A DNA stretch of 64,000 bases from assembly GCF_040907265.1 (NCBI RefSeq), contig NZ_JBFOHP010000002.1, forward strand, positions 7,502,001-7,566,000. Reading direction: 5' to 3'. The translations under genes were made by a program, and so were the position numbers. This DNA is from Streptomyces sclerotialus. Lineage in GTDB: Bacteria; Actinomycetota; Actinomycetes; Streptomycetales; Streptomycetaceae. A model generated the notes under the pieces. The model was not told the origin of the DNA. It made no database searches and was given only the letters and a program-made list of their open reading frames with translations. Positions 1 through 64,000 of the stretch are shown here, piece after piece (position 1 is the stretch's first letter; each line of letters starts with the position of its first letter).

Positions 1-1035
1 GCTGTCCCCGTCGTCCGCGCTGGCGAACACCTCGCCGTTGCGATTGCCGAAGTAGACGCCCGCCGGATCCGCGTCGTCCACGCACAGCGCGTCGCGCAGC
101 ACCGTGCCGTAGTGGTCCTCCTGCGGCAGCCCCTCGCTCAGGGCCTCCCAGCTGCTGCCCGCGTCGGACGTGCGGAAGACCCGGCAGCGGTGGTCGGCCG
201 GCACCCGGTCCATGTCAGCGGTGATCGGGAAGACGTACGCCACGTCGCCGCGCCGCGGGTGCGCGGCGACCGCGAAGCCGAAGTCCGACGGCAGCCCGGA
301 CCCGATGTCCGTCCACTGCGCTCCCGCGTCGTCACTGCGGTACACCCCCCAGTGGTTCTGGAGGTAGAGGCGGTCACGGTCGACCGGGTCCTGCGCGATC
401 TTGTGGACGCACTGCCCGAACTCCGGGTCCGGGTCGGGCAGGAACACCGCCTTGACGCCGCTGTTGGACGGAGCCCAGCTCGCGCCGCCGTCGAGGGTGC
501 GGAACACCCCTGCCGTGGACACCGCCACCGTCACCGCGTCGGCGGTACGGGGGTCGGTGATCACCGTGTGCACGGCGAGCCCGCCGCCGCCCGGCACCCA
601 TTGGTCGCGTGAGGGGTGCTCCCACAGGGGCCGCACCAGCTCGAACGACTCGCCGCCGTCCTCGGACCGGAACAGCGCGCCCGGCTCCGTACCGGCGTAG
701 ACGACATCGGGCGCGGCCGGGCCCGCGGGCTGGAGCTGCCACACCCGCTCCAGCGAACTCTTGGTGTACTCCGGGTACTTGACCGCCGGGCGCGCCGGCT
801 CCACCCAGCTCTCGCCGAGGTCGTCGGAGTGGAAGACCGAAGGCCCCCAGTGCGCACTGTCCGCGCCGGCCAGCAGCCGCGGCGTGGCGCGGCGGGTGTC
901 GATGCCGATCGAATAGACCGCCTGGGCCGGGAAGTGCGGCTCGCTCAGCTCCCACCTGCCCCGCCGTCGACGGCCGAGGAACAGGCCCTTCCGGGTCCCC
1001 ACCGCGAGAAGGACATCCTGCGTGCCACTCGTCAT
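1..1035 (-). CDS. BNR/Asp-box repeat protein (sialidase-like beta-propeller), 3' end beyond window
   Basis: The reading frame is open from an ATG at 1035 to the window edge (345 codons) and continues outside. Five clear Asp-box motifs of the form S-x-D-x-G-x-S-W occur near residues 70, 124, 180, 234 and 290 (for example SDDLGESW and TSDAGSSW), and a sixth begins at the edge. This is the blade signature of WD40/YVTN/BNR propellers, often annotated as exo-alpha-sialidase, but most bacterial members have no shown glycosidase activity. There is no signal peptide, so it is probably cytoplasmic. GGAGGT lies 8 bases before the ATG. The enzymatic role is unknown; the fold assignment is fairly sure. 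Confidence 0.85.
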   Translation of the reverse strand, partial: MTSGTQDVLLAVGTRKGLFLGRRRRGRWELSEPHFPAQAVYSIGIDTRRATPRLLAGADSAHWGPSVFHSDDLGESWVEPARPAVKYPEYTKSSLERVWQLQPAGPAAPDVVYAGTEPGALFRSEDGGESFELVRPLWEHPSRDQWVPGGGGLAVHTVITDPRTADAVTVAVSTAGVFRTLDGGASWAPSNSGVKAVFLPDPDPEFGQCVHKIAQDPVDRDRLYLQNHWGVYRSDDAGAQWTDIGSGLPSDFGFAVAAHPRRGDVAYVFPITADMDRVPADHRCRVFRTSDAGSSWEALSEGLPQEDHYGTVLRDALCVDDADPAGVYFGNRNGEVFASADDGDS

Positions 1036-1052
1036 GTCACTGCACCTCCGAA

Positions 1053-1103
1053 CGCCGTTGTTCCAGGTACGGGTCAGTCTGCACCCGGCCACTGACAACG
1101 GCG
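1053..1103. promoter_or_regulatory. Inverted repeat upstream of the BNR gene
   Basis: The 9-base arms CGCCGTTGT (1053-1061) and ACAACGGCG (1095-1103) are perfect complements separated by 33 bases. The repeat sits 18 bases upstream of the ATG at 1035 and downstream of argJ. It could be a pair of operator half-sites or a weak mRNA structure. No function is proven. Confidence 0.35.
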
Positions 1104-1152
1104 CTCGGAAGCATGGAGGCGCAGGTCGGAGGGGGTGTGCCGAGATCTTGTC

Positions 1153-2352
1153 TCAGGTCGTGTAGTCGGCGTTGACGCGGATGTAGCCCTCGGTCAGGTC
1201 GCAGCCGTAGACCGTCGCCGTGGCGTCACCGATGCCGAGTCCGATCGTGATGTCGACCTCGTCCTGCCGCATCGTCTCCGCCAGCTTCTCCAAGGTGCCG
1301 GCCGAGGGCTCCGCCGGGTACACCTCGGTCCCGCCGAACCGTACGGTCACCTTCTCCGGCTCGATGTCCGTGTCCTCGGTGTTCTTGCCGATGGCCATCA
1401 CGACCCGGCCCCAGTTCGGGTCGGCGCCGTGCACGGCGGTCTTGACCAGCGGGGAGTTCACCACGCTCTTGGCGACCCGCTTGGCCTGTGCGTGGTCGGC
1501 GGCCTGCCCCACCGTGACGCGCAACAGCTTGCTCGCGCCCTCTCCGTCGCTCGCCAGCTGTTCCGTGAGGTCCAGGCAGACCTCGGTGAGCGCCGCCGAG
1601 AACGCCGCGACGTCGACCGGACCGGCCGCCCCGTTGGCGAGCGCGGCCACGGTGTCGGACGTGGAGGTGTCGGTGTCCACGCTCAGGCAGTTGAACGTCT
1701 TCTCCACCGCGCCCCGGAGCGCGCCGTCCAGCTCGGCGGGGGAGAGCTCCGCGTCGGTGAAGACGTACGCCAGCATCGTGGCCATGTCCGGCTCCAGCAT
1801 GCCGACGCCCTTGGCGACGCCGACGATGCGGGCCGCGCCGAGGGTCCGGGTACTGGTCTTCGGGCGGGTGTCGGTGGTCATCATCGCGCGCGCCACGTCG
1901 AGGGGGCCCGCCTCGAAGGCCGCCGTGCCGCGCCCGGCCGTCGCTTCCAGGTGTGCGCGGAGGGCGGCCATCGGGAGCGGTCGTCCGATCACGCCGGTGG
2001 AGCCGATGAGGACGGCGTCGGCCGGGACGCCCAGGATGGCGGCGACCCGGCCGACCACCTCGGCCGCGTTCTCCTCGCCCTGCCGGCCGGTGGCCACGTT
2101 GGCGTTCTGCGCCAGGGTGGTGACGGCGCGCAGGCGCCCGCCGGCGGCGTGCGCCCGGCTGATCATCACCGCGGGGCCGGCGAAGCGGCTGCGGGTGAAC
2201 ATCGCGGCGCTGACGGACGGCCGGTCCGAGGCGACGATCGAAAGGTCGTCCCCGCTCGCTCGCAGGCCCCCGTTCCCGGTGTACGCCCGGAAGCCGACGG
2301 GCCAGCCGAGCTCGTCCGTATCGGCGATTGGCCGTGAATCATTATGTGTCAT
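1153..2352 (-). CDS. argJ: Bifunctional ornithine acetyltransferase / N-acetylglutamate synthase, OAT2-type
   Basis: The 399-residue protein transfers the acetyl group between N-acetylornithine and glutamate. It is an Ntn-fold enzyme that cleaves itself into two chains; the site is the Ala-Thr pair in KGVGMLEPDMAT, with nucleophile Thr near residue 192. Other family blocks are GSTGVIG (117-123), MTTDTRPK (158-165) and the C-terminal end ADYTT. The block FTRSRFAG near residue 52 resembles, from memory, OAT2 of the clavulanate cluster more than housekeeping ArgJ. The ATG at 2352 is chosen; a TTG at 2373 is in frame but has no better ribosome site. It lies 74 bases after rocD on the same strand, beside arginine-catabolic genes rather than argC/B/D. 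Confidence 0.9.
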   Translation of the reverse strand: MTHNDSRPIADTDELGWPVGFRAYTGNGGLRASGDDLSIVASDRPSVSAAMFTRSRFAGPAVMISRAHAAGGRLRAVTTLAQNANVATGRQGEENAAEVVGRVAAILGVPADAVLIGSTGVIGRPLPMAALRAHLEATAGRGTAAFEAGPLDVARAMMTTDTRPKTSTRTLGAARIVGVAKGVGMLEPDMATMLAYVFTDAELSPAELDGALRGAVEKTFNCLSVDTDTSTSDTVAALANGAAGPVDVAAFSAALTEVCLDLTEQLASDGEGASKLLRVTVGQAADHAQAKRVAKSVVNSPLVKTAVHGADPNWGRVVMAIGKNTEDTDIEPEKVTVRFGGTEVYPAEPSAGTLEKLAETMRQDEVDITIGLGIGDATATVYGCDLTEGYIRVNADYTT

Positions 2353-2360
2353 GAGACATA
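2343..2360. promoter_or_regulatory. 18-bp near-palindrome over the argJ start
   Basis: TATGTGTCATGAGACATA is an inverted repeat with a single mismatched pair, spanning the argJ ATG (2352-2350). The surrounding bases are unusually AT-rich for this genome. It does not obviously match an ARG box. A regulator or attenuator site is an inference. Confidence 0.4.
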
Positions 2361-2426
2361 TGATTACGGCCAACCGCCGTCAGTGCCAGGTATTTTCTCG
2401 CGTGCGACTGTATTTCTATGCGGCAT

Positions 2427-3698
2427 CTACTCGCTCAGTACGCGCCCCAGCGCCTCGATCGCCGACGACAGCTCGTCCTCCGTGATGGTGAGCGGCGGGG
2501 CGAGCCGGATGGTGGAGCCGTGGGTGTCCTTGACCAGGACCCCCTCCCGCAGGAGACGTTCGCTGATCTCGCGGCCCGTGCCGAGCGCGGGGTCGACGTC
2601 CACGCCCGCCCACAGACCGCGGGCCCGGAAGCCGCTGACGCCCTTGCCGACCAGGCCGTCGAGCCCGGTGCGCAGCACCTCGCCCAGCTCGGCGGCCCGG
2701 CGCTGGTACTCGCCGGTGCTCAGCAGCCCGACGACGGCCGAACCGACCGCGGCGGCCAGCGGGTTCCCGCCGAAGGTGGAGCCGTGCTCGCCCGGGTGCA
2801 GCACCTCCAGCACCTCGCGGCGGGCGACGACGGCGGAGACCGGGACGATGCCGCCGCCGAGCGCCTTGCCGAGCAGCAGGACGTCGGGGACGACGGACTC
2901 GTGCTCGACGGCGAGCGTGCGGCCCGTACGCCCCAGGCCGGACTGGATCTCGTCGGCGATGAACAGGCAGCCGGCCCGGCGGGTCAGCTCACGGACCCCG
3001 GTGAGGTAGCCGTCGTCGGGGATGACCACGCCGGCCTCGCCCTGGATCGGCTCGATGAGCACGGCCGCCGTGGTCTCGTCCACGGCCGCTTCGAGGGCGG
3101 CCGGATCGTTGTAGGGGACGACGCGGAAGCCGGGCGTGTAGGGGCCGTACCCGGCGCGTGCGGTGGGATCGGTGGAGAAGCTGACCAGGGTGGTCGTCCG
3201 GCCGTGGAAGTTGTCCGCCGCGACGACGATCGTGGCCTGGTCGGGGGCGACGCCCTTGACGTCGTACGCCCACTTGCGGGCGACCTTGATGCCGCTCTCC
3301 ACGGCCTCGGCGCCGGTGTTCATCGGGAGGACCATGTCCAGCCCGGTCAGGGCCGCCAGCTCCTCGGCGAAGCCGGCCAGCCGGTCGTGGTGGAAGGCGC
3401 GCGAGGTGAGCGTGACCTGGTCGAGCTGGCGGTGCGCGGCCTCGACGAGCGCGGGGTGGCGGTGGCCGAAGTTCAGCGCCGAGTACCCGGCCAGCATGTC
3501 GAGGTACCGGCGGCCCTCGACGTCCTCGACCCATACGCCCTCGGCGCGCGCCACGACCACCGGCAGCGGGTGGTAGTTGTGCGCGAGGACGGGGGCCTCC
3601 GCGCGGATCAGCTCGGCCGACGAGCGGGCCCCCGGATCCCGCGGCGAGCGGGTCTCCGGCGCGGCGGACGCGGTGGAGGGGCGGGTGGGCGCGGTCAT
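2427..3698 (-). CDS. rocD: Ornithine aminotransferase
   Basis: Class III PLP aminotransferase of 423 residues converting ornithine and 2-oxoglutarate to glutamate semialdehyde and glutamate. Visible signatures are MNTGAEAVE (near 126), the EPIQGEAGV block (near 216), ADEIQSGLGRTG (249-259) and the PLP lysine in LLLGKALGGG (Lys278). The start is the ATG at 3698, seven bases after GGAGG; its ATGA overlaps the TGA of the upstream ddaH gene, so translation is likely coupled. Residues 1-35 are a variable, probably disordered extension. The neighbours ddaH, argJ and lrp place it in arginine/ornithine turnover. Confidence 0.95.
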   Translation of the reverse strand: MTAPTRPSTASAAPETRSPRDPGARSSAELIRAEAPVLAHNYHPLPVVVARAEGVWVEDVEGRRYLDMLAGYSALNFGHRHPALVEAAHRQLDQVTLTSRAFHHDRLAGFAEELAALTGLDMVLPMNTGAEAVESGIKVARKWAYDVKGVAPDQATIVVAADNFHGRTTTLVSFSTDPTARAGYGPYTPGFRVVPYNDPAALEAAVDETTAAVLIEPIQGEAGVVIPDDGYLTGVRELTRRAGCLFIADEIQSGLGRTGRTLAVEHESVVPDVLLLGKALGGGIVPVSAVVARREVLEVLHPGEHGSTFGGNPLAAAVGSAVVGLLSTGEYQRRAAELGEVLRTGLDGLVGKGVSGFRARGLWAGVDVDPALGTGREISERLLREGVLVKDTHGSTIRLAPPLTITEDELSSAIEALGRVLSE

Positions 3699-4627
3699 GG
3701 ACGGACCTCCTGGGTGCAGCACTTGATGCCGCCGCCGGCCTTGTGGAACTCCGACAGGTCGACGGGGACGGGGACGTAGCCGTGGCGGGAGAGCTGTTCG
3801 ACGAGCCCCTCGGCCTGCGGGGCGACGAAGACGTGACAGCCGTCGGAGACGGAGTTGAGGCCGAACGCCATCGCGTCGTCCCGGGTGGCCGTCACCGCCT
3901 CGGGGAACAGCCGCCGCAGTACCTCAAGACTGCCCGGTGAGAAGGCTTCCGGGTAGTAGGCGATGTTGCTGTCGTCGAGCGCGAAGAGGGCGGTGTCGAG
4001 GTGGTAGAAGTACGGGTCCACCAGCTGCAGGCCGATCGTCGGCACGCCGAGGAACTCCTGCACCTCCCGGTGTGCCTCCCGTGTCGTGCGGTAACCGGTG
4101 CCCGCCAGGATGTACCCGCCGACCGGCACGAGATCGCCCTCGCCCTCGCACACCGACTCCGGCACCTGCACGTCGAAGCCGGCCGCCTTGAACCACGACT
4201 CGTACGCGGCGGATTCCGGGCGGCGCTCCGGGGCGAAGAAGCGGGAGCCGAACACCCGGCCGCCCACGACGAGCGCCGCGTTCGCCGCGAAGACCATGTC
4301 CGGCAGGTCCGCCACCGGCTCCACGGTCTCGACCGTGTGGCCGTGGTCCCGGTACGCCTGGACCAGGGCCGCCCACTGGCGCCGCGCCAGCGCGGTGTCG
4401 ACCGGCGTGCCGTCGCTCATCCAGGGGTTGATGGCGTACCGGACGTCGAAGTACCGGGGCTCGCAGAGCAGGTAGCGCCGGGGGCGCGGTACGCGCGGCG
4501 GGCGCACGATCGTGCGCACGGCCTCGTCGGGGACGGCGGGTACGGCCCCGGTGGGGACGGGCTCGGGCTCGCGCACGAGCGCGGACACGGGTTCGGGCAC
4601 GGCGGGGTCCTCCGTTTCCGGCGACAC
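3695..4627 (-). CDS. ddaH: Dimethylarginine dimethylaminohydrolase-type arginine hydrolase
   Basis: A 310-residue member of the guanidino-group-modifying (pentein) family that hydrolyses arginine or methylarginine to citrulline. The signature ends are present: MVFAANAAL in the middle, YFYHLDT with the catalytic His region, and GGGIKC near the C-terminus with candidate nucleophile Cys303. Residues 1-45 are a Pro/Val/Glu-rich extension. The start is a GTG at 4627 with no strong ribosome site, so the true start may be further in. It is the first gene of the ddaH-rocD pair. In many Streptomyces the same pair sits beside an Lrp regulator, as here. Free arginine versus methylated arginine as substrate cannot be told from sequence. 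Confidence 0.88.
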   Translation of the reverse strand: MSPETEDPAVPEPVSALVREPEPVPTGAVPAVPDEAVRTIVRPPRVPRPRRYLLCEPRYFDVRYAINPWMSDGTPVDTALARRQWAALVQAYRDHGHTVETVEPVADLPDMVFAANAALVVGGRVFGSRFFAPERRPESAAYESWFKAAGFDVQVPESVCEGEGDLVPVGGYILAGTGYRTTREAHREVQEFLGVPTIGLQLVDPYFYHLDTALFALDDSNIAYYPEAFSPGSLEVLRRLFPEAVTATRDDAMAFGLNSVSDGCHVFVAPQAEGLVEQLSRHGYVPVPVDLSEFHKAGGGIKCCTQEVRP

Positions 4628-4828
4628 GGCAAGGGGCGTCCCGCCGATGACGCGGGGTCATCGGCGCGTGACGCAGGGAATGCCTCAACGGTAGAAAGCC
4701 GTCGATGTGCCGGACAAGGCCGGAACGCTGCGTACCGGCGCAGCGAACGTGCGCAGAAGTGCCCCTCCGCGCAGGGTTGGTGCGTCTCCGCCCCCGGTGT
4801 GACCAGTGATCCCGTTGGGACGTTCGGA

Positions 4829-5347
4829 TCAGGCGGGGGAACCGGTGCCTCCGGTGCCGTACCCCTGGACGGCGGAGGAGCCGGCGCCGGCCTCCGGACT
4901 GTCCGGGATCAGGTGCGAGAGGACCATGTAACTGATCGTCTTGCGGATGAACGACTCGGTGCGGATGCGTTCCAGCACCTCTTCGAAGTGCTCGACGTCG
5001 GTGGCCCGTACGTGCAGCAGCGCGTCGGCGCCGCCGGAGACCGTCATGGCCGCGGTGATCTCCGGGTACTTGCGGACGACCTCCGCGATGCGGCGGGGCG
5101 GGGCCGCGCCGTCGCAGTACACCTCGATGTACGCCTCGGTGCGCCAGCCGAGCGCGGCGGGCCGGACCGTCGCCGTGAAGCCGGTGATCACGCCGGTCTC
5201 GCGCATGCGGTCCACCCGCCGTTTGACCGCGGTGGCGGACAGCCCGATGGCGGTGCCGATCTCGGCGAAGCTGGTCCTGGCGTTCGCGGTCAGGGCCGCG
5301 ATGATCTTGCGGTCCAAGTCGTCGAGCGGGCCGGATGCAGGGGCCAT
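4829..5347 (-). CDS. Lrp/AsnC family transcriptional regulator
   Basis: 172 residues. An N-terminal winged helix-turn-helix (residues 8-58, LDRKIIAAL to RVDRMRETGVI) is followed by a RAM ligand-binding domain (about 68-150, with VSGGADALLHVRATD). The last 20 residues are Gly/Ser-rich. GGAGGA precedes the ATG at 5347. The next gene downstream on the same strand is ddaH, 201 bases away, so a separate promoter is likely there. The family usually senses an amino acid; arginine or ornithine is the natural guess for this locus. Confidence 0.92.
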   Translation of the reverse strand: MAPASGPLDDLDRKIIAALTANARTSFAEIGTAIGLSATAVKRRVDRMRETGVITGFTATVRPAALGWRTEAYIEVYCDGAAPPRRIAEVVRKYPEITAAMTVSGGADALLHVRATDVEHFEEVLERIRTESFIRKTISYMVLSHLIPDSPEAGAGSSAVQGYGTGGTGSPA

Positions 5348-5543
5348 GGCGGGTGGTTCCTCCGTCGCAGGGGTCGGGCCGTACGGATCCTATGGACAGC
5401 GCGGAGCCCATGGCCGCAGGCGCGGTGCGGATCGCAGGCGTCGTACGGGCCGTACGGGGCACCCGGGTGCTGCGTGCCGGGCGCGGGCGGCCCGGGCGCG
5501 TACCAGGCGGGGACGGCCCGTGCCGCGCCCCGGATCCCGTGGT

Positions 5544-5587
5544 CCTACGTCCTGTAGGGTTTCGGCCGTGACCCTACAGGTTGTCGG
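5544..5587. promoter_or_regulatory. Pair of BlaI-type operator-like sites before the GT4 operon
   Basis: CCTAC (5544-5548), five bases, then GTAGG (5554-5558) forms one inverted repeat. A second, weaker copy is CCCTAC (5572-5577), five bases, GTCGG (5583-5587). The two copies are arranged so that CCTGTAGGGT (5551-5560) and ACCCTACAGG (5571-5580) also form a perfect 10-base inverted repeat around a 10-base loop. The same CCCTAC-N5-GTAGGG element lies before the BlaI-family gene at 7260. MecI/BlaI operators are known to carry a TAC...GTA dyad, which fits. Confidence 0.65.
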
Positions 5588-5610
5588 ATCAACTGCAGGA
5601 GGAGCGCGTC

Positions 5611-6048
5611 ATGCACGACCAGCCGGACCGTGCCGGTCCCGCGCACGCCGAGGTGGCCGAGGTCTGGCCCCGTGACGGCCGTATCCGGGTCGTCGGGGAG
5701 GTGGTGGGCACGGCCTCGGCGGCCGGCACGCTGATCGCCCGGGTGCGCGACGCGGAGGACGCCGAACTGCGGCTGCCCGCCGAGGCCCGGGGCACCCGCT
5801 TCGAGGCGTCCGTCCCGCTGGCCGGGCTCGCCGCCGCCACCCCGGCGGGCGAGCGGGTCTGGGACCTCTACCTCGTCCCCGACGGGCAGGACGACACCCT
5901 CCGGCTGGGCCGGCACCTGGACGACGTCCACGGCAAGAAGAAGATCTTCACCTACCCCGCCCAGACCTCCGGCGGCCGGCGGTTCGAGCCGTACTACACC
6001 ATCCAGGACAACCTCTCGATCGCCTGCGACGGGAAGGTCGCCCGATGA
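5611..6048 (+). CDS. Small protein of unknown function coupled to a GT4 glycosyltransferase
   Basis: 145 residues, no signal peptide or membrane segment. The sequence alternates beta-like stretches (RIRVVGEVVG, TLIARVRD, ERVWDLYLV) and ends in a conserved-looking EPYYTIQDNLS block. From memory it resembles accessory beta-domains found with Streptomyces cell-surface glycosyltransferases, but no enzymatic motif is visible. AGGAGGAG precedes the ATG at 5611, which is preferred to an in-frame TTG at 5581 that would overlap the operator region. Its last codons overlap the GT4 start (ATGA, 6045-6048), so the two proteins are probably made together. Confidence 0.75.
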   Translation: MHDQPDRAGPAHAEVAEVWPRDGRIRVVGEVVGTASAAGTLIARVRDAEDAELRLPAEARGTRFEASVPLAGLAAATPAGERVWDLYLVPDGQDDTLRLGRHLDDVHGKKKIFTYPAQTSGGRRFEPYYTIQDNLSIACDGKVAR

Positions 6049-7250
6049 CGATCCGCTTCCTGCTGCTCAACGCCTACGCGGTCGGCGGCACCGTCCGTAC
6101 CGTCGTCAACCAGGCCAACGCGCTCGCCGCCGCCGGCCACGACGTCGAAGTCGTGAGCGTCCACCGGCACCGCGCCGACCCCCGGTTCCCGCTGCGCCCG
6201 GACGTCCGGCTGCATCCGCTGGTCGACGGCACGGACCCGCCGTCCCGCTGGACGCGCCCGCTGGCGTACTACCGGCAGCACCGCCCCAGCCGGCTCGTAC
6301 CGGAGGCCGAGGTCCGCCACGACCGGTTCAGCCGCCTCACCGACCGGCGCATCGTGCGTTACCTGCGCTCCCTCCGCGGCGGCGTACTGATCACCACCCG
6401 GCCCGCCCTCAATCTCCTCTCCGCCCGCTACACACCGTCCTCCGTCGTCCGCGTCGGCCAGGAACACCTGCACTACTCCCACCACAAGCCGGAGCTCGCC
6501 CGCGAGATCGACCGGTGGTACCGGCGGCTGGACGCGGTGACCGTGCTGACCGAGGCCGACGAGGACGCCTACCGGCAGCGGCTCGGCGACGGCGGCGTGC
6601 GCGTCGCCTGCATCCCCAACCCCCTCTCCGAAGAAGGCACCCCGCGGCCCTCCGCCCTCGACCGGCCGCTCGTCGTCGCCGCCGGCCGGCTCGTCAAGGG
6701 AAAGGGCTTCGCGAAGCTCATCAAGGCCTTCGAGCCCGTCGCCCAGGCGCACCCCGAATGGCAGCTGCGCATCTTCGGGGCGGGCCCGGAACACGACCGG
6801 CTGCGGAAGCTCATCCACGACCGGCACCTCTACAACCACGTCTATCTGATGGGCGCCACCCAGGAGTTCGACCGGGAGCTCGCCAAGGCCGCCGTCTTCG
6901 CCCTCGCCTCCCGGCGCGAGGGGTTCGGCATGGTGCTGGCCGAGGCGATGAGCCACGGCATCCCGCCGGTCAGCTTCGACTGCCCGCACGGCCCCCGCGA
7001 GATCATCACCGACGGCCAGGACGGCCTCCTCGTACCGCCGGGTGACATCGAGGGGCTGACCGCCGCGCTCACCCGGCTCGTCGAGGACGCGAGCCTGCGC
7101 AGGAAGCTCGGCGGACACGCCGCCGAATCGGCCCGCCGCTACGCCCCCGACCGCATCCGCGCCCGGTGGGAAGAGCTCCTGGCGGACCTGCTCGCCGCGA
7201 AGGAGGGCGGGAGGCGGCCGGCCGGCGCGGGCGCGCCCTACCGGCTGTAG
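6045..7250 (+). CDS. Glycosyltransferase family 4 (GT-B fold)
   Basis: 401 residues. The N-terminal half begins MTIRFLLLNAYAVGGT and includes NQANALAAAGHDVEVVS, the usual acceptor-side Rossmann start. The C-terminal half has the donor-site signatures VVAAGRLVKGKGFAKLI (about residue 210), IFGAGPE, and the E-x7-E motif SRREGFGMVLAEAMSHG. It is retaining-type GT-B and probably cytoplasmic or membrane-peripheral, building a cell-surface glycan or glycolipid. It starts inside the previous gene (ATGA overlap), and its TAG stop lies inside the operator-like repeat before the BlaI-type gene. The sugar and acceptor cannot be deduced. Confidence 0.93.
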   Translation: MTIRFLLLNAYAVGGTVRTVVNQANALAAAGHDVEVVSVHRHRADPRFPLRPDVRLHPLVDGTDPPSRWTRPLAYYRQHRPSRLVPEAEVRHDRFSRLTDRRIVRYLRSLRGGVLITTRPALNLLSARYTPSSVVRVGQEHLHYSHHKPELAREIDRWYRRLDAVTVLTEADEDAYRQRLGDGGVRVACIPNPLSEEGTPRPSALDRPLVVAAGRLVKGKGFAKLIKAFEPVAQAHPEWQLRIFGAGPEHDRLRKLIHDRHLYNHVYLMGATQEFDRELAKAAVFALASRREGFGMVLAEAMSHGIPPVSFDCPHGPREIITDGQDGLLVPPGDIEGLTAALTRLVEDASLRRKLGGHAAESARRYAPDRIRARWEELLADLLAAKEGGRRPAGAGAPYRL

Positions 7251-7252
7251 GG
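7236..7252. promoter_or_regulatory. BlaI-type operator-like site before the repressor gene
   Basis: CCCTAC (7236-7241), spacer CGGCT, GTAGGG (7247-7252) is a perfect 6-base inverted repeat that overlaps the GT4 stop codon and ends 7 bases before the repressor ATG at 7260. It matches the sites at 5544-5587 in sequence and spacing. Autoregulation is inferred. Confidence 0.6.
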
Positions 7253-7259
7253 TGCACAC

Positions 7260-7649
7260 ATGTCAGGGAGCAGCCCTCGTGGCCGAGGGGAACGACGCAG
7301 CGCCGGGATGCTGGAGAGCGAGGTCCTGGCCGCCCTGTGGGCGACCCAGGAACCGCTGACCCCGGCGGAGGTGCAGGCCGCGATCGGCGGTGACCTCGCG
7401 TACAACACCATCCACACGATCCTGAAGCGGCTGCACGACAAGGCCCTGGTCGTACGGGACGCCGGGGGCCGGCGCGGCGCCTACCGGCCGGCCAAGAACG
7501 CCGCGGAGCTGACCGCCGAGATGATGCACCAGGCCCTCGACAAGGGGCCCGACCCGATCGCGGCGCTGGAACAGTTCGTCACCGGTCTCACCCCCGAGGA
7601 GGAGGCCGCCCTGCGACGGTTCCTGACGGCGAGGGGCAGCGGCCACTGA
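7260..7649 (+). CDS. BlaI/MecI/CopY family transcriptional repressor
   Basis: 129 residues. The winged helix is residues 15-80 (MLESEVLAALWA, LTPAEVQAAI, YNTIHTILKRLHDKALV), which is the PF03965 pattern, followed by a helical dimerisation tail (TAEMMHQALD onward). The classical partner, a BlaR1/MecR1-like membrane metalloprotease sensor, is not next to it. The operator-like repeat directly upstream and its copies at 5544-5587 suggest that it controls itself and the glycosyltransferase operon. No good ribosome site is seen, so it may depend on read-through or a leaderless message. Confidence 0.92.
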   Translation: MSGSSPRGRGERRSAGMLESEVLAALWATQEPLTPAEVQAAIGGDLAYNTIHTILKRLHDKALVVRDAGGRRGAYRPAKNAAELTAEMMHQALDKGPDPIAALEQFVTGLTPEEEAALRRFLTARGSGH

Positions 7650-7674
7650 GGTCACCGGGCGTTCGGGGCAGGAC

Positions 7675-8976
7675 TCACCGCACCAGGCGTGCCGGCCGGG
7701 TGGCGCGGTACAGCAGGTACTCCAGGGGCCCCCGCCGGAACAGCCGTTTCCACACCACGGCCGGCAGCATCACGCCCGCGGCGAAGCCCAGCAGCACCAG
7801 CGGCTCACTGGCGTCGGACATGTCCTCGGTGCCCAGCACCCGGATGGCCACGATGTGCAGCACGTACGCCGACAGGGACATCGCACCGACCGCGATGACC
7901 GGTGCGGCCGCTCGCCGCAGGCCCGGCAGCCGGTCCAGGCCGATGAGGCACCCGGCCACCACGAGCAGCGCCACGCCGGTGTTGCCCAGGACCGACGGGG
8001 TGGTCTGGCTGTGCGGCGCGGCCACCAGCAGCCATTCCTGGAAGAGGAGGGTGGGTTCGCCGACGGCGTCGGACCACCAGGCGGCGGACGGGGAGTCGCC
8101 GTCCGAGCCCGCGGCGACGGCGGCCTGCGCGTTCGGGATCAGTCGCAGGGCCAGCCAGGAACCGCCGTAACCGAGCACCGCGAGCGCCGCGCCCGTGTAC
8201 GCGAGCCGGACGCGCACGACGGCCCGGGAGAGGTCGAGCCGGGCCACGGCCATGCCCGCTATCAGGAACGGAATCCAGGTCAGCACCGGGTAGGAGCCGG
8301 TGAACAGCAGGTCCATGACGCCGTCGTAACCGTTGACCGCGCGCAGCGGGTCGTGGGAGTTCACGGTGTCGCCCCAGCTGCTCTCGGCGATCCACATCTT
8401 GAGCAGGAAGAGGTCCTGGGGGAGGACCAGCGCGGTCGCGGCGGCGATCGTCGCGAGGGCGGCGGCGCCGAGCCGGTACAGGGGGAGCGCCACGACGAAC
8501 GCCAGCGCGTAGTAGGCGAGGATCACGTCGATCGAGGTGTCCAGCGCGGTGAGCGCGGTGCCCAGGGCCAGCAGGACGGCGGCGCGGATCAGGACCCTCG
8601 TCATGGCCTGGCGGCCGGCCCGTCCGGTGCGGGGTTCGGGGCGGCCGGTGATCAGGACGATCGAGAAGCCGGCGAGCAGTGCGAAGAGGGCGGAGGAACG
8701 GCCGCGCGCGAGCTCCATGAGAAAGCCCACCGGGCCGCCGTCGGAGGGGTCGGGGCCCACGTGGGCCGCGAACATGCCCAGCACCGCGAGGCCGCGGGCG
8801 AGATCGACGCCGATCAGCCGGGCGGTGCCGGTACCGGCACCGGAGCCGGCACCGGGTGGTGACGGGCTGTCAGGTGCGGCCGTGGCCGGCCGGCCGCCCG
8901 GGGGCACGTCCCGCGGCCCCGAGGGGTTGCGCGGCGGCATGGATAAGTTGCGCATCTTGGGCAAGTTCCGCGACAT
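7675..8976 (-). CDS. Multi-pass membrane protein, HGSNAT/DUF418-type acyltransferase-like
   Basis: About 433 residues if the ATG at 8976 is used; ATGs at 8955 and 8943 are alternatives and none has a good ribosome site. After a disordered Pro/Gly-rich N-terminus comes RLIGVDLARGLAVLGMFAAH, the conserved entry helix of the DUF1624/DUF418 families. Around ten membrane helices follow, with RSSALFALLAGFS early and a C-terminal VWKRLFRRGPLEYLLYRAT block typical of DUF418 proteins. It probably modifies or exports a surface or periplasmic molecule; its substrate is unknown. It converges on the BlaI-type gene and diverges from the GT1 gene at 9182. Confidence 0.82.
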   Translation of the reverse strand: MSRNLPKMRNLSMPPRNPSGPRDVPPGGRPATAAPDSPSPPGAGSGAGTGTARLIGVDLARGLAVLGMFAAHVGPDPSDGGPVGFLMELARGRSSALFALLAGFSIVLITGRPEPRTGRAGRQAMTRVLIRAAVLLALGTALTALDTSIDVILAYYALAFVVALPLYRLGAAALATIAAATALVLPQDLFLLKMWIAESSWGDTVNSHDPLRAVNGYDGVMDLLFTGSYPVLTWIPFLIAGMAVARLDLSRAVVRVRLAYTGAALAVLGYGGSWLALRLIPNAQAAVAAGSDGDSPSAAWWSDAVGEPTLLFQEWLLVAAPHSQTTPSVLGNTGVALLVVAGCLIGLDRLPGLRRAAAPVIAVGAMSLSAYVLHIVAIRVLGTEDMSDASEPLVLLGFAAGVMLPAVVWKRLFRRGPLEYLLYRATRPARLVR

Positions 8977-9028
8977 AGGGCCAAGATGCCCGGCGCCGGC
9001 GGGGCAGGACACGGTTCGCGGGATTTTA

Positions 9029-9044
9029 GTGACGCATCCGTCAC
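9029..9044. promoter_or_regulatory. Perfect hyphenated palindrome GTGACG-N4-CGTCAC
   Basis: GTGACG (9029-9034), CATC, CGTCAC (9039-9044) lies between the divergent acyltransferase-like and GT1 genes. A related GTGACG-N3-CGTCAC element is at 40901-40915. It is a possible regulator site; no regulator is assigned. Confidence 0.35.
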
Positions 9045-9100
9045 AGCGCGGTACCGTGCCGCCCCGGTCCAGGGCTCCGGAATCCGGACGGTTAGGGTGT

Positions 9101-9114
9101 TCAACACTTGTTGA
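9101..9114. promoter_or_regulatory. Palindrome in the GT1 upstream region
   Basis: TCAACA-CT-TGTTGA (9101-9114) is a 14-base inverted repeat in an AT-rich patch, 68 bases before the GT1 start codon. Position and composition suit an operator near a promoter. No regulator can be named. Confidence 0.4.
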
Positions 9115-9181
9115 TTTTCCCGAGCCCCAGCCGCGTGCGCCCTGGATGACGGCTGCGCGGCACCCGAGGGAGCGAAGCACC

Positions 9182-10381
9182 ATGCGCATCCTTTTCACCG
9201 CCCAGGCCAGCTACTCGCACCTCGCTCCGCTGGTGCTGCCGGCGGCCGAGAGCGCCCGCCGGGCGGGCCACGAGGTGGCCGTCGCCACCGGCGGCGCCGT
9301 CGCGGACCACATCGAGAAGCGCGGGCTGACCGCGCTGCGGCTGCCGAACGTGGTGGGGATGCAGGAGGCGCTGCAACAGGGCGGCGTCCGGCCGCCCGTC
9401 GACCTGCGCCGGTTCGGCAAGGTCACCATCGAGCTGGAGCCGGAGTTCTTCGCGCGGGCCTTCGTCGGGCAGCTGGCCGGCCCCGCGGCGCGCGACCTGA
9501 TCGACGTGGCCCGCGACTGGCGCCCCGACCTGATCCTCCACGAGTCCACCGAGTTCGGCGGCTACCTGGCCGGCGAACGGCTCGGCATCCCGCACGGCGT
9601 GCTGGACATCGCCCCGATGGCACCGTACGACCACCCGGCCGTCACCGAAGAACTCAACAAGCACCGCGCCGACCTCGGCCTGGACCGGATCACCGACCCC
9701 TGGCACGCCTTCCGCACCTTCCGGGCCGGCGTCGTACCGGAGGACTTCTACCCCGAGGCGAACCGGCTGCCCAGCGCCCGCCACTACCGCGTACCCGCGC
9801 CCGCTGCCGAGGAGATCCTCGACCCGGAGATCGCCCGGCTCCCCGCCGACCGCCCGCTCGTCCTGGCCACGCTGGGCTCGAACGCCACCCACTTCCCCGG
9901 CGGCGGCGCGCTCCCGCTCCTCGACGCCATCATCGAGGCCCTCGGGGACCTCCCCGTCACCGGCGTCGTCGCGCTCGGCGCCAACACCGACCCGCGGGAG
10001 TGGCGGGGCGCCCGTGCCGCCAACGTGCACCTGACCTCGTTCGTCCAGCAGGAGCTGCTCCTCCGGTCCAGCGACGCGTTCCTCACGCACGCCGGGTTCA
10101 ACGGAACCCGCGAAGCGCTGGCGGCCGGCGTTCCCATGGTGGCCGTACCGCTCTTCGCCGAGCAGTCGCGCAACGCGGCGCGGCTGCAGGAGATCGGCGT
10201 CGGCCGGCGGGTCGACGCCCAGGACGCCACGCCCGAGTCGCTGGCCGCGGCGGTAGGGGAGGTGCTGGCGGACCGCGTCTGCCGTGCCCGTGCCCGGTCC
10301 CTCCAGCGCCGCTCCCACGCCCTCCCGGGCCTGGACCGGCTCGTCGCGGACGCGGTGGCCGCCACGGCGGGGGCGAACTGA
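9182..10381 (+). CDS. GT1 family glycosyltransferase (YjiC/macrolide glycosyltransferase type)
   Basis: 399 residues. It begins MRILFTAQASYSHLAPLV, the usual start of antibiotic-type GT1 enzymes, and carries the nucleotide-sugar region FLTHAGFNGTREALAAGVPMVAVPLFAEQ (residues about 300-328), a variant of the HxGxx(S/T)xxEAL signature. The ATG at 9182 follows GAGGGAGCG; the frame is also open upstream, but those codons are not typical. Such enzymes glycosylate small aromatic or macrolide compounds, including for self-protection or detoxification. An MFS exporter gene follows 74 bases downstream, which suggests a modify-and-export pair. The acceptor is unknown. Confidence 0.92.
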   Translation: MRILFTAQASYSHLAPLVLPAAESARRAGHEVAVATGGAVADHIEKRGLTALRLPNVVGMQEALQQGGVRPPVDLRRFGKVTIELEPEFFARAFVGQLAGPAARDLIDVARDWRPDLILHESTEFGGYLAGERLGIPHGVLDIAPMAPYDHPAVTEELNKHRADLGLDRITDPWHAFRTFRAGVVPEDFYPEANRLPSARHYRVPAPAAEEILDPEIARLPADRPLVLATLGSNATHFPGGGALPLLDAIIEALGDLPVTGVVALGANTDPREWRGARAANVHLTSFVQQELLLRSSDAFLTHAGFNGTREALAAGVPMVAVPLFAEQSRNAARLQEIGVGRRVDAQDATPESLAAAVGEVLADRVCRARARSLQRRSHALPGLDRLVADAVAATAGAN

Positions 10382-10455
10382 CGGTTTCCGGCGCGACGGG
10401 CCCGTACTGCCCGTACTGACGGGCCCCGGCGGGGACCGGCTCGTACCGTGGGGAC

Positions 10456-11673
10456 ATGATCGTTCGTCACGACGCGGGCCGCCGCCCCGGGTACCCGGCA
10501 GCGGCGGCCGTCTTCGCCGTGGGCATGGCGGGCACCACGCTGCCCACCCCGCTCTACGGGCTGTACCGCCAGGAGCTCGGCTTCTCGGAGCTGATGGTGA
10601 CGGTGGTGTTCGCCGTCTACGCGATCGGCGTCATCACCGTCCTGCTGCTCGCGGGCAACTACTCCGACCGTGTCGGCCGCCGCCCCGTACTGCTCGCGGC
10701 GCTTGCCTTCTCGGCGCTCAGCGCGGTGTGCTTCCTGAGCGAGGGCGGCCTGCCGCTGCTCTTCGCCGGACGACTGCTCTCCGGCTTCTCGGCGGGGCTG
10801 TTCAGCGGCGCGGCCACGGCAGCGGTGCTCGAACTGGCGCCGGAGGAACGGAAGTCACGCGCCGGATTCGCCGCCGCAGCCGCCAACATGGGCGGCCTCG
10901 GCTGCGGCCCGCTGCTCGCCGGCATCCTCGCCCAGTACGCCCCGTGGCCGCTCAGCCTGCCCTACCTGGCACACCTCGCCCTGCTCGTGGCGGCGTGCGT
11001 ACTGGTCCTGCTGCTGCCCGAGACCGTCGCACACCCCGAGCGGTGGCCGGGCCTCCAGCCACAGGGCATCGTCGTACCGTCCGAGGCGCGCGCGGTCTTC
11101 GCGCCCTCGGCCCTCGCGGCCTTCGCCGGCTTCTCACTGCTGGGACTCTTCACGGCGGTGGCCCCCACCTTCGTGTCCGAGACGCTGGGCGTGGCCGACC
11201 TCGCCGTGTCCGGCGCTGTCGTCTTCTCGGTCTTCCTGGGCTCGACGGCCGGGCAGTCGCTGACGGAGAAGCTCGGCGCGCGCCGGGCGCTCCCGTACGG
11301 CTGTCTGGTCCTCGTGGCCGGCCTCGCACTCGTGGCGGCCTCGCTCACCGCCGAGTCCCTGCCGCTCCTCATCATCGGCGCCGTGTGCGGCGGCCTCGGC
11401 CAGGGACTCGCCTTCCGCGCGGCCCTGACGTCCGTGGCCGCCGCCGCGCCGGCCGAGCACCGCGGCGGCACGATCTCCACCTTCTTCGTGGTCGCCTACA
11501 CCGGGATCTCCCTTCCGGTGGTCGGCGTCGGCGCCCTCACCCTCGCCCTGGGCCTCCGCGGGGCCGGCCTCACCTTCACGGCCTGCGTAGCCGTACTGGC
11601 AGCCTGCACGGGCGGCTACCTGCTCCGCAGGCCACTACCCGAGGGCGGGGACCCCTCGCATGCGCCGCTTTGA
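10456..11673 (+). CDS. MFS transporter (multidrug-efflux type)
   Basis: 405 residues with about 12 membrane helices. The motif A loop between helices 2 and 3 is GNYSDRVGRRPVL. The first helix region reads PTPLYGLYRQELGFSELM, as in many actinobacterial drug-efflux carriers. The sequence upstream, TACCGT then six bases then ATG, would also fit a leaderless promoter. It sits between the GT1 gene and a MarR-GNAT regulator on the same strand; the MarR promoter overlaps its stop codon. Export of a toxic or glycosylated compound is the likely role; the substrate is not known. Confidence 0.93.
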   Translation: MIVRHDAGRRPGYPAAAAVFAVGMAGTTLPTPLYGLYRQELGFSELMVTVVFAVYAIGVITVLLLAGNYSDRVGRRPVLLAALAFSALSAVCFLSEGGLPLLFAGRLLSGFSAGLFSGAATAAVLELAPEERKSRAGFAAAAANMGGLGCGPLLAGILAQYAPWPLSLPYLAHLALLVAACVLVLLLPETVAHPERWPGLQPQGIVVPSEARAVFAPSALAAFAGFSLLGLFTAVAPTFVSETLGVADLAVSGAVVFSVFLGSTAGQSLTEKLGARRALPYGCLVLVAGLALVAASLTAESLPLLIIGAVCGGLGQGLAFRAALTSVAAAAPAEHRGGTISTFFVVAYTGISLPVVGVGALTLALGLRGAGLTFTACVAVLAACTGGYLLRRPLPEGGDPSHAPL

Positions 11674-11703
11674 CCCGCCCGTCATTACCTGACTAAGGTC
11701 AGA
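11670..11703 (+). promoter_or_regulatory. Promoter and operator of the MarR-GNAT gene, leaderless
   Basis: A -35 element TTGACC (11670-11675), an 18-base spacer and a -10 element TAAGGT (11694-11699) put the transcription start about on the ATG at 11706. The repeat CTGAC-TAAG-GTCAG (11690-11703) overlaps the -10 box, so a bound repressor would block it. The -35 box overlaps the MFS stop codon. Confidence 0.6.
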
Positions 11704-11705
11704 GA

Positions 11706-12614
11706 ATGACGGCGGAGCAAGTGGAGCAGGTACGGCGCTTCAACCGGACAGTCGCCGAGCGCGTGGGAGTACTGCACGACTCCTACCTGGGCAGCGCACG
11801 CCCCTACGGGCAGGCCCGCCTGCTCTGGGAGATCGGCGACGGCGACGGCGGCGGCGAAGAGGGCACGCACGACGTCCGCGGCCTACGGGCCCGGCTCGGC
11901 CTGGACTCCGGCTACGTGAGCCGGCTGCTGCGGGCACTGGAGCGCGACGGCCTCATCACCCTCGAGCCCCACCCCCACGACCGGCGGGTGCGCACCGTAC
12001 GGCTGACCGAGGCCGGGCGCGCGGAGCGGGCCCTTCTCGACGACCGCAGCGACGCACTCGCCACCTCGCTCCTCGACCCGCTCGATGCCCGGCAGCGGGA
12101 CCGGCTGACCTCGGCCATGGCAGAGGTCGAGCGGCTGCTGACCGCCTCGCTGGTCTCCGTGGACGTGCTCGACCCCGGCCACCCGGACGCCGTGCACTGT
12201 CTGCGGTCCTACGCCACCGAACTGCAGGAGCTCTTCGAGGGCGGCTTCGACCCCGCCCACAGCCTGCTGCCCGACCCGGGCGAACTGCGCGCGCCACGCG
12301 GCCTGTTCCTCGTCGCCCGGCTGCACGGCGAGCCGGTGGGCTGCGCCGGGCTCAAGCTGCCGGCCGGAGCACCCGCCGAGATCAAGCGGCTGTGGGTCTG
12401 CCCCGGCACCCGGGGCCTCGGCCTGGCCCGGCGCCTGCTGTCCGAACTCGAGGAACGCGCCGCCCGGCACGGCAGCGACCTGGTACGACTCGACACCAAC
12501 AAAGCCCTGAAGGCCGCCACCGGCCTGTACCGCAACAGCGGATACACCGAGGTCCCCGCCTTCAACGACGAGCCTTACGCCCACCACTGGTTCGAGAAAC
12601 GGCTCATCCCTTGA
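11706..12614 (+). CDS. MarR family regulator fused to a GNAT acetyltransferase
   Basis: 302 residues in two domains. Residues 1-145 are a MarR winged helix (DVRGLRARLGLDSGYVSRLLRALERDGLITL, then the wing HPHDRRVRTVRLTEAGRA). Residues 150-302 are a GNAT domain with the acetyl-CoA loop RGLGLARRLLSELE and the C-terminal pattern KAATGLYRNSGYTEVP. The fusion is known in actinobacteria, but its target is usually undefined. An inverted repeat over its own -10 box indicates autoregulation. The adjacent MFS and GT1 genes are the obvious candidate regulon and may point to a shared ligand. Confidence 0.93.
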   Translation: MTAEQVEQVRRFNRTVAERVGVLHDSYLGSARPYGQARLLWEIGDGDGGGEEGTHDVRGLRARLGLDSGYVSRLLRALERDGLITLEPHPHDRRVRTVRLTEAGRAERALLDDRSDALATSLLDPLDARQRDRLTSAMAEVERLLTASLVSVDVLDPGHPDAVHCLRSYATELQELFEGGFDPAHSLLPDPGELRAPRGLFLVARLHGEPVGCAGLKLPAGAPAEIKRLWVCPGTRGLGLARRLLSELEERAARHGSDLVRLDTNKALKAATGLYRNSGYTEVPAFNDEPYAHHWFEKRLIP

Positions 12615-12684
12615 CAGGCGTCCCGCCCCCTCACGCCGAGTGTTCGCCGGGGAGTTGCGGAGTGAGGGTGCCCTTGTCCCAAGC

Positions 12685-13365
12685 CTAGTAGTTGAGCGCG
12701 GCACGCCAATCGCCGCGGCCTCCGCGGGTGAGGTCGAGGAGGTGCCACACCGGGGCGAGCAGGTCGATGCCGCGCTCTTCGATGTCGTCGGACATCCTCG
12801 GGTGGGCCGAGTAGAAGTGGCGCACCGCTCCGTCGCTGTCGCGGGTGAACACCGACACGGTCGAGTCCTGGTTGCCCTCGGCGTCCTCGCTGCCGAGGTC
12901 GTACTTGAAGGAGGTCGCTCCGGCACTGAGCAGACGCAGGTTCGTCCACCGCCGGCTCCGGGCGTGCGCGCGCAGAGCGGGCGGATCGGCCGCCGCGACG
13001 ATCACGAGGTCCACGTTCTGCGCGATGTGGTGGGCGATTCCGTTGAAACCGTCGATCCACATCGTGCACATGGGACAGGGCTGCGTCTGCTGTTTGCCGT
13101 ACATGAGGTGGTAGACGACCAGATCGCGATCGGGCCGGGTGAACAACTGGCTCAGTCGCACGGTCTGTACCGGCGTGTCACCGGCGTTCAGATCCGCGGG
13201 GCCTTCCTCGAACACGTAGTCCTCGACGACAGGACCCAGTGGCAGCCGGCGGCGCATCTCAGCGACCTGTTCGCGATGGCGCATCAGGTCGATCTCGGCT
13301 TCGCGCAGCTTCTCGCGCGCACTGGTGTACTCAGCCGACTCCCCGGTGAGATGGGTCTGACGCAT
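12685..13365 (-). CDS. DUF899 family thioredoxin-like protein
   Basis: 226 residues from the ATG at 13365, which has AGGAGG five to six bases upstream; an ATG at 13389 has none. The central CPMCTMWIDGFNG is the family's CxxC-bearing thioredoxin-like motif, preceded by LFTRPDRDLVVYHLMYG. The C-terminal GIDLLAPVWHLLDLTRGG is also conserved. The function is not established; a redox role is plausible from the fold. A degraded copy of the last 30 or so codons lies at 17041-17140 on the same strand, so the genome once had a second copy nearby. Confidence 0.9.
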   Translation of the reverse strand: MRQTHLTGESAEYTSAREKLREAEIDLMRHREQVAEMRRRLPLGPVVEDYVFEEGPADLNAGDTPVQTVRLSQLFTRPDRDLVVYHLMYGKQQTQPCPMCTMWIDGFNGIAHHIAQNVDLVIVAAADPPALRAHARSRRWTNLRLLSAGATSFKYDLGSEDAEGNQDSTVSVFTRDSDGAVRHFYSAHPRMSDDIEERGIDLLAPVWHLLDLTRGGRGDWRAALNY

Positions 13366-13586
13366 CGCTGCCTCCTGGTCGACCGGCATGTGGTGGCTGC
13401 TGCGTTGCCGCCATTGTCGGCCCGCGCGCGAGGGCCGCCAAGTGAACCGGGAACCTGGTAGTGCTTCGTCAGGTGCCGGTCGTGGTCATGCGCCCCTGTC
13501 ACACTGCGGCAGGTGAGGTACTGCCCGGTCGCCGCAACAGTACGGGCCGCGGTACGGCCTGGCTCCGCCGAGGAAAGGGACCGCTC

Positions 13587-14015
13587 GTGAGCACCTGGTG
13601 CACCTGGCTGTCCGTATCCCTGGCCGTCGCCGGCGGGCTGCTTCTGCTCTGGCTGCTCGCCTTGGCGGCCCTGGCCCTCGTCCGCCCCCGCGGCAACCTG
13701 CTCACCGAGGCCGTCCGGCTGCTGCCCGACCTGCTGCGGCTCATCCCCCGCCTCGCCCGCGACCGGACCCTCCCCCGTGGCGTGCGCATCCGGCTGTGGC
13801 TGCTGCTCGGCTACCTGGCGATGCCCCTCGACGTGGTGCCGGACTTCATCCCCGTCCTGGGCTACGCGGATGACGCCATCGTGGTCGCCGTCGTGCTGCG
13901 CTCGGTCGTCCGCCATGCCGGAGCGGACGCGCTGACCCGCCACTGGCCCGGCACCGACGACGGACTCGACGCCGTACGCCGCCTGGCCGGCCTGCCCACC
14001 ACCACAACTCAATAG
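13587..14015 (+). CDS. YkvA family (DUF1232) small membrane protein
   Basis: 142 residues. An N-terminal membrane helix (about residues 7-32) is followed by the DUF1232 core RIRLWLLLGYLAMPLDVVPDFIPVLGYADDAIVV, matching the family pattern PLDxxPDFIPxxGxxDD. The start is the GTG at 13587 after AGGAAAGGGA; the frame is open further upstream but without coding character. The function of the family is unknown. It converges on the DUF3618 gene across a strong hairpin. Confidence 0.88.
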   Translation: MSTWCTWLSVSLAVAGGLLLLWLLALAALALVRPRGNLLTEAVRLLPDLLRLIPRLARDRTLPRGVRIRLWLLLGYLAMPLDVVPDFIPVLGYADDAIVVAVVLRSVVRHAGADALTRHWPGTDDGLDAVRRLAGLPTTTTQ

Positions 14016-14040
14016 CCTTGACCTGCGACCTCGGGCCGGG

Positions 14041-14076
14041 CCGGAGGCCCCGACCTGCTAGGGCCGGGGCCTCCGG
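14041..14076. terminator. Bidirectional hairpin terminator
   Basis: CCGGAGGCCCCG (14041-14052) and CGGGGCCTCCGG (14065-14076) form a perfect 12-base stem with a 12-base loop between the converging YkvA and DUF3618 genes. Confidence 0.8.
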
Positions 14077-14107
14077 TGTCGAGCGGTACGTTCGATGGGG
14101 AGCGTCC

Positions 14108-14776
14108 TTACGGGCCTTCGGGCTCGCGGCCGGCCTCACCAGTGGTGCGGCGGCCGGTCCGGCGGATCTCTTCGCCGGCCTCCCGACCCGACTCCTTGGC
14201 CTGCTCCTTGGTGGACCGGCCGGCCTCCTCCGCGGATTCCTGCACGGCTGAGGCGGCCTGGCGGGCAGGCTCGCGCAGCTGCTCGCGTACGTTCCGGGCG
14301 GCCTCCTGCGCCGTCTCCTTCAGCGGCTGCACCAGGTCCTCGGAGCGGTCGCGGACCTCCCGCCCCATCCGCTCCTCCACGGGCGTCGCCGGGAACAGTG
14401 CGCCGGTGAGCATGCCGGCCCCGAACGCGATCAGTCCGGCGGCCAGCGGACTGCCCTGGGTCTGCGCACGGATCCGCGCGGGTGCCTGCTGGGCCTGGTC
14501 CCCGAGGCGCTCGGGCACCTCCTTGGCCTGCTGGGTCAGCTGTTCCGTGGCGCCGCGTACCTTCTCGCCCACCTTCTCGCCCGCCATCGGGCCGCCGGGC
14601 CCGGACGTGCCCATCACCTTGTCTTTGATCGTGCTGAGCCGGTCGCGCGCGGCCCCGGCCTTCCGGCGGGCCACCCGCGGCGGACTCACCCGATCGGCCA
14701 GCTGGTCCACGGTCTGCGTGAGGTGCGTGCGTGTGGCGTCGGCTTCCTGCCTCAGCTCGTCGGGTGTCGTGCCCAT
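14108..14776 (-). CDS. DUF3618 domain membrane-associated protein
   Basis: 222 residues. The N-terminus MGTTPDELRQEADATRTHL with TVDQLADRVSP is the DUF3618 pattern. A long charged helical region follows, then one membrane segment (GSPLAAGLIAFGAGMLTGALFP, split by Gly) and a Glu/Arg-rich coiled tail. GGGAGGACG precedes the ATG at 14776. The start lies 25 bases inside the upstream holin-like gene. The three genes 16109-14108 form one overlapping minus-strand operon seen in many Streptomyces and thought to act at the cell envelope; the mechanism is unknown. Confidence 0.88.
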   Translation of the reverse strand: MGTTPDELRQEADATRTHLTQTVDQLADRVSPPRVARRKAGAARDRLSTIKDKVMGTSGPGGPMAGEKVGEKVRGATEQLTQQAKEVPERLGDQAQQAPARIRAQTQGSPLAAGLIAFGAGMLTGALFPATPVEERMGREVRDRSEDLVQPLKETAQEAARNVREQLREPARQAASAVQESAEEAGRSTKEQAKESGREAGEEIRRTGRRTTGEAGREPEGP

Positions 14777-15351
14777 TTCACGTCCTCCCTGAGGGAATCC
14801 TTCGCCCGTTCGGGCGTCGGCTGGACGGAACGCATCCGCCGGCGGCCCGCCGCGTAGAGGGCCGCGCCGGCCACCGCCCACACGGCGGCCATCACCAAGG
14901 CGGCCCAGGCGAGGCCGATGACGTGCGCGAGACCGTAGACGGCCGCCAGGCTGGCCAGGAGCAGCGCGAGGCCGACCGCATACCCCGCACTGCCGTACAT
15001 GCCCGCGGCCCGGCCCGCCTTCCTGCCCTCTTCCTTGAGCTCCGCCTTGGCGAGCGCCAGCTCGTTGCCGACCAGCCGCGCCAGGTCGCTGGTGACATCA
15101 CTGATCAGCTCGCCCACCGAGGACGACGTATCGCGCTCCGTGGTGGGCCGCCCGGTACCGCCGGATTCGTGCTCCGTGGTGGGCCGCCCGGTACCGCCGG
15201 TCTCGTGCTCCGGCTCGGCCGGCGTGCCGGGCCGGGGGACCGGCCGGGTGGTGCGGTCCGCCGGAGGGCCGGACCGCGGTTCGCGCTGCCCGGCGTCACC
15301 GGACCGAGGCGTCCCCGGCTGTCCGGGGCGTCGACCGGACACGGTCACCAC
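14752..15351 (-). CDS. Holin-like (phage holin family, Actinobacteria superfamily) membrane protein
   Basis: Up to 199 residues. A low-complexity N-terminus is followed by the domain SSSVGELISDVTSDLARLVGNELALAKAELKEEG, then two membrane helices (about 118-140 and 145-168). It is chromosomal and sits with DUF3618, so it is not a lysis gene in a prophage. Three GTG starts are possible (15351, 15348, 15342); the SD-like GGGGAG spacing best fits 15342, while 15348 gives a GTGA overlap with the upstream stop. The N-terminal region contains a 12-codon duplication (see the repeat at 15135). Confidence 0.85.
   Translation of the reverse strand: MVTVSGRRPGQPGTPRSGDAGQREPRSGPPADRTTRPVPRPGTPAEPEHETGGTGRPTTEHESGGTGRPTTERDTSSSVGELISDVTSDLARLVGNELALAKAELKEEGRKAGRAAGMYGSAGYAVGLALLLASLAAVYGLAHVIGLAWAALVMAAVWAVAGAALYAAGRRRMRSVQPTPERAKDSLREDVKWARHPTS
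15135..15206. repeat. Two tandem 36-bp units inside the holin-like gene
   Basis: 15135-15170 and 15171-15206 are near-identical and in frame. They encode two copies of a 12-residue unit containing GGTGRPTTE in the disordered N-terminus. This is a recent duplication with no frame change. Confidence 0.85.
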
Positions 15352-16109
15352 TCCCCACCGGACCGCCGGGTGCCCCGCGGCGATGCCGAGCCGGGCGGCG
15401 GCTGGACGGGCGGCACGTCCTCCGACGTCCGCGGCGGCGGGCCCGGAGTCGTGAGCGGGCGGTCCGGCTGTTGCTGCGACGGCTCCTCCTGCACGGACCG
15501 GGCTGCCTCCTCCGCCTCGTACGCGACCGGCGGGACCGTACCCACGGCCGGACCGGATGCGGCCACCGACGGGCGTTCTGCACCGGCGGTCCCGGACGGC
15601 GTGCTCGCGGCGGTGCTGATACCCCGGCCGATGCGCGACACGGCGAAGCCGGCCAGTGCCGCTCCGGCGAGGAACAGGCCGGGGCGGCGCCGCGCGAAGT
15701 CCTTCACCTCGTTCAGCAGCTCGTCAGGGCCCCGGCGGTCGAGGCGGTCGGCGAGCAGCTGCCCGCGGTCCGCCGCCTGCCGTACCAGGGACGCGGCGGG
15801 CGAGTCGGGCTTGGCCTCGTCGCTCATGTGACGCAGGTCGTCGGCGATGCGGCGCAGGCCGGCCGCCATCCGCCGGACCTGGGCTCCGGTCTCACCGGCC
15901 GCCTGGTCCCTGGCCCTCTCGTACAGGTACCGGCCCTGCGCGGCGGTCTCCTTGGCGACCTCCGCCGCGCCCTCGCGGGCCGTGCCCACTACCTCCTGCC
16001 CTTTCTCCTGTGCCACTCGCGCACCGTGCTGGGCCTCCTGCCGGGCCGTACCGCCGACCGTTGACGCCTGCTCACGTGCGGGGTGGTGGGGCCCTTCGGT
16101 TCGAGCCAT
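15345..16109 (-). CDS. Membrane-associated helical protein of the DUF3618/holin operon
   Basis: 254 residues. Residues 1-90 are charged and helical (AREQASTVGGTARQEAQHG, then repeated Ala/Glu/Gln), followed by the conserved core RRMAAGLRRIADDLRHMSDEA, DELLNEVKDFARRRPGLFL and one membrane helix (FLAGAALAGFAVSRIG). The C-terminal third is Pro-rich and disordered. AGGGAGGAG precedes the ATG at 16109. It is the first gene of the three-gene envelope operon. No enzymatic motif is visible and the function is unknown. Confidence 0.85.
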   Translation of the reverse strand: MARTEGPHHPAREQASTVGGTARQEAQHGARVAQEKGQEVVGTAREGAAEVAKETAAQGRYLYERARDQAAGETGAQVRRMAAGLRRIADDLRHMSDEAKPDSPAASLVRQAADRGQLLADRLDRRGPDELLNEVKDFARRRPGLFLAGAALAGFAVSRIGRGISTAASTPSGTAGAERPSVAASGPAVGTVPPVAYEAEEAARSVQEEPSQQQPDRPLTTPGPPPRTSEDVPPVQPPPGSASPRGTRRSGGEW

Positions 16110-17040
16110 GGCTCCTCCCTCAGGATTCGCTGACGTTCGAAGCTGGCGTGCAAAGCGGTCGGCGGGTACCCCTGCCCCTGGTCGGAACACCGCGCGACGC
16201 AGCGAAGCCCGGAAGGCGGTGACGGGAACACGGCGCGAGGAGGCGTGGACGGTGAGTACCGGGCGGGCCGGCGGACCGGCGGCACGCCCGGGCCCCACCG
16301 GCCCTGCTGCCAGGCACGATCCCGGCGCGGGCCCGTCGTGGATGCGGGCGCCAGGCGCCCCCGACCGAGAAGCGGGTACGTGCGGGCTCGGCGAACTGCT
16401 CCAGCCCGGCTACGCCACGCGGCTGCCCGGGACCGGAGGAGCGTAGCCGCCACCGGGCATCTCCGGGTACGACCGGTCGTAGTCGCCCACCCGGCCCGTG
16501 CCGACCTGCCCGGCCGCGCGACGCGCAAGACCCGTCCGGCAGGTTTCAGATGCTTCGGGGACGCCGCCTGCTGTCGCCACACCAGCGCCGGGCCGGTGTG
16601 GCCGAAGTGCCGAAGTGCCGAAGTAGGGCACCAGGCGTTCTGCGAGGTCGCCCGGGTCCGCCGTGCCGTCCCCGGCGGCTTCCCCCTGGACGACTCCCTC
16701 CCTCGTCGACACCGCCAGCGGACAAACGACCGGCCCGGTCGGCTGCACCGTCCCGCTCCGCCGACCCGGCAGACAACGCCACCACCACCTTGGTCGCCAC
16801 CACCACTCCCTTCGTCGACCTGTGCACCACTTGTCTGCTGTGATCACTTTGCGCGCCCTGCAAGCGGGGGAGTGGCCTGGCTCTCCGCCCGCCGCGCGAC
16901 AGCGGGCCGCGACGTGCCGTCAGGCCACCACCGATCCGATCCGGCCGGCCGCCTGTCGGGCCTGGCGGCCACCTGTCGAACGTGGCGGCACCCGGCTCGT
17001 CGCCCACGGCAACGGGCGCCTGTGCTGCTTCAGTGCCCTT
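16110..17040. other. Region without convincing genes
   Basis: Open frames exist on both strands but none shows a recognisable family, ribosome site or consistent coding signal. Three tandem copies of GCCGAAGT occur at 16601-16624. A minus-strand stretch near 16480-16850 has some coding look but no match that I know. It borders decayed mobile DNA and is probably eroded sequence plus the promoter of the gene starting at 16109. Confidence 0.5.
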
Positions 17041-17140
17041 CTGGTAGCTGAGCGCAGCATTCCGATCGTCGCGGCCTCGGTGGATGAGGACGAAGATGTG
17101 CACACTGGAGCGAGCAGGTCGATGCCGGCTCTTCCATGGC
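17041..17140 (-). pseudogene. Remnant of a second DUF899 gene (3' end)
   Basis: The sequence aligns by eye with 12685-12785, the last codons of the intact DUF899 gene, at roughly three quarters identity. Both contain a block encoding GIDLLAPV followed by the same spacing to the stop. Only the C-terminal part is preserved and no start is left. Confidence 0.75.
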
Positions 17141-17299
17141 TGGTCACCCGACCGCGGCTTCGCCGACGTGCGCGGGTGGTGGCCTTCGGCCTGCTCCGCC
17201 TGGAGTCCCGATGACCAGTCCCACGACAGAAGAACTTGCGAGCAGGACAGCAAGGACGGTGGCGGGCCGCATCCTCCGCGGCCAGCCGGTGTGGAGAGA

Positions 17300-17640
17300 C
17301 CGACTGTGAGTCTTCGTGTCGGTTGATGAGCCGGCGGTGGCATATGAGGGGCGCGGCGGCGGTGAAGGCGAGGAAGTGTTCCGGCGTACGCTCATGGTGG
17401 CGGTGGAGGTGTCGGCAGCCGGACAGTCAGGGCATGGTCCCGTTCCACGACCCAGCGGTGCCGGCCCGGTCGTTGGGATGACTCGATGCCTTGCGGGCGA
17501 GACGGTGCCGGGTGCAGCGGGAGGGCGGCCGGCGCCGCAGGTGCTGGTAGTCGTACCCCTTCTTGCCGTGGTCGGTCGGATCCGGTCCTGTCAGCCGCCC
17601 CCTTGGGGGCCCGCACGCTGGCGGAGTCGATCGCGCAGCC
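17300..17640 (-). pseudogene. IS5-type transposase remnant (C-terminal half, frameshifted)
   Basis: Read in shifting minus-strand frames, the segment gives DSASVRAPKG near 17640, then ARKASSHPNDR / IESSQRPGRHRWVVERD near 17470, then RTPEHFLAF and LICHRRLINR near 17330. These are the DDE-end blocks of IS5-family transposases (DSxSVRA, RHRWVVERT, ERxPEHFLAF, CxRRL). The frames do not connect, and the N-terminal half is absent, replaced by an IS256-like start (17591-17758). It is not active. Confidence 0.75.
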
Positions 17641-17758
17641 CGCCCTCGCCCGGCAAGGCGGCTCCTGAGGCGTCGGCGCGGTCCGTCAGCCGCTCGACAA
17701 CCTCGTCCACCAGCTCGTCCCCGACCGGCCCTGCGGCCGGGGATTCGTTGTCCGTCAT
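17591..17758 (-). pseudogene. IS256-type transposase N-terminal remnant
   Basis: An ATG at 17758 opens 55 codons that include DELVDEVVERLTDRADASG and LPGEGGLRDRLRQR, close to the N-terminus of IS256/mutator transposases (LVxxLVExAxAEGxxLTGEGGLLxxLTK). The frame runs straight into the DSASVRA block of an IS5-type sequence in another frame and stops at 17591. It is a mosaic scar of two elements. Confidence 0.6.
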
Positions 17759-17776
17759 GTCTGTCCGTCCCGGCTC

Positions 17777-17804
17777 GGCCGAGGCCCGAGGCTGGGCCTC
17801 GGCC
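17777..17804. terminator. Strong hairpin upstream of the IS256 remnant
   Basis: GGCCGAGGCCC (17777-17787) and GGGCCTCGGCC (17794-17804) form a perfect 11-base stem with a 6-base loop. It may be a terminator or an end structure of the lost element. Confidence 0.55.
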
Positions 17805-18392
17805 AGCCTGTCAGATCATGGACTTACGCGATCTTTCGGACACGCTCCTCCTGGACGGCGCGCAGGCCCTGGCTGAACTCGGCATCGGCTGAACGGCGAG
17901 TCAGCACTTTCGCAGGGCGCCGGGGAGCCAGGTGCAGACGGTTGCCGTCTGGCGGAGGCGTCGATGCGGGAGACGCTGCCGGCGGCGCCGTCGCACATCT
18001 GGGTTTCGCGTTCCCTCGTGGCTCAGGTCTCTCTGCCTCGTCGTCACCGTCGTCACTGTCGGCGTTGTCGACGGTCCGGCGGTACTCGGGGTGGTCCTCG
18101 TCCATCTGGATGCAGAGACGGACCGGTGCTGGGTGCTGGGTGCTTTGTGCGGTGTTCCCGGTGAAGGGCGTGGCCACGGAGGCGGGCGGCGGTGAGCCCG
18201 TAGGTGAGCAGGGCGCCCAGTGCACGTGGTCATCAATCGTCGAAATCTTGTCGAAATGGCGGCGACTTTGCGACATCGCGCTGTGCAGTGTGAGCCCCGG
18301 GTGATTTCCCTCGTCGTGTCGACGGGGTCCTGATCAGATGCTCTACATTGAGCGCGTCACAGTCATTGTGCGGGAGTTCCAGGAGAGCGATC
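17805..18392. other. Region without convincing genes before the decarboxylase
   Basis: Short frames occur on both strands, none recognisable. A 24-codon plus-strand frame (17818-17892) and a 150-codon minus-strand frame (17824-18276) lack family signatures. The last 150 bases are less GC-rich and probably hold the decarboxylase promoter. Confidence 0.45.
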
Positions 18393-19610
18393 TTGATAGC
18401 CAAGCGGTTCAAATATCTGGCCGAAAAGCTGGCTCTGGTAACGCCGACGCCGTTCTACGTGGTTGATCCGAGCGGCGTCGAACGGGATTTCTCGGCGATG
18501 GACAATGCCTGGCGTGAATGGTTCCCTCGTTTCACGCTCGCGTACTCGTACAAGAGCAACCCACTTACGGTGTTCACGCAGCTTCTGTGTTCCCTGGGAG
18601 CGACAGCCGAGGTTGTTTCCGGAGCGGAATTGCGGACCGCGCTCGATGACGGTTTCGCGCCGCGGAATATTCTTTTCGACGGCCCCGTGAAAAATGCCGC
18701 CGAGCTGGCGCACGCCGTGTCCCTCGGTGTCGGTGTCCAGGTCGACTCCTTGAGCGAGGCCGAGCACTTCGCCGCTACAGCCCGGGATTTCGGCGCTACG
18801 CCACGCGTGTGTCTGCGGCTCGCGATGCCGACCGCGTCGGGGAGGTGGTCGCGCTTCGGACTGCTGCCCGGCGAGGCGCCGCACGCGTGGCGTCTCCTCG
18901 CCGACGCCGGCATCGGAGTGCGCGGTGTGCACTTGGGCGTGGGCACGCTGGTCAGTGGCCCCGGGACGTACCGCGCCGCGCTGAGTCGGTGGTGCGAGAC
19001 CCTGCGGGTGTGGGCCGGGGCGTCCGGCGAGCCGTTCGTCCTGAACCTGGGCGGCGGTTTCCCACCTCGCCGCGACACCGCCGACCCCCGAGCCCCATGG
19101 CGGGATTTCGCTGCAGAGGTCGCCGAGGAGTGCCGCCTCATCGGCCTGCGGCCCGAAGATGTGCGCCTGGTGATCGAGCCGGGGCGCAGCCTCGTGGAGG
19201 AACACGGTGTGCTCGTGGCCCGGGTGGCCGTGCGCAAGCGACGCACCGACGCCCCCGACCTCGTGGTGCTCGATGCCGGGACCCATCTCTCCCGCACGGT
19301 CAAATCGCGCCCGCACCCGATCGAGTTCGCGCGAGTCGACGCGTCATCGAACACAGGTGTGGTACCTCCCTCGGAGTCGTTCGAGTCGTTCGACGTGTAC
19401 GGCAACAACTGCTACGAGGGCGACGTCTTCGCACGCGGGGTGCCGGGGCCCGCGTCGCTCGGGCCGGAAGACCTGGTCCTGGTGGGGTGCGTGGGCGCCT
19501 ATGACATGCCGTTCGCGCATGTGTGGGTGCGTCCGCAGCCGCCGGTCTTCGCGACGACTGGGTCCGGCGGCCATACGGTGGTCCGCGAGCGGGGAACCCG
19601 GATTCGGTGA
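18393..19610 (+). CDS. Type III PLP-dependent decarboxylase (ornithine/diaminopimelate decarboxylase superfamily)
   Basis: About 405 residues from a TTG at 18393 that has AGGAGAG five bases upstream; an in-frame TTG at 18348 is an alternative. The alanine-racemase-fold barrel carries the PLP lysine in AYSYKSNP (Lys54), a HLGVG block in place of the usual HxGS, the GGGFP phosphate loop and EPGR. The C-terminal barrel has NNCYEGDVF (Cys and Asp of the second-subunit active site) and GAYDMPF. The substrate could be ornithine, lysine, diaminopimelate or a special amino acid. Codon choice is less GC-extreme at its start than in neighbours. It lies between decayed mobile DNA and an Eis-like gene, which suggests an acquired accessory pathway. 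Confidence 0.88.
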   Translation: MIAKRFKYLAEKLALVTPTPFYVVDPSGVERDFSAMDNAWREWFPRFTLAYSYKSNPLTVFTQLLCSLGATAEVVSGAELRTALDDGFAPRNILFDGPVKNAAELAHAVSLGVGVQVDSLSEAEHFAATARDFGATPRVCLRLAMPTASGRWSRFGLLPGEAPHAWRLLADAGIGVRGVHLGVGTLVSGPGTYRAALSRWCETLRVWAGASGEPFVLNLGGGFPPRRDTADPRAPWRDFAAEVAEECRLIGLRPEDVRLVIEPGRSLVEEHGVLVARVAVRKRRTDAPDLVVLDAGTHLSRTVKSRPHPIEFARVDASSNTGVVPPSESFESFDVYGNNCYEGDVFARGVPGPASLGPEDLVLVGCVGAYDMPFAHVWVRPQPPVFATTGSGGHTVVRERGTRIR

Positions 19611-19912
19611 AGAGGCTGCGCGCCACCGAGCGCCAAGGTGTCGATCGCCGGCAGTCGCCGTCCGATCCGGCGCGCGAGGCTCTCGAGGTGCGCGTGGTCG
19701 AGAATCGCGCCGGGCCGTACCGGAGGACGTCGCCCAGTCCGTCGCTGTGGGCGTGGTCGGTCGCGTTCGCCCGTTCGGCTGGGTCGGCCGCCGGCGGAAG
19801 GGCGAGCGCGTCGGCGAGCGTCCGGTCCGACGAGCTCGGTGCGGGCGTACGCGCCAGTGTCTTGTGGACCCTCGTGTCGATGGTGTTGCCGCCGGTGCTC
19901 GTCTGCATCGAG
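19590..19912 (-). pseudogene. Possible eroded gene antiparallel to the decarboxylase end
   Basis: Two minus-strand frames have GC-rich third positions in turn. The first runs from 19912 (VHKTLARTPAP, RTLADALALPPAADPAERA). The signal then moves one frame to ILDHAHLESLARRIGRRLPAIDT, LALGGAQPLHR. Joined by a frameshift they look protein-like, but I do not recognise a family. A chance pattern in GC-rich DNA is a real alternative. Confidence 0.25.
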
Positions 19913-20321
19913 TCACGGCCGCACGGATTCGCCGTGTGAACCGGGTCTCCGCGAAGTCGCCCGCGCTGGTGTCCACGTCGATGTAGTCGGGTTCCGGAGA
20001 TCATAGGGCGCCGAAGTCAGTCCTCCTGGACCTGGGGCGAATGGTCTCCTCCGTTTCCAGGGCGCCATCGCTTCGAATGGTCTGTTCCTGTGCCGCCGAA
20101 TGCGCCGGTCCGCCGCACGCCCGTCCCGGTGAAGATTCACAACGAGCCTTGACAGTTTGTCCGTGTCGTATGAAGCATGTTGAGCGGTCGAATGCCCGAT
20201 TGAGGCCGAGGACCGTGGACCGGCCGACGCCGGAAAATCATCGATTCGACGTGAAGAACTTGAAAATCAGCGGATCGAGATCCGATGATCAGCTCCCCTT
20301 GTCTGTGAGGTGTGGCCGCCC
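19611..20321. other. Intergenic region between decarboxylase and Eis-like gene
   Basis: Apart from the possible eroded frame, it holds a promoter-like TTGACA at 20149-20154 and a palindrome CGGATC-GA-GATCCG at 20271-20284 just before the Eis-like gene. The last 200 bases are clearly AT-richer than the genome average. No RNA gene is seen. Confidence 0.5.
20149..20284 (+). promoter_or_regulatory. Candidate promoter and operator of the Eis-like gene
   Basis: TTGACA (20149-20154) matches a -35 box; TATGAA (20169-20174) is the nearest -10-like hexamer but only 14 bases away, which is short. The 14-base palindrome CGGATCGAGATCCG (20271-20284) lies 38 bases before the start codon and could be an operator. 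Confidence 0.35.
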
Positions 20322-21575
20322 ATGGATCAGACGTCCGTGTGTGCCGATGGGTACGAATTCGCCGCCCCGGATTCCTGGGACCGTTTTTCCGACACGGTGG
20401 CACTGGCTTACGGCGGATACGACGCCGCCTCCGCGTATCAGGACGTGCTCGCCGCGGTGTTCGAGCCACAACGCTCGCTGCTCGCGCACCGCGGAGGCCG
20501 CACCTGCGCCACGCTCGCCGTCTACTCCCTCGACATGGGCGTGCCTGGCGGCCGACGCCCCGTCGCCGGCATCAGCTATGTCACCGCGGACCCCGGACAT
20601 CGGCGCCGCGGTCTGATGCGCGGTCTGATGGTGCGCACGTTCGCCCGCCTGCACGAGCGCGGCGAGGAGCCCGTCGCCGCCCTGCACACCACCGAACCGG
20701 CGATTTACGGACGCTTCGGGTTCGGCAGCGCCACCCGCGCGATCCACCTGCGGATTCCGCGCCATGCCCGCGACATGACGCACCCGTACGATGAACCGCC
20801 GCTGCCCGTACGCGTCGTGGACCCCGCGGAGTGCGTCGCGGACATCGCGCGCATCCACCAAGGCGCGCCGGACCGGCGTCCCGGAGCCTTCCACCGCGAC
20901 GATGCGTGGACCCGTCGCGCCTTGTTGGACCTGCCCGAACGCCGCGGCAAGGCAGGCCGCCTGTTGTGCGTGCTCGCCGAGGACCGGGGCGAGAGCAGCC
21001 GACCGCGCGGATACGCGCTGTACTCGCTGACCGCCCGCTGGGAGGACTCCTACCCGCGCTACGACGTCCATGTCCGCGAGCTGTTCGCCGAAGACCCGCT
21101 CGCGTACACGAGCGTATGGCGCGCGTTGCTCGACATCGACCTCGCCGGAGCGGTGCACGCCGACCGGCCCGTCGACGACCCCGTCCTGGCTCTGTTGGCC
21201 GATCCGCGAAGCGCGGTGCCCGTCGTGCGCGATCAGCTCTACGTACGCGTGGTCGACCTCGGACGCGCCCTGCGAGAACGCGGATACGCGGCCGAGGCCG
21301 ACGTGGTGATCGAAGTCGCCGACACTGACTGCCCCTGGAACCAGGGGCGTTGGCGGCTGCGGACCGGCGTCGACGGCGGTGACTGCGCGCGCACCACCGC
21401 GGCCGCGGATCTGTCGCTGTCGGCCTGGGAACTGGGCGCCGTCTATTTGGGAGGTACGTCCCTCAAGCAGCTCGCCGCGGCCGGTCGCGTCACGGAGCAC
21501 CGCGCCGGCGCGGTGGCCGCGACCACACACGCCTTTCATCACGATCCCGCACCGTTCTGCCCGATGCTCTTCTGA
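20322..21575 (+). CDS. Eis-like GNAT N-acetyltransferase (copy 1)
   Basis: 417 residues from the ATG at 20322; a GTG four codons upstream is in frame. The layout is that of the Eis family: an N-terminal GNAT domain (AVAGISYVT-like block, then DPGHRRRGLMRGLM), a second GNAT-like domain, and a C-terminal SCP2-type domain (AAADLSLSAWELGAVYLGG). The protein ends FCPMLF; in Eis the C-terminal carboxylate takes part in catalysis, and the free Phe end fits. Eis enzymes acetylate many amine positions of aminoglycosides and peptides. A paralogue lies at 50642. It follows the PLP decarboxylase on the same strand; a joint role is possible but not shown. Confidence 0.9.
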   Translation: MDQTSVCADGYEFAAPDSWDRFSDTVALAYGGYDAASAYQDVLAAVFEPQRSLLAHRGGRTCATLAVYSLDMGVPGGRRPVAGISYVTADPGHRRRGLMRGLMVRTFARLHERGEEPVAALHTTEPAIYGRFGFGSATRAIHLRIPRHARDMTHPYDEPPLPVRVVDPAECVADIARIHQGAPDRRPGAFHRDDAWTRRALLDLPERRGKAGRLLCVLAEDRGESSRPRGYALYSLTARWEDSYPRYDVHVRELFAEDPLAYTSVWRALLDIDLAGAVHADRPVDDPVLALLADPRSAVPVVRDQLYVRVVDLGRALRERGYAAEADVVIEVADTDCPWNQGRWRLRTGVDGGDCARTTAAADLSLSAWELGAVYLGGTSLKQLAAAGRVTEHRAGAVAATTHAFHHDPAPFCPMLF

Positions 21576-21831
21576 CCCGGCCGACAGCCCCGGACCCGGT
21601 GTGAGGAGGCGGCTCGGTCGTCAACGGCGGCTTGCTGGGGGCATCCGCCGGCCGAACTGCTCGTCTGATGGACACAGTGCTTCGGCGTCGACGGGTCAGG
21701 GACGACCGAGCGGCCACATCTGCGGGAACGGTCCTGACGTGGTGATTCTCTTCGGGCCGGACATCAGGTACTCCCCGCACCCCGGGGATGGCCTCGGGGT
21801 GCGGCATATGGCCTGAGACGGGGGTGGCTTA

Positions 21832-21899
21832 TGAGGCCAGAGGCCCGCTCAGCTCCGGCAACCGTTGAGGCCAGAGGCCTGCTCAGCTCCGGCAACCGT
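21832..21899. repeat. Two tandem 34-bp units
   Basis: 21832-21865 and 21866-21899 differ at one base. They are not in a supported gene. The unit contains GAGGCCAGAGGC and CTCAGCTCCGGCAACCG. Confidence 0.85.
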
Positions 21900-22045
21900 G
21901 GGCGATCGCGGTCATGCCGGCGGCCCGAGCGATCCCCGGCCGTGATTGTCCGGCTACCCACCGAAGCGAAATGGTGAGACGGGGAGTGGCGTGTGACGGG
22001 TATCTCGATGTGCCGGACGAGGAATGATTCGCGGCATGCCCCCGT

Positions 22046-22066
22046 TGTACGAGAGGCGTCGTAGTT
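22046..22066 (-). promoter_or_regulatory. ArsR-type operator-like site, leftward copy
   Basis: Read on the minus strand this is AACTACGACGCCTCTCGTAC plus one base, matching the copies at 22112 and 56205 at most positions, including the ends CTACGA and TCTCGTAC. It points away from the old yellow enzyme, towards DNA with no supported minus-strand gene. Confidence 0.55.
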
Positions 22067-22111
22067 CGGCATCGAGTCGTCGGGTTGTCTGTCTAGTTCG
22101 ACGGCCTCCGT

Positions 22112-22132
22112 ACTACGATGTTTCTCGTACCA
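22112..22132 (+). promoter_or_regulatory. ArsR-type operator-like site before the old yellow enzyme
   Basis: ACTACGATGTTTCTCGTACC (first 20 of 21 bases) differs from the site before the ArsR gene (56205-56225) by a single base. It contains the dyad TACGA-N6-TCGTA, and TACGAT could serve as a -10 box, so binding would block transcription of the gene starting at 22188. Confidence 0.75.
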
Positions 22133-22187
22133 AGGCTTCGGGTTGCGTACCGGAGCCCCGCCCTCGTTCACGTACAGGGAGCCCGTT

Positions 22188-23291
22188 GTGAGCGCACTGT
22201 TCGAGCCGATCACTCTCCGGCAGCTGACCATTCCGAACCGTCTCTGGATGGCTCCGATGTGCCAGTACTCGGCGGCGCCGGAGGGCCCCGAGCAGGGTGC
22301 GCCCAACGACTGGCACTTCCAGCACCTGGCCGCCCGCGCCGTCGGCGGCACCGGCCTGATCATCACCGAGGCCGCCGCCGTCAGCCCTGAGGGCCGCATC
22401 AGCCCGTACGACCTGGGGCTGTGGAACGACACCCAGGTCGCCGCTTTCCGTCGTATCACCGACTTCATCAAGGCGCAGGGCTCGGTCGCCGGCATCCAGA
22501 TAGCGCACGCCGGCCGGAAGGCTTCGACCGAGCGGACGTGGGTGGACCGCGGTGCGCCGATCGCGCCTGGTGAGGGGTACGGCTGGCAGCCGGTCGGGCC
22601 GAGTGCGGTGGCGTTCGACGAGAAGTCGACGGAGCCGGCGGAGCTGTCCGTGGCGGAGATCAAGGAGATCGTGGAGCAGTTCGCGGCGACCGCGCGGCGG
22701 GCGCTGGAGGCCGGCTTCCAGGTCGCCGAGATTCACGGCGCGCACGGGTACCTGATCAACGAGTTCCTGTCGCCGTTCACCAACCGGCGCACCGATGAGT
22801 ACGGCGGCTCGTACGAGAACCGGGTGCGCTTCGCGCTGGAGGTCGTGGACGCGGTGCGGGCGGTGTGGCCCGAGGACCTGCCGCTCTTCTTCCGGATCTC
22901 GGCGACCGACTGGCTGAGCGAGAACCCGGAAGACGGGCGTACCGGCTGGACCGCCGACGAGACCGTTCGGTTCGCTGCCGAGTTGAAGGCGCACGGTGTC
23001 GACCTGCTGGACACCTCCACCGGCGGTAACGCGCCGGACGCGAAGATCGAGGCGGCGCCGAACTACCAGGTGCCGTTCGCCACGCGGGTCAAGGAGGAGA
23101 CCGGGCTGCCGGTGGGCGCCGTCGGTCTGATCACCGAGGCGCAGCAGGCGGAGAAGATCGTCGCGGACGGGGAAGCCGACGCCGTGCTGATCGGCCGGGA
23201 ACTGCTGCGTACGCCGTACTTCGCGCAGCTGGCCGCGCGTGAGCTGGGCGCCACTCCGCACGTCGCGCAGCCGTACCACCGCGCGGTCTGA
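22188..23291 (+). CDS. Old yellow enzyme family ene-reductase (YqjM-like NADPH:flavin oxidoreductase)
   Basis: 367 residues from a GTG at 22188 after AGGGAG. An FMN barrel enzyme that reduces activated C=C bonds of enones and other electrophiles. It belongs to the YqjM (thermophilic-like) class: MCQYS with the redox-tuning Cys25, the substrate-anchoring His pair and Tyr in HGAHGYLINEFLSP (His183, His186), and NRRTDEYGGS. The upstream operator is almost identical to one before the ArsR gene at 56272, so electrophile-responsive control by that protein is likely. A terminator follows. The BVMO and esterase genes downstream are on the other strand. Confidence 0.95.
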   Translation: MSALFEPITLRQLTIPNRLWMAPMCQYSAAPEGPEQGAPNDWHFQHLAARAVGGTGLIITEAAAVSPEGRISPYDLGLWNDTQVAAFRRITDFIKAQGSVAGIQIAHAGRKASTERTWVDRGAPIAPGEGYGWQPVGPSAVAFDEKSTEPAELSVAEIKEIVEQFAATARRALEAGFQVAEIHGAHGYLINEFLSPFTNRRTDEYGGSYENRVRFALEVVDAVRAVWPEDLPLFFRISATDWLSENPEDGRTGWTADETVRFAAELKAHGVDLLDTSTGGNAPDAKIEAAPNYQVPFATRVKEETGLPVGAVGLITEAQQAEKIVADGEADAVLIGRELLRTPYFAQLAARELGATPHVAQPYHRAV

Positions 23292-23327
23292 CACTTCCGA
23301 CCATCCCTGCGGCCAGGGGCCGCGTAG

Positions 23328-23361
23328 AGGGGGCCGACACCACTCCGGTGCCGGCCCCCTT
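23328..23361 (+). terminator. Terminator of the old yellow enzyme gene
   Basis: AGGGGGCCG (23328-23336) pairs with CGGCCCCCT (from 23352), with a further ACC/GGT pairing and one bulge. It sits 37 bases after the stop codon at 23291. Confidence 0.75.
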
Positions 23362-23647
<286 letters not shown>

Positions 23648-25282
23648 TCAGGTCAGTTCGAATCCGTGGTAGTGGGCCACCGCCACTCCGTCGCCTATTT
23701 GCCTGTACGTGCCGACGCCGCCGATGAAGGGCATGAAGACGCGTTGTTTGCCGGGGATGTTGGCGCCCATGTACCAGGAGGCGGCCTGGGGCATGAGGGT
23801 GAGGGCCGCGAGGTCGTTGGTGGTGTTCACCCAGTTGTCCTCGGCCTCGGGCGCCGCCTCCATACGGTTCAGCCCGTGCTCGCGCAGGTGCTCCAGCGCG
23901 CGCGTGATCCAGTCGACGTGGTACTCGATCGAGGTCAGCATGTTGGACAGCACCGACGGGCTCTGCGGGCCGGTGACCATGAACAGGTTCGGGAAGCCGG
24001 CCGACATCAGGCCGAGATACGTGCGCGGGCCGTGGGCCCACTTCTCGCGCAGGGTTCCGGCGGCGCCGCGGATGTCCATGGCGCGCAGCGCACCGGTCAT
24101 CGCGTCGAAGCCCGTGGCGAGGATGATGACGTCGAACGCGTACGTGCGCTCGCGCCCCGCCTCGCCCACGACGATCCCGCGCTCGGTGACGCGCCGGATC
24201 GGCTGCACGTTGAGGTCGACCAGCGACACGTGGGGCTGGTTGTAGACCTCGAAGTAGCCGGTGTCGACGCACATCCGCTTGCTGGCGATCGGGTACGTAC
24301 GCGGCGACAGCTTCTCGGCCAGCTCCGGGTCCCTGACCTTCTCGCGGATCCGGCCGCGTACGTACTCCGCGGCGATCTCGTTGGCGCCGGCGTCCCTGAG
24401 GATGTCCGTGAACGCGCTGGAGAAGCACAGGCCGCCGTCGGCCCACCGCTTGTCGAACTCGCGCCGGGCTTCCTCGGCGTCGGCCTCCGCCAGGGACCGC
24501 ATGCCCTCCGGGCAGCCGAATCCGGTACGCGACATCCGGCTGTGCTCCCGGATCTCGGGGTAGCGCTTCCTGGCAGCCGCCAGGCGTTCCTCGTTCGGCC
24601 CGTTGTGCGCCGGTACGGCGAAGCTCGGTGTGCGCTGGAAGACCGTGAGTTCCGCGACGGCCGGGGCGATCGCGGTGATCGTCTGCACGCCGGACGAACC
24701 GGTGCCGATGACGGCGACGCGCTTGCCCGCCAGGTCGACGTCCTCGTGCGGCCAGCGGGACGTCCAGTACACCTCGCCCGAGAAGTCGTCCAGCCCTTCG
24801 AACACCGGCCGGGACGGTACCGAGAGGCACCCGGTCGCCGCGATCACGTACTGCGCCGTCCGGGACGTACCGTCGTCCGTCGTCACCGTCCAGCGGTGCG
24901 TGTCCTCGTCCCAGTCCAGCCGTTCGACGCGGGTGCCGAAGGTGATGTCCTCGCGCAGGCCGTACCGGTGCGCGACGTGCCGCGCGTAGGACAGCAGCTC
25001 CGGCTGGGCCGCGTACCGCTCGCTCCAGTTCCACTCCTGCTGGAGCTCCGGATCGAAGGAGTACGAGTACTCGATCGACTCGATGTCGCAGCGGGCGCCC
25101 GGGTAGCGGTTCCAGTACCAGGTGCCGCCGACGTCGTCGCCGGCCTCGATGATCCGGGCGTCGAACCCGAGGCGGCGCAGCCGGTACAGCTGGTAGAGGC
25201 CGGCGAATCCGGCACCGATGATGAGGACGTCGTGGTGTCGGGACGTGGAGTGGGGCGCAGACATGACGTGGTGATCAGGCAT
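23648..25282 (-). CDS. Baeyer-Villiger-type flavin monooxygenase
   Basis: 544 residues. FAD-binding GAGFAG (23-28), GGTWYWNRYPGARCD (52-66) as in cyclohexanone and phenylacetone monooxygenases, and NADPH-binding GTGSSG (193-198). The class fingerprint FxGxxxHxxxWP reads F167-S-G-E-V-Y-W173-T-S-R-W-P, so the usual His is Trp. AAGGAAGG precedes the ATG at 25282, which overlaps the esterase stop by eight bases. A ketone-to-ester step by this enzyme followed by ester cleavage by its partner is the classic two-gene pathway for cyclic or aryl ketones. The substrate is unknown. Confidence 0.93.
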   Translation of the reverse strand: MPDHHVMSAPHSTSRHHDVLIIGAGFAGLYQLYRLRRLGFDARIIEAGDDVGGTWYWNRYPGARCDIESIEYSYSFDPELQQEWNWSERYAAQPELLSYARHVAHRYGLREDITFGTRVERLDWDEDTHRWTVTTDDGTSRTAQYVIAATGCLSVPSRPVFEGLDDFSGEVYWTSRWPHEDVDLAGKRVAVIGTGSSGVQTITAIAPAVAELTVFQRTPSFAVPAHNGPNEERLAAARKRYPEIREHSRMSRTGFGCPEGMRSLAEADAEEARREFDKRWADGGLCFSSAFTDILRDAGANEIAAEYVRGRIREKVRDPELAEKLSPRTYPIASKRMCVDTGYFEVYNQPHVSLVDLNVQPIRRVTERGIVVGEAGRERTYAFDVIILATGFDAMTGALRAMDIRGAAGTLREKWAHGPRTYLGLMSAGFPNLFMVTGPQSPSVLSNMLTSIEYHVDWITRALEHLREHGLNRMEAAPEAEDNWVNTTNDLAALTLMPQAASWYMGANIPGKQRVFMPFIGGVGTYRQIGDGVAVAHYHGFELT

Positions 25283-26234
25283 GGCGGGCGCCTTCCTTGG
25301 CGAACGAGGCGACGAAGCGGTTGATGTGGTCGGCGACGACCTTCATGCCCTCGTCCTGACCGGGCAGGATGTTCGCCATCTGGAAGTACGCGTGCATCTG
25401 CCCCTCGGCCTCCGCGAGCGTGACCCGCACCCCGGCGTCCCGCAACGCCTTCGCGTACGCGACCCCTTCGTCGTGCAAGGGGTCGTACTGGGCGACGTAC
25501 ACCAGCGCCGGGGGCAGCCACGCGTGGCTTGCGGCGCGGAGCGGTGACGCGTCCGGGTGCGTGCGCGCCTCCTCGTCCGCGAGGTAGTGGTCCCAGAACC
25601 ACACCATGGTGTCCCGGCTGAGCATCAGCTGGTTCTCGGGCGCGAGGCAGGAGTCCGTGTTCAGGTCGCAGTCGGTCACGGGGTAGACGAGGATCTGGTA
25701 GTCGATCTTCGGCCCCGCCTTGTCGCGTGCCCACAGCGTCATCACCGCGCTGATGTTCCCGCCCGCGCTGTCGCCGGCGACGATCAGTGGCACGCCCTCG
25801 GGAGCCAGTTCCGCGGCGTGCCCGGCCACCCACTCCAGGCCGGTCCAACTGTCCTCGAGCGCGGTCGGGAAGGGGTGCTCGGGGGCCTTGCGGTAGTTGA
25901 CGAGCACCACGGTCGACCGGGTCATGTTCGCCAGCCGGCGGCCCACGTGGTCGTACTGCAGGTCGATGTCGCCGAGCACCCAGCCGCCGCCGTGGAAGTA
26001 GACGATGATCGCCTGCGGCACGCCCTCGGGCTCCAGTACGCGGATCCGGAACCGGCCCCCCTTGCCGTCGAGTCTGTGGTTCCGGACGGCTCCGACCTCC
26101 GGGCCCCGGCCGCTCAGACCGGCGAGTACCGGCCCGCTCATCCGGGCGATCGCCGGTGTCGACTCGTGGGCCGCCGGGCCACCGGCCGCGGCCAGCTGGG
26201 CCAGGAATGCGTGGGACACGGGTTCCAGCGGCAT
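25275..26234 (-). CDS. Alpha/beta hydrolase, hormone-sensitive-lipase family esterase
   Basis: 319 residues. The oxyanion-hole motif HGGGW (81-85), the nucleophile elbow GDSAGG (Ser156), the acid in YDPLHDEG and the base in GQMHAYFQM complete the triad of family IV (HSL) esterases. No signal peptide, so it is cytoplasmic. It lies directly upstream of the BVMO gene and overlaps it, suggesting that it opens the ester or lactone that the BVMO makes. The AraC-family gene at 26538 is divergent and is the likely regulator. Confidence 0.93.
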   Translation of the reverse strand: MPLEPVSHAFLAQLAAAGGPAAHESTPAIARMSGPVLAGLSGRGPEVGAVRNHRLDGKGGRFRIRVLEPEGVPQAIIVYFHGGGWVLGDIDLQYDHVGRRLANMTRSTVVLVNYRKAPEHPFPTALEDSWTGLEWVAGHAAELAPEGVPLIVAGDSAGGNISAVMTLWARDKAGPKIDYQILVYPVTDCDLNTDSCLAPENQLMLSRDTMVWFWDHYLADEEARTHPDASPLRAASHAWLPPALVYVAQYDPLHDEGVAYAKALRDAGVRVTLAEAEGQMHAYFQMANILPGQDEGMKVVADHINRFVASFAKEGARHA

Positions 26235-26537
26235 GACACCCTCACCTTCTTCGGTTCTCGGCTCATGGGTCTTCGGCTTACGCGTCTCCGGCTTAGGGGG
26301 CTTCGGTTTACGGGTCTCGGCTTACGGGTCCTCGGCTTCGGCTTCCGGTGCCTTCTCGTCGGTCGCGCGTGTTACGGGCTCACGGGTTCACGCGCTTGCG
26401 GGCTCACGGGCTCATGGCGCACCACGGTAAGGTCGGATGCCGCTCAACGGCAGGGCAGTCGGGGCCAGAACTCGGCAGTTCCGGCCACCGCCCCGGTGCC
26501 GGTGCGTGCGCGACGCCCCGCAGTGAGGGGGACGACG
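26235..26537. other. Divergent promoter region between esterase and AraC genes
   Basis: The region must contain the promoters of both genes. More than half of it is degenerate tandem repeat (see 26272-26330). Nothing else is distinguishable. Confidence 0.5.
26272..26330. repeat. Degenerate 15-bp tandem repeat in a promoter region
   Basis: Units TTCGGCTTACGCGTC, TCCGGCTTAGGGGGC, TTCGGTTTACGGGTC and TCGGCTTACGGGTC follow one another. Related pieces (CGGGCTCACGGGTTCACG and similar) continue to about 26417. The unit keeps T/A-containing cores in an otherwise GC-rich stretch. Confidence 0.7.
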
Positions 26538-27596
26538 ATGACGACGGCTCATGAAAGGCCCGCGGCCGGGAGAACCGGGGCTTCCTGGGACCACCCGCGG
26601 ACGATGGTCGGCGTATCGATCCTGTGCGAGTGGGCCGTCCGGCAGGGAGCCGGTCTCGGCACGCTGCTGCGCGGGTCCCGCATCGACCCGTGGCGGCTGG
26701 CCGACCCGGACGGGCTGATCGAGGCGCAGCAGGAGATCGTGGTGATCCGTAACCTGCTCACCGCGTTCGACGACCGGGCCGGACTGGGCACCGAGCTCGG
26801 GCGGTGCTACCACCTCACCGCGTACGGCTACTTCGGCTATCTGCTCGCGGCGTGCTCGTCGGTGCGGGAGACCCTCCGGTACGGCTTGCGGTACATGCCG
26901 CTCACCTTCGCCTTCTCGACGATGTCGGCCCACGTCAGGGAGCCGGGGCAGTACGTACTGGGGATGGCGTCCGATGACGTGCCCGAGGACATCCGGCGGT
27001 TCGTCGTCGAGCGGGACGTGGCCGCCACCGTCCAGCTCCAGCGCGAGGTCTTCCCGGGGCCGGGCCAGGTGCCCCTGCGCGAGATCAGGCTGGCGCACGA
27101 GATCGGCGAGACCCGGCGGCGCGCGGTGTACCGGGACCATTACCGGGTCCCGGTGCGCTTCGGCCGTCCCCGTACCGAGCTGGTCTTCGACGTGCGGTAC
27201 CTCGACCAGGTGCCGCCGATGGCGAACCCGCACACCGCGCTCGTCATGGCCGAGCAGTGTGAGCGGGTCCGGGCGGAGCGCCTGCACCGCACCGGCGTCT
27301 CGGCCAGGGTCCGCGCCCAGCTGCTCGGCCAGGACTCGCTCGCCACCAGCCTGGAGGAGGTCGCCGAGCAGCTGCACTACGCCCCCAGGACCCTGCGGCG
27401 GCACCTGGAGAACGAGGGCACGACCTTCCGGGCGATCCTCGACGAGGTGCGGCGCGGCCTCGCCGAGACCCTGCTCCGCGACCCCTCGGTCCCGCGCTAC
27501 GAGATCGCCCGGCAGCTCGGCTACCAGGACTGGTCGAGCTTCCTCCGGGCACGCCGCCGCTGGCGGACCGTGGTCCGAGGGACATCGGACCGGTGA
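26538..27596 (+). CDS. AraC family transcriptional regulator (arabinose-binding-like N-domain)
   Basis: 352 residues. Residues about 25-205 form the domain found in OruR/ArgR-type AraC regulators (LGTELGRCYHLTAYGYFGYLLAACSS block). Residues about 255-345 are the two-helix DNA-binding domain (SLEEVAEQLHYAPRTLRRHL and ETLLRDPSVPRYEIARQLGYQ). The second signature reads LGYQDWSSFLRARRRW. GAGGGGGAC precedes the ATG at 26538. It is divergent from the esterase-BVMO pair, which this class commonly activates in answer to the pathway substrate. Confidence 0.93.
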   Translation: MTTAHERPAAGRTGASWDHPRTMVGVSILCEWAVRQGAGLGTLLRGSRIDPWRLADPDGLIEAQQEIVVIRNLLTAFDDRAGLGTELGRCYHLTAYGYFGYLLAACSSVRETLRYGLRYMPLTFAFSTMSAHVREPGQYVLGMASDDVPEDIRRFVVERDVAATVQLQREVFPGPGQVPLREIRLAHEIGETRRRAVYRDHYRVPVRFGRPRTELVFDVRYLDQVPPMANPHTALVMAEQCERVRAERLHRTGVSARVRAQLLGQDSLATSLEEVAEQLHYAPRTLRRHLENEGTTFRAILDEVRRGLAETLLRDPSVPRYEIARQLGYQDWSSFLRARRRWRTVVRGTSDR

Positions 27597-27614
27597 GCCG
27601 CCTATCCTCGCCGG

Positions 27615-28943
27615 GTGAGTAGCAGCAGCCACAACCAGCACTTCCGGCGCTCCGTCCGCTCCTGGCTCGTCGTGCCGGAGAGCCCTCGGATGTCCGCGTC
27701 GGACCGCTCCCGGCGGTTCCCGTTGCGGTCGCCGGCCGTCGTGGACGTGGTCATCACGGTGGCCGTCCTGGGGCTGTCGGTCTGGAACAGCGTGAAGAAC
27801 CCGTACCTCGGACCGGCCGCACCGTGGGCCAACCTGCTGCTCGCCGCCCTGGGCGCGCTGCCCCTCCTGGTGCGGCGCCGGCTTCCCGAGGTCACACTGG
27901 CGGTCGCGCTCGTTGCGAAGGCCTTCCAGGTCTCGTCCTTCGTCCAGCCCTTCGCCTACTACGCCGAAGGCGCGTACCGCGGACCGCACAGCCGCCGGAC
28001 GGCCTGGGCGACGGCCGGGGCCGGACTCCTGCTGGTCATCCCCTGGAAGGCCGAGGCCTGGACGCATCCGCGCATGCTGGCCGGCGGTTTCCTGGTCAAC
28101 TTCGTGCTCGCGGTCCTCGTGCCGCTGCTCCTGGGGCTGTACGTGGGGGAGCGGCGGGCGGTGCTCGCCGGGCTGGTGGAACGGGCCGAGCGCGCCGAAC
28201 GGGAGCAGCGGCTCCTCGCGGAGGCCGCACGGGCCGAGGAGCGCCAGCGGATCGCCGGTGAGATGCACGACGTCGTCTCGCACCAGGTGAGCCTGATCGT
28301 GGTGCACGCCAACGCGCTGGCCACCGTGGCGCACGACCCGAAGGTGACGGCCGAGGCCGCGCAGATCATCCAGACGGCCGGCCGGCAGGCGCTCACGGAG
28401 CTGCGCGAGATGCTGGGCCTGCTCAAGGGCGGCCCCGAGACCGCGGACGCGGACGGAGGCGGGGCAGGAGCAGGCGCAGGGACAACGGACGGGGACGGCG
28501 ACGCCGCGGCAACTCCTGCTACCGCTGCCGTCAGCCGGGTCGCCGCGCTGGCCGACAGCTCACGTGCCGCCGGGCTGCCCGTCACGCTGCACAGCGAGGG
28601 CGAGCCCCGGCCGCTCGCCGAACCCGTCGAGCGGGCCGCTTACCGCGTCGTGCAGGAAGCGCTGACGAACGTGCACAAGCATGCGCCCGGCGCGGCCACG
28701 GACGTCCGCGTGGCCTACGGGTCCGGGACGCTCAGCGTGAGCGTCACCAACGGCCCGGCGGGCCGCCCGGCCGAAGCGGCCCCCGACGGCGCCGGGCCCC
28801 TGCTGCCCAGCGGCGGACACGGCCTGATCGGCCTCGCCGAGCGGGTACGTCTGGCCGGTGGCGACATCGAGAGCGGCCCCCGGCCCGACGGCGGGTTCCG
28901 GGTGCACGCCACACTCCCGGCCCCGCCGCGGACCGCCGGCTGA
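27615..28943 (+). CDS. Two-component sensor histidine kinase (HisKA_3/NarX type), orphan
   Basis: 442 residues if the GTG at 27615 is used; TATCCT seven bases before it would give a leaderless message. An ATG at 27690 with GGAGAG upstream is the other option. Four to five membrane helices (about 40-175) are followed by a coiled linker, the phospho-acceptor block AGEMHDVVSHQVSLI (His218), a Gly/Ala/Asp-rich insert, and the ATPase domain (VVQEALTNVHKHAPG as N-box, GGHGLIGLAERV as G-box). No response regulator gene is adjacent. An orphan NarL-type regulator is at 56906. Confidence 0.92.
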   Translation: MSSSSHNQHFRRSVRSWLVVPESPRMSASDRSRRFPLRSPAVVDVVITVAVLGLSVWNSVKNPYLGPAAPWANLLLAALGALPLLVRRRLPEVTLAVALVAKAFQVSSFVQPFAYYAEGAYRGPHSRRTAWATAGAGLLLVIPWKAEAWTHPRMLAGGFLVNFVLAVLVPLLLGLYVGERRAVLAGLVERAERAEREQRLLAEAARAEERQRIAGEMHDVVSHQVSLIVVHANALATVAHDPKVTAEAAQIIQTAGRQALTELREMLGLLKGGPETADADGGGAGAGAGTTDGDGDAAATPATAAVSRVAALADSSRAAGLPVTLHSEGEPRPLAEPVERAAYRVVQEALTNVHKHAPGAATDVRVAYGSGTLSVSVTNGPAGRPAEAAPDGAGPLLPSGGHGLIGLAERVRLAGGDIESGPRPDGGFRVHATLPAPPRTAG

Positions 28944-28972
28944 CGGACCGGCCGGCAGAGCTGACGAAGCCG

Positions 28973-29686
28973 CTAGCCGCCGGTGACGCGGAAGGAACGG
29001 GTCGCGAAGTCCAGGCCGCCCGGGGACGAGGTGATCTCGTAGCCGAACTGGACGTCGCCGATGGTCTCGTCGCCCCACCAGCCCTGCTGCTGGATCCACC
29101 GCAGGACGGGCAGCAGGTCGACCGTGCCCGCCGAGGAGTCGGAGGTGCGCAGGAACGAGTACACCTGGTTCGCGCCGTTGTCGCCCTTGTAGACCTTCCA
29201 GGTGGCGCCGCCGAGGGTGACGGTGGCCTGTTCGGTGCCGATCGGGCCGACGGCGCCGGTGTGGTTGACCCAGAGCATGACCTCGTGGTCGTAGTCGCTG
29301 TCCCAGATGTCGTACGCGGTGCTGTACGCGCCGGACGCCGGCACGCTCACGTCGTACGAGCTGGTCAGCGAGGTGATGCTGCTGAGCGGTTTGTTGATGA
29401 CCTTCTTCGCGTTGGGGTAGGACTTCACGCCGGAGGTGGCCGGGTGGTCGGCCGTCACCTCCCACTCCGAGGCGGACTCGGCCCGGATCGTCTGGGAACC
29501 GGCGCCCGATCCCCAGACGTTGTTGTAGAGCGTGTAGCCGTCAGGGGTGGTGTACGAGCCGAACGGCTCCGAGGAGGACCAGGTGGCGGCCTGGGCCGGG
29601 GCCGCGGCGAAGCCGAGCAGGGCGGTGAAGGCCGCGGCGAGGGCCAGCGGGAGCCGGGTGCCGGGGCGCGGGCTGCGGTGTGCCAT
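28973..29686 (-). CDS. Secreted glycoside hydrolase family 12 (endoglucanase/xyloglucanase)
   Basis: 237 residues with a Sec signal peptide ending near AQAA (31-34). The GH12 active-site Glu pair is in HEVMLWVN (Glu135, nucleophile) and FGYEI (Glu217, acid/base). The mature enzyme is a single jelly-roll domain without a carbohydrate-binding module. It is the last gene of the minus-strand sugar-utilisation run. Next to an alpha-xylosidase, extracellular cleavage of xyloglucan is the best guess, though beta-1,4-glucan is possible. Confidence 0.9.
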   Translation of the reverse strand: MAHRSPRPGTRLPLALAAAFTALLGFAAAPAQAATWSSSEPFGSYTTPDGYTLYNNVWGSGAGSQTIRAESASEWEVTADHPATSGVKSYPNAKKVINKPLSSITSLTSSYDVSVPASGAYSTAYDIWDSDYDHEVMLWVNHTGAVGPIGTEQATVTLGGATWKVYKGDNGANQVYSFLRTSDSSAGTVDLLPVLRWIQQQGWWGDETIGDVQFGYEITSSPGGLDFATRSFRVTGG

Positions 29687-29778
29687 GGGAAGACCCTTCC
29701 TGTGCTGTGGGGGAGTCGCGCTGTACCGCCGTACACCCTCTGGTCGCTGCTCGCCGGAGGGAGGTTGCCGCCCTCGGC

Positions 29779-32070
29779 TCAGTCGTCCGCGTCGAGTCGT
29801 GCGGACAGTTCCGGGGTTCCGGGCGGGGCCGTCAGGAAGGTGCCGGTCTGGGTGAGGAGCACGTGCCAGGGGCCGGGGGCCCCGGTGGCCCGGACGGTGA
29901 CGCGCGGGCCGTCCCTGTGGGTGCGGAACACCGCGTCGGGTGCGCCGTCCGGGGCCGGGACCCTGGTGGTCACCGTCTCGCCGTCACGGAGCCGGTGCAC
30001 GCGCAGGGTCACGTCGTGCCGCCAGTCGCTGACGGCGGTGTCGGACGTGCTGCCGAAGGGGATGACGGAGCCGGGCCGGGCGAGCAGGGGCAGGCTGTCG
30101 AAGCCGTAGGTCTCGCGCCGCCAGCCCGGTCCGGATACCCGCTCGCCGGAGAGCAGGTGGGTCCACTCCCCGTCCGGCACGTAGTACTCCACGGTGCCGT
30201 CGGCGCTGAGGACCGGCGCCACCAGCAGGTCGTCGCCGAGCATGTACTGCCGGTCGAGGGTGTGGCAGGCCGGGTCGCCGGGGAAGTCCAGCAGCATCGC
30301 GCGCATCACCGGCGTACCGTGCTCCGCCGCCTGCCGGGCCGCGTGGAAGAGGTACGGCATCAGCCGGTGCTTGAGCCGGGTGAAGTCGCGGGTGACGGCG
30401 ACGGCTTCCTCGTCGTAGTCCCACGGCACGCGGTACGAGGTGCTGCCGTGCAGCCGGCTGTGCGAGGACAGCAGACCGAACTGCACCCAGCGCTTGAAGA
30501 CCTCGGGGCTCGGCGTGCCTTCGAAGCCGCCGATGTCGTGGCTCCAGAAGCCGAAGCCGGAGAGGCCCAGGGAGAGGCCGCCGCGCAGCGACTCGGCCAT
30601 GGCGCCGAAGGTGGACTCGCAGTCGCCGCCCCAGTGCACGGGGAACTGCTGGCCGCCGGCGGTCGCGGAGCGCGCGAAGAGCACGGCCTCGTCCGCGCCG
30701 CGCTCGGCGGTGAGCGTCTCGAAGACCGTGCGGTTGTAGAGGTGGGTGTAGTAGTTGTGCATCCGGGCCGGGTCGGCTCCGTCGTGCCAGACGACATCGG
30801 TGGGGATGCGCTCCCCGAAGTCGGTCTTGAAGCAGTCGACGCCCTGCCCGAGCAGCCCGCGCAGCTTGTCCGCGTACCACTCGCGCGCCCCGGGGTGGGT
30901 GAAGTCGACCAGGCCCATGCCGGCCTGCCACATGTCCCACTGCCAGACACTGCCGTCCGGCCTGCGGACCAGGTACCCGAGGCGGGCGGCCTCCTCGAAG
31001 AGGGGGGACTTCTGGGCGATGTACGGGTTGATCCACACGCAGATGCGCAGGCCCTGGTCCTTGAGGCGCCGCAGCATTCCTTCCGGGTCGGGGAAGACCG
31101 CCGGGTCCCAGGTGAAGTCGCACCACTGGTACGCGCGCATCCAGAAGCAGTCGAAGTGGAAGACGCCGAGGGGGATGTCGCGCTCGGCCATGCCGCGTAC
31201 GAAGCGGGTGACGGTGTCCTCGTCGTAGGAGGTGGTGAAGGAGGTGGACAGCCACAGCCCGAACGACCACGCGGGCGGCAGCGCGGGGCGGCCGGTCAGC
31301 GCGGTGTAGCGGTCCAGTACCTCCTTCGGCGACGGGCCGTGGACGACGTAGTACTCCAGGCTCTGGTCCTCGACGCTGAACTGGACCTGGCCGACCGCCT
31401 CGGAGCCCACCTCGTAGGAGACCTGGCCAGGGTGGTTGACGAAGACGCCGTAGCCGCGGTTGGTGAGGTGGAACGGGACGTTCTTGTAGGCCTGTTCGCT
31501 GGCGGTGCCGCCGTCCGCCTGCCAGATGTCCACCCGCTGCCCGTTGCGGGTGAACGGTGTGAAGCGCTCGCCCAGCCCGTACACCAGCTCGCCGACGCCG
31601 AGGGAGAGCTGGGCGAGGGAGTGGTGGGCGCCGTCGGGGGTCGTGGCGAACCCGGTGCCGCGCGCCCCGGCGGTGGTGAGGGGGCGGCCGTCGGCGGTGA
31701 AGTCGAGCCGGTACGGGGCCGCTGTGTCGACTCGCAACGACAGCCCTCCGGTGGTCAGTTCGAGCACGGTGCCGTCGCGGTGCACCTTGCCGGCGGGTGT
31801 GCTGTCCGGCGCCGTGCGCAGGGTGAAGTGGGGGCCGCGGTCGGCGGTGCCGGCGTGGTGGGTGGCGCGGACGCCGATGACGCCTTCGGCGGGCGAGAAG
31901 CACTCCACGGTCAGCAGGGGGGCGTTGAGCGTGTCGCCGCGGTGCCGGACGTGGCGTACGGCGGCGTAGAGGGTGAAGCGGTCGTCCGCTGCCCGGGTGC
32001 CGGTGATCTCGGTGGCGTACGACGCATCGACGCCGTCCCGCATCAGCCAGTAGCCGTCGGTGAACTTCAT
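29779..32070 (-). CDS. GH31 alpha-xylosidase (YicI type)
   Basis: 763 residues, no signal peptide, so it acts on imported oligosaccharides. The catalytic nucleophile is in FKTDFGERIPTD (Asp417), essentially the motif of E. coli YicI, and the acid/base is in HWGGDCESTF (Asp483). The FHFDCFWM block that gives xylosidase rather than glucosidase specificity in this group is also present (305-311). It removes alpha-1,6-xylose from the non-reducing end of xyloglucan oligosaccharides. It follows the permease genes by 33 bases in one apparent operon. Confidence 0.95.
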   Translation of the reverse strand: MKFTDGYWLMRDGVDASYATEITGTRAADDRFTLYAAVRHVRHRGDTLNAPLLTVECFSPAEGVIGVRATHHAGTADRGPHFTLRTAPDSTPAGKVHRDGTVLELTTGGLSLRVDTAAPYRLDFTADGRPLTTAGARGTGFATTPDGAHHSLAQLSLGVGELVYGLGERFTPFTRNGQRVDIWQADGGTASEQAYKNVPFHLTNRGYGVFVNHPGQVSYEVGSEAVGQVQFSVEDQSLEYYVVHGPSPKEVLDRYTALTGRPALPPAWSFGLWLSTSFTTSYDEDTVTRFVRGMAERDIPLGVFHFDCFWMRAYQWCDFTWDPAVFPDPEGMLRRLKDQGLRICVWINPYIAQKSPLFEEAARLGYLVRRPDGSVWQWDMWQAGMGLVDFTHPGAREWYADKLRGLLGQGVDCFKTDFGERIPTDVVWHDGADPARMHNYYTHLYNRTVFETLTAERGADEAVLFARSATAGGQQFPVHWGGDCESTFGAMAESLRGGLSLGLSGFGFWSHDIGGFEGTPSPEVFKRWVQFGLLSSHSRLHGSTSYRVPWDYDEEAVAVTRDFTRLKHRLMPYLFHAARQAAEHGTPVMRAMLLDFPGDPACHTLDRQYMLGDDLLVAPVLSADGTVEYYVPDGEWTHLLSGERVSGPGWRRETYGFDSLPLLARPGSVIPFGSTSDTAVSDWRHDVTLRVHRLRDGETVTTRVPAPDGAPDAVFRTHRDGPRVTVRATGAPGPWHVLLTQTGTFLTAPPGTPELSARLDADD

Positions 32071-32103
32071 CAGATGAACAGCCTTTCCGGTACGGCGCGT
32101 TGG

Positions 32104-32925
32104 CTACTTGACGGAGCCGCCGGCGATGCCCGCGGCGATGTACTTCTGTGCGACGACGAGCAGGACCGCGGCGGGTACGGCGGACAGCACGGCCGTCGCC
32201 ATGACCGCGCCCCAGTCGCTGACGTGGGCGCCGACGAACTGGTAGATGCCGAGCGTGACCGGCTTGACGTCGTCGGTGGTGTTGAGGGTCAGCGCGAACA
32301 TGAAGTCCGACCAGGCGAAGAGGAAGGTGAACAGCCCGGCCGTGATGAGGGCGTTGCGGCTCATCGGGAGCACGATGCGGACGAAGGCGGTGAAGCGGTT
32401 CGCGCCGTCGACCAGTGCCGCCTCGATCACCTCACCGGGGAGGGACACCATGAACGCACGCAGCAGCACGATGGAGAACGGCAGCCCGAGCGAGGCGTCG
32501 GCCAGGATCAGCCCGAGGTAGGAGTTGACCAGCCCCAGCTCGGCGTACGCGCTGTAGAGGGCGTTGGCGATGACGATGCCCGGCACCATCTGCGTGATGA
32601 GCGTGGTGAAGACGACGCTGCGGCCGCCGCGCAGCGCGGACTGCGCCAGCCCGTACGCGGCGGGCGCCGCCAGCGCGAGACAGACGGCGACGGCACCGAG
32701 CGCGACGGCCAGGCTGGTGAGCATCGAACGGCCCTGGCTCTCCAGCGCGAGCCGGAAGCTCGTCAGGCCGGGATCGCTCGGGAACCAGTCGACCGCGATG
32801 CCCGACGCGGGCTGGAGTGCGGTGTTCAGCATCCAGTAGACCGGGAAGAGCAGCACGGCGAGTATCAGCAGCGCTGCGGCGGTGTTCCAGGCGCCGCGCA
32901 GCCGGCGAGCAGGTGTCGGGAGCAC
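32104..32925 (-). CDS. Carbohydrate ABC transporter permease (MalG type)
   Basis: 273 residues, six membrane helices. The cytoplasmic EAA loop reads EAALVDGANRFTAFVRIVLP, where the ATPase docks. The C-terminal GGSVK is usual for MalG-like subunits. It lies eight bases after the MalF-type gene. No ATPase gene is present in the locus; in Streptomyces such importers are usually driven by the shared ATPase MsiK encoded elsewhere. Confidence 0.95.
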   Translation of the reverse strand: MLPTPARRLRGAWNTAAALLILAVLLFPVYWMLNTALQPASGIAVDWFPSDPGLTSFRLALESQGRSMLTSLAVALGAVAVCLALAAPAAYGLAQSALRGGRSVVFTTLITQMVPGIVIANALYSAYAELGLVNSYLGLILADASLGLPFSIVLLRAFMVSLPGEVIEAALVDGANRFTAFVRIVLPMSRNALITAGLFTFLFAWSDFMFALTLNTTDDVKPVTLGIYQFVGAHVSDWGAVMATAVLSAVPAAVLLVVAQKYIAAGIAGGSVK

Positions 32926-32932
32926 TTCGAGA

Positions 32933-33832
32933 TCACTTCCCCTTGCCGAAGTCGGCGCGGTTCGCGCGCAGGTACAGCACGGCGAAGACCGCGCTGACCA
33001 GGATGAGGACGGTGCCCACGACGGCGCCCTGGCCGAAGTCGAGGCGCAGGAAGGACAGCTGATAGGTGACGGTGCCCAGGGTCTGGGTGGCGTCGGCGGG
33101 GCCGCCCGCCGTGAGGGCCAGGATCAGGTCCAGGATCTTGACCGTGGACATGAAGCCGAGGACGAGGACCACCGTGATCACCGGCCGCAGCATCGGCAGG
33201 GTGAGGGAGCGGAACGCCCGCCAGGGGCGCGCGCCGTCCAGCGCGGCCGCCTCGTACAGCTCGCGCGGTATCTCCTGGAGGCCGCCGTAGAGGATGACCA
33301 TGTTGAACGGGATGCCGATCCAGATGTTGACCAGGACGGCGGACAGCAGCGCCACGCTCGGACTGCTCAGCCACGGCACCCCGCCGTCGGTCAGGCCGAC
33401 GGCCTGGAGGAAGGTGTTGAGGACACCGTGCTCCTGGTCGAGGATGCGCCGCCACACGACGGCGGACACCACCATGGGCACCAGCCAGGGCAGCAGCAGG
33501 ACGGCCCGGACGAGCCCGGCGAGGCGGAACCGCCGGGAGAAGAAGACGGCCAGCGCGAGGCCGATGGTGAACTGGCCGAGCAGTGACCCGGCCGTGAACA
33601 GCGCGGTGTGCCACAGCGCGTCGGTGAAGAGCGGATCGGCGAGTACCGCACGCCAGTTGTCGAGGCCGTTGAAGGGGGCCTCGCCGGTGAAGTAGGTGGT
33701 GGGCGTGTAGTGCTGGAAGCTCATCAGCAGATTGCGGACCAGCGGGTAGCCGAAGAAGGCCGCCATGTAGATGAGCGCGGGCGCGATGAAGAGCCAGCGG
33801 AGGAGCGCGGGGCGCCGGGTGAGAGTGGTCAT
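32933..33832 (-). CDS. Carbohydrate ABC transporter permease (MalF type)
   Basis: 299 residues, six membrane helices, with the EAA loop YEAAALDGARPWRAFRSLTLP. It is the partner of the MalG-type permease and is preceded by the binding-protein gene, ten bases away. The substrate is inferred from the enzymes of the locus to be xyloglucan oligosaccharides. Confidence 0.95.
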   Translation of the reverse strand: MTTLTRRPALLRWLFIAPALIYMAAFFGYPLVRNLLMSFQHYTPTTYFTGEAPFNGLDNWRAVLADPLFTDALWHTALFTAGSLLGQFTIGLALAVFFSRRFRLAGLVRAVLLLPWLVPMVVSAVVWRRILDQEHGVLNTFLQAVGLTDGGVPWLSSPSVALLSAVLVNIWIGIPFNMVILYGGLQEIPRELYEAAALDGARPWRAFRSLTLPMLRPVITVVLVLGFMSTVKILDLILALTAGGPADATQTLGTVTYQLSFLRLDFGQGAVVGTVLILVSAVFAVLYLRANRADFGKGK

Positions 33833-33842
33833 GGCCGGTGTC

Positions 33843-35069
33843 TCACTTCCCCGTCGAGGCCTGCTGCTGGGCGCGGCGCAGGGCCGCTTCCGGGCTGCTC
33901 CGGCCGGTCAGTACGGACTGGAAGGCGCCCGCGAGCGCGTCCCCCACGGCCGGCCACCGGGTGCCGACCCGGGCCGTGCGGGACCGGGCGGTGGCGACCA
34001 GCTCGGCGAACGGGGCGAGCTCGGGATTCTGCTCCGCGTACGTCCTGGCGGCGGCGGTGCGGGTCGGTACGTTGTTGGTCGCCTTGCCCCAGTCGAGTTG
34101 ATTCCGCGGGGTGTTGAGGCAGTCGAGGATCTTCGCGGCGTTCCGCTCGCGGTCCGGGGTGTCGCTCTTCGGTACGGTCATGACGGTGCCGCCGATGGGC
34201 GCGACGGCCGTGCCGCCCGCTTCCGGCACCGGGATCGAGGCGACCGCCCAGCGAGTCTTCTTCTGCGCGTCGAGCACCGGCACCTGCCACGGTCCGTTGA
34301 TCATCATGGCGGCGCGGCCCGCGACGAACTGGTCGTTGACGTCCTGCTGGTTCCAGTTGACGACGGCCTTGGACACGGACCGGTCCGCCACCAGCTGCTT
34401 CCACAGCCCCAGCGCCTTCGCGCCGCCGCCGTCACCGAGCCGGGCCTCGTCACCGCCCGAGGACCAGAAGAACGGCAGGAACTGGTAGACCCCGTCGGCG
34501 TCCGGACTGGCGCTGAAGGCCAGGCCGTAGGTGCCGTCCCCGGTGAGCTTGCGCGCCGCCGTACGCAGCTCCGCCCAGGTGCGGGGCGGCTCGACGCCGG
34601 CCTTCGCCAGCAGGTCGGGGTTGTAGTACAGCGCCAGCGAATTGGCCGAGCGCGCCACACCGTACCGGGTGCCCTGGTACGAGCCGAGGGAGACGGCGCT
34701 GCGGGAGAAGCCGGAGGTGGCCACGCCGAGGTCGGCCAGCGGCCGCAGACCGCCGGTCAGCGCGAACTGCGGCAGCTCGGAACCGTCCAGCTCCAGGATG
34801 TCGGGGAGCGAACGGGACGAGGCCATCCGCAGCGCCTTGGAGGCCACCTGGTCTGCGGGGACGCTGAGCTGCTCCACGCGCAGCCCCAGCGGCCGGGCGC
34901 AGCGGTCGAAGAACTTCTGGTTCTTGGTGTGTTCGGCGGTGTCGGTGGCCGAGTTGAGCACGGTGACCGTGCCGGGGTCCGGTGCCGCGGCGCACCCGGT
35001 GAGACCGAGCGCGACCGCTGCGCCCGCCGTGACCACGGCGAGCACGGGTCTTGCTGCGCGGGAGTGCAT
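33843..35069 (-). CDS. Extracellular sugar-binding lipoprotein of the ABC importer
   Basis: 408 residues. The signal peptide ends in a lipobox LGLTGC, so the mature protein is anchored by lipid at Cys26. The fold is family 1 solute-binding protein (YYNPDLLAKAGVEPPRTWAEL block, and MINGPWQVPVLD). It captures oligosaccharides for the two permeases downstream. It lies 63 bases after the GH3 gene. Confidence 0.93.
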   Translation of the reverse strand: MHSRAARPVLAVVTAGAAVALGLTGCAAAPDPGTVTVLNSATDTAEHTKNQKFFDRCARPLGLRVEQLSVPADQVASKALRMASSRSLPDILELDGSELPQFALTGGLRPLADLGVATSGFSRSAVSLGSYQGTRYGVARSANSLALYYNPDLLAKAGVEPPRTWAELRTAARKLTGDGTYGLAFSASPDADGVYQFLPFFWSSGGDEARLGDGGGAKALGLWKQLVADRSVSKAVVNWNQQDVNDQFVAGRAAMMINGPWQVPVLDAQKKTRWAVASIPVPEAGGTAVAPIGGTVMTVPKSDTPDRERNAAKILDCLNTPRNQLDWGKATNNVPTRTAAARTYAEQNPELAPFAELVATARSRTARVGTRWPAVGDALAGAFQSVLTGRSSPEAALRRAQQQASTGK

Positions 35070-35132
35070 GGGTCAGCTCCGTTCGAGGGCGGCTCTGGGA
35101 AGTGCGACGGCGGTGCGAGGTGGGCAGGCGCG

Positions 35133-38120
35133 TCAGCGCAGCGAGAAGGTGCTCAGCCGCATCGCGTCCGAGAAGACCAGGTAGACGTCGTGCCGGCCGC
35201 GGGCGCCGCGCAGCCGCGCGGTGACGGTGCGGTATGTGTACCGGTCGCCGGTGCTGGGGACCGAAGCCGTCCCGGCGACCGGCCCGTCCGGCGCGCCGAG
35301 CCGTACTCGTACGGTCCCGCCGCCGCTGTCCGCCTTCGCGACGCGCGCGGTGAACGTCTGTGCCCCGGCGCCCAGTTCGGCGTCGCGGAAGACGATCCAG
35401 TCACCGTCCCCGGTGGCGCCGACCGCGTCCCCGCGCGCCTTGCTCTCGTCGACGATCCGGACGCCCCGGTAGTCGTCGAAGTCGGCGGCGCGGGTGGTCC
35501 TGGCCAGGTCCCGGGGCGGGATCGTCTCGCCGTCGACGCGGAGCGTCGTACGCCCCCTGATGTCCCGCGACGACGCGCCCACCAGCACGTCGTGGACGCT
35601 GCTCTCCACGACCCAGCGGCCGCGGGTGACGTCCCAGTGGGCGAGGTCGGCGGCGCGCAGCGGCAGCCGTACGGTCGTGCTCCGGCCCGCCTTCACATGG
35701 ACGCGGGCGAAGCCGCGGAGCCGCTTCAGCGGCTGTTTGTCGCGCGAGGTCCGCTGGTGGGTGTAGAGCTGTACGACCTCGTCGCCGTCCCGCTCGCCGG
35801 TGTTGGTCACCCGTACGGAGACGGTGACCGTGCCGTCCCCGCCCACCCGGCGCGCGGAGAGCTCCGGCCGGCCGTAGCGGAACGTGGTGTAGGACAGGCC
35901 GTGTCCGAAGGGGTACAGCGGATCGCCCCGGAAGTAGAGGTAGGTGCGGTCCGAGGCGATGATGTCGTAGTCCAGCAGGTCCGGCAGGTCGTCCTCGGAG
36001 CGGTACCAGGTCTGGGTGAGCCGCCCGGCCGGATTGTGGTCGCCGAACAGCACGTCGGCCACGGCGTGTCCGGTCTCCTGACCCGCGTGCGTGGTCCACA
36101 CGACCGCCGGGACGTGCCGCTGCTCCGGTCCGGCCGTCACCGGATAGCTGGTCTCCAGGACGACGACGGTACGGGGACTGGCCGCGCGTACGGCCTCGGC
36201 CAGCGCGGACTGTGCCGGGGCGAGCCCCATGTCCGTACGGTCGTGGTCCTCACGGCCGTTGATGCACGGCATGCTGCCGATCACCACGACCGCGGCGTCG
36301 GCGCCGCGTACCGCCTCGACCGCGTCGGCGATCCCGTCGCGCACGACTTCCACCTCGTACCGGGAGGCGTCCTCCCGGGTGGCCAGCCGCAGGGTGCCGT
36401 CGTCACCGGCCCTGAGGTACTTCTTGTCGCCGAACCAGTCGGCCGCCGTCTCGTACCCGGCGTAACGGACCAGCCGGGTACCGGCACCGTCCGCCGGCTC
36501 CTCCAGGACGAACTGCTGCTGGACGTACCAGCCGTTGGGCTGCGCCTGGTCGTTGCGGAACGCCGTCCCGTCGTAGCCGACGTACTTGCCGTTGGCCACG
36601 CTGCGCAGTGTCACCACGCCCTGGCCCCAGTCGAAGACGTCGTACCGTCCGGTGTCGCCCGGACTGCCGCCCGTCTCCGTGAGCACGGCTCCGCGCTCGC
36701 CACTGCCCGCGGTGAGGTACGCGCCCGTCGCCGTGTTGCGGAACGCCACCCGGTCCACGCCTTCGCTGGTGGTGACCGTCCCGGCGGAGCCGAGCCGCTC
36801 CCTGACGCCCTTGAGCGGGGTGACCTCGTACGGGAGCGTTCCCGAGTACCAGTCGGTGTAGAGGGTGTCGGCCAGCGGACCGACCACGGCGACCTTCCTG
36901 ACGGTCCGCGCGTCCAGCGGCAGCGTCGCGTGGTCGTTCTTCAGCAGGACCACCGCCTCGCGGGCGGTCTCGCGGGCGAGCGCGCGGTGCGCCGGGCTGT
37001 CGATGACCGATCTGCCGATTCTCGCGTACGGGCCGCCGTCGGGGTCGAACTCGCCGAGCCGGAACCGGATGCCGAGCAGGTGCCGGACGGCCGTGTCGAG
37101 GTCGGACTCGTCGATCAGCCCCTCCGCCAGGGCCGTGCCGAGCGCCTTGACGGTCTTGGCGGGGGCCGCGCTGTCGGTGGTGAAGCTGTCGATACCGGCC
37201 CGGAGCGCGGCGGCGTCACCCGCCGCCAGGGTGGGGTAGTAGTCCTGGCTGCCGGGGAGCAGGTTGTTGGGCGCGTCCGCGTCCGTGACGTTGAACAGCT
37301 CCTGCTTCGCCCACTTGCGCACGGTGTCGTTCAGGCCCGGATGGACCGTCGCGGGACGGCCGTTGATGAGGTTGTAGGCGGACATCACACCGGTCACGGC
37401 ATCGGCGGTGAGGGCCGGACGGAACGCCGCCTCGTCGTACTCCTTCAGGACGCGCGGGCGGAGGACCGAGTCGGAGGTGGTCCGGCGGGTCTCGGTGTTG
37501 TTGGCCAGGTAGTGCTTGATGGTGGGCGCCGTCTTCAGACGGACCGGGTCGTCGCCCTGGAGGCCCTTGCCGTAGGCGGTGGAGATGACGCCGGTCAGAT
37601 ACGGGTCCTCGCTGTAGCCCTCCTCGTTGCGGCCCCAGCGCGGGTCGCGCAGCAGGTTGACCACCGGCGCCCACAGGTTCAGCCCCCAGCCCTCGGGCCG
37701 CTCGTGCTGGAAGCCGCGTGCCTCGTCGCCGACGGCCGCGCCCACCCGGCCGATCAGTGCGGGGTTCCAGGTGGCGGCGAGGCCGACGGCCTGCGGGAAG
37801 ACGGTGGCCGGGCCGAGCCAGGCGACCCCGTGCAGCGCCTCGGTGCCGGTGCGGAACGGCCGTATGCCGAGCCGTGGGATGCCCGGCTGGTACTGGTGCA
37901 GCAGGGAGATCTTCTCATCCCGCGTCAGCCGGCGGAGCAGATCGCCGACCCGTTCCGCGAGGGGGAGTTCCGGGTTCCGGAAGGGGTGGCCGGTGCTCGC
38001 GCCGGTCCGGGGCCGGGCGGCCGCGGGAGCGGCTCCCGCCAGGTCCAGGCCGGCGGCCAGGGGAGCGGCCGCCAGGCCGAGGGCGAGCACGTCACGTCGG
38101 GAAAGACCCTGGGGATTCAC
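35133..38120 (-). CDS. GH3 beta-glucosidase/beta-xylosidase with inserted beta-trefoil-like and C-terminal carbohydrate-binding domains
   Basis: 995 residues with a twin-arginine-like signal (SRRDVLALG, then AAPAAARPR). The GH3 N-domain contains IKHYLANN (Lys-His 202-203) and the nucleophile region FNVTDADAPNN (Asp280). The GH3 C-domain is interrupted at about 450-560 by a beta-trefoil or fascin-like segment (NTATGAYLTAG, GVVTLRSVANGKYVGYDG). After it come DPLYPFGHGLSYTTF, a fibronectin-like domain, and a final CBM6-like domain (about 860-995). It could hydrolyse beta-glucosyl or xylosyl ends outside the cell. A LacI-type palindrome lies 15 bases before its start. It probably heads the operon. 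Confidence 0.92.
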   Translation of the reverse strand: MNPQGLSRRDVLALGLAAAPLAAGLDLAGAAPAAARPRTGASTGHPFRNPELPLAERVGDLLRRLTRDEKISLLHQYQPGIPRLGIRPFRTGTEALHGVAWLGPATVFPQAVGLAATWNPALIGRVGAAVGDEARGFQHERPEGWGLNLWAPVVNLLRDPRWGRNEEGYSEDPYLTGVISTAYGKGLQGDDPVRLKTAPTIKHYLANNTETRRTTSDSVLRPRVLKEYDEAAFRPALTADAVTGVMSAYNLINGRPATVHPGLNDTVRKWAKQELFNVTDADAPNNLLPGSQDYYPTLAAGDAAALRAGIDSFTTDSAAPAKTVKALGTALAEGLIDESDLDTAVRHLLGIRFRLGEFDPDGGPYARIGRSVIDSPAHRALARETAREAVVLLKNDHATLPLDARTVRKVAVVGPLADTLYTDWYSGTLPYEVTPLKGVRERLGSAGTVTTSEGVDRVAFRNTATGAYLTAGSGERGAVLTETGGSPGDTGRYDVFDWGQGVVTLRSVANGKYVGYDGTAFRNDQAQPNGWYVQQQFVLEEPADGAGTRLVRYAGYETAADWFGDKKYLRAGDDGTLRLATREDASRYEVEVVRDGIADAVEAVRGADAAVVVIGSMPCINGREDHDRTDMGLAPAQSALAEAVRAASPRTVVVLETSYPVTAGPEQRHVPAVVWTTHAGQETGHAVADVLFGDHNPAGRLTQTWYRSEDDLPDLLDYDIIASDRTYLYFRGDPLYPFGHGLSYTTFRYGRPELSARRVGGDGTVTVSVRVTNTGERDGDEVVQLYTHQRTSRDKQPLKRLRGFARVHVKAGRSTTVRLPLRAADLAHWDVTRGRWVVESSVHDVLVGASSRDIRGRTTLRVDGETIPPRDLARTTRAADFDDYRGVRIVDESKARGDAVGATGDGDWIVFRDAELGAGAQTFTARVAKADSGGGTVRVRLGAPDGPVAGTASVPSTGDRYTYRTVTARLRGARGRHDVYLVFSDAMRLSTFSLR

Positions 38121-38134
38121 TGGGCTCCTTCGAG

Positions 38135-38148
38135 TCGAAGCGCTTCGA
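38135..38148. promoter_or_regulatory. LacI-type operator before the GH3 gene
   Basis: TCGAAGCGCTTCGA is a perfect 14-base palindrome with the central CG typical of LacI-family operators. It lies between the lacI-type stop and the GH3 start. Related sites are before the regulator itself at 39263 and 39286. Confidence 0.8.
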
Positions 38149-38210
38149 TGAACGGTGCGTGGTGCCAGTGAGGTGCGAGACCGGGGCCGGCCGGCGGTGG
38201 CCGGCCGCCG

Positions 38211-39224
38211 TCAGGTGGTACGCGTACGAGGCGCGGTGCTCGCCCGCTCGGTCAGCCGCGGCGGCAGCAAGGTCGCATCGGGCACCTCCCGGCCGGCCAG
38301 CTTCGCCATGAGCAGTTCGACGGAGCCCGCGCCCACCTCGGCGGCGGGAATGGCGACGGAGGTGAGCGGGACCGCGGCCCCTTCGGCGAGCTCGTCCGGA
38401 CACAGCGCGATCACCGACAGGTCCTCCGGTACGCGCAGCCCGGCCGCACGGAACGCCTCCAGCAGCGGGCCGAGCGCCGGCTCGTTGTGCACCACGACCC
38501 CCGTCAGGTCCGGGTGCTCGCGCAGCAGCCGGTCGACCGTTTCGCGCGCGGCCTGCGCGCCGGGCGCGCACGGCAGCACGGCCGAGGACATGCCGTACCG
38601 GTGTGCGGCGGCCGTGAAGCCCGCCGCCGTCCGCCGCGCGAAGCCGGTACCGCGCACGTACACCTCCGGCGGCGAGCCCAGCAGCGCCACACTGCGGTGC
38701 CCGAGCCGGGCCAGATGGCCGACGCACTCCTCGCCGGTGGCCGTGAAGTCCAGATCGATGCAGGTCAGCCCGTCGGCCTCGGCGGGGAAGCCGATGAGGA
38801 CCGACGGCAGCCCCAGGGAGCGGAGCAGCGGGACACGGGCGTCGTGCAGCTGGACGTCCATCACGACGAGCGCGTCCACCAGCGCGCTGTCCGCCACTCG
38901 GCGCAGCCCGTCCTCGCCCTCTTCCTGGGTCAGCAGCAGCACGTCGTGGTCGTGCGCGCGTGCCGTGGTGACGACGGACGCCGCGAACTGCATCTGCACG
39001 GGCACATGGATGCCGCTGCGCAGCGGCATCACGAGCGCCACCACGTTGGACCGGCTGCTGGCCAGCGCCCGTGCCCCGGCGTGCGGACGGTACCCGAGCT
39101 CGCGGATGCTCTCCTCGACACGGTGCCGGGTGGCGGCCGAGATGGACCGCTTCCCGCTGAGCACGTACGACACCGTGCTCGGCGACACCCCGGCGCGCCG
39201 CGCCACGTCCGTGATCTTGACCAT
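38211..39224 (-). CDS. LacI family transcriptional repressor of the xyloglucan locus
   Basis: 337 residues from the ATG at 39224 (GAGGAGAG upstream). The N-terminal DNA-binding headpiece reads KITDVARRAGVSPSTVSYVLSGKR, followed by the hinge helix (HAGARALASSRSN) and a periplasmic-binding-like sugar sensor domain. A palindrome before GH3 and two before this gene share its expected operator form. It should release the operon when a xyloglucan-derived sugar binds. Confidence 0.95.
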   Translation of the reverse strand: MVKITDVARRAGVSPSTVSYVLSGKRSISAATRHRVEESIRELGYRPHAGARALASSRSNVVALVMPLRSGIHVPVQMQFAASVVTTARAHDHDVLLLTQEEGEDGLRRVADSALVDALVVMDVQLHDARVPLLRSLGLPSVLIGFPAEADGLTCIDLDFTATGEECVGHLARLGHRSVALLGSPPEVYVRGTGFARRTAAGFTAAAHRYGMSSAVLPCAPGAQAARETVDRLLREHPDLTGVVVHNEPALGPLLEAFRAAGLRVPEDLSVIALCPDELAEGAAVPLTSVAIPAAEVGAGSVELLMAKLAGREVPDATLLPPRLTERASTAPRTRTT

Positions 39225-39262
39225 CCCGCTCTCCTCGCTGCCGCGTCCCCCGGACCGGCGAA

Positions 39263-39299
39263 TCGAACCGTTTCGACAACGGCCGTCGAAGCGATTCGC
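39263..39299. promoter_or_regulatory. Two LacI-type operator-like sites before the regulator
   Basis: TCGAACCGTTTCGA (39263-39276) and TCGAAGCGATTCGC (39286-39299) are imperfect versions of the palindrome at 38135. They lie 39-75 bases before the start codon at 39224, a usual place for autoregulation. Confidence 0.65.
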
Positions 39300-39419
39300 C
39301 GGAACAGTAGGGAGGGGGGTGGGGAGAGTCAATGGCGTGAACGGAAAGTTCCGTGCCGCCTACAAGGCCGCCGTCCTGGCGTGCTCCCCGGACCGGCGGT
39401 GACGGGCGGTGCGACGGGT

Positions 39420-39800
39420 GCCTCGTCCGGCCGGCGTCGCGCGCGGAGCCGCGTCACCGCCCAGTCCCCGCCGGCCGCCGTGGTCAGGCCGACGGCCCAG
39501 GCCAGGTCCGCACCGCCCAGGGCGTGCGCGACCGGTCCGGTGCAGGAGGAAGTCCGTGTAGGAGGCCAGGAAGACGCCCTGGAACGCCGGCGCCGGCGTC
39601 AGGCTCACGGCCGGCGGCGCGGCGATCAGGGCGGTCCGGGTGGCGCGGCCCGGCAGCCGGCGGTGCCGGAACGTCTGGACCGCGGTCACCAGGCACAGCG
39701 CCGTGCCGTGCCGTAGAGGTTCATCGAGTTGATGTGCACGACGACGACGGCGAAGCCGAAGAGGACGACGGCGGATCTGGGGGAGGACGCCGGTCGATGG
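39420..39800 (-). pseudogene. NCS1 nucleobase permease remnant (C-terminal part)
   Basis: Three minus-strand pieces in different frames give VVLFGFAVVVVHINSMNLYG (near 39780-39715), then LVTAVQTFRHRRLPGRATR with GVFLASYTDFLL (39695-39535), then AHALGGADLAWAVGL (near 39500). In order these match the last helices of NCS1 purine/cytosine permeases (NxMNLYGG, FxxSYTDFLL, LGGADISWxVGL). A 5-bp duplication CCGTG-CCGTG at 39701-39710 accounts for the first frameshift. The N-terminal two thirds are missing. Confidence 0.7.
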
Positions 39801-39867
39801 TGCGGCCTTCGACGAACCGGGCGGGGGCCGGGCCGGGCGGGGGCCGGGACGGGCCCGCCCGGCCGGC

Positions 39868-40884
39868 TCAGGGAAGGGAGCCGGCGGGGGACGTGCTCCC
39901 GGTCGCGGTGGTACGCGCGGCCCGCAGCAGGTCCCAGGCGAGCAGACCGGCGCCGACGCGGCCCGCGCGCTCCCCGAGCGCCGCACACACGATGTCGGGC
40001 AGGACCTGGAAGGCGACCCGGCGCTCCAGGTGGCGCCGCAACGGCACCAGCAGCTGGTCGCCCGCCTGGCTGACGCCGCCGCCCAGGACCAGCACGCCGG
40101 GGTCGAAGAGCGTCACGGCCGCCAGCAGTCCCTCGGCCATGGCGTCCGCCGCCTCGTCCCACACCCGCGCCGCGGCCGGATCGCCCGCGCCCGCCCGGCG
40201 CGCCACCTCGGCCGCGGTCACCGCGGGCCCCGCGCCGCCGGCCGCCGTCCCGCACGCCGCCGCGTACCGCCGGGCGATCGCGGCGCCGCCCGCGAGCGTG
40301 TCCAGGCAGCCGTGCTGCCCGCAGCCGCACGGTTCACCGCCGGGCCGCAGCACCAGATGGCCCAGCTCCGCCGAGCGCCAGTGGCTGCCCGGGAAGGGCA
40401 GGCCGTCGAGCAGCACGGCGCCGCCGACGCCGGTGCCGACGGGGACGAAGAGGACGACGGGGTGGCCCCGGCCCGCGCCGAGCCGGGCCTCGGCGACGCC
40501 GCCGGAGCGCACGTCGTGCCCGAGCACCACGGGCAGCCCCAGCCGCTCCGCGACCAGCCGCCGCAGCGGGACGTCCTGCCACTTGACGACCGAGGAGAAC
40601 ATCACCGTGCCGGCGTCCTCGTCGACCAGCCCGCAGGAGGCGATGCCCGCCGCCCGGACCGTGATGCCGGCGGCCCGCGCCTCGGCGACGGCCCGCTCGG
40701 CATGGTCCAGCACGGCCGTCAGCACGGCGTCCGGGCCGTCGGCCGGGCGGGTGGCGGTGCGGCGTTCGGCGGTGACCGTGCCGTCCGGGGCGACCAGCGC
40801 CGACTTGAGGACGGTGCCGCCGATGTCCAGGCCGAGCACCCGGCCGGTACCGGCCACCGGCGCCTCGCCGTCCGTACGGTTCAC
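39868..40884 (-). CDS. ROK family sugar kinase
   Basis: 338 residues from a GTG at 40884 with AGGAGG upstream. The phosphate loop is LGLDIGGTVLKSALV (17-31), the zinc-site motif CGCGQHGCLD has the ROK pattern CxCGxxGCxE with Asp in place of the last Glu, and LGGGVSQAGD near the C-terminus is the ROK end signature. No DNA-binding domain is present, so it is a kinase rather than a regulator. It lies 61 bases after the diiron-enzyme gene, on the same strand. It may phosphorylate a sugar from the xyloglucan locus, or belong to the coupled operon before it. Confidence 0.9.
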   Translation of the reverse strand: MNRTDGEAPVAGTGRVLGLDIGGTVLKSALVAPDGTVTAERRTATRPADGPDAVLTAVLDHAERAVAEARAAGITVRAAGIASCGLVDEDAGTVMFSSVVKWQDVPLRRLVAERLGLPVVLGHDVRSGGVAEARLGAGRGHPVVLFVPVGTGVGGAVLLDGLPFPGSHWRSAELGHLVLRPGGEPCGCGQHGCLDTLAGGAAIARRYAAACGTAAGGAGPAVTAAEVARRAGAGDPAAARVWDEAADAMAEGLLAAVTLFDPGVLVLGGGVSQAGDQLLVPLRRHLERRVAFQVLPDIVCAALGERAGRVGAGLLAWDLLRAARTTATGSTSPAGSLP

Positions 40885-40900
40885 GACGCCTCCTGATCAC

Positions 40901-40915
40901 GTGACGGCACGTCAC
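40901..40915. promoter_or_regulatory. Palindrome GTGACG-N3-CGTCAC before the ROK gene
   Basis: The repeat lies 17 bases before the ROK start and next to an AT-rich patch (CATTTAACG), so ROK may have its own promoter. A related element is at 9029. Confidence 0.35.
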
Positions 40916-40945
40916 CATTTAACGGGATGCATGCCTTCCGGTCCC

Positions 40946-41977
40946 TTACCCCGCTCCCGGGCCGCGCCACCGTTCGAGGTGGCGCAGCAGCCGGTCGTAC
41001 TGCCGGGTACCCGCGTCGACGGCCAGGTGGGCGCCGCGCAGTACCTGGCAGATCTCGGCGGGCGTCAGCCGGGGGCGCTGGTCGCGCAGCCCCGCGGAGA
41101 GTTCCTCGCTGTGCCGGGGGTCGATGCGGGTGTGTGCGGTGAAGTAGAGGCGGGTGTCCTCGTCGTGCAGGCCCACCCGGTCCATGCCGGCCAGCAGCTG
41201 CCGGAAGTGCGGCTCGACCCAGCTCTCGAAGACGAAGAAGCAGCCGTAGGCGGCCTGGGTGCGGGACGGGCGGGTGAGCAGCGCGGTGAACAGATTGGAG
41301 GTGATCTTGGCGAACCACGGGTGCGCGTCGCGGTACCGGGCCAGTTCCTCCCAGCCGGCGGCGGAGCCGAGCTGGCGGCGCAGCCAGTAGGTGTGGAAGT
41401 TCTCCAGCCGGCCGCGGCCGCACTCGTCCCACAGGTTGGCGGCCGCGACCGCCTTCTGCCGGCCCTGGAGGCCCACGACCAGCAGCGCGACCTCGTCGTC
41501 CACGACTTCGTTGCGGATCAGCTCGCACCGTACGAAGTACTCGATCTGCGCGCGGGTGGCGTCCTCGGCCAGGTAGCGGAAGAGCGGGTGGCAGACGCCG
41601 GTGTTGTCGGCGGCCAGCGCGTCCAGGTGGTCGGCGGCCGCCTCCTGCCCGTCCGGTTCGGGTACCGGCGCCGGCGTGGCCCAGACGTCGATCAGTTCGC
41701 GTTCCAGTCGCGTGCGCGCCGCGAACAGCGCGATCTCCAGGTCGTCGTCACGGGAGCCGTTGGCCGGTCCGTCGCGGTAGCCCAGGGACCGGGAGCAGAG
41801 CGTGGCCAGGTGTTCGTGCAGGAACCTGCCGTGCGCCTCGGGGTCGGTGCGGAGCCGGGCCAGCCGCTCCGCCTGGACATCGGGCGGCGCGCTCAGGAAC
41901 CGGGCCAGCTCCGGGTCCAGCCCCTGGAACGGCCGTACCGGCGGCCAGTACAGGTCCTGGAGGGGCGGGGCGCTCAT
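40946..41977 (-). CDS. Heme-oxygenase-like diiron oxidase/oxygenase (iron-containing redox enzyme family)
   Basis: 343 residues, all helical. The C-terminal half shows the family's metal-binding pattern: RAQIEYFVRCEL (Glu146), NLWDECGRGRLENFH (Glu185, His195), FFVFESWVEPHF (Glu251) and FTAHTRIDPRHSEE (His282, Asp286, His289). Relatives include UndA-like decarboxylases and N-oxygenases in natural-product pathways. AGGGAGGAC precedes the ATG at 41977, whose ATGA overlaps the GMC stop. It probably performs an O2-dependent step late in the pathway of the operon. The exact reaction cannot be read from sequence; the residue assignment is by eye. Confidence 0.82.
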   Translation of the reverse strand: MSAPPLQDLYWPPVRPFQGLDPELARFLSAPPDVQAERLARLRTDPEAHGRFLHEHLATLCSRSLGYRDGPANGSRDDDLEIALFAARTRLERELIDVWATPAPVPEPDGQEAAADHLDALAADNTGVCHPLFRYLAEDATRAQIEYFVRCELIRNEVVDDEVALLVVGLQGRQKAVAAANLWDECGRGRLENFHTYWLRRQLGSAAGWEELARYRDAHPWFAKITSNLFTALLTRPSRTQAAYGCFFVFESWVEPHFRQLLAGMDRVGLHDEDTRLYFTAHTRIDPRHSEELSAGLRDQRPRLTPAEICQVLRGAHLAVDAGTRQYDRLLRHLERWRGPGAG

Positions 41978-43524
41978 CGGAGTCCTCCCTTCTCCGCGAC
42001 ACGCAGCGCGTTGGCGGCGATGGTCAGTCCGGGGTTGACGGCCGCCGACGACGGGAACCACGAGCTGTCGGCGATCCACAGGTTGGCCAGGTCGTGTGCC
42101 TTGCAGTCCGGGTCGACGACGCTGGTGGCCGGGTCGGTGCCGGCGACCGCGGTACCGCACTGGTGCGAGGTGACGTCGATGCCCATGTGCCGCGCCGACA
42201 CCAGCGGGTACCCGGCCCTGCGCATCATCCGGGCGGTCCTGCGCACCAGTTCGCGGTGGGGCGTGAGGTTCACCGGCCGCCGGCCGACCCGGATCGCGCC
42301 GTCCGGGCCGACCGTGACGCGGTTGCCGGGCGCCGGCAGGTCCTCGCTGGTGAGGTAGAGGTCGACGCTGTGCCGGGTGAGGAAGCCCAGCGCCGGGCCG
42401 GGCAGCCGGGGGTGGAGCCCCCGGGCGGTGGCGGGCTGGAGTTTGCCGAGGGTCTGGACGTTGCCCAGCGGGCCGTGCGCGCCGTTCGCCAGGTACCAGT
42501 CGTTCAGGCCCAGGGTCTTCTGGAACACCGTCTCGCTGGGGCGGCGGGGATCGACGGCGACGAGGAAGGTGCTGTTGTGCACCATGTAGTTGCGGCCGAC
42601 CTGCCCGGAGGAGTTCGCCTCACCTTCGGGCCGCCGGTTACGCGAACGCAGCAGCAGCGCCGCCGTGTTCACCGCGCCGCAGGCCAGTACGTAGCGGTCG
42701 GCGCGGATGCGGAGCTCCGTGCCGGCGTGCCGGGCGGCGGCCGCGGTCACCCGCCGCCCCGGCGCGTCCGTCAGCAGCCCGGTCACGACGGTGCGGGTGA
42801 GCAGGGACACGTTTCCCGAGGCCAGCGCGGGCCGCAGCGCGCACACGTCCGCATCGCTCTTGGCGCCCAGCAGGCAGGGGAAACCGTCACAGGTGGCGCA
42901 GCGCACGCAGGCCCCGCCCGGCCGCAGGTCGATGCCGGTGGGCAGGTCGAAGGGGGCCAGGCCCTGGGCGCGCAGCGCGTCGGCCAGCTCGGCGACGGCC
43001 GGCTCGTGCGGCACCGCGGGGTACGGGAAGCCGGCGGAGCGCCAGGGCTCGGTGGGGTCCTGTCCCGCCGTGCCGTGCACCCGGTAGAGCCGCTCGGCCG
43101 CCGCGTAGTACGGCTCCAGCTCCGCGTACGGGAACGGCCAGGCCCGCGAGACGCCCTCCGCGTGCTCCACAGGCCCGAAGTCGGCCTCTCGGAACCGCGG
43201 CAGGGTCGCGCCGAAGACCTTGGTGTTGCCGCCGACGTAGTAGTGGACGCCCGGCTGGAAGCGCCGTCCGGTGTCGGCGTCGTACCACGGCTCGGCGTTG
43301 CGGTACCGCTTCTCGGTGAAGACCGCGTGCGGCGACCAGTTCGCCGCCTCCCGGGGCAGGAAGTCGCCGCGCTCGACGACGAGGACCCGGGCGCCGGAGT
43401 CCCGCAGCGCGTAGGCCAGGGTCGCGCCGCCCATACCGGCCCCGATGACCGCGATGTCGCAGTCCACCTCGGGCCCGTCGGGGCGCAGCAGACCCGGCGG
43501 CTCCGGCGGGTACGTGGCGTTCAT
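41974..43524 (-). CDS. GMC family FAD-dependent oxidoreductase (1)
   Basis: 516 residues. FAD-binding GAGMGG (28-33) and VVERGDFLPRE are N-terminal; a Cys cluster (CVRCATCDGFPC) lies mid-protein. The C-terminal active site has SHQCGTA (His) and AAVNPGLTIAANAL (Asn-Pro), the canonical His/Asn pair of the choline dehydrogenase/glucose oxidase family. It should oxidise an alcohol to an aldehyde or ketone. It overlaps both neighbours by ATGA and follows AAGGAGG. In aminoglycoside pathways a GMC enzyme plus a class III aminotransferase converts CH2OH to CH2NH2, a useful analogy for this operon. Confidence 0.93.
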   Translation of the reverse strand: MNATYPPEPPGLLRPDGPEVDCDIAVIGAGMGGATLAYALRDSGARVLVVERGDFLPREAANWSPHAVFTEKRYRNAEPWYDADTGRRFQPGVHYYVGGNTKVFGATLPRFREADFGPVEHAEGVSRAWPFPYAELEPYYAAAERLYRVHGTAGQDPTEPWRSAGFPYPAVPHEPAVAELADALRAQGLAPFDLPTGIDLRPGGACVRCATCDGFPCLLGAKSDADVCALRPALASGNVSLLTRTVVTGLLTDAPGRRVTAAAARHAGTELRIRADRYVLACGAVNTAALLLRSRNRRPEGEANSSGQVGRNYMVHNSTFLVAVDPRRPSETVFQKTLGLNDWYLANGAHGPLGNVQTLGKLQPATARGLHPRLPGPALGFLTRHSVDLYLTSEDLPAPGNRVTVGPDGAIRVGRRPVNLTPHRELVRRTARMMRRAGYPLVSARHMGIDVTSHQCGTAVAGTDPATSVVDPDCKAHDLANLWIADSSWFPSSAAVNPGLTIAANALRVAEKGGLR

Positions 43525-45011
43525 CGCTGCCTCCTTGCAGGCCCTGTGGCGGGTGGGGTGAGGTACCGGGCGGCGATCTCGTGCGCGAAGGCCATGATCG
43601 TGCCCTGCGGGCTGACACCGGTCGGACCAGGCAGCACGGCGGCGTCGCACAGCCGCAGATTGCGGAAGCCGTACGGGCGGCCGTCCGGGCCGCACACCCC
43701 GCCGCTCCCGGCGGGCCCCATCGGGCACGACGCCATCGCGTGCACGGACACCAGGTCCCAGCCGCGCGGATCGGTCCGCCGCGCGAACTCCTCGGCGGCC
43801 CGGGCCGAGCCCAGCACGCCGGGCGCCGGCGGGTACAGCTCCACGGCCCCGGCCCGGAACAGCAGCCGTGCCGCGCGCACCAGCGCGAAGCGCAGCAGGT
43901 CCACGTCGTGCGCGGCGAGCCGGTGCCGCAGCACGGTCCCCGCGCCGGGGAGCCGGCCGATCCGTACCCGGCCCGTCATCCGCACCTGCACCGTGAAGAC
44001 CGCCACCCGCGCGAGGTCGGCCAGGAGCGCGTCGACCACCGCGGGGCCCTGCCGCACGAGCGCCGCCGCCAGCGAACCGGGCGTGAGGTTGGCGGCCATG
44101 ACGTGAATGCCCAGCCCGCTGAACTCGCCCACCTGGGCGGTGAAGATGGTGCCCCGCTCGGCATGGAGCGGCGAGCCGAAGCGGGCGGGCAGCCGCAGGT
44201 TCACGTGGAAGGCCATGCCGCGGCCCGCCGTCCGGCGGTGGATGCCGCTGCGCTGGAGGAGCGCCGCGCTCCCGACGGCCCCGGCGGCCAGGAAGACCGT
44301 ACGCGGCCGGTACCGCACCGGTGCGCCGTCCGGCCCCACCGCCCGTACGGTGTGCACCGTACCGCCGTCGTGGTCCAGCCGTACGACGCGTACGCCCGGC
44401 TCGATACGGGCGCCGTACCGCTCGGCTTCCGGCAGATAGGTCGTCGCCATGGTCCGCTTGGCGCCGGACGGGCAGCCCGTGGGGCAGCGGTTGCGGTGCG
44501 CGCAGCCTGGTGCCGCGCGTCGGGCGAGCGTCCAGCCCCAGCCCAGGCCCTCGGCGGCCGCCGCCAGCAGCCGGGAGTCCTCGTTGCCCGCACCGTGCCG
44601 CTGCGCGTCCACGGCCAGCCGGCGGGAGATCTCGCTGAGGTGCCCGGCGAGATGGCGGAGACGGTAGCCGTCGGTGCCGCGGGTCTCCGCCCACCGGTCC
44701 AGCAGCCCGGCCGGCGGCTCCCACAGCAGCCCGCCGTTGACCACGGTCGTGCCGCCCACGCAGCGGCCCTCGCCGTAGGGGATGACGGGGCGGCCGAAGA
44801 CGGGGGTGAGGCCCGCGTTGCGGTACAGCCGGCGCAGGCTGTCGGCCGGCGGCAGGGCGGCGAGCTCGGCGGTGGACACCCGCGGGCCTTCCTCCAGCAC
44901 CCGCGGGTGGCGGCCCGCCCGGGCCAGTTCCAGCGCTGCCACGGCCCCGCCCGCTCCCGAGCCGATGACCAGCGCGTCGCACTCGACGGTGCGCGGCGTA
45001 CGGCCGCTCAT
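43521..45011 (-). CDS. GMC family FAD-dependent oxidoreductase (2)
   Basis: 496 residues. FAD-binding GSGAGG (17-22) and GRCVGGTTVVNGG near residue 90. A Cys motif HRNRCPTGCPSGAK is followed by the substrate domain. The C-terminal half has VHAMASCPMG, where GMC enzymes carry the catalytic His, but the usual N-P-x-x-T is SPQGT, so the second catalytic residue is Ser. The type resembles long-chain alcohol oxidases, which carry an extra N-terminal helical domain; here that part may be the separate 137-residue protein encoded just upstream. GGGAG precedes the ATG at 45011, which overlaps the upstream stop by ATGA. Confidence 0.9.
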   Translation of the reverse strand: MSGRTPRTVECDALVIGSGAGGAVAALELARAGRHPRVLEEGPRVSTAELAALPPADSLRRLYRNAGLTPVFGRPVIPYGEGRCVGGTTVVNGGLLWEPPAGLLDRWAETRGTDGYRLRHLAGHLSEISRRLAVDAQRHGAGNEDSRLLAAAAEGLGWGWTLARRAAPGCAHRNRCPTGCPSGAKRTMATTYLPEAERYGARIEPGVRVVRLDHDGGTVHTVRAVGPDGAPVRYRPRTVFLAAGAVGSAALLQRSGIHRRTAGRGMAFHVNLRLPARFGSPLHAERGTIFTAQVGEFSGLGIHVMAANLTPGSLAAALVRQGPAVVDALLADLARVAVFTVQVRMTGRVRIGRLPGAGTVLRHRLAAHDVDLLRFALVRAARLLFRAGAVELYPPAPGVLGSARAAEEFARRTDPRGWDLVSVHAMASCPMGPAGSGGVCGPDGRPYGFRNLRLCDAAVLPGPTGVSPQGTIMAFAHEIAARYLTPPATGPARRQR

Positions 45012-45421
45012 GGCGTGACTCCCGTCGGGACGGAGGGCGGCACGGGCGGAAGCGGGTCCGCGCCCGGCACCAGACGGTCGGGGCCGCCGTCCAGCCCGCC
45101 GTACAGGGCCAGCGCCTCGGCGGCCCGCAGCAGCGGCCCGACCCCCCGCAGCCGCGCCAGCCGCTCGCTCCCGTATGCCAGCGACTCCCCGTCGCACCTG
45201 GTCACCCGCCGCCCGGTGGCCAGGAGGAACGCGAGCGGCACGAGGCGCAGGACGAGCCGGGCGGCGGCCAGGTACGGGCGCGGCCCGGCCCGCAGACTGC
45301 CCGCGACATGGGCAGTGGCGCGCGCCAGGACCGCGCGGTCCCGCAGTACGGGATGGCGCGCGGCCCACACCGCGGGCAGCCCGCTCGCCGTCAGCGCCCG
45401 CTCCACGGACGCGGCACTCAT
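45008..45421 (-). CDS. Small helical protein, possible accessory subunit of GMC oxidoreductase 2
   Basis: 137 residues with ATGA overlaps on both sides (45421 and 45011). It is Leu/Ala/Arg-rich and helical, with RLARLRGVGPLLRAAEALALYGGLD near residues 88-112. This resembles the helical segment (gluconate dehydrogenase subunit 3-like) that precedes the FAD domain in some long-chain alcohol oxidases. A split subunit is an inference from that weak likeness and from the position. It has no Cys motif or signal peptide. Codon use is normal, so it is a real gene. Confidence 0.75.
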   Translation of the reverse strand: MSAASVERALTASGLPAVWAARHPVLRDRAVLARATAHVAGSLRAGPRPYLAAARLVLRLVPLAFLLATGRRVTRCDGESLAYGSERLARLRGVGPLLRAAEALALYGGLDGGPDRLVPGADPLPPVPPSVPTGVTP

Positions 45422-46839
45422 CGCCGGACCGCCTTGTCCCTGGCGAACGCCGCCAGCAGGCGGGGCGCGCCCTGGTCCAGTACGGCGTCCAGCGCCGCCA
45501 GGAACACCTCGACCTCCTTGTCCCCGGCCACCAGCGGCGGCGAGACGATCAGCGGCAGGCCGTGGTTGGAGCCGTAGAACGTCAGCACGTCGTGCTCCCG
45601 GTACAGCGCGGCGATCACGGCCGCGGTGATCAGCTTCAGCCGCAGCCGCGGGTCCCGCGCGAAGGAGCCGGGCAGCAGCCGCAGCACCCGGTCCAGCGCT
45701 GGATGGCCGGCCCGCAGGAACACGCCGTGCAGCGCGCCCCGCCCGGCCGCGCCCGCGACCAGGCCCGGATGCCGCGCCGCGATCCGGGCCAGGCCGGCGG
45801 ACAGCTGCTCGCCGATCCGCACCGCACGCCCGGGATAGTCGTCCTCGACCGCGATCGCGACCGCCTCCAGTGCGGTGACGGTCTCCTCGCCGAAGCCGTA
45901 GTAGGTGGTGCTGTGCAGGGTGGCGTCGGTGAGGTTGTCGTACGCGGCCCGGAACAGCGGCTCGCGCGCGATGTAGCCGGAGATGGACGCCTTGCCGCCG
46001 CCGAAGGACTTGGAGGTGGTGAGCACGTCGGGGACGAGCCCCGGATGGCGCATGAAGTGGAACAGTGTCCCCGTCCTGCCCCAGCCGGTGTAGACCTCGT
46101 CGAAGACGAGCACGATGTCCCGCTCGGTGCACAGCCGCCGCACCTCGCGCAGGAACTCCCCGGAGCACTCGCGCAGCCCGGAGGCGCTGAACGGCTCCAG
46201 CACCACCGCGTACACATCGCTGCCGCCGTCCCCCGTGGTGTGCCGCTCCAGCGCGAGGACGAAGGAGGCGAGGTCGTCGTAGGCGAAGGCGTCGGTGCCC
46301 GGCAGGCCGGGATAGGGGAACGTCACCTCCGGCGAGGCGGTGAGGCTGCCCGCGCCGAGCAGCTTGCCGTGGAAGGCGATGTCGGAGTGGAGGACGGTGC
46401 CGCGGCGGCCGCGGTGGTACTTGTACGCCAGCTTCACCGCGCCCTCGACCGCCTCGGCCCCGGAGTTCGGGAAGTAGCCGATGTTCAGGTCGCCGGGCAG
46501 CAGCTGCGCGAGGTTGTGGGAGAGCGCGGCGACGTAGGGCGAGAGGAAGTTCTTGTGCACCTCCATCGCCTGGCGTTCGGCGAACCGGCGGCGCGCCGCG
46601 AGGATCCGCGGGTGGTTGTGCCCGTGGTTCAGCACGCCGATGCCGCCGGTGAAGTCCAGGATCCGCCGCCCGTCGCGCAGGGTGATCCAGCACCCCTCGG
46701 CACGCTCGGCCAGGTCGTGCCCGAAGCCGAAGGAGCCGAGCAGCGACACCTGGCTGCGGCTGACGTAACGGCGGTAGAGGCCGTGCACCTGACGAGGCGT
46801 CATGTGCAGGCAGTCCTCGGCGGTGAAGAGGTCAGTCAT
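45418..46839 (-). CDS. Class III PLP aminotransferase
   Basis: 473 residues. Signatures include FPNSGAEAVEGAVKLA (123-138), the Asp that holds the PLP ring nitrogen in VLVFDEVYTGWGRTG (243-257), and the PLP lysine in TTSKSFGGGK (Lys277). It is longer than typical ornithine aminotransferases and has an N-terminal extension of about 40 residues. It would aminate an aldehyde or ketone made by one of the GMC enzymes. Its start overlaps the FAD oxidoreductase gene by eight bases. Confidence 0.92.
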   Translation of the reverse strand: MTDLFTAEDCLHMTPRQVHGLYRRYVSRSQVSLLGSFGFGHDLAERAEGCWITLRDGRRILDFTGGIGVLNHGHNHPRILAARRRFAERQAMEVHKNFLSPYVAALSHNLAQLLPGDLNIGYFPNSGAEAVEGAVKLAYKYHRGRRGTVLHSDIAFHGKLLGAGSLTASPEVTFPYPGLPGTDAFAYDDLASFVLALERHTTGDGGSDVYAVVLEPFSASGLRECSGEFLREVRRLCTERDIVLVFDEVYTGWGRTGTLFHFMRHPGLVPDVLTTSKSFGGGKASISGYIAREPLFRAAYDNLTDATLHSTTYYGFGEETVTALEAVAIAVEDDYPGRAVRIGEQLSAGLARIAARHPGLVAGAAGRGALHGVFLRAGHPALDRVLRLLPGSFARDPRLRLKLITAAVIAALYREHDVLTFYGSNHGLPLIVSPPLVAGDKEVEVFLAALDAVLDQGAPRLLAAFARDKAVRR

Positions 46840-48229
46840 GGGCCGCTCCCGTGGTGAGCGGGGCGGGGTGCGCGGGCCGGGCCGCCGCCCGGACGCGGTC
46901 GGCGATCAGCCGGCCGGCCCGCTGCCCGCCCCGGAGGGCGTAGTTGGTGCCCCGGTCCTCGGGGAACACCTGGGCCATGCCGGCCAGGTAGAGACCCGGT
47001 ACGGGGCTCTCGGTGGCGGGGACGGTCCGCGAGTAGTGCCGGGTGATCACCGGCTGGGCGTGCTCCGCGCGCCACACGTGGTACCGGCGCACCCACTCCT
47101 CCCGGAACGCGGGGAACATCCGGCGCAGGTGCAGCAGGCTGTAGCGGTACACCTGGTCGTCCGGCATCCGGTACAGCCCCGCACCGGCCGGCAGGTACTT
47201 CGACAGGTAGACCACGTGGCGTCCCCCGTAGTGCCACGCCGGGTCGAGGTTGGTGTGCTCGATGACGCCGACGTAGGGGAAGCCGGGGTCGCTGACGTTG
47301 AGCCAGTAGGTGTCCGACAGCGGCCGGTCGTTCTCCAGCACCAGGCAGATGTTGGCCAGGTACCGGACCGCCGCGAGCTGCCGCCGCAGGCCCGGCACGG
47401 CCGGGTGGGCATCGTCCTGCCCGGCGAGGAGCGCGGCGGCGGGGCCGGGCGCCGTGGTCACCAGCACCCGCCGCGCCGCGTACCGCGTGCCGCCGGCCCG
47501 TACGCCGGTCACCCCGCCCGGCCCGGCCAGTACCTCCGTGACCGGGCAGGACGTACGGATCCGCACCCCCAGCCGGGCCAGCTCCGGCAGCCAGGCGGCC
47601 AGCAGCGCGCCGCAGCCGCCGCGCAGGTAGTACAGCACCTCGCGCCCCGCGCGGCTGCGGCTGCCGCCGCGCAGGTGCAGCTTGGTCCACATCCAGGTCG
47701 CGCCGACCTCGGGCGCGTACTCCCCGAACTTGCCCGCCAGCAGCGGCCGCCAGACCCGGTCGTACACCCGCCGCCCGGCCAGCCGCACCAGCCACTCCTC
47801 GGCCGTCAGCGCCTCCAGCTCCCGCCAGTGCCGGACCCGGCCGGCCCGCAGCACCGACCGGGCGAGCCGGAACCGGTCCACGACGGGCAGCGGCGCGAAC
47901 CGCGCCACGTCCAGCGGCGTGGACAGCCGGTGGATGCCGCCCGCGTGGTAGAAGCCGGTACGGCCCGCGTGCCGCTCGACGAGACCGCCGCAGCCCAGCT
48001 CGGCGCAGAGCCGGAAGACGTCGGTGTCGGAGGCGAACCAGTGGTGGTAGAAGCGCTCCAGCTGCCGCCCGCCGACCGTGAAGGTGCCCGCGAGCCCGCC
48101 CACCCGGTCGCCGGCCTCCAGGACCAGGCAGCGCAGCCCCGCCCGGCCCAGCTCGTGCGCCGCCGCGAGCCCGGTGAACCCGGCACCGACCACGACGACG
48201 TCCCACCCGTCCCCGGGCGCGGCGCTCAT
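46832..48229 (-). CDS. FAD-dependent amine-oxidase/UGM-like oxidoreductase
   Basis: 465 residues. GAGFTG (15-20) and LEAGDRVGGLAGTF form the FAD fold of the amine oxidase, protoporphyrinogen oxidase and UDP-galactopyranose mutase superfamily. FYHHWFASDT (near 60) and the C-terminal GLYLAGMAQVFPEDRGTNYALRGG are distinctive. From memory, similar proteins are often encoded beside GT2 and DegT genes of glycolipid clusters. It could dehydrogenate, desaturate or isomerise the growing product. It overlaps the GT2 gene by ATGA and the aminotransferase by eight bases. Confidence 0.88.
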   Translation of the reverse strand: MSAAPGDGWDVVVVGAGFTGLAAAHELGRAGLRCLVLEAGDRVGGLAGTFTVGGRQLERFYHHWFASDTDVFRLCAELGCGGLVERHAGRTGFYHAGGIHRLSTPLDVARFAPLPVVDRFRLARSVLRAGRVRHWRELEALTAEEWLVRLAGRRVYDRVWRPLLAGKFGEYAPEVGATWMWTKLHLRGGSRSRAGREVLYYLRGGCGALLAAWLPELARLGVRIRTSCPVTEVLAGPGGVTGVRAGGTRYAARRVLVTTAPGPAAALLAGQDDAHPAVPGLRRQLAAVRYLANICLVLENDRPLSDTYWLNVSDPGFPYVGVIEHTNLDPAWHYGGRHVVYLSKYLPAGAGLYRMPDDQVYRYSLLHLRRMFPAFREEWVRRYHVWRAEHAQPVITRHYSRTVPATESPVPGLYLAGMAQVFPEDRGTNYALRGGQRAGRLIADRVRAAARPAHPAPLTTGAAHD

Positions 48230-49287
48230 CGCGCCGTCCGGACGCGGGGCGTGAGCGGCCGTACGGTCCCGTCCTCCGGCACCTCCGGGGCCGCCGGGGT
48301 GCCGGTCTGCGGCGGGTGGCGCTCCAGCAGGACGTACGGCGGGCGGCCGCGCAGTTCGCGGTGGACCAGCCGCAGGTACTCGCCGAGCAGCCCGAGCAGC
48401 ACCGCCTCGCAGCCGAACGTCCAGGCCGCCAGCGGCAGCCGGTGGCGGCGTACGGCGGCGGTCATGGCCGCGCCGCCCAGCCAGGTGAGGCCGACGACGG
48501 CCGGCATCCGGGCGGGCGCGGGGGAGCAGGACACCAGGCCGCGGCGGGAGAGGTCGGCCATCTTCCGCAGCGAGTACTTCGAGCGGCCGGCCGGGCGCGC
48601 CGGCCGCTCGTACGCCACGCTCGTCTCCGGGAACCCCGCCCAGCACACCGAGCCCCGCAAGTACGGTTCCCCTTCGGGCAGTTCGGTGAGCAGCCGCACG
48701 ACGGACCGGTCCAGCAGCCGGAAGTCGCCGGTGTCCAGCGCCACCGGCTGGTCCGCGAGGGCGGCCAGCAGCCGGTAGTAGACGTGCGCGGTGACCACCT
48801 TGAAGCGGCTCTCCCCGGCCCGTGCGGTCCGCCGGGCCGACACCACCGACCAGCCGGCGCGCCACCGTTCGACCAGCTCGGGGATGAGCTCGGGCGGGTC
48901 CTGGAGGTCGGCGTCCATGGTGATCACCGCGTCCCCGGCCGCGGCGCGCAGTCCGGCGAGTATCGCCTGCTGGTGGCCGAAGTTCCGGGTCAGCCGGACG
49001 AGCCGGACCGCGGGGTCCCCGCCGGCGAGGGAGGTCAGCGTGTACCAGGTGCCGTCCTTGCTGCCGTCGTCGACGTAGACCACCTCGTGGGCGCAGTCCG
49101 GGAGGCGGCCCAGCGCGGCGGTGAGCCGCCGGTGGGTCCGGTCCAGCACCGCCTCCTCGTCGTAACACGGCACCACCACACTGATCAGCGGCGGCCGGCC
49201 GCCCTCCGCACCGGAGGCGCCGGACGTGCCGGACGCGCCGGAGGTACGCGGATTCCCCGGTACCGCCGGGAAGGGGATCGAGGTCAT
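48226..49287 (-). CDS. GT2 family glycosyltransferase (dolichol-phosphate mannose synthase/ArnC type)
   Basis: 353 residues. The GT-A domain has ISVVVPCYDEE (35-45), VVYVDDGSKDGT, and the metal site MDADLQDPPE. The region TGDFRLLDR and the loop PAGRSKYSLRKM are as in ArnC and polyprenyl-phosphate sugar synthases. About two membrane helices follow (WLGGAAMTAA, TFGCEAVLLGLLGEY). It probably places a sugar on a polyprenyl phosphate or other membrane lipid. An ArnB-like DegT aminotransferase gene lies 66 bases upstream, so the pair may handle an amino sugar. Confidence 0.92.
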   Translation of the reverse strand: MTSIPFPAVPGNPRTSGASGTSGASGAEGGRPPLISVVVPCYDEEAVLDRTHRRLTAALGRLPDCAHEVVYVDDGSKDGTWYTLTSLAGGDPAVRLVRLTRNFGHQQAILAGLRAAAGDAVITMDADLQDPPELIPELVERWRAGWSVVSARRTARAGESRFKVVTAHVYYRLLAALADQPVALDTGDFRLLDRSVVRLLTELPEGEPYLRGSVCWAGFPETSVAYERPARPAGRSKYSLRKMADLSRRGLVSCSPAPARMPAVVGLTWLGGAAMTAAVRRHRLPLAAWTFGCEAVLLGLLGEYLRLVHRELRGRPPYVLLERHPPQTGTPAAPEVPEDGTVRPLTPRVRTAR

Positions 49288-49353
49288 GTCGTCTCCTCAC
49301 GTACGTGCGGGGCACCGGCCGGGACGTGGGGCCGGGCCGGTGCCCGTCGTGCG

Positions 49354-50589
49354 TCAGCCCAGTACCTCGTCGGCCGTCGCACGGAAGCGTTCGGCGGCTG
49401 CGGCGATCTCGTCGGGGCCGCTGAACACGTCGACGCCCGCGTCGGCGCCCAGGTAGCTGTCGGACAGGCCCACGGTCAGGGCGACCGCGCGGCCCAGGAC
49501 GTCGTCGGTGCGGGGCAGCGCGCCGGGCCGGAAGTCCTGGCGCGGCCAGGCGGGTTCCGGGCGCCGGGACGGGCAGGACCGGGTGTCGCCCGCGGCCAGC
49601 GCGCGCAGCTCCGGCAGCCCGCCGTAGTAGTGCTTGGGCGAGTGCAGCAGCGTCCTGGTGCCCAGCCGTTTCGCCACCGCCTCGGCCGCGGCCCGCTCCT
49701 CGAAGAGGTGGACCAGCACGGTCGCGCAGTCGCCCGCCGGGTCGTGCGACGGACGGCGGACCAGACCGTCCCGTACGGGGATGAGGGCGGCCAGCGCGTC
49801 CCGCTGGGCCCGGGTGCGGGCCAGCACGGTGTCCAGGCGGGCCAGCTGGGCGCGGGCGACGGCCGCCGTCAGTTCGGTCATCCGCAGGTTCAGGCCCAGC
49901 ATCCGGTCGCCGGGCCCCTCCTCGGCGCGGTACGGGAACCAGCCGTGGTCGTGGAAGCCGTAGGCCCGCTGGAAGGTGTGTTCGTCGGGGGTGAGCAGGA
50001 ACCCGCCGTCGCAGGCCGTGACCACCTTGAACATGTTGAGCGAGAACGCCCCTGCCTGGCCGAAGGAGCCCAGGGGCCGCCCGCGGTACGTCCCGCCGCA
50101 CGCCTGCGCCGCGTCCTCCAGCACCAGCAGCCCCAGCTCGTCCGCGAGGTCCCGCAGCGCGTCCATGTCGCAGGGGGCGCCGAGCATGTGAATCGGCATC
50201 AGCGCCTTGGTGCGCGGGGTGATCCGGGACCGTACGTCCTCCGGGTCCAGGGTCAGCGTCTCGTCGATCTCCGCCACCACGGGCGTGGCCCCGCTGTGGA
50301 CGATCGCGGCGACCGAGGCGACGTAGAGGTACCCGGGCACGACGACCTCGTCGCCGGGCCCGATGTCCAGCGCCGCCAGCGCCGTGACCAGCGCGGAGGT
50401 ACCGCTGTTGACGGACAGGCAGTACGGGCTCGCCAGGCGGCGCGCGGCCTCCTGCTCGAACAGCCGCGTCTGGGTGATCTCGCCGAGCGGGTAGGAGTGC
50501 GCTGCGGTGGAGCGGGACCACGCGTTCAGTACCTGCTGGACGTTCGCGCGTTCTTCGTCCCCGAAGAAGGCATATCCGGGACCGGGCAT
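49354..50589 (-). CDS. DegT/DnrJ/EryC1/StrS family PLP aminotransferase
   Basis: 411 residues. Signatures are SGTSALVTALAALDIGPGDEVVVP (62-85), EDAAQACGGTYRGRPLG (158-173) and the PLP lysine in FSLNMFKVVTACDGG (Lys188). The family transaminates nucleotide-bound keto sugars or cyclitols. GGAG precedes the ATG at 50589. Together with the class III enzyme at 45418, the operon has two different aminotransferase types, which suggests a product with at least two amine sites or an amino sugar plus an aminated chain. Confidence 0.93.
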   Translation of the reverse strand: MPGPGYAFFGDEERANVQQVLNAWSRSTAAHSYPLGEITQTRLFEQEAARRLASPYCLSVNSGTSALVTALAALDIGPGDEVVVPGYLYVASVAAIVHSGATPVVAEIDETLTLDPEDVRSRITPRTKALMPIHMLGAPCDMDALRDLADELGLLVLEDAAQACGGTYRGRPLGSFGQAGAFSLNMFKVVTACDGGFLLTPDEHTFQRAYGFHDHGWFPYRAEEGPGDRMLGLNLRMTELTAAVARAQLARLDTVLARTRAQRDALAALIPVRDGLVRRPSHDPAGDCATVLVHLFEERAAAEAVAKRLGTRTLLHSPKHYYGGLPELRALAAGDTRSCPSRRPEPAWPRQDFRPGALPRTDDVLGRAVALTVGLSDSYLGADAGVDVFSGPDEIAAAAERFRATADEVLG

Positions 50590-50641
50590 GAAGGGCTCCG
50601 TGAAGGTCGGCGGGGTGGGGCGGCCTGTCGCGTGCGGCGCG

Positions 50642-51907
50642 TCAGAAGACGACGGGGCAGAACGGTGCCGGGTCGTGGCGGAAGGCGGCCGCGGCGGCGC
50701 GGACCGCGCCGGGGCGCAGTTCCGTCACCCGGCCGGCCAGCGCGAGCTGGGTGACGGAGCCGCCGCCCAGCAGCAGGCTGCCCAGCTCCCGCGCCGTGAG
50801 TGCCAGGTCGGCGGCCGCGCGGGTGCGGACGCAGTCGGCTTCCGCGGGGCCCGTGATGAGCCGCCACCGCCCTTCGTTCCAGGGGCAGAGCGGATCGCTC
50901 ACCTCCAGTACGAGCTCGGTCTCGACGGCGTAGCCGCGGCCGGCCAGCGCGCGGTCGACGTCGACGGCGCGGGCGTACAGCTGGTCGCGCACGGTGGGCG
51001 CGGCGCTGCGCGGGTCGGTGAGCAGGGCCAGCACCGGGTCGTCGACCGGGCGGGCGTTCGCGGTGACGGTGCCGCCGAGATCGATGTCCAGCAGTGCCCG
51101 CCAGAGCAAGGCGTAGCCGGCCGGGTCGGTCGCGCCCAGGTCGTGGACGGAGACGGTGTACCGGGGGTAGGAGCGGGTCCAGCCGGCGGTGAGCCGGTAG
51201 AGGGCGTAGCCGCGCGGGCCCGTGCCGTCCGTCGCCAGCATGCACAGCAGGCGTCCGGCGCCGCCGCGGTCGGCCGGCGGGTCGGCGAGGGAACGGCGCA
51301 GCCAGGCACCCTCCCGGCGGAGCATCCCGGGGCGCTCGCCCAGGCAGCCGCGGCACACCGCCGCGACGGCGGCCTCGGCCTCGGCGGGGGAGGTGACGTC
51401 CAGGGTGAGCGGGGGACCGCCGTCCGCCGGGATCTCGGCCAGCTCCCGCGCCTCCACGGGGACGGCGAGGCTGACGGCCTGGCTGGCCGTGCCGAAGCCG
51501 AGGCGGCCGTAGATGCCCGGCTCGGTGGAGTTCAGGACCGCGACCGGCTCGGCCCGGGCCGTGTGCAGGTCGGTGAGGGTGCGCCGGACCAGTTCGCGCA
51601 TCAGGCCGCGCCGCCGGTGCGCGGGGGAGACGGCCACGTAGCCGAGGCCGAACACCGGGCTCGGTCCGGCGCCGGGCAGCGTCATCTCCAGGGAGTAGCC
51701 GGCCAGCGTGGCGCAGGGCCCGTCCGCCGTGCGGGCGAGCAGCGAGCGCTTGGGCTCCAGCAGCTCGGCGACGACCGCGCGGTGGTCCGGCGAATGGTCG
51801 TACCCGCCGTAGGCCAGACCCACCACGCCGGCGAAATCGGACCAGTCGTCAGGAGGCCGGAACTCATAATCCGGAGAACCCGGAGAACGCTGTGAGGAAG
51901 AATGCAC
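50642..51907 (-). CDS. Eis-like GNAT N-acetyltransferase (copy 2), first gene of the coupled operon
   Basis: 421 residues from the GTG at 51907, which follows GGAGGT. The architecture and many blocks match copy 1 at 20322: YEFRPPDDWSDFAGVVGLAYGGYD at the N-terminus, VSPAHRRRGLMRELV (acetyl-CoA loop), the SCP2-like C-domain (AAADLALTARELGSLLLGG) and the end FCPVVF. Eis proteins acetylate amines on aminoglycosides. At the head of an operon with two aminotransferases it is a good candidate for self-protection or for N-acylation of the product. It is 52 bases upstream of the DegT gene. An 18-bp palindrome lies just before it. Confidence 0.9.
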   Translation of the reverse strand: MHSSSQRSPGSPDYEFRPPDDWSDFAGVVGLAYGGYDHSPDHRAVVAELLEPKRSLLARTADGPCATLAGYSLEMTLPGAGPSPVFGLGYVAVSPAHRRRGLMRELVRRTLTDLHTARAEPVAVLNSTEPGIYGRLGFGTASQAVSLAVPVEARELAEIPADGGPPLTLDVTSPAEAEAAVAAVCRGCLGERPGMLRREGAWLRRSLADPPADRGGAGRLLCMLATDGTGPRGYALYRLTAGWTRSYPRYTVSVHDLGATDPAGYALLWRALLDIDLGGTVTANARPVDDPVLALLTDPRSAAPTVRDQLYARAVDVDRALAGRGYAVETELVLEVSDPLCPWNEGRWRLITGPAEADCVRTRAAADLALTARELGSLLLGGGSVTQLALAGRVTELRPGAVRAAAAAFRHDPAPFCPVVF

Positions 51908-51932
51908 AGGGCACCTCCGACCGATTCCGGAT

Positions 51933-51950
51933 GATGCCCGTACGGGCATC
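51933..51950. promoter_or_regulatory. Perfect 18-bp palindrome before the ten-gene operon
   Basis: GATGCCCGTACGGGCATC equals its own reverse complement. It ends 26 bases before the GTG of Eis copy 2, a normal operator position. No regulator gene is part of the operon, so the binding protein is unknown. Confidence 0.75.
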
Positions 51951-52124
51951 GCATCGGGGAAAGCAATTCAGTCGGCGCGTATGCCGGGCAGGCCGCACTG
52001 CCCGAAGTCGAGGTCTTTCTCCGCAGGGGCGAAGCCGCCTTGCGGAAAGGACCGCCGCGAGGCCCGGATCGCGGTCTCCTCATGCGCCGATGAACCGATT
52101 CGGGGCCGCCAGAGGCTGATAACC

Positions 52125-52153
52125 ACACTCTTGAGGCTGCCCTCGGCTGTCAA
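52125..52153 (-). promoter_or_regulatory. Candidate promoter of the ten-gene operon
   Basis: On the minus strand TTGACA (52153-52148), a 17-base spacer and GAGTGT (52130-52125) form a sigma-70-like promoter about 220 bases before the Eis copy 2 start. The -10 box is weak. Confidence 0.4.
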
Positions 52154-52336
52154 CCCCCGCAGCCCGGAAGTCCCCGGTCAACGGCCATTCCGGCCATTCA
52201 GGACGAGCCCGGTACCGTGCGTTTCACATCCGGCCATATTCCCCCGAAGCGCCTTGCGCGGGCCGTGGCTCCATCCAGACTCGGAACGGCGGCCGCCAGG
52301 GCCGCGTGAGCTGTACATGACGTGACGGGAGCCGAC

Positions 52337-52648
52337 ATGAAAAACGGCAAGCTCGTTTCCGGTAAGACCGTGCCCGGCGAGGGATGGAAAAACTATCCCG
52401 ACCGTAACGGTGACGGCGTGTACATCGATGTCGACACTTCGGAAGGGGGGTTCACCAGCACCCCCGTATACATCCCGGCCCTCACCGGTGACGACCGTAT
52501 GTGGATGACCACGGGCGGCAACACGGTCTACAACGCCACCCCGACCGGTTTCCGCGTCTACGTGCGCCGGGTGGACCGGCAGCCCATCGACCCCGCGTAC
52601 GCCGCCAAGAACGGCTGGCACATCGCCTGGATCGCGGCCGAGGCCTGA
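52337..52648 (+). CDS. Small conserved hypothetical protein
   Basis: 103 residues from the ATG at 52337 with GGGAG upstream. No signal peptide. The blocks YIDVDTSEGGFTSTPVYI, MTTGGNTVYNATPTGFRVYV and WHIAWIA form a beta-rich domain I have seen in other actinobacterial and phage-associated proteins, where the pattern DVDTSxxGFTxTPxYxxSLxG recurs. Its function is unknown; a lectin-like or assembly fold is possible. A strong terminator follows. Confidence 0.8.
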   Translation: MKNGKLVSGKTVPGEGWKNYPDRNGDGVYIDVDTSEGGFTSTPVYIPALTGDDRMWMTTGGNTVYNATPTGFRVYVRRVDRQPIDPAYAAKNGWHIAWIAAEA

Positions 52649-52684
52649 GCCGCGAGGACGTCCACCGGGACCGGTTCCGTGCGC

Positions 52685-52717
52685 GCCGGCCCCCGCGCAT
52701 CCGTCGCGGGGGCCGGC
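52685..52717 (+). terminator. Strong hairpin terminator
   Basis: A perfect 13-base stem (52685-52697 with 52705-52717, GCCGGCCCCCGCG and complement) and a 7-base loop lie 37 bases after the stop of the 103-residue protein. Confidence 0.85.
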
Positions 52718-52737
52718 TGTCGTGGGACGTGCCGCGA

Positions 52738-52767
52738 TTGACATGCAGGTAATTGCCTGCCTAACGT
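52738..52767 (+). promoter_or_regulatory. Promoter-operator of the ArsR-SRPBCC gene, leaderless
   Basis: TTGACA (52738-52743) and TAACGT (52762-52767) are 18 bases apart and place the transcription start on the GTG at 52775. The imperfect palindrome GCAGGTAATTGCCTGC (52745-52760) fills the spacer, so a bound repressor would exclude RNA polymerase. Confidence 0.75.
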
Positions 52768-52774
52768 CGGCGGC

Positions 52775-53575
52775 GTGAGTGGAGACGAGGAGCGCGCGCC
52801 GGCCGCCGACACCGACCAGGTCTTCAAGGCCCTCGCCGACCGGACCCGCCGGTACCTGCTGGACCTGCTGCACGAGCGGAACGGGCAGACACTGGGAGAG
52901 CTGTGCGACCGGCTCGCGATGACCCGCCAGTCGGCCACCCAGCACCTCTCCGTGCTGGAGGACGCCCGTCTGGTCAGCACGGTCCGGCGCGGCCGGGAGA
53001 AGCTCCACTACCTCAATCCCGTACCGCTCCAGGAGATCCAGGAGCGGTGGATCGACAAGTTCGAGCGCCCGCGGCTGCGGGCCCTCAGTGCGGTGAAACG
53101 ACGAGCCGAGGACGCCATGAACGACCGACCGACCTTTGTCTACGTCACCTACATCGAGAGCACGCCGGACCGGGTCTGGCACGCCCTGACCGACCCCGAG
53201 CTGACGGCCGCGTACTGGGGCCACAGCAACGTCTCCGACTGGGCGACCGGCTCCCCCTGGGAGCACCGGCGTACGGACGGCTCGGGCATCGCCGACGTCG
53301 TCGGGATGGTCGTCGAGAGCTCCCCGCCGCGGCGGCTGGTCACCACCTGGGCCGAGCCGGGCGAGGAGCCGGCCGGCGGCCCGTCCAGGGTCACCTTCGA
53401 CATCGAGCCCTACGGCGGGATCGTCCGGCTCACCGTGACCCACGAGAACCTGGCCGACGAGGCCGAGCGCGAGGCGGCGGCCGGCGGCTGGGCCGCGGTG
53501 CTCTCCAACCTCAAGTCCCTGATCGAGACCGGCAGTCCGCTGCCGGAGCAGCCCTGGCACATGCCCGCCGGCTGA
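52775..53575 (+). CDS. ArsR-type regulator fused to an SRPBCC (AHSA1) domain
   Basis: 266 residues. Residues 12-95 are an ArsR winged helix (QVFKALADRTRRYLLDLL, TLGELCDRLAMTRQSATQHLSVLEDARLV, RGREKLHYLNPVPL). Residues 118-260 are an AHSA1/START-like cavity domain (YVTYIESTPDRVWHALTDPELTAAYWG) that may bind a hydrophobic ligand. There is no Cys metal site. The fused form is common in Streptomyces. The operator between its own promoter boxes shows autoregulation; other targets are not evident. Confidence 0.93.
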   Translation: MSGDEERAPAADTDQVFKALADRTRRYLLDLLHERNGQTLGELCDRLAMTRQSATQHLSVLEDARLVSTVRRGREKLHYLNPVPLQEIQERWIDKFERPRLRALSAVKRRAEDAMNDRPTFVYVTYIESTPDRVWHALTDPELTAAYWGHSNVSDWATGSPWEHRRTDGSGIADVVGMVVESSPPRRLVTTWAEPGEEPAGGPSRVTFDIEPYGGIVRLTVTHENLADEAEREAAAGGWAAVLSNLKSLIETGSPLPEQPWHMPAG

Positions 53576-53710
53576 GGCCGCGCTCCCCGTCCGGCCACGT
53601 GTACCCGCCAAGCATCTGTAATGATGGGGTAAAGCGTAATGGCCAGGTAAAGGAGATCGCGTCCGGCCCGCGTCACTGGCGCTCCCGGCGCGGCATCCGG
53701 GGAGGACACG

Positions 53711-54181
53711 ATGGGGACGCGACGCACTTCGCTGCCGGGCGTCGGCACGCGGTACGACTTCACCACCCACGCCGGACAGCGCCTTTCCGTGGTGGTGCAC
53801 CACGACGGACGCCGCTTCATCGGTTTCTACGACGCCGATGACCCCGATACCTGCCGCTCCTCGGTACCCCTGGAACGGGAGGAGGCGACGGCGCTCGCGC
53901 ACCTGATAGACCCGGTGCCGCTGGACGCCGTCCGCACCGACGGCATCGACCTGGTCACCGAGCACATCCAGATCGGCAACCGTTCCCCGTACGGCGGCCG
54001 GCTGCTCGGTGACACCCAGGCCCGCACCCGTACCGGCGCGTCCATCGTCGCGGTGCTGCGCCGCACCAGCGCCCACCCGTCCCCGGGCCCCGATTTCCGA
54101 TTCGCCATCGGCGACACCCTCGTCGCGGTCGGCACCCGAGAGGGCGTCGACGCCCTCGCCGAGATCATCGCCGGAGGCTGA
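53711..54181 (+). CDS. KhtT-like TrkA-C domain regulatory subunit of a K+/H+ antiporter
   Basis: 156 residues. The N-terminal half is a small beta domain (TTHAGQRLSVVVHHDGRRFIGFYD); the C-terminal half, about 78-155, is a TrkA-C domain (RLLGDTQARTRTGASIVAVLRR and FRFAIGDTLVAVGTREGVDALAEII), the nucleotide-sensing module of KhtT proteins (c-di-AMP or ATP in known cases). It lies two bases before the antiporter gene, so it is one unit with it. Confidence 0.9.
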   Translation: MGTRRTSLPGVGTRYDFTTHAGQRLSVVVHHDGRRFIGFYDADDPDTCRSSVPLEREEATALAHLIDPVPLDAVRTDGIDLVTEHIQIGNRSPYGGRLLGDTQARTRTGASIVAVLRRTSAHPSPGPDFRFAIGDTLVAVGTREGVDALAEIIAGG

Positions 54182-54183
54182 CC

Positions 54184-55476
54184 ATGCACGAGACCACCGC
54201 ACTGCTCGTGGAGTTCGGCGCCGTCATCCTCGTCCTCGGCCTCCTCGGCCGGCTGGCCGGCCGGGTCGGGCTCTCGCCCATACCCCTCTACCTCCTCGCC
54301 GGGCTCGCCTTCGGGCACGGCGGTCTGCTGCCGCTCAACGCCAGCGAGGAGTTCGTCGGCGTCGGCGCCGAGATCGGCGTCATCCTGCTGCTGCTCCTGC
54401 TCGGCCTCGAATACAGCGCCTCGGAACTGGTCACCAGCCTCAGGACGCAGTACCCCTCCGGCGCCGTCGACTTCCTGCTGAACGCCGTACCGGGCGCCGT
54501 CGCGGCGCTGCTGCTCGGCTGGGGCCCGGTCGCCGCCGTGGCGCTGGCCGGCGTCACCTGGATCTCCTCCTCCGGCGTCATCGCCAAGGTCCTCACCGAC
54601 CTCAACCGGCTCGGCAACCGCGAGACCCCCGTCATCCTCGGCGTCCTGGTCCTCGAAGACCTCTCCATGGCGGTCTACCTGCCGCTGCTCACCGCCCTGC
54701 TGGCCGGCGTCGGCCTCGCCGGCGGCAGCGTCACGCTCCTCATCGCCCTCGGCGCCGTCGGCCTCGTCCTCTACCTCGCGCTCCGGCACGGCCGCGTGAT
54801 CAGCCGCTGGGTGTCCTCCGACAACCCGGAGATGCTGCTCCTCGTCGTCCTCGGGCTGACCGTGCTCGTCGCGGGCATCGCCCAGGAACTCCAGGTCTCC
54901 GCCGCCGTCGGCGCCTTCCTCGTCGGCATCGCCCTCTCCGGTGAGGTCGCGGAGGGCGCGCGCAAGCTCCTCATGCCGCTGCGGGACCTCTTCGCCGCCA
55001 TCTTCTTCGTCTTCTTCGGCCTGTCCACCGACCCGACGGCCATCCCGCCGGTCCTCCTGCCGGCGCTGCTGCTCGCCGCCGTGACCACGGTGACCAAGGT
55101 CCTCACGGGCTGGTACGCGGCCCGCCGCGCCGGCATCGGGCCGAACGGACGGCTGCGCGCGGGCGGTGCGCTGGTGGCGCGCGGCGAGTTCTCCGTCGTC
55201 ATCGCCGGGCTCACCACCGCCGTGGAGCCGCGGATCGGACCGATCGCCACCGCCTACGTACTCATCATGGTCATCCTCGGGCCGCTGACCGCACGCTGGG
55301 CGGCACCCGTGGTCAACCGCGCCCGGACCGGGCTGCTGCCGCTCTTCGGCATCACGTCCCGCAAAACCACCACATCGGCACCGGACGTCCCGTCCGAAGC
55401 GCCCGAAGCATCCGAAGCGCCCGGGGAGACCCCCACGCCCCGTGAGGACGCGCATGCCCTGCCGCCACACGGGTAA
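54184..55476 (+). CDS. Cation:proton antiporter (KhtU/KefB type, CPA2)
   Basis: 430 residues, about 12-13 membrane helices. The CPA2 fold shows LLLLGLEYSASEL, WISSSGVIAKVLTDLNRLGNRE and VGAFLVGIALSGEVAE, the conserved helix regions of KefB/KhtU antiporters. There is no C-terminal TrkA-N domain; regulation comes from the separate KhtT-like protein encoded before it. The last 45 residues are a Pro/Glu-rich tail. The pair would expel K+ in exchange for protons under alkaline or K+ stress. Confidence 0.93.
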   Translation: MHETTALLVEFGAVILVLGLLGRLAGRVGLSPIPLYLLAGLAFGHGGLLPLNASEEFVGVGAEIGVILLLLLLGLEYSASELVTSLRTQYPSGAVDFLLNAVPGAVAALLLGWGPVAAVALAGVTWISSSGVIAKVLTDLNRLGNRETPVILGVLVLEDLSMAVYLPLLTALLAGVGLAGGSVTLLIALGAVGLVLYLALRHGRVISRWVSSDNPEMLLLVVLGLTVLVAGIAQELQVSAAVGAFLVGIALSGEVAEGARKLLMPLRDLFAAIFFVFFGLSTDPTAIPPVLLPALLLAAVTTVTKVLTGWYAARRAGIGPNGRLRAGGALVARGEFSVVIAGLTTAVEPRIGPIATAYVLIMVILGPLTARWAAPVVNRARTGLLPLFGITSRKTTTSAPDVPSEAPEASEAPGETPTPREDAHALPPHG

Positions 55477-55530
55477 CCGAAGCGTCGTACAGACCAACTC
55501 CAGCAGGTCCACCTGAAGCGAGGGGTCCTC

Positions 55531-56091
55531 ATGGCGCGGTCAGCGCGGTCACTTCGGTGCAGCAATGCCAGGAAGGAGAAACGCGGCCGGCCGGTTACGG
55601 GCGGCGGGGCACCACTCCCGCCGCCCGCCCGGGCGTTGGTGATGCTGCTGGCGTTCGCCGTCATGGTGGCGTTCGGGGCCGTACTGGCGCGGTTGACCCT
55701 CCAGCCGTCGGCGGCCTCCGAGGCGCTCGCGCACACCAATCTGCGGCCCGGCGACACCCTGCGCGACTACCTCGGACAGCTCGCGTTCGTCGACACCGTC
55801 AAGCAGCTCGGCGGGAACATCCTGCTCGGAGTGCCCTTCGGGCTGCTGCTGCCGGTCGTGGCGCCCAGGACCCGCGGGCTGCTGCGGGTGGTCGCGGTCA
55901 CCGCCGTGGTGATGCTGCTGGTCGAACTGGTGCAGGGCGCCCTGGTCACCGGGCGCGCCTTCGACATCGACGACGTCATCCTCAACACCACCGGCGCGCT
56001 GCTCGGCTACGTCCTGCTCGGCCGCCGCCTCGGCCGCGCCGTCCACCCCAGGCGCCGCCACTGGTGGCAGCGGCGCACCAGTACGGCGTAG
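55531..56091 (+). CDS. VanZ family membrane protein
   Basis: 186 residues with four membrane helices. The family blocks are QLGGNILLGVPFGLLLPV and ELVQGALVTGRAFDIDDVILNTTGALLGYVLLG, the latter containing the typical R-x-x-D-x-D-D-x-x-x-N pattern. It stands alone, without other glycopeptide-resistance genes, so it should not be read as a vancomycin-resistance operon. GAGGGG precedes the ATG at 55531. Confidence 0.9.
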   Translation: MARSARSLRCSNARKEKRGRPVTGGGAPLPPPARALVMLLAFAVMVAFGAVLARLTLQPSAASEALAHTNLRPGDTLRDYLGQLAFVDTVKQLGGNILLGVPFGLLLPVVAPRTRGLLRVVAVTAVVMLLVELVQGALVTGRAFDIDDVILNTTGALLGYVLLGRRLGRAVHPRRRHWWQRRTSTA

Positions 56092-56204
56092 CGCCCGGCC
56101 CCCGGCGGGCAGCCGCCCCGCGCCCGGGACGACCGGGTCCAGGCCCGGCTCGGTGAGGATGCGGTGCGGCCGGACGGAGTCCCTGGCGGTCCGGGCGGCG
56201 TCGA

Positions 56205-56225
56205 ACTACGATGGTTCTCGTACCA
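56205..56225 (+). promoter_or_regulatory. ArsR operator before its own gene
   Basis: ACTACGATGGTTCTCGTACC (first 20 of 21 bases) is one base different from the site at 22112 before the old yellow enzyme, and similar to the leftward site at 22046. It has the dyad TACGA-N6-TCGTA and lies 46 bases before the ATG. Confidence 0.75.
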
Positions 56226-56271
56226 CGGTGATTCGCCGTCCGTCCGGGAGCACCGAACGACAGGAGCCGTC

Positions 56272-56682
56272 ATGCCGCCCGCCGCCATGTCCACGCCCTC
56301 CGGGGGCGGCCCGCGCGTGCTGGCGCACCCGAGCCGCGACGCCATCCGGCTGGAGGACGTGCTGCACGCGCTTGCCGACCCCGTGCGGCTCGGGATCGTG
56401 CGGGTCCTGGCCGACGCCGAAGGGGAGTGCTCCTGCTCGGTCTTCGACGTGCCGGTCAGCAAGTCCACGCTCACCCACCACTTCCGGGTGCTGCGCGAAC
56501 ACGGCGTGATCACCCAGACGTACCGCGGCACGGCCAAGATGAACGCCCTGCGGTGGGACGACCTGGCGGAGCGCTTCCCTGGACTGCTGGACACCGTGCT
56601 GGCCGCGGCCCGGCGCCAGGAGGCCGCCGGTGTCAGCGCCGGCGCGGATGCGGCCGTAGCAGGTGTGACCAGCCCGTCCTGA
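56272..56682 (+). CDS. ArsR/SmtB family regulator
   Basis: 136 residues from the ATG at 56272 after CAGGAG. The winged helix is DVLHALADPVRLGIVRVLAD, then GECSCSVFDVPVSKSTLTHHFRVLREHGVI. Cys residues in ECSCS just before the recognition helix are placed where redox- or electrophile-sensing members of this group carry them. The C-terminus has no extra domain. Near-identical operators here and at 22112 indicate that it represses itself and the old yellow enzyme. Such regulators are commonly encoded beside ene-reductases; here the two are 34 kb apart. Confidence 0.93.
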   Translation: MPPAAMSTPSGGGPRVLAHPSRDAIRLEDVLHALADPVRLGIVRVLADAEGECSCSVFDVPVSKSTLTHHFRVLREHGVITQTYRGTAKMNALRWDDLAERFPGLLDTVLAAARRQEAAGVSAGADAAVAGVTSPS

Positions 56683-56905
56683 GGTCCTGGCACTCCTCGA
56701 GGGAGGAACGGGGTCCGCGGCGCGCGGCGCTGGGGGAGTGCTCGTCGCAGAGGCCGACGTGCGCCCCGCCGACCGGCGGGGGCACATCCCCCCGATCTCC
56801 TCTTCAGGTGCCGCTTCCGCGCCCCTTACCTGCCGTAACCTCGGTCATCGGGAGGCGCCGCCCGAAGGGGCGGCGGGCAGCGCACAGCGGGGACGAGGAG
56901 CTCGG

Positions 56906-57595
56906 GTGATTCGGGTCGCGGTCGTGGACGACGAGGAGCTGGTCCGCTCCGGGCTGCGGCTGATCCTCGGCTCGGCGCCGGACATCGAGGTGGTCGCCGA
57001 CTGCGGCGGCGGCGAGGCGCGGGCCATGCTGCTGGCCCACCGCCCGGACGTACTGCTGCTGGACATCCGCATGCCGGACGTGGACGGGCTCACCGTCCTG
57101 CGCGGGCTGCGCGAGCTGCCCGATCCCCCCAGGACCGCCATGCTGACCACCTTCGACGGCGAGGAGTACCTCGGCGCCGCGCTGCACGAGGGCGCCGTCG
57201 GCTTCCTTCTGAAGGACACCGCGCCGGAACAACTGGTGCACGCGGTACGGGTGCTGGCCGACGGCGGCCGGGTACTCGCGCCCGGCGTCACCCCGGCCGT
57301 GATCGGCGGCTACCTCGGCGGCCGGCCCGACGCGGCCGCCGCGCGCAGCGTGGGCGGCCTCACCGACCGCGAACGGCAGGTCCTCGCGCTGGTCGGCGAG
57401 GGCCTGTCCAACGGCGAGATCGCGCTCCGCCTCCACCTCGCACACGGCACGATCAAGGACCACGTCAGCGCGCTGCTGGCGAAGCTCGGCGGCCTCAACC
57501 GCGTCCAGGCCGCAGTGATCGCGGACCGCGCCGGCCTGGTACGGCTGGGCGGGCCGGACCGGGCGTACGGAACGCCCGGAGAGGCGCGGCGGTAG
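56906..57595 (+). CDS. NarL/LuxR family response regulator, orphan
   Basis: 229 residues from a GTG at 56906 after GAGGAG. Receiver domain with the acidic pair VVDDEE, phospho-acceptor LLLDIRMPD (Asp53) and the lysine in GFLLKDT. The LuxR-type helix-turn-helix is about 150-210 (LTDRERQVLALVGEGLSNGEIALRLHLAHGTIKDHVSALLAKLGG). No kinase gene adjoins; the orphan kinase at 27615 is of the type that pairs with NarL regulators, but a partnership across 29 kb is only a possibility. Confidence 0.93.
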   Translation: MIRVAVVDDEELVRSGLRLILGSAPDIEVVADCGGGEARAMLLAHRPDVLLLDIRMPDVDGLTVLRGLRELPDPPRTAMLTTFDGEEYLGAALHEGAVGFLLKDTAPEQLVHAVRVLADGGRVLAPGVTPAVIGGYLGGRPDAAAARSVGGLTDRERQVLALVGEGLSNGEIALRLHLAHGTIKDHVSALLAKLGGLNRVQAAVIADRAGLVRLGGPDRAYGTPGEARR

Positions 57596-57636
57596 ACGGC
57601 GCGGCCCGGGGCGGGCAGTACCCCTGAGCGCGCTCC

Positions 57637-59001
57637 TCAGCGTCCCGCCCGCGCCGCCTCCAGCAGGCCGTCCCAGTCCGGGATCTTCACCGTCGTACGG
57701 CCCAGCTCCTGACCCAGCGCCGCCTCCGCCGCCTCGATGCCCAGCCAGCCCGGCCACGGCACCGGCCGCTGCCCGGCCCGCCGCAGCGCCGCCACCGGAT
57801 CGCCCGGCAGTTCACGCCCGGCCAGCCCCGGCGCGTCTTCGAGCAGCGAGCCGACGGTCTGCTTCGCGCACGGCCGGTTCGTACCGATCACCCCGGTCGG
57901 CCCGCGCTTGATCCACCCGGCCACGTACTCACCCGGACAGGGCGTGCCGTCGCGTACCACCCGCCCCGCCACGTTCGGCACCGTCCCCGTGTCCGTGTCG
58001 AACGGCAGCCCCGGCTGCGCCACGCCCCGGTACCCCACCGAGCGCAGCACCAGCCCCGCCTGGATGTCCTCGTACTGCCCGGTGCCGCGCACCCCGCCGT
58101 GCCCGTCCGGTGCGGTCCGCTCGAACCGCACGGCGCGCACCCCGCCGTGCGCATCGCCGAGCAGCTCGGCGGGGCGCAGGTAGAACCGCAGGTGGATGCG
58201 GCGCTGCGGACTGTCCGACGGCGGTACCGGCCGCTGCGACCACTCCCGCAGCACGTCCACGTTCCGGCGTACGACGGCCGGCAGCGCACCCGGATCGGCA
58301 CCGCACGCCGGGTCCATCGCCAGCTCGTCGGGGCGCACGACCACATCGGCGCCGGGCAGCGCGCCCAGCTCCCGCAGCTCCTTCGTGGTGAACTTCGCCT
58401 GGGTGGGGCCGCGCCGCCCCACCATCCAGACGTCACGCACCCCACTGCCCGCGAGCGCTTCGAGGGCGGGCTGCGGTACGTCCGTCGGTACCAGGTCACC
58501 GGCCGCGCGGGCGAGGATCCGCGCCACGTCGACGGCGACGTTGCCCACGCCGATGACCACGGCCGACGCCCCGCCGAGCGCGAAGCCGCCGGCCGCCGCC
58601 GCGTCCGGATGCGCGCTGTACCAGGACACGAACTCCGTGGCCGAGCGGCTGCCCGGCAGCTCCTCGCCCGGGATGCCGAGCCGCCGGTCGGTGGCGGCGC
58701 CCACGCAGTAGACCACCGCGTGGAAGATGCGGCGCAGCTCCGCGTGGTCCAGCCCGCCGGTGCCGACGTCCACGTGGCCGAGGAAATGGACCTGTGGATG
58801 CTCCAGCACGGTCCGGAGCGTGTGCTGCAAGGTCTTGATCTTCTCGTGGTCAGGTGCCACGCCGTACCGGACGAGACCGTACGGGCATGGCAACCGGTCC
58901 AGGACGTACACCTCGACATCCGGGACGGCCTGCTGCTGGACGAGAGCCTGAGCGGTGTAGACCCCGCTCGGTCCCGATCCGATCACTGCGACACGAAGCA
59001 C
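57637..59001 (-). CDS. fprA: Ferredoxin/flavodoxin-NADP+ reductase, FprA (adrenodoxin-reductase) type
   Basis: 454 residues from a GTG at 59001 after AAGGGG; the frame is open upstream but the protein family starts here (VLRVAVIGSGPSGVYTAQAL). FAD loop GSGPSG, NADPH loop VIGVGNVAVDVARIL, and the end blocks WIKRGPTGVIGTNR and CAKQTVGSLLED match mycobacterial FprA. It passes electrons from NADPH to ferredoxins that serve P450s and other oxygenases. No ferredoxin gene is next to it. Confidence 0.93.
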   Translation of the reverse strand: MLRVAVIGSGPSGVYTAQALVQQQAVPDVEVYVLDRLPCPYGLVRYGVAPDHEKIKTLQHTLRTVLEHPQVHFLGHVDVGTGGLDHAELRRIFHAVVYCVGAATDRRLGIPGEELPGSRSATEFVSWYSAHPDAAAAGGFALGGASAVVIGVGNVAVDVARILARAAGDLVPTDVPQPALEALAGSGVRDVWMVGRRGPTQAKFTTKELRELGALPGADVVVRPDELAMDPACGADPGALPAVVRRNVDVLREWSQRPVPPSDSPQRRIHLRFYLRPAELLGDAHGGVRAVRFERTAPDGHGGVRGTGQYEDIQAGLVLRSVGYRGVAQPGLPFDTDTGTVPNVAGRVVRDGTPCPGEYVAGWIKRGPTGVIGTNRPCAKQTVGSLLEDAPGLAGRELPGDPVAALRRAGQRPVPWPGWLGIEAAEAALGQELGRTTVKIPDWDGLLEAARAGR

Positions 59002-59117
59002 TGGGGAGCCCCTTCCGCGGGATGCCTCCAGGATCGCACCGCTGTGCGGGCGAGGGGAGTGTGCCGCGCGGTTGTGCCCCCTGGTGTGGCGCAAAACCCC
59101 GCGGGAACGAACCGAAA

Positions 59118-59162
59118 CACGTGCCCTGTACCGCCCCGCCTGCCGCAGGGGCAGGGCACGTG
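59118..59162 (-). terminator. Hairpin after the DUF305 gene
   Basis: CACGTGCCCTG (59118-59128) and CAGGGCACGTG (59152-59162) are perfect 11-base complements around a GC-rich loop, downstream of the DUF305 stop on the minus strand. Confidence 0.65.
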
Positions 59163-59202
59163 CGGTGGCCCGGGAGCCCGTGGCCACGGCACGGGCCCGT
59201 GG

Positions 59203-59880
59203 CTACGGCGCCAGCTTCCGCATCCGCTCGATCTCGGCCGTCTGCTGGGCGATGACGTCGGTGGCCATCTCCTCCACCCGGACGTCGTTGCCGTCGGAGA
59301 GCAGGTCCGTCGCCATGGTCACCGCGCCCTGGTGATGGGTGATCATCAGCGTGAGGAAGAGCTCGTCGAAACCCTTGCCGCGGGCGGCGCGCAACGTGTC
59401 GAGCTGGGCCTTGGTCGCCATGCCGGGCATCGCGACGGAGTGCTCCCCATGTTCACCGTGCCCCTCGTCGTCCTGCTCCCCGCGCGGCCCGCCATGGCTC
59501 TTCAGCCAGCCCTTCATCATGTCGATCTCGGGCCGCTGCGCCGCGTCGATCCGGTCGGCGATCCGCTCCACCGCGTCCGACCCGGCGTGCTTCTCCGCCA
59601 GCTCAGTCATCACCAGGGCCTGCCGGTGATGCGTGATCATCATCTGTACGTACGCGAAGTCGGCGGAGTTCGGGGAGTCGTCGCCGGCTTCCTTGCGGGC
59701 CTCGTCGGCGGAGAGGGTACGGGCCGGTTCGCCGGGCTTCCCCGGCGCGATGACCTGCTGCCCGGCGTCACCGGCGGCCGCGTCCGCCCGCTCGCCGCCC
59801 GCCGAACACCCGCCCGCCCCGAGGACCGCGGCGGCTGCGGCCGCGACGATTGCGACGGCGACTCTCCTGGAACGCTTCAC
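59203..59880 (-). CDS. DUF305 family lipoprotein
   Basis: 225 residues from a GTG at 59880 after AGGAG. A short basic start and hydrophobic segment end at a Cys (GAGGCSAGG), so it is probably a lipoprotein. The DUF305 domain has two Met/His-rich repeats (VQMMITHHRQALVM and LTLMITHHQGAVTMA) and IDMMKGWL; the pattern suggests copper or other metal binding. A His/Glu-rich loop (GEQDDEGHGEHGEH) lies between. It is divergent from the LVIVD protein gene, a pairing common in actinobacteria. Confidence 0.92.
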   Translation of the reverse strand: MKRSRRVAVAIVAAAAAAVLGAGGCSAGGERADAAAGDAGQQVIAPGKPGEPARTLSADEARKEAGDDSPNSADFAYVQMMITHHRQALVMTELAEKHAGSDAVERIADRIDAAQRPEIDMMKGWLKSHGGPRGEQDDEGHGEHGEHSVAMPGMATKAQLDTLRAARGKGFDELFLTLMITHHQGAVTMATDLLSDGNDVRVEEMATDVIAQQTAEIERMRKLAP

Positions 59881-60043
59881 GGTGGAACTCCTGTTCTCGG
59901 CCGGACCGTTCGGGGACCACGCGGCCCACATGACATCTTCATTGCGGCCTATTGAGATGTACATGAGCAGCGCGATACTACCCAGGGCCGGACTCAGGCC
60001 CAGAACAACCGTTCCCACCCGGACGGACTCAAGGGAGGACGCT

Positions 60044-61561
60044 GTGACGTCGTCGACGCACAGACCCACCGTACGAAGACCACGCGCGCTACGGCGCCTC
60101 GGACGCCGCGGACACCTCCGCGCGGCCGTCGCCGCCTGCGGCCTGGTCGCCTCGCTGTTCGCGGCCGGACCGGCCGCCGCCACCCCCGACCCGGGCGACA
60201 CCCCGTCCGTACAGCGGGAGGTGAGCAGCGGTCAGCGGGCCGACACCAAGGAGGCCATCAAGAACGGTGAGATACCCGGCGTGGACGAGATCGTCCACAG
60301 CGACAACGTCCGGCACCTCGCCAACATCCCCAAGACCGCGCTGAAGAGCACCAACTCGGACCTCGCCTTCCAGGGCAAGTACGCGTTCGCCGGCAACTAC
60401 GACGGTTTCGCGATCTACGACATCTCCCGGCCCAGCGCACCCCGCACCGTGAGCCAGGTCCTCTGCCCCGGCGCGCAGAACGACGTCTCCGTCTCCGGTG
60501 ACCTGCTGTTCCTCTCCACCGACTCCTCGCGCAGCGACGACTCCTGCAGCAGCACCACGCAGCCCGCGACCGAGAAGTCCTCCTGGGAGGGCATGAAGAT
60601 CTTCGACATCAGCGACAAGCGCAACCCGCAGTACGTCGCCGCCGTCGAGACCGCCTGCGGCTCGCACACCCACACCCTCGCGCCCGACCGCAAGAACGTC
60701 TACGTCTACGTCTCCTCCTACTCACCCAGCGAGGCCTTCCCGGACTGCCGGCCGCCGCACGACGGCATCTCGGTCATCAAGGTGCCGCGCTCGGCGCCCG
60801 AGAAGGCCGCGGTCGTCGACTTCCCCGTGCTCTTCCCCGACGGCGGCAACCCCGGCGGCGCCACCAACCCCGGCGTCTCCAAGACCACGGGCTGCCACGA
60901 CATCACCACCTTCCCGAAGCTGAAGCTGGCGGCCGGTGCGTGCATGGGTGACGGCATCCTGCTGGACATCAAGGACCCGGCCGCGCCCAAGGTCATCGAC
61001 CGCGTCCAGGACAACGTGAACTTCGCCTTCTGGCACTCGGCCACGTTCAACGAGAGCGGCAGGAAGGTGGTCTTCACCGACGAACTGGGCGGCGGCGGGG
61101 CCGCCACCTGCAACGCCGAGATCGGCCCGAACCGCGGCGCCGACGGCATCTACGACATCGTCGGCAAGGGCGACCACCGCAAGCTGGTCTTCCGCAGCTA
61201 CTACAAGATCCCGCGCCACCAGGCCGACACCGAGAACTGCGTCGCGCACAACGGCTCGCTCATCCCGGCCAAGGGCCGCGACATCATGGTCCAGGCGTGG
61301 TACCAGGGCGGCGTGTCCGTCTGGGACTTCACCGACTCCGCCCGGCCCAAGGAGATCGGTTACTTCGAGCGCGGTCCGCTCTCCGCCGACACCCTCGTCG
61401 GCGGCGGCTCCTGGTCCGCGTACTACTACAACGGCCACATCTACTCCAACGACATGGCCAAGGGCTTCGACGTCCTGAAGATCGACGACCGCCGCACCGA
61501 CAGCGCACGCTCGGTCCGCCTGTCCGAACTGAACGTCCAGACGCAACCCGACTACCGCTGA
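60044..61561 (+). CDS. Secreted LVIVD-repeat beta-propeller protein
   Basis: 505 residues from a GTG at 60044 after AAGGGAGGA. A basic N-terminus and hydrophobic core end at GPAAATP, a secretion signal. The body carries LVIVD-type blades (YAFAGNYDGFAIYDIS, GMKIFDISDKRNPQYVAAV, GVSVWDFTDSARPKEIGYF) and several His/Cys residues (CGSHTHTLAPD, GCHDITTFPK). It is probably an extracellular propeller with a metal-related or scaffolding role; no enzyme activity is established. It is divergent from DUF305, with which it likely shares a function, and converges on the TetR gene with a 10-base overlap. Confidence 0.9.
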   Translation: MTSSTHRPTVRRPRALRRLGRRGHLRAAVAACGLVASLFAAGPAAATPDPGDTPSVQREVSSGQRADTKEAIKNGEIPGVDEIVHSDNVRHLANIPKTALKSTNSDLAFQGKYAFAGNYDGFAIYDISRPSAPRTVSQVLCPGAQNDVSVSGDLLFLSTDSSRSDDSCSSTTQPATEKSSWEGMKIFDISDKRNPQYVAAVETACGSHTHTLAPDRKNVYVYVSSYSPSEAFPDCRPPHDGISVIKVPRSAPEKAAVVDFPVLFPDGGNPGGATNPGVSKTTGCHDITTFPKLKLAAGACMGDGILLDIKDPAAPKVIDRVQDNVNFAFWHSATFNESGRKVVFTDELGGGGAATCNAEIGPNRGADGIYDIVGKGDHRKLVFRSYYKIPRHQADTENCVAHNGSLIPAKGRDIMVQAWYQGGVSVWDFTDSARPKEIGYFERGPLSADTLVGGGSWSAYYYNGHIYSNDMAKGFDVLKIDDRRTDSARSVRLSELNVQTQPDYR

Positions 61562-62268
61562 CCTGCGGGCATTTCCCCCTCCGGGTGAATACCCCGCTGC
61601 GGCGGCAGCTGCGCCGTCAGCGGCGGGCCCGGCTCCAAGAGCGGGCCCGCCGTCGGCGGCGCCTCCCCGTCCGGGGGTGACCCGAGCCGCCAGTCCAGGC
61701 CGTACCGCTGGAACAGCTCGCCGCGCAGCCGGCTGACCGGCATCGGCGCCCCGGGCAGCAGTACGGCCACCACCGCCCCCATCAACAGCGCGCGCAGCAG
61801 CGGGTAATCGGTGTCAGGGTCCGCCGACCCGTACCGTACGACCGTCTCCCGCAGCAACTGCGCGAGCCGCTGCTGCTCGGGGCACTGGATGAACCCCTCG
61901 GCCGTCAGGATGCCCGCCATGTGCGTCCGCATCAGCGTGGGCCGTTCCTGAGCCAGCCCCAGGATCACGTCGATCGCCCGCGCGAGCAGCTCCCGCCCCG
62001 CGTCGGGCCCGTCCGGATACGGCTCCCGGCTCAGCCCGGCGTCCAGCGACATGTGCATCAGCCGGTGCACGGCGGACTGCAGCAACTGCCGCTTACCGGG
62101 GAAGTAGTACGAGATCAGGCCACGCGCCGACCCGGCCCGGTCCGCGATGGCCCCCAGCGTCGTCGCTTCGTACCCGCGCTCGCCCACCAGCTCTACCGTC
62201 GCCTGCAGCAACCGCTCCCGGGAACGCCGCCGCAATTCTTCGTTGACCGATGCGCTGCGGGGGGACAT
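61552..62268 (-). CDS. TetR family transcriptional regulator
   Basis: 238 residues from the ATG at 62268 after AGGAG. The helix-turn-helix is residues 15-62 (RERLLQATVELVGERGYEATTLGAIADRAGSARGLISYYFPGKRQLL). The ligand-binding domain follows, and the last 35 residues are Pro/Gly-rich. Its upstream region has a TATATT -10 box and the dyad TGGC-N5-GCCA (62289-62301), a possible autoregulatory site. No divergent target gene is next to it, so the regulon is unknown. Confidence 0.93.
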   Translation of the reverse strand: MSPRSASVNEELRRRSRERLLQATVELVGERGYEATTLGAIADRAGSARGLISYYFPGKRQLLQSAVHRLMHMSLDAGLSREPYPDGPDAGRELLARAIDVILGLAQERPTLMRTHMAGILTAEGFIQCPEQQRLAQLLRETVVRYGSADPDTDYPLLRALLMGAVVAVLLPGAPMPVSRLRGELFQRYGLDWRLGSPPDGEAPPTAGPLLEPGPPLTAQLPPQRGIHPEGEMPAGQR

Positions 62269-62564
62269 CCTGTAACTCCTGCGTTGACTGGCTCTCGGCC
62301 AATATACTCAGCGAGTCTCCGGACATCGCGCGCACCCCGCGAGGTATCCGGTCAAGCTGCCTGCTTCGGGCGACGCGGGGGATCGCCCGAGGCAGGTCGC
62401 AGTATCTCCGGTCCGGTGGCTTCTGACCAGCATTTTCGCTGGTCAGGCCCACTGTGTCGGGTAGAGCCCGAGTTGCGGGTGTGACCATCTCTGGCCGTCT
62501 CTGTGCGGACCAACGCTGACCCGATGCTGACTTTGCTGACCACCTGCCAGGTTTGGTGAAGCCG
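62269..62564. other. TetR upstream region
   Basis: It contains the TetR promoter (TATATT at 62301-62306, minus strand) and the dyad TGGCTCTCGGCCA at 62289-62301. Further upstream nothing is recognisable. Confidence 0.5.
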
Positions 62565-62899
62565 TCAGCCGACCCTGCCAGGGCCCAGCCCGAGTGCCGG
62601 TCGAGGGGGGCGGCTGTAGCGGTGGAGAATCCGGGCGGCCAGGATCGCGCCGTCGGGGGTAGCGGCCATCGTGGCCAGCATTTGGGGCCGCTCGTGGGCC
62701 GGGAGGGCGGCGAGGAGATCCTGGGCCAGAAGCCGTAGCCTCCACTCGGCTGACACCAGCCCATGACCTGTAGACCGGCGGCCAGTTGACCGCAGCGGTC
62801 AGCCATGGTCTGGAGGAGCGCGGCGGCGGGAATCGGAATGCCGCCTGTGCGACGGTGCTGGATGGGGTGTCCAGCCACAACAGGATCGATGAGGCGCAC
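62565..62899 (-). pseudogene. Frameshifted small gene
   Basis: A GTG at 62899 with AGAGGTGA upstream opens RLIDPVVAGHPIQHRRTG and ALLQTMADRCGQLAAGLQVMG. At about 62755 the coding character passes to the next frame: LVSAEWRLRLLAQDLLAALP, RPQMLATMAATPDGAILAA and ILHRYSRPP, with a stop at 62565. Joined, it would be about 110 residues. I do not recognise the family; a sequencing error is an alternative to a true mutation. Confidence 0.45.
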
Positions 62900-63023
62900 G
62901 GAGTCACCTCTTTGGTGGCCAATGGTGGTTTCTGCTCACTTACGGTGGTTTTGCGGCAGTATGGTATCTGCCAATGCCAGCAGGTCGGCGCCTGTGCGCT
63001 GCCGCCTTCTCATCGGGAAGCCC
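62900..63023. other. Divergent promoter region before the AMP-binding gene
   Basis: The region is AT-richer than its surroundings (GGTGGTTTCTGCTCACTTAC, GGCAGTATGGTATC), which fits promoters for the small gene and the ligase. No exact -35/-10 pair is claimed. Confidence 0.4.
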
Positions 63024-64000
63024 ATGAGCGAGCTGATCAGGTCGTTGCCAGGACTGCCGGCTCAGGCTGCCGCCTACCGCGCGCGAGGCTGGTGGCGTCA
63101 CGGTACGTTCCTGGACGACCTGGAGGCCATGGCGCGCACCGCGGCTGACCGTCCTGTGTACGTCAACGTCCGCACACTGCTCGGCGGGACGGTGACGGTC
63201 ACCTTCGGTGAGCTCGCCCGGCGCGTCGAGCAGATCGCTGCTGTGCTGTGGGCGCGGGGAGTGCGTCCGGGGCAGGTGGTGGCCTTGCAACTGCCGAACT
63301 GGTGGGAGGCTGGTGCGTTGTGGCTGGCGTGTGGCCGGGTGGGGGTAGCGGCTGTCTCCCTGACACCGGCCACCGGCGCTCGTGACCGGGAAGTGACGAT
63401 GGTCAGTACCCAGGCCGGCCTCTTGGTCACCGTGGACGACGGTGATCCCCGCGGGCGCGGGCCCGCGAGCCTCGTCAGCCTCGATGCGCTCCTGCGCGAT
63501 GCCGCGTCCGCCGTACCGCTGTCCGCCGCCGAACGCCCGACAGTGCGCGCCGACGACGTATGCCAGGTGCTCTGTACCTCCGGGACAACCGGCCGGCCCA
63601 AGGCCGTACTCCACACCCACAACACCAGATACGCCGCCCTTCGAGCAGCGCTGGCGCGCATGCCGGAAAACTGCGTGACAGCCGTCGTTTCCCAACTGAC
63701 GCATGCGGTCGCGTTGACGTTCAATCTCCTGGCGCCGCTCGCGACAGGCCGGCCCTCGGTGTTCACCGACACGCGCGATCCTGGGGCGTGGCTGGATCTG
63801 CTGGCACAACACGGCGTGAACTGCCTGGTCGCGGCGCCACGGAGCCTCGGCGAGCTGGCCCACGCCCAGCGGCTTCAACCGCGGGACCTGCGCGAGCTGA
63901 AACAGGTGGTCAGCATCGCCGCGCCACTGCCGGCACCGGTTGCCGCGGACGTCCGCACCGCACTGTGCCCACGGGTGGTCAACATCTACGGCATGACGGA
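63024..64000 (+). CDS. AMP-forming acyl-CoA/aryl-acid ligase, 3' end beyond window
   Basis: The first 325 codons of an ANL-superfamily enzyme, from the ATG at 63024. The phosphate loop LCTSGTTGRPKAVLHTH (near residue 187) and the start of the VNIYGMTE block at the window edge define the family. The N-terminal WRHGTFLDDLEAMARTAADRPV resembles cyclohexanecarboxylate or 2,3-dihydroxybenzoate ligases more than fatty-acyl ligases. The substrate cannot be set without the C-terminal half. It may open a biosynthetic or degradative cluster to the right of the window. Confidence 0.9.
   Translation, partial: MSELIRSLPGLPAQAAAYRARGWWRHGTFLDDLEAMARTAADRPVYVNVRTLLGGTVTVTFGELARRVEQIAAVLWARGVRPGQVVALQLPNWWEAGALWLACGRVGVAAVSLTPATGARDREVTMVSTQAGLLVTVDDGDPRGRGPASLVSLDALLRDAASAVPLSAAERPTVRADDVCQVLCTSGTTGRPKAVLHTHNTRYAALRAALARMPENCVTAVVSQLTHAVALTFNLLAPLATGRPSVFTDTRDPGAWLDLLAQHGVNCLVAAPRSLGELAHAQRLQPRDLRELKQVVSIAAPLPAPVAADVRTALCPRVVNIYGMT

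Follow-up and report, generated by a model that had tools for sequence, protein, structure and literature searches.

What might ten genes of Streptomyces sclerotialus, among them two aminotransferases, two GMC oxidoreductases and a glycosyltransferase, be making together? They lie on the minus strand at 39868-51949 of the window (the whole 64,000-nucleotide stretch of DNA that was analysed), and the gene calls and third-position G+C periodicity, which each of the ten displays, bear out the first-pass annotation in placing them all on one strand. The operon looks like a unit that is conserved in related actinomycetes and matches no pathway that we found; it is apparently built to oxidize and aminate a sugar, perhaps on a membrane lipid. 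It had been put forward as a candidate undescribed operon, and no description of it was found in the open-access literature, by searching that was mostly narrow and cannot prove absence. The genes, in transcriptional order and followed by a divergent neighbor, are:

50642..51949, minus strand: Eis-like N-acetyltransferase (GNAT + SCP2_2, Pfam); start uncertain
49354..50589, minus strand: DegT-family PLP aminotransferase (Pfam, 244 bits)
48226..49287, minus strand: GT2 of GtrB/PgfS/ArnC type, a polyprenyl-phosphate glycosyltransferase by homology; core
46832..48229, minus strand: FAD oxidoreductase, PRK07233/amine-oxidase family (NCBIfam NF005560); core
45418..46839, minus strand: AT3, class III PLP aminotransferase, PigE/putrescine-aminotransferase-like (Pfam, 188 bits); core
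45008..45421, minus strand: small all-helical protein of no known family, with a hydrophobic stretch near residues 50-70; core
43521..45011, minus strand: GMC oxidoreductase 1 (GMC1; Pfam GMC); core
41974..43524, minus strand: GMC oxidoreductase 2 (GMC2; Pfam GMC), sugar/polyol dehydrogenase-like
40946..41977, minus strand: haem-oxygenase-like diiron (HDO) enzyme (PF14518); optional
39868..40884, minus strand: ROK sugar kinase (Pfam, 196 bits); optional
52337..52648, plus strand: f1, 103 aa, of a family without known name; upstream of the operon, divergent from it, and overlooked in the first pass

Six junctions overlap by 4 or 8 bp, as had been claimed: on the minus strand, 48229/48226 (4 bp), 46839/46832 (8 bp), 45421/45418 (4 bp), and 45011/45008, 43524/43521 and 41977/41974 (4 bp each). 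These overlaps link core genes with accessory genes; gaps separate Eis from DegT (52 bp), DegT from GT2 (66 bp) and the diiron gene from ROK (61 bp). Gene overlaps are frequent in Streptomyces, and the overlaps by themselves are therefore not beyond expectation; unlike them, the conservation of the operon is. A pattern scan picked up a single terminator-like site, where 2.2 were expected, and nothing resembling a promoter. Minus-strand TTA triplets fall within operon genes at 46766, 49163 and 51867, none of the three in frame when checked by hand. The Eis gene has candidate starts at 51949 (ATG), 51907 (GTG) and 51826 (GTG), the last being the gene caller's choice. Directly downstream of the operon in the window lies a glycoside-utilization block (GH3, GH31, GH12, ABC, LacI).

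The window-type operon occurs in 12 strains of Streptomyces and Embleya, the window's included, so that its genes are indeed conserved together in relatives; their scattering had been named in the first-pass annotation as what would speak against the operon. Its idea of a dedicated ten-gene unit holds in this respect, and gives way in another: the unit is divisible, and upstream it is larger. The five-gene core, GT2-FAD-AT3-small protein-GMC1, recurs in identical order in 11/11 further loci, while Eis, DegT, GMC2, diiron enzyme, ROK and f1 were found in none of 11 core-only loci within fetched stretches of 19-20 kb. DegT and GMC2 go together: all ten window-type loci that can be seen in full and have no deletion contain both, and the 11 core-only loci contain neither. 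Eis, DegT, GMC2 and f1 travel together as a second module; the diiron enzyme (8/12 window-type strains) and ROK (9/12) are optional members. We assign f1 to the system because it adjoins the operon in every locus with that side visible (11/11), and it is found at 86-100% identity in 5/392 Streptomyces genomes, the same five that carry the window-type operon. Pfam gives nothing for f1 even at E 10, and its likeness to H-type lectins, an impression gained by eye, was set aside. The loci show the genes, their families, their conserved order and the two-module structure directly.

Across 15-19 loci, the distances computed for the five core proteins are correlated with one another (r 0.82-0.96; 0/999 permutations as high), as shared ancestry of the strains would also bring about. 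Composition varies around the modules: the CBMA156 locus is without GT2; MFS and GH35/LacI genes accompany the core in some loci; in Embleya the operon is joined by genes for a PLP decarboxylase, a PNPOx-like protein and an NRPS-like protein of A-T-R type; loci of the S. rimosus group have SbnA-family, NCS1 permease and PNPOx-like genes, the SbnA (2,3-diaminopropionate) cut-off being passed in the S. rimosus-type form (399.1 bits vs 349.95, for the single f5 protein scored out of five). GMC1 homologues at 35-39% identity were rejected as the same system (other core genes in 0/6 neighborhoods fetched, of 13). GMC2 homologues at 62% identity or less (71 of the 80 loci kept from 248) have neither GMC1 nor the small protein within the DNA fetched around them.

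Pfam backs the families named in the first pass (Eis-type GNAT+SCP2_2, DegT, GT2, Amino_oxidase, class III aminotransferase, two GMC, Haem_oxygenas_2, ROK), gives no match for the small protein, and does not sustain one label, the "UGM" half of "UGM/amine-oxidase-like": the flavoprotein matches Amino_oxidase and NF005560/PRK07233 (447.9 bits, cut-off 252), no UDP-galactopyranose-mutase (GLF) domain appears among the Pfam matches listed or the best 25 of 49 NCBIfam matches, and mutase identity was accordingly rejected. Relatives of this protein stand beside a GT2 in three of five non-own matches (two strong, one weak) in a 149-genome sample of the phylum, with a flippase-like LPG_synthase_TM gene between them in two of those three genomes; of the other two matches, one is by eye near a sugar-nucleotidyltransferase-like gene and one is without clear context. 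The GT2 itself aligns with the solved protein sll0501, which we take to be GtrB, at 184 bits (sll0501 residues 28-326 with 35-320 of 353), a near full-length homology of GtrB type that includes the C-terminal region. It scores 202 bits against NCBIfam PgfS (cut-off 500) and lies under every NCBIfam equivalog cut-off among the matches listed; its hydropathy peaks near 261-302 (1.57 and 1.47) do not exceed the peaks seen in GMC1 and DegT (1.63, 1.55) and do not demonstrate membrane helices.

AT3, in which K277 (located by motif position) is presumably the PLP lysine, has its best NCBIfam scores, among the matches listed, with aminotransferases of non-sugar aldehydes (PigE, at 234 bits under a cut-off of 850, and putrescine). 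A Nonomuraea relative (62%) shares a tight operon with an SDR gene and a UbiA gene, the latter closest to decaprenyl-phosphate phosphoribosyltransferase (DPPR synthase; 185.7 bits, under the cut-off of 234). The small protein, aligned across 16 sequences, gives an AF2 model with pLDDT 87 and pTM 0.73; a profile search returned 53 matches including itself, nearly all of those named being a "hypothetical protein" of Streptomyces or Kitasatospora, and its apparent fusion to GMC1 (P0173) looks like a frameshift artefact. The GMC catalytic pair is usually His plus Asn or His. GMC1 keeps H424 and has Ser (S467) in the second place in 21/21 aligned homologues; GMC2 keeps both H454 and N497 (11/11), and its solved relatives are the large subunits of fructose and glucose dehydrogenases (112-116 bits).

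Of the accessory enzymes, the closest solved relative of DegT by sequence is 8-amino-3,8-dideoxy-manno-octulosonate transaminase, which we take to be KdnA (206.5 bits, residues 4-376); K188, within SLNMFK, is presumably its PLP lysine. The Eis-like protein passes subfamily NF002367 (412 bits, cut-off 259) and falls short of the Eis equivalog NF002368 (186.2 bits, cut-off 576); its best solved relative is Eis2 (207 bits). The diiron protein belongs to the HDO family (PF14518, 98.7 bits vs 28.9; His/carboxylate motifs kept in 8/8), with candidate metal ligands taken from alignment with HrmI rather than from structure; HrmI is the only solved relative found, a weak one (41.8 bits over 218 residues). 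The ROK kinase is 51% identical to another of the same genome.

We read the operon, with a probability of about 0.45, as a dedicated specialized-metabolism pathway that would convert a sugar or polyol to a multiply aminated product and include lipid-linked core steps; the earlier guess of "a glycolipid or aminated polyol" is compatible with this reading, whose two oxidase/aminotransferase pairs are our interpretation of the gene content. In the core, GT2 would attach to polyprenyl phosphate a hexose donated by a nucleotide sugar, the FAD enzyme and/or GMC1 would oxidize a hydroxyl of the membrane-bound sugar to a carbonyl, and AT3 would turn the carbonyl into an amine, with the small protein assisting, perhaps in partnership with GMC1. 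Window-type operons would add a second pair, in which GMC2 makes a further carbonyl for DegT to aminate, a step that we liken to the action of KdnA, which aminates a free sugar acid. The Eis-like enzyme would then N-acetylate an amine, either to tailor the product or to protect the producer; N-oxygenation of that amine may fall to the diiron enzyme; ROK would phosphorylate a sugar precursor or the product. A polyprenyl-phosphate sugar may be the starting point of the core because the GT2 is GtrB-like, FAD relatives lie beside GT2 genes, and the Nonomuraea AT3 lies beside a DPPR-synthase-like UbiA. In favor of the reading as a whole also speak the fixed order and correlated distances of the core, the joint occurrence of DegT and GMC2, and the sugar loci in which GMC2 homologues lie. 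Against the lipid link count the GT2 scores below cut-offs, its unremarkable hydropathy and its absence from the CBMA156 locus; against the reading as a whole count the missing second catalytic residue of GMC1 and the fact that AT3 scores best with families acting on non-sugar aldehydes.

The mycobacterial decaprenyl-phosphoryl-arabinose route, which uses UbiA, DprE1 and DprE2, sets the precedent of flavoenzyme oxidation of a polyprenyl-phosphate sugar, and the Nonomuraea operon ties AT3 to such chemistry. DprE1 is of FAD_binding_4 type, unlike the Amino_oxidase/PRK07233 enzyme here, and transamination would replace reduction. That the core is a new amino-sugar route of this kind (hexose on polyprenyl phosphate, DprE1-like oxidation, transamination on the lipid carrier), a cassette that has been paired with one tailoring module or another (MFS and GH35/LacI genes in some loci; GMC/DegT, Eis and a possible N-oxygenase in the window; decarboxylase and A-T-R in Embleya), strikes us as rather doubtful. 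To our knowledge, transaminating a sugar while it is lipid-linked would be without precedent in sugar chemistry. The 8-amino-Kdo pathway of Shewanella, KdnA/KdnB, likewise proceeds by oxidation and then sugar transamination, with the KdnA-type enzyme closest to DegT among solved structures; KdnB is another kind of dehydrogenase than the GMC flavoenzymes that would make the carbonyl here, and the operon has no Kdo context. gutB1 is the third gene of the bacterial azasugar cluster. That cluster has three genes, including gabT1 and yktC1 (PMC8382821). The operon has in common with it an aminotransferase plus an alcohol-oxidizing enzyme; Pfam finds neither phosphatase nor zinc-type alcohol dehydrogenase families among the ten genes, and for want of the phosphatase, identity with it was rejected. 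HrmI/BelK, described as a lysine N-oxygenase of the HDO family (PMC13108848), shares that family with the weakly similar diiron protein.

A pathway to an antibiotic that is a free amino sugar or amino polyol, similar to an aminoglycoside except that it has no cyclitol, would use soluble substrates, with GT2 acting on a small acceptor and Eis and ROK conferring self-resistance by N-acetylation and O-phosphorylation. We consider it somewhat unlikely. Both resistance candidates are inside the operon, DegT is nearest an octulosonate transaminase, the S. rimosus group adds its SbnA-family, permease and PNPOx-like genes, and aminoglycosides receive their 6'-amines from a GMC oxidase working with an aminotransferase of class III. 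Eis, ROK and the diiron enzyme (with SbnA and A-T-R in relatives), all expected to be soluble, are easier to reconcile with a free product than with one held in the membrane, which counts against our preferred reading. The NeoQ/NeoB-type pair, compared by description, resembles the operon in those two families, and differs in that the operon has no DOI synthase candidate and has an extra GT2, FAD enzyme and small protein. The GT2, too, is of polyprenyl-phosphate type by homology, and a whole-genome PF01761 search for a DOI/valiolone synthase gave one DHQ-synthase-family match, at C2:1.73 Mb, far outside the window; a 2-deoxystreptamine or C7-cyclitol cluster was rejected, such a gene being absent from the cluster.

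If instead the core made a polyprenyl-phosphate aminosugar for a wall polymer, with the accessory genes a neighboring pathway, the GtrB-like GT2, the FAD homologues near GT2 and flippase-like genes, and the Nonomuraea AT3-SDR-UbiA operon would fit. Such envelope modification is unlikely in view of its sparse distribution (GMC1 in 15/392 Streptomyces genomes at E 1e-60 or better), the overlaps joining core to accessory genes, and the lack of a GT-C transferase recognized by Pfam among the ten genes. An amino-lipid or hopanoid-type pathway, with AT3 and the FAD enzyme acting on an isoprenoid or fatty aldehyde, is very improbable: the FAD enzyme resembles HpnE (92 bits), AT3 scores highest with PigE and the Nonomuraea SDR resembles HpnA (83 bits), all far under the curated cut-offs (283, 850 and 368), and GMC2 and ROK are sugar-type. 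More improbable still is an operon for the catabolism of a sugar or polyol. In 9/10 loci viewed by eye, outside GMC2 homologues have LacI, sugar transporters or sugar kinases close by, a ROK gene is inside the fetched stretch in 13/71, and the glycoside-utilization block just downstream in the window is also 3' of the operon in S. violens, S. niger and S. ochraceiscleroticus; the block is absent there in the S. rimosus group, CBMA156 and Embleya, Pfam finds no importer family among the ten genes, and two aminotransferases, an N-acetyltransferase and a diiron enzyme are ill-suited to catabolism.

If the aminated-product reading is true, a few percent of Streptomyces (15/392 sampled genomes) encode an amino-sugar metabolite family in clusters that have no PKS, terpene or cyclitol genes and that could escape rule-based finders. 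For searching, the small protein and f1 offer themselves as handles. A sugar amine as substrate of an HDO enzyme would extend the range of that family, whose characterized members mostly use fatty acids or amino acids (PMC13108848).

Pieces of an Embleya-type cluster, one of them decayed, lie elsewhere in the window, at 18348-21575:

18348..19610, plus strand: PLP fold-III (DAP/ornithine-type) decarboxylase, open frame, Embleya-type, outside the operon
19861..19985, minus strand: decayed f1 piece in two frames (tblastn with CBMA156 f1: 86% over 14 aa, 67% over 30 aa)
20310..21575, plus strand: second Eis-like gene, open frame, 70% identical to Embleya hyalina Eis

The decarboxylase is 69-71% identical to one beside A-T-R and f1 in Embleya hyalina and was found in 3/11 handles searched, which represent 10 distinct genomes, so that the window type can do without it.

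Gene calling in this 72.4% G+C stretch of the 8.28-Mb genome (G000:C2:7502001-7566000) relied on third-position G+C, on start codons and on a simple codon score, with no trained gene finder. The gene calls reproduce the ten minus-strand genes of the first-pass annotation, and exactly its six overlaps from 48229 to 41974: five of these successive overlaps are of 4 bp and one is of 8 bp, and the other three junctions of the operon are gapped (52, 66 and 61 bp). A pattern scan for transcript ends saw no promoter-like site, and one terminator-like site against 2.2 expected. The order is Eis, DegT, GT2, FAD, AT3 (a class III PLP aminotransferase), a small protein, the GMC oxidoreductases GMC1 and GMC2, diiron and ROK. 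The ends of the run, and a divergent gene that had been overlooked, are:

52337-52648, plus strand: f1, 103 aa, divergent, upstream of the operon
50642-51949, minus strand: Eis, first gene of the ten-gene run
39868-40884, minus strand: ROK, last gene of the ten-gene run

The family names originally proposed match Pfam and NCBIfam, except that the flavoprotein FAD is placed by both in PRK07233/Amino_oxidase, and its UGM-like label is rejected. Adjoining the operon, at 28973-39332, is a glycoside-utilisation block with GH12, GH31, a sugar ABC transporter, a GH3 with CBM6 and a LacI regulator.

The best description of the operon is in two parts: a five-gene core shared with other loci (GT2, FAD, AT3, small protein and GMC1), and an accessory module, which by predicted role would bring a further oxidase/aminotransferase pair together with enzymes that tailor amines. 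GMC1 is found at E 1e-60 or better in 15 of 392 Streptomyces genomes (three candidates scored per genome among the matches listed). Five of these genomes carry the operon in the window's form, and ten carry another type with GMC1 at 58-61% identity. In these ten loci and one from another family (genome G714), tblastn finds all five core genes (11/11), and finds Eis, DegT, GMC2, diiron, ROK and f1 in none (0/11) within the 19-20 kb fetched for each. Gene order in the core-only loci is identical, often down to the 4- and 8-bp overlaps. The small-protein gene was overlooked by gene calling in four fetched loci (L025, L027, L125 and L127) and recovered by tblastn in all four. In the protein searches, scoring covered the 8000 candidates with the most shared words. 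For the five core proteins, pairwise distances are correlated (r 0.82-0.96), which is compatible with co-inheritance; common descent of the strains would give the same correlation. In 7 of the 10 core-only Streptomyces loci the gene after GMC1 belongs to a single family, assigned to MFS by Pfam from one tested member, and in G714 GMC1 is followed by a similar gene, judged by eye. Counted by family, with one or two members per family tested against Pfam, GH35-family genes lie near the core in 5 of the 11 core-only loci (L119, L122, L123, L127 and L145) and a LacI-type gene in the same loci other than L122 (4/11). The GH35 genes beside the core in those five loci are of the beta-galactosidase family.

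The window's form is also conserved: 12 strains carry it. In the GMC2 search of named genomes, which kept 80 of 248 related stretches, GMC1 adjoins GMC2 in 9 (GMC2 identity 69-92%), with the small protein present in 8 of them by tblastn and in the ninth, L028, by gene call; the remaining 71 (identity 52-62%) have neither GMC1 nor the small protein within the fetched stretch. These nine stretches, genome G036, Embleya sp. NBC_00888 and the window make up the 12, the others being S. violens, S. niger, S. ochraceiscleroticus, Streptomyces sp. CB02923, S. rimosus NRRL WC-3904, S. monomycini, Streptomyces sp. CBMA156, Streptomyces sp. SID3343 and Embleya hyalina. Eight of the 12 carry the diiron gene and nine carry ROK, which in 3 of those nine is on the opposite strand. 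GT2 is absent from the CBMA156 locus, and the SID3343 locus is truncated at a contig end. Compared with S. ochraceiscleroticus, S. violens has lost a stretch of ~3.9 kb that starts within Eis and ends within FAD (L021, about 5566-6073); unless this is an assembly error, it is a natural deletion strain. The divergent f1 lies upstream of the operon in all 11 loci in which that side is visible. It is matched at 86-100% identity in 5 of 392 Streptomyces genomes, the same 5 that have the window-type operon (the f1 and GMC1 draws were two same-size searches whose listed handles coincide); two weaker relatives lie at 6.78 Mb in the window genome (52%) and in genome G395 (44%). Genes, families, order and co-occurrence are directly observed. 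The operon is real and conserved, and it apparently has no description in the open-access literature, which was searched narrowly.

What the operon makes is approached through its enzymes, and we infer every catalytic step of the proposed pathway. The enzymes point to possible sugar chemistry on a lipid carrier, because of the likeness of GT2, the company that FAD keeps with GT2 genes and an AT3 operon in Nonomuraea. GT2 is nearest, over almost its entire length, to sll0501 (GtrB) and to PgfS, with a score under every NCBIfam cut-off listed. FAD is matched at E 1e-40 in 5 other genomes of a 149-genome phylum sample: in two loci (L181 and L182) one LPG_synthase_TM gene separates the FAD homologue from a GtrB-like GT2, in L183 it adjoins a weaker GT2, in L185 it is followed, by eye, by a sugar-nucleotidyltransferase-like gene, and the neighbourhood of the fifth (L184) gives no clear picture. 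AT3 has a 62% identical relative in Nonomuraea, one of two records at E 1e-100 in a plasmid-collection search; in Nonomuraea gerenzanensis (L186, 11992-15462) the AT3-like gene is tightly packed in one operon with genes for an epimerase-type SDR and for a UbiA that is nearest decaprenyl-phosphate phosphoribosyltransferase, with a score under that model's cut-off. This three-gene operon may be a minimal relative of the core. Against the lipid carrier, however, hydropathy does not set GT2 apart as a membrane protein, and several of its operon partners should be soluble.

GMC2 resembles the fructose/glucose dehydrogenase type and has both catalytic residues; of its homologues outside the operon, 9 of 10 lie, judged by eye, close to genes for LacI, sugar transport or sugar kinases, the tenth (L096) showing nothing clear. 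GMC1 (43521-45011) keeps the catalytic His and has Ser (S467), in 21 of 21 aligned cassette proteins, at the second position, usually Asn or His in GMC enzymes. Among solved structures, DegT is nearest to KdnA, the 8-amino-3,8-dideoxy-manno-octulosonate transaminase. Eis scores within the wider Eis subfamily and not as the Eis equivalog. The diiron protein belongs to the HDO family. By sequence, HrmI is the one solved relative that it has; HrmI is a lysine N-oxygenase (PMC13108848), which suggests, short of proof, N-oxygenation as the reaction of the diiron protein.

The operon also occurs in extended forms. CB02923, S. rimosus, S. monomycini and G036, which make up the S. rimosus group, share additional genes: one for an SbnA-family enzyme, between GMC2 and diiron, and those for an NCS1 permease and a PNPOx-like protein, after ROK (families assigned on the G036 members); the permease is also in S. 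niger. In both Embleya strains an NRPS-like protein, A-T-R (adenylation, carrier, thioester reductase), and f1 diverge from Eis-GMC2, with a PLP decarboxylase beyond A-T-R, and at the far end ROK and a PNPOx-like gene are convergent. In CBMA156 A-T-R adjoins f1, and the decarboxylase lies ~5 kb past the other end. The window genome holds A-T-R and paralogues of f1, ROK and the PNPOx-like gene, pieces of the Embleya form, at 6.78 Mb, ~0.73 Mb from the window (L159, G000:C2:6771000-6790900). Among six genomes searched, A-T-R is matched at ~60% identity over almost the entire protein only in E. hyalina and CBMA156, and at 40% at most in the other four. A search of 11 handles, which stand for 10 distinct genomes, gave the decarboxylase in 3. 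L159 also encodes two styrene-monooxygenase-like proteins and one protein with a sub-threshold GSP_synth match only. Further pieces of a second, Embleya-type cluster version lie in the window, at 18348-21575:

18348-19610, plus strand: PLP decarboxylase
19861-19985, minus strand: decayed f1 piece
20310-21575, plus strand: second Eis-like gene

The operon's ROK shares 51% identity with a further ROK kinase that this genome encodes. S. violens and S. ochraceiscleroticus have no operon ROK and carry a ROK/PNPOx pair elsewhere in the genome (L179 and L180), 81-86% identical to the pair at 6.78 Mb in the window genome.
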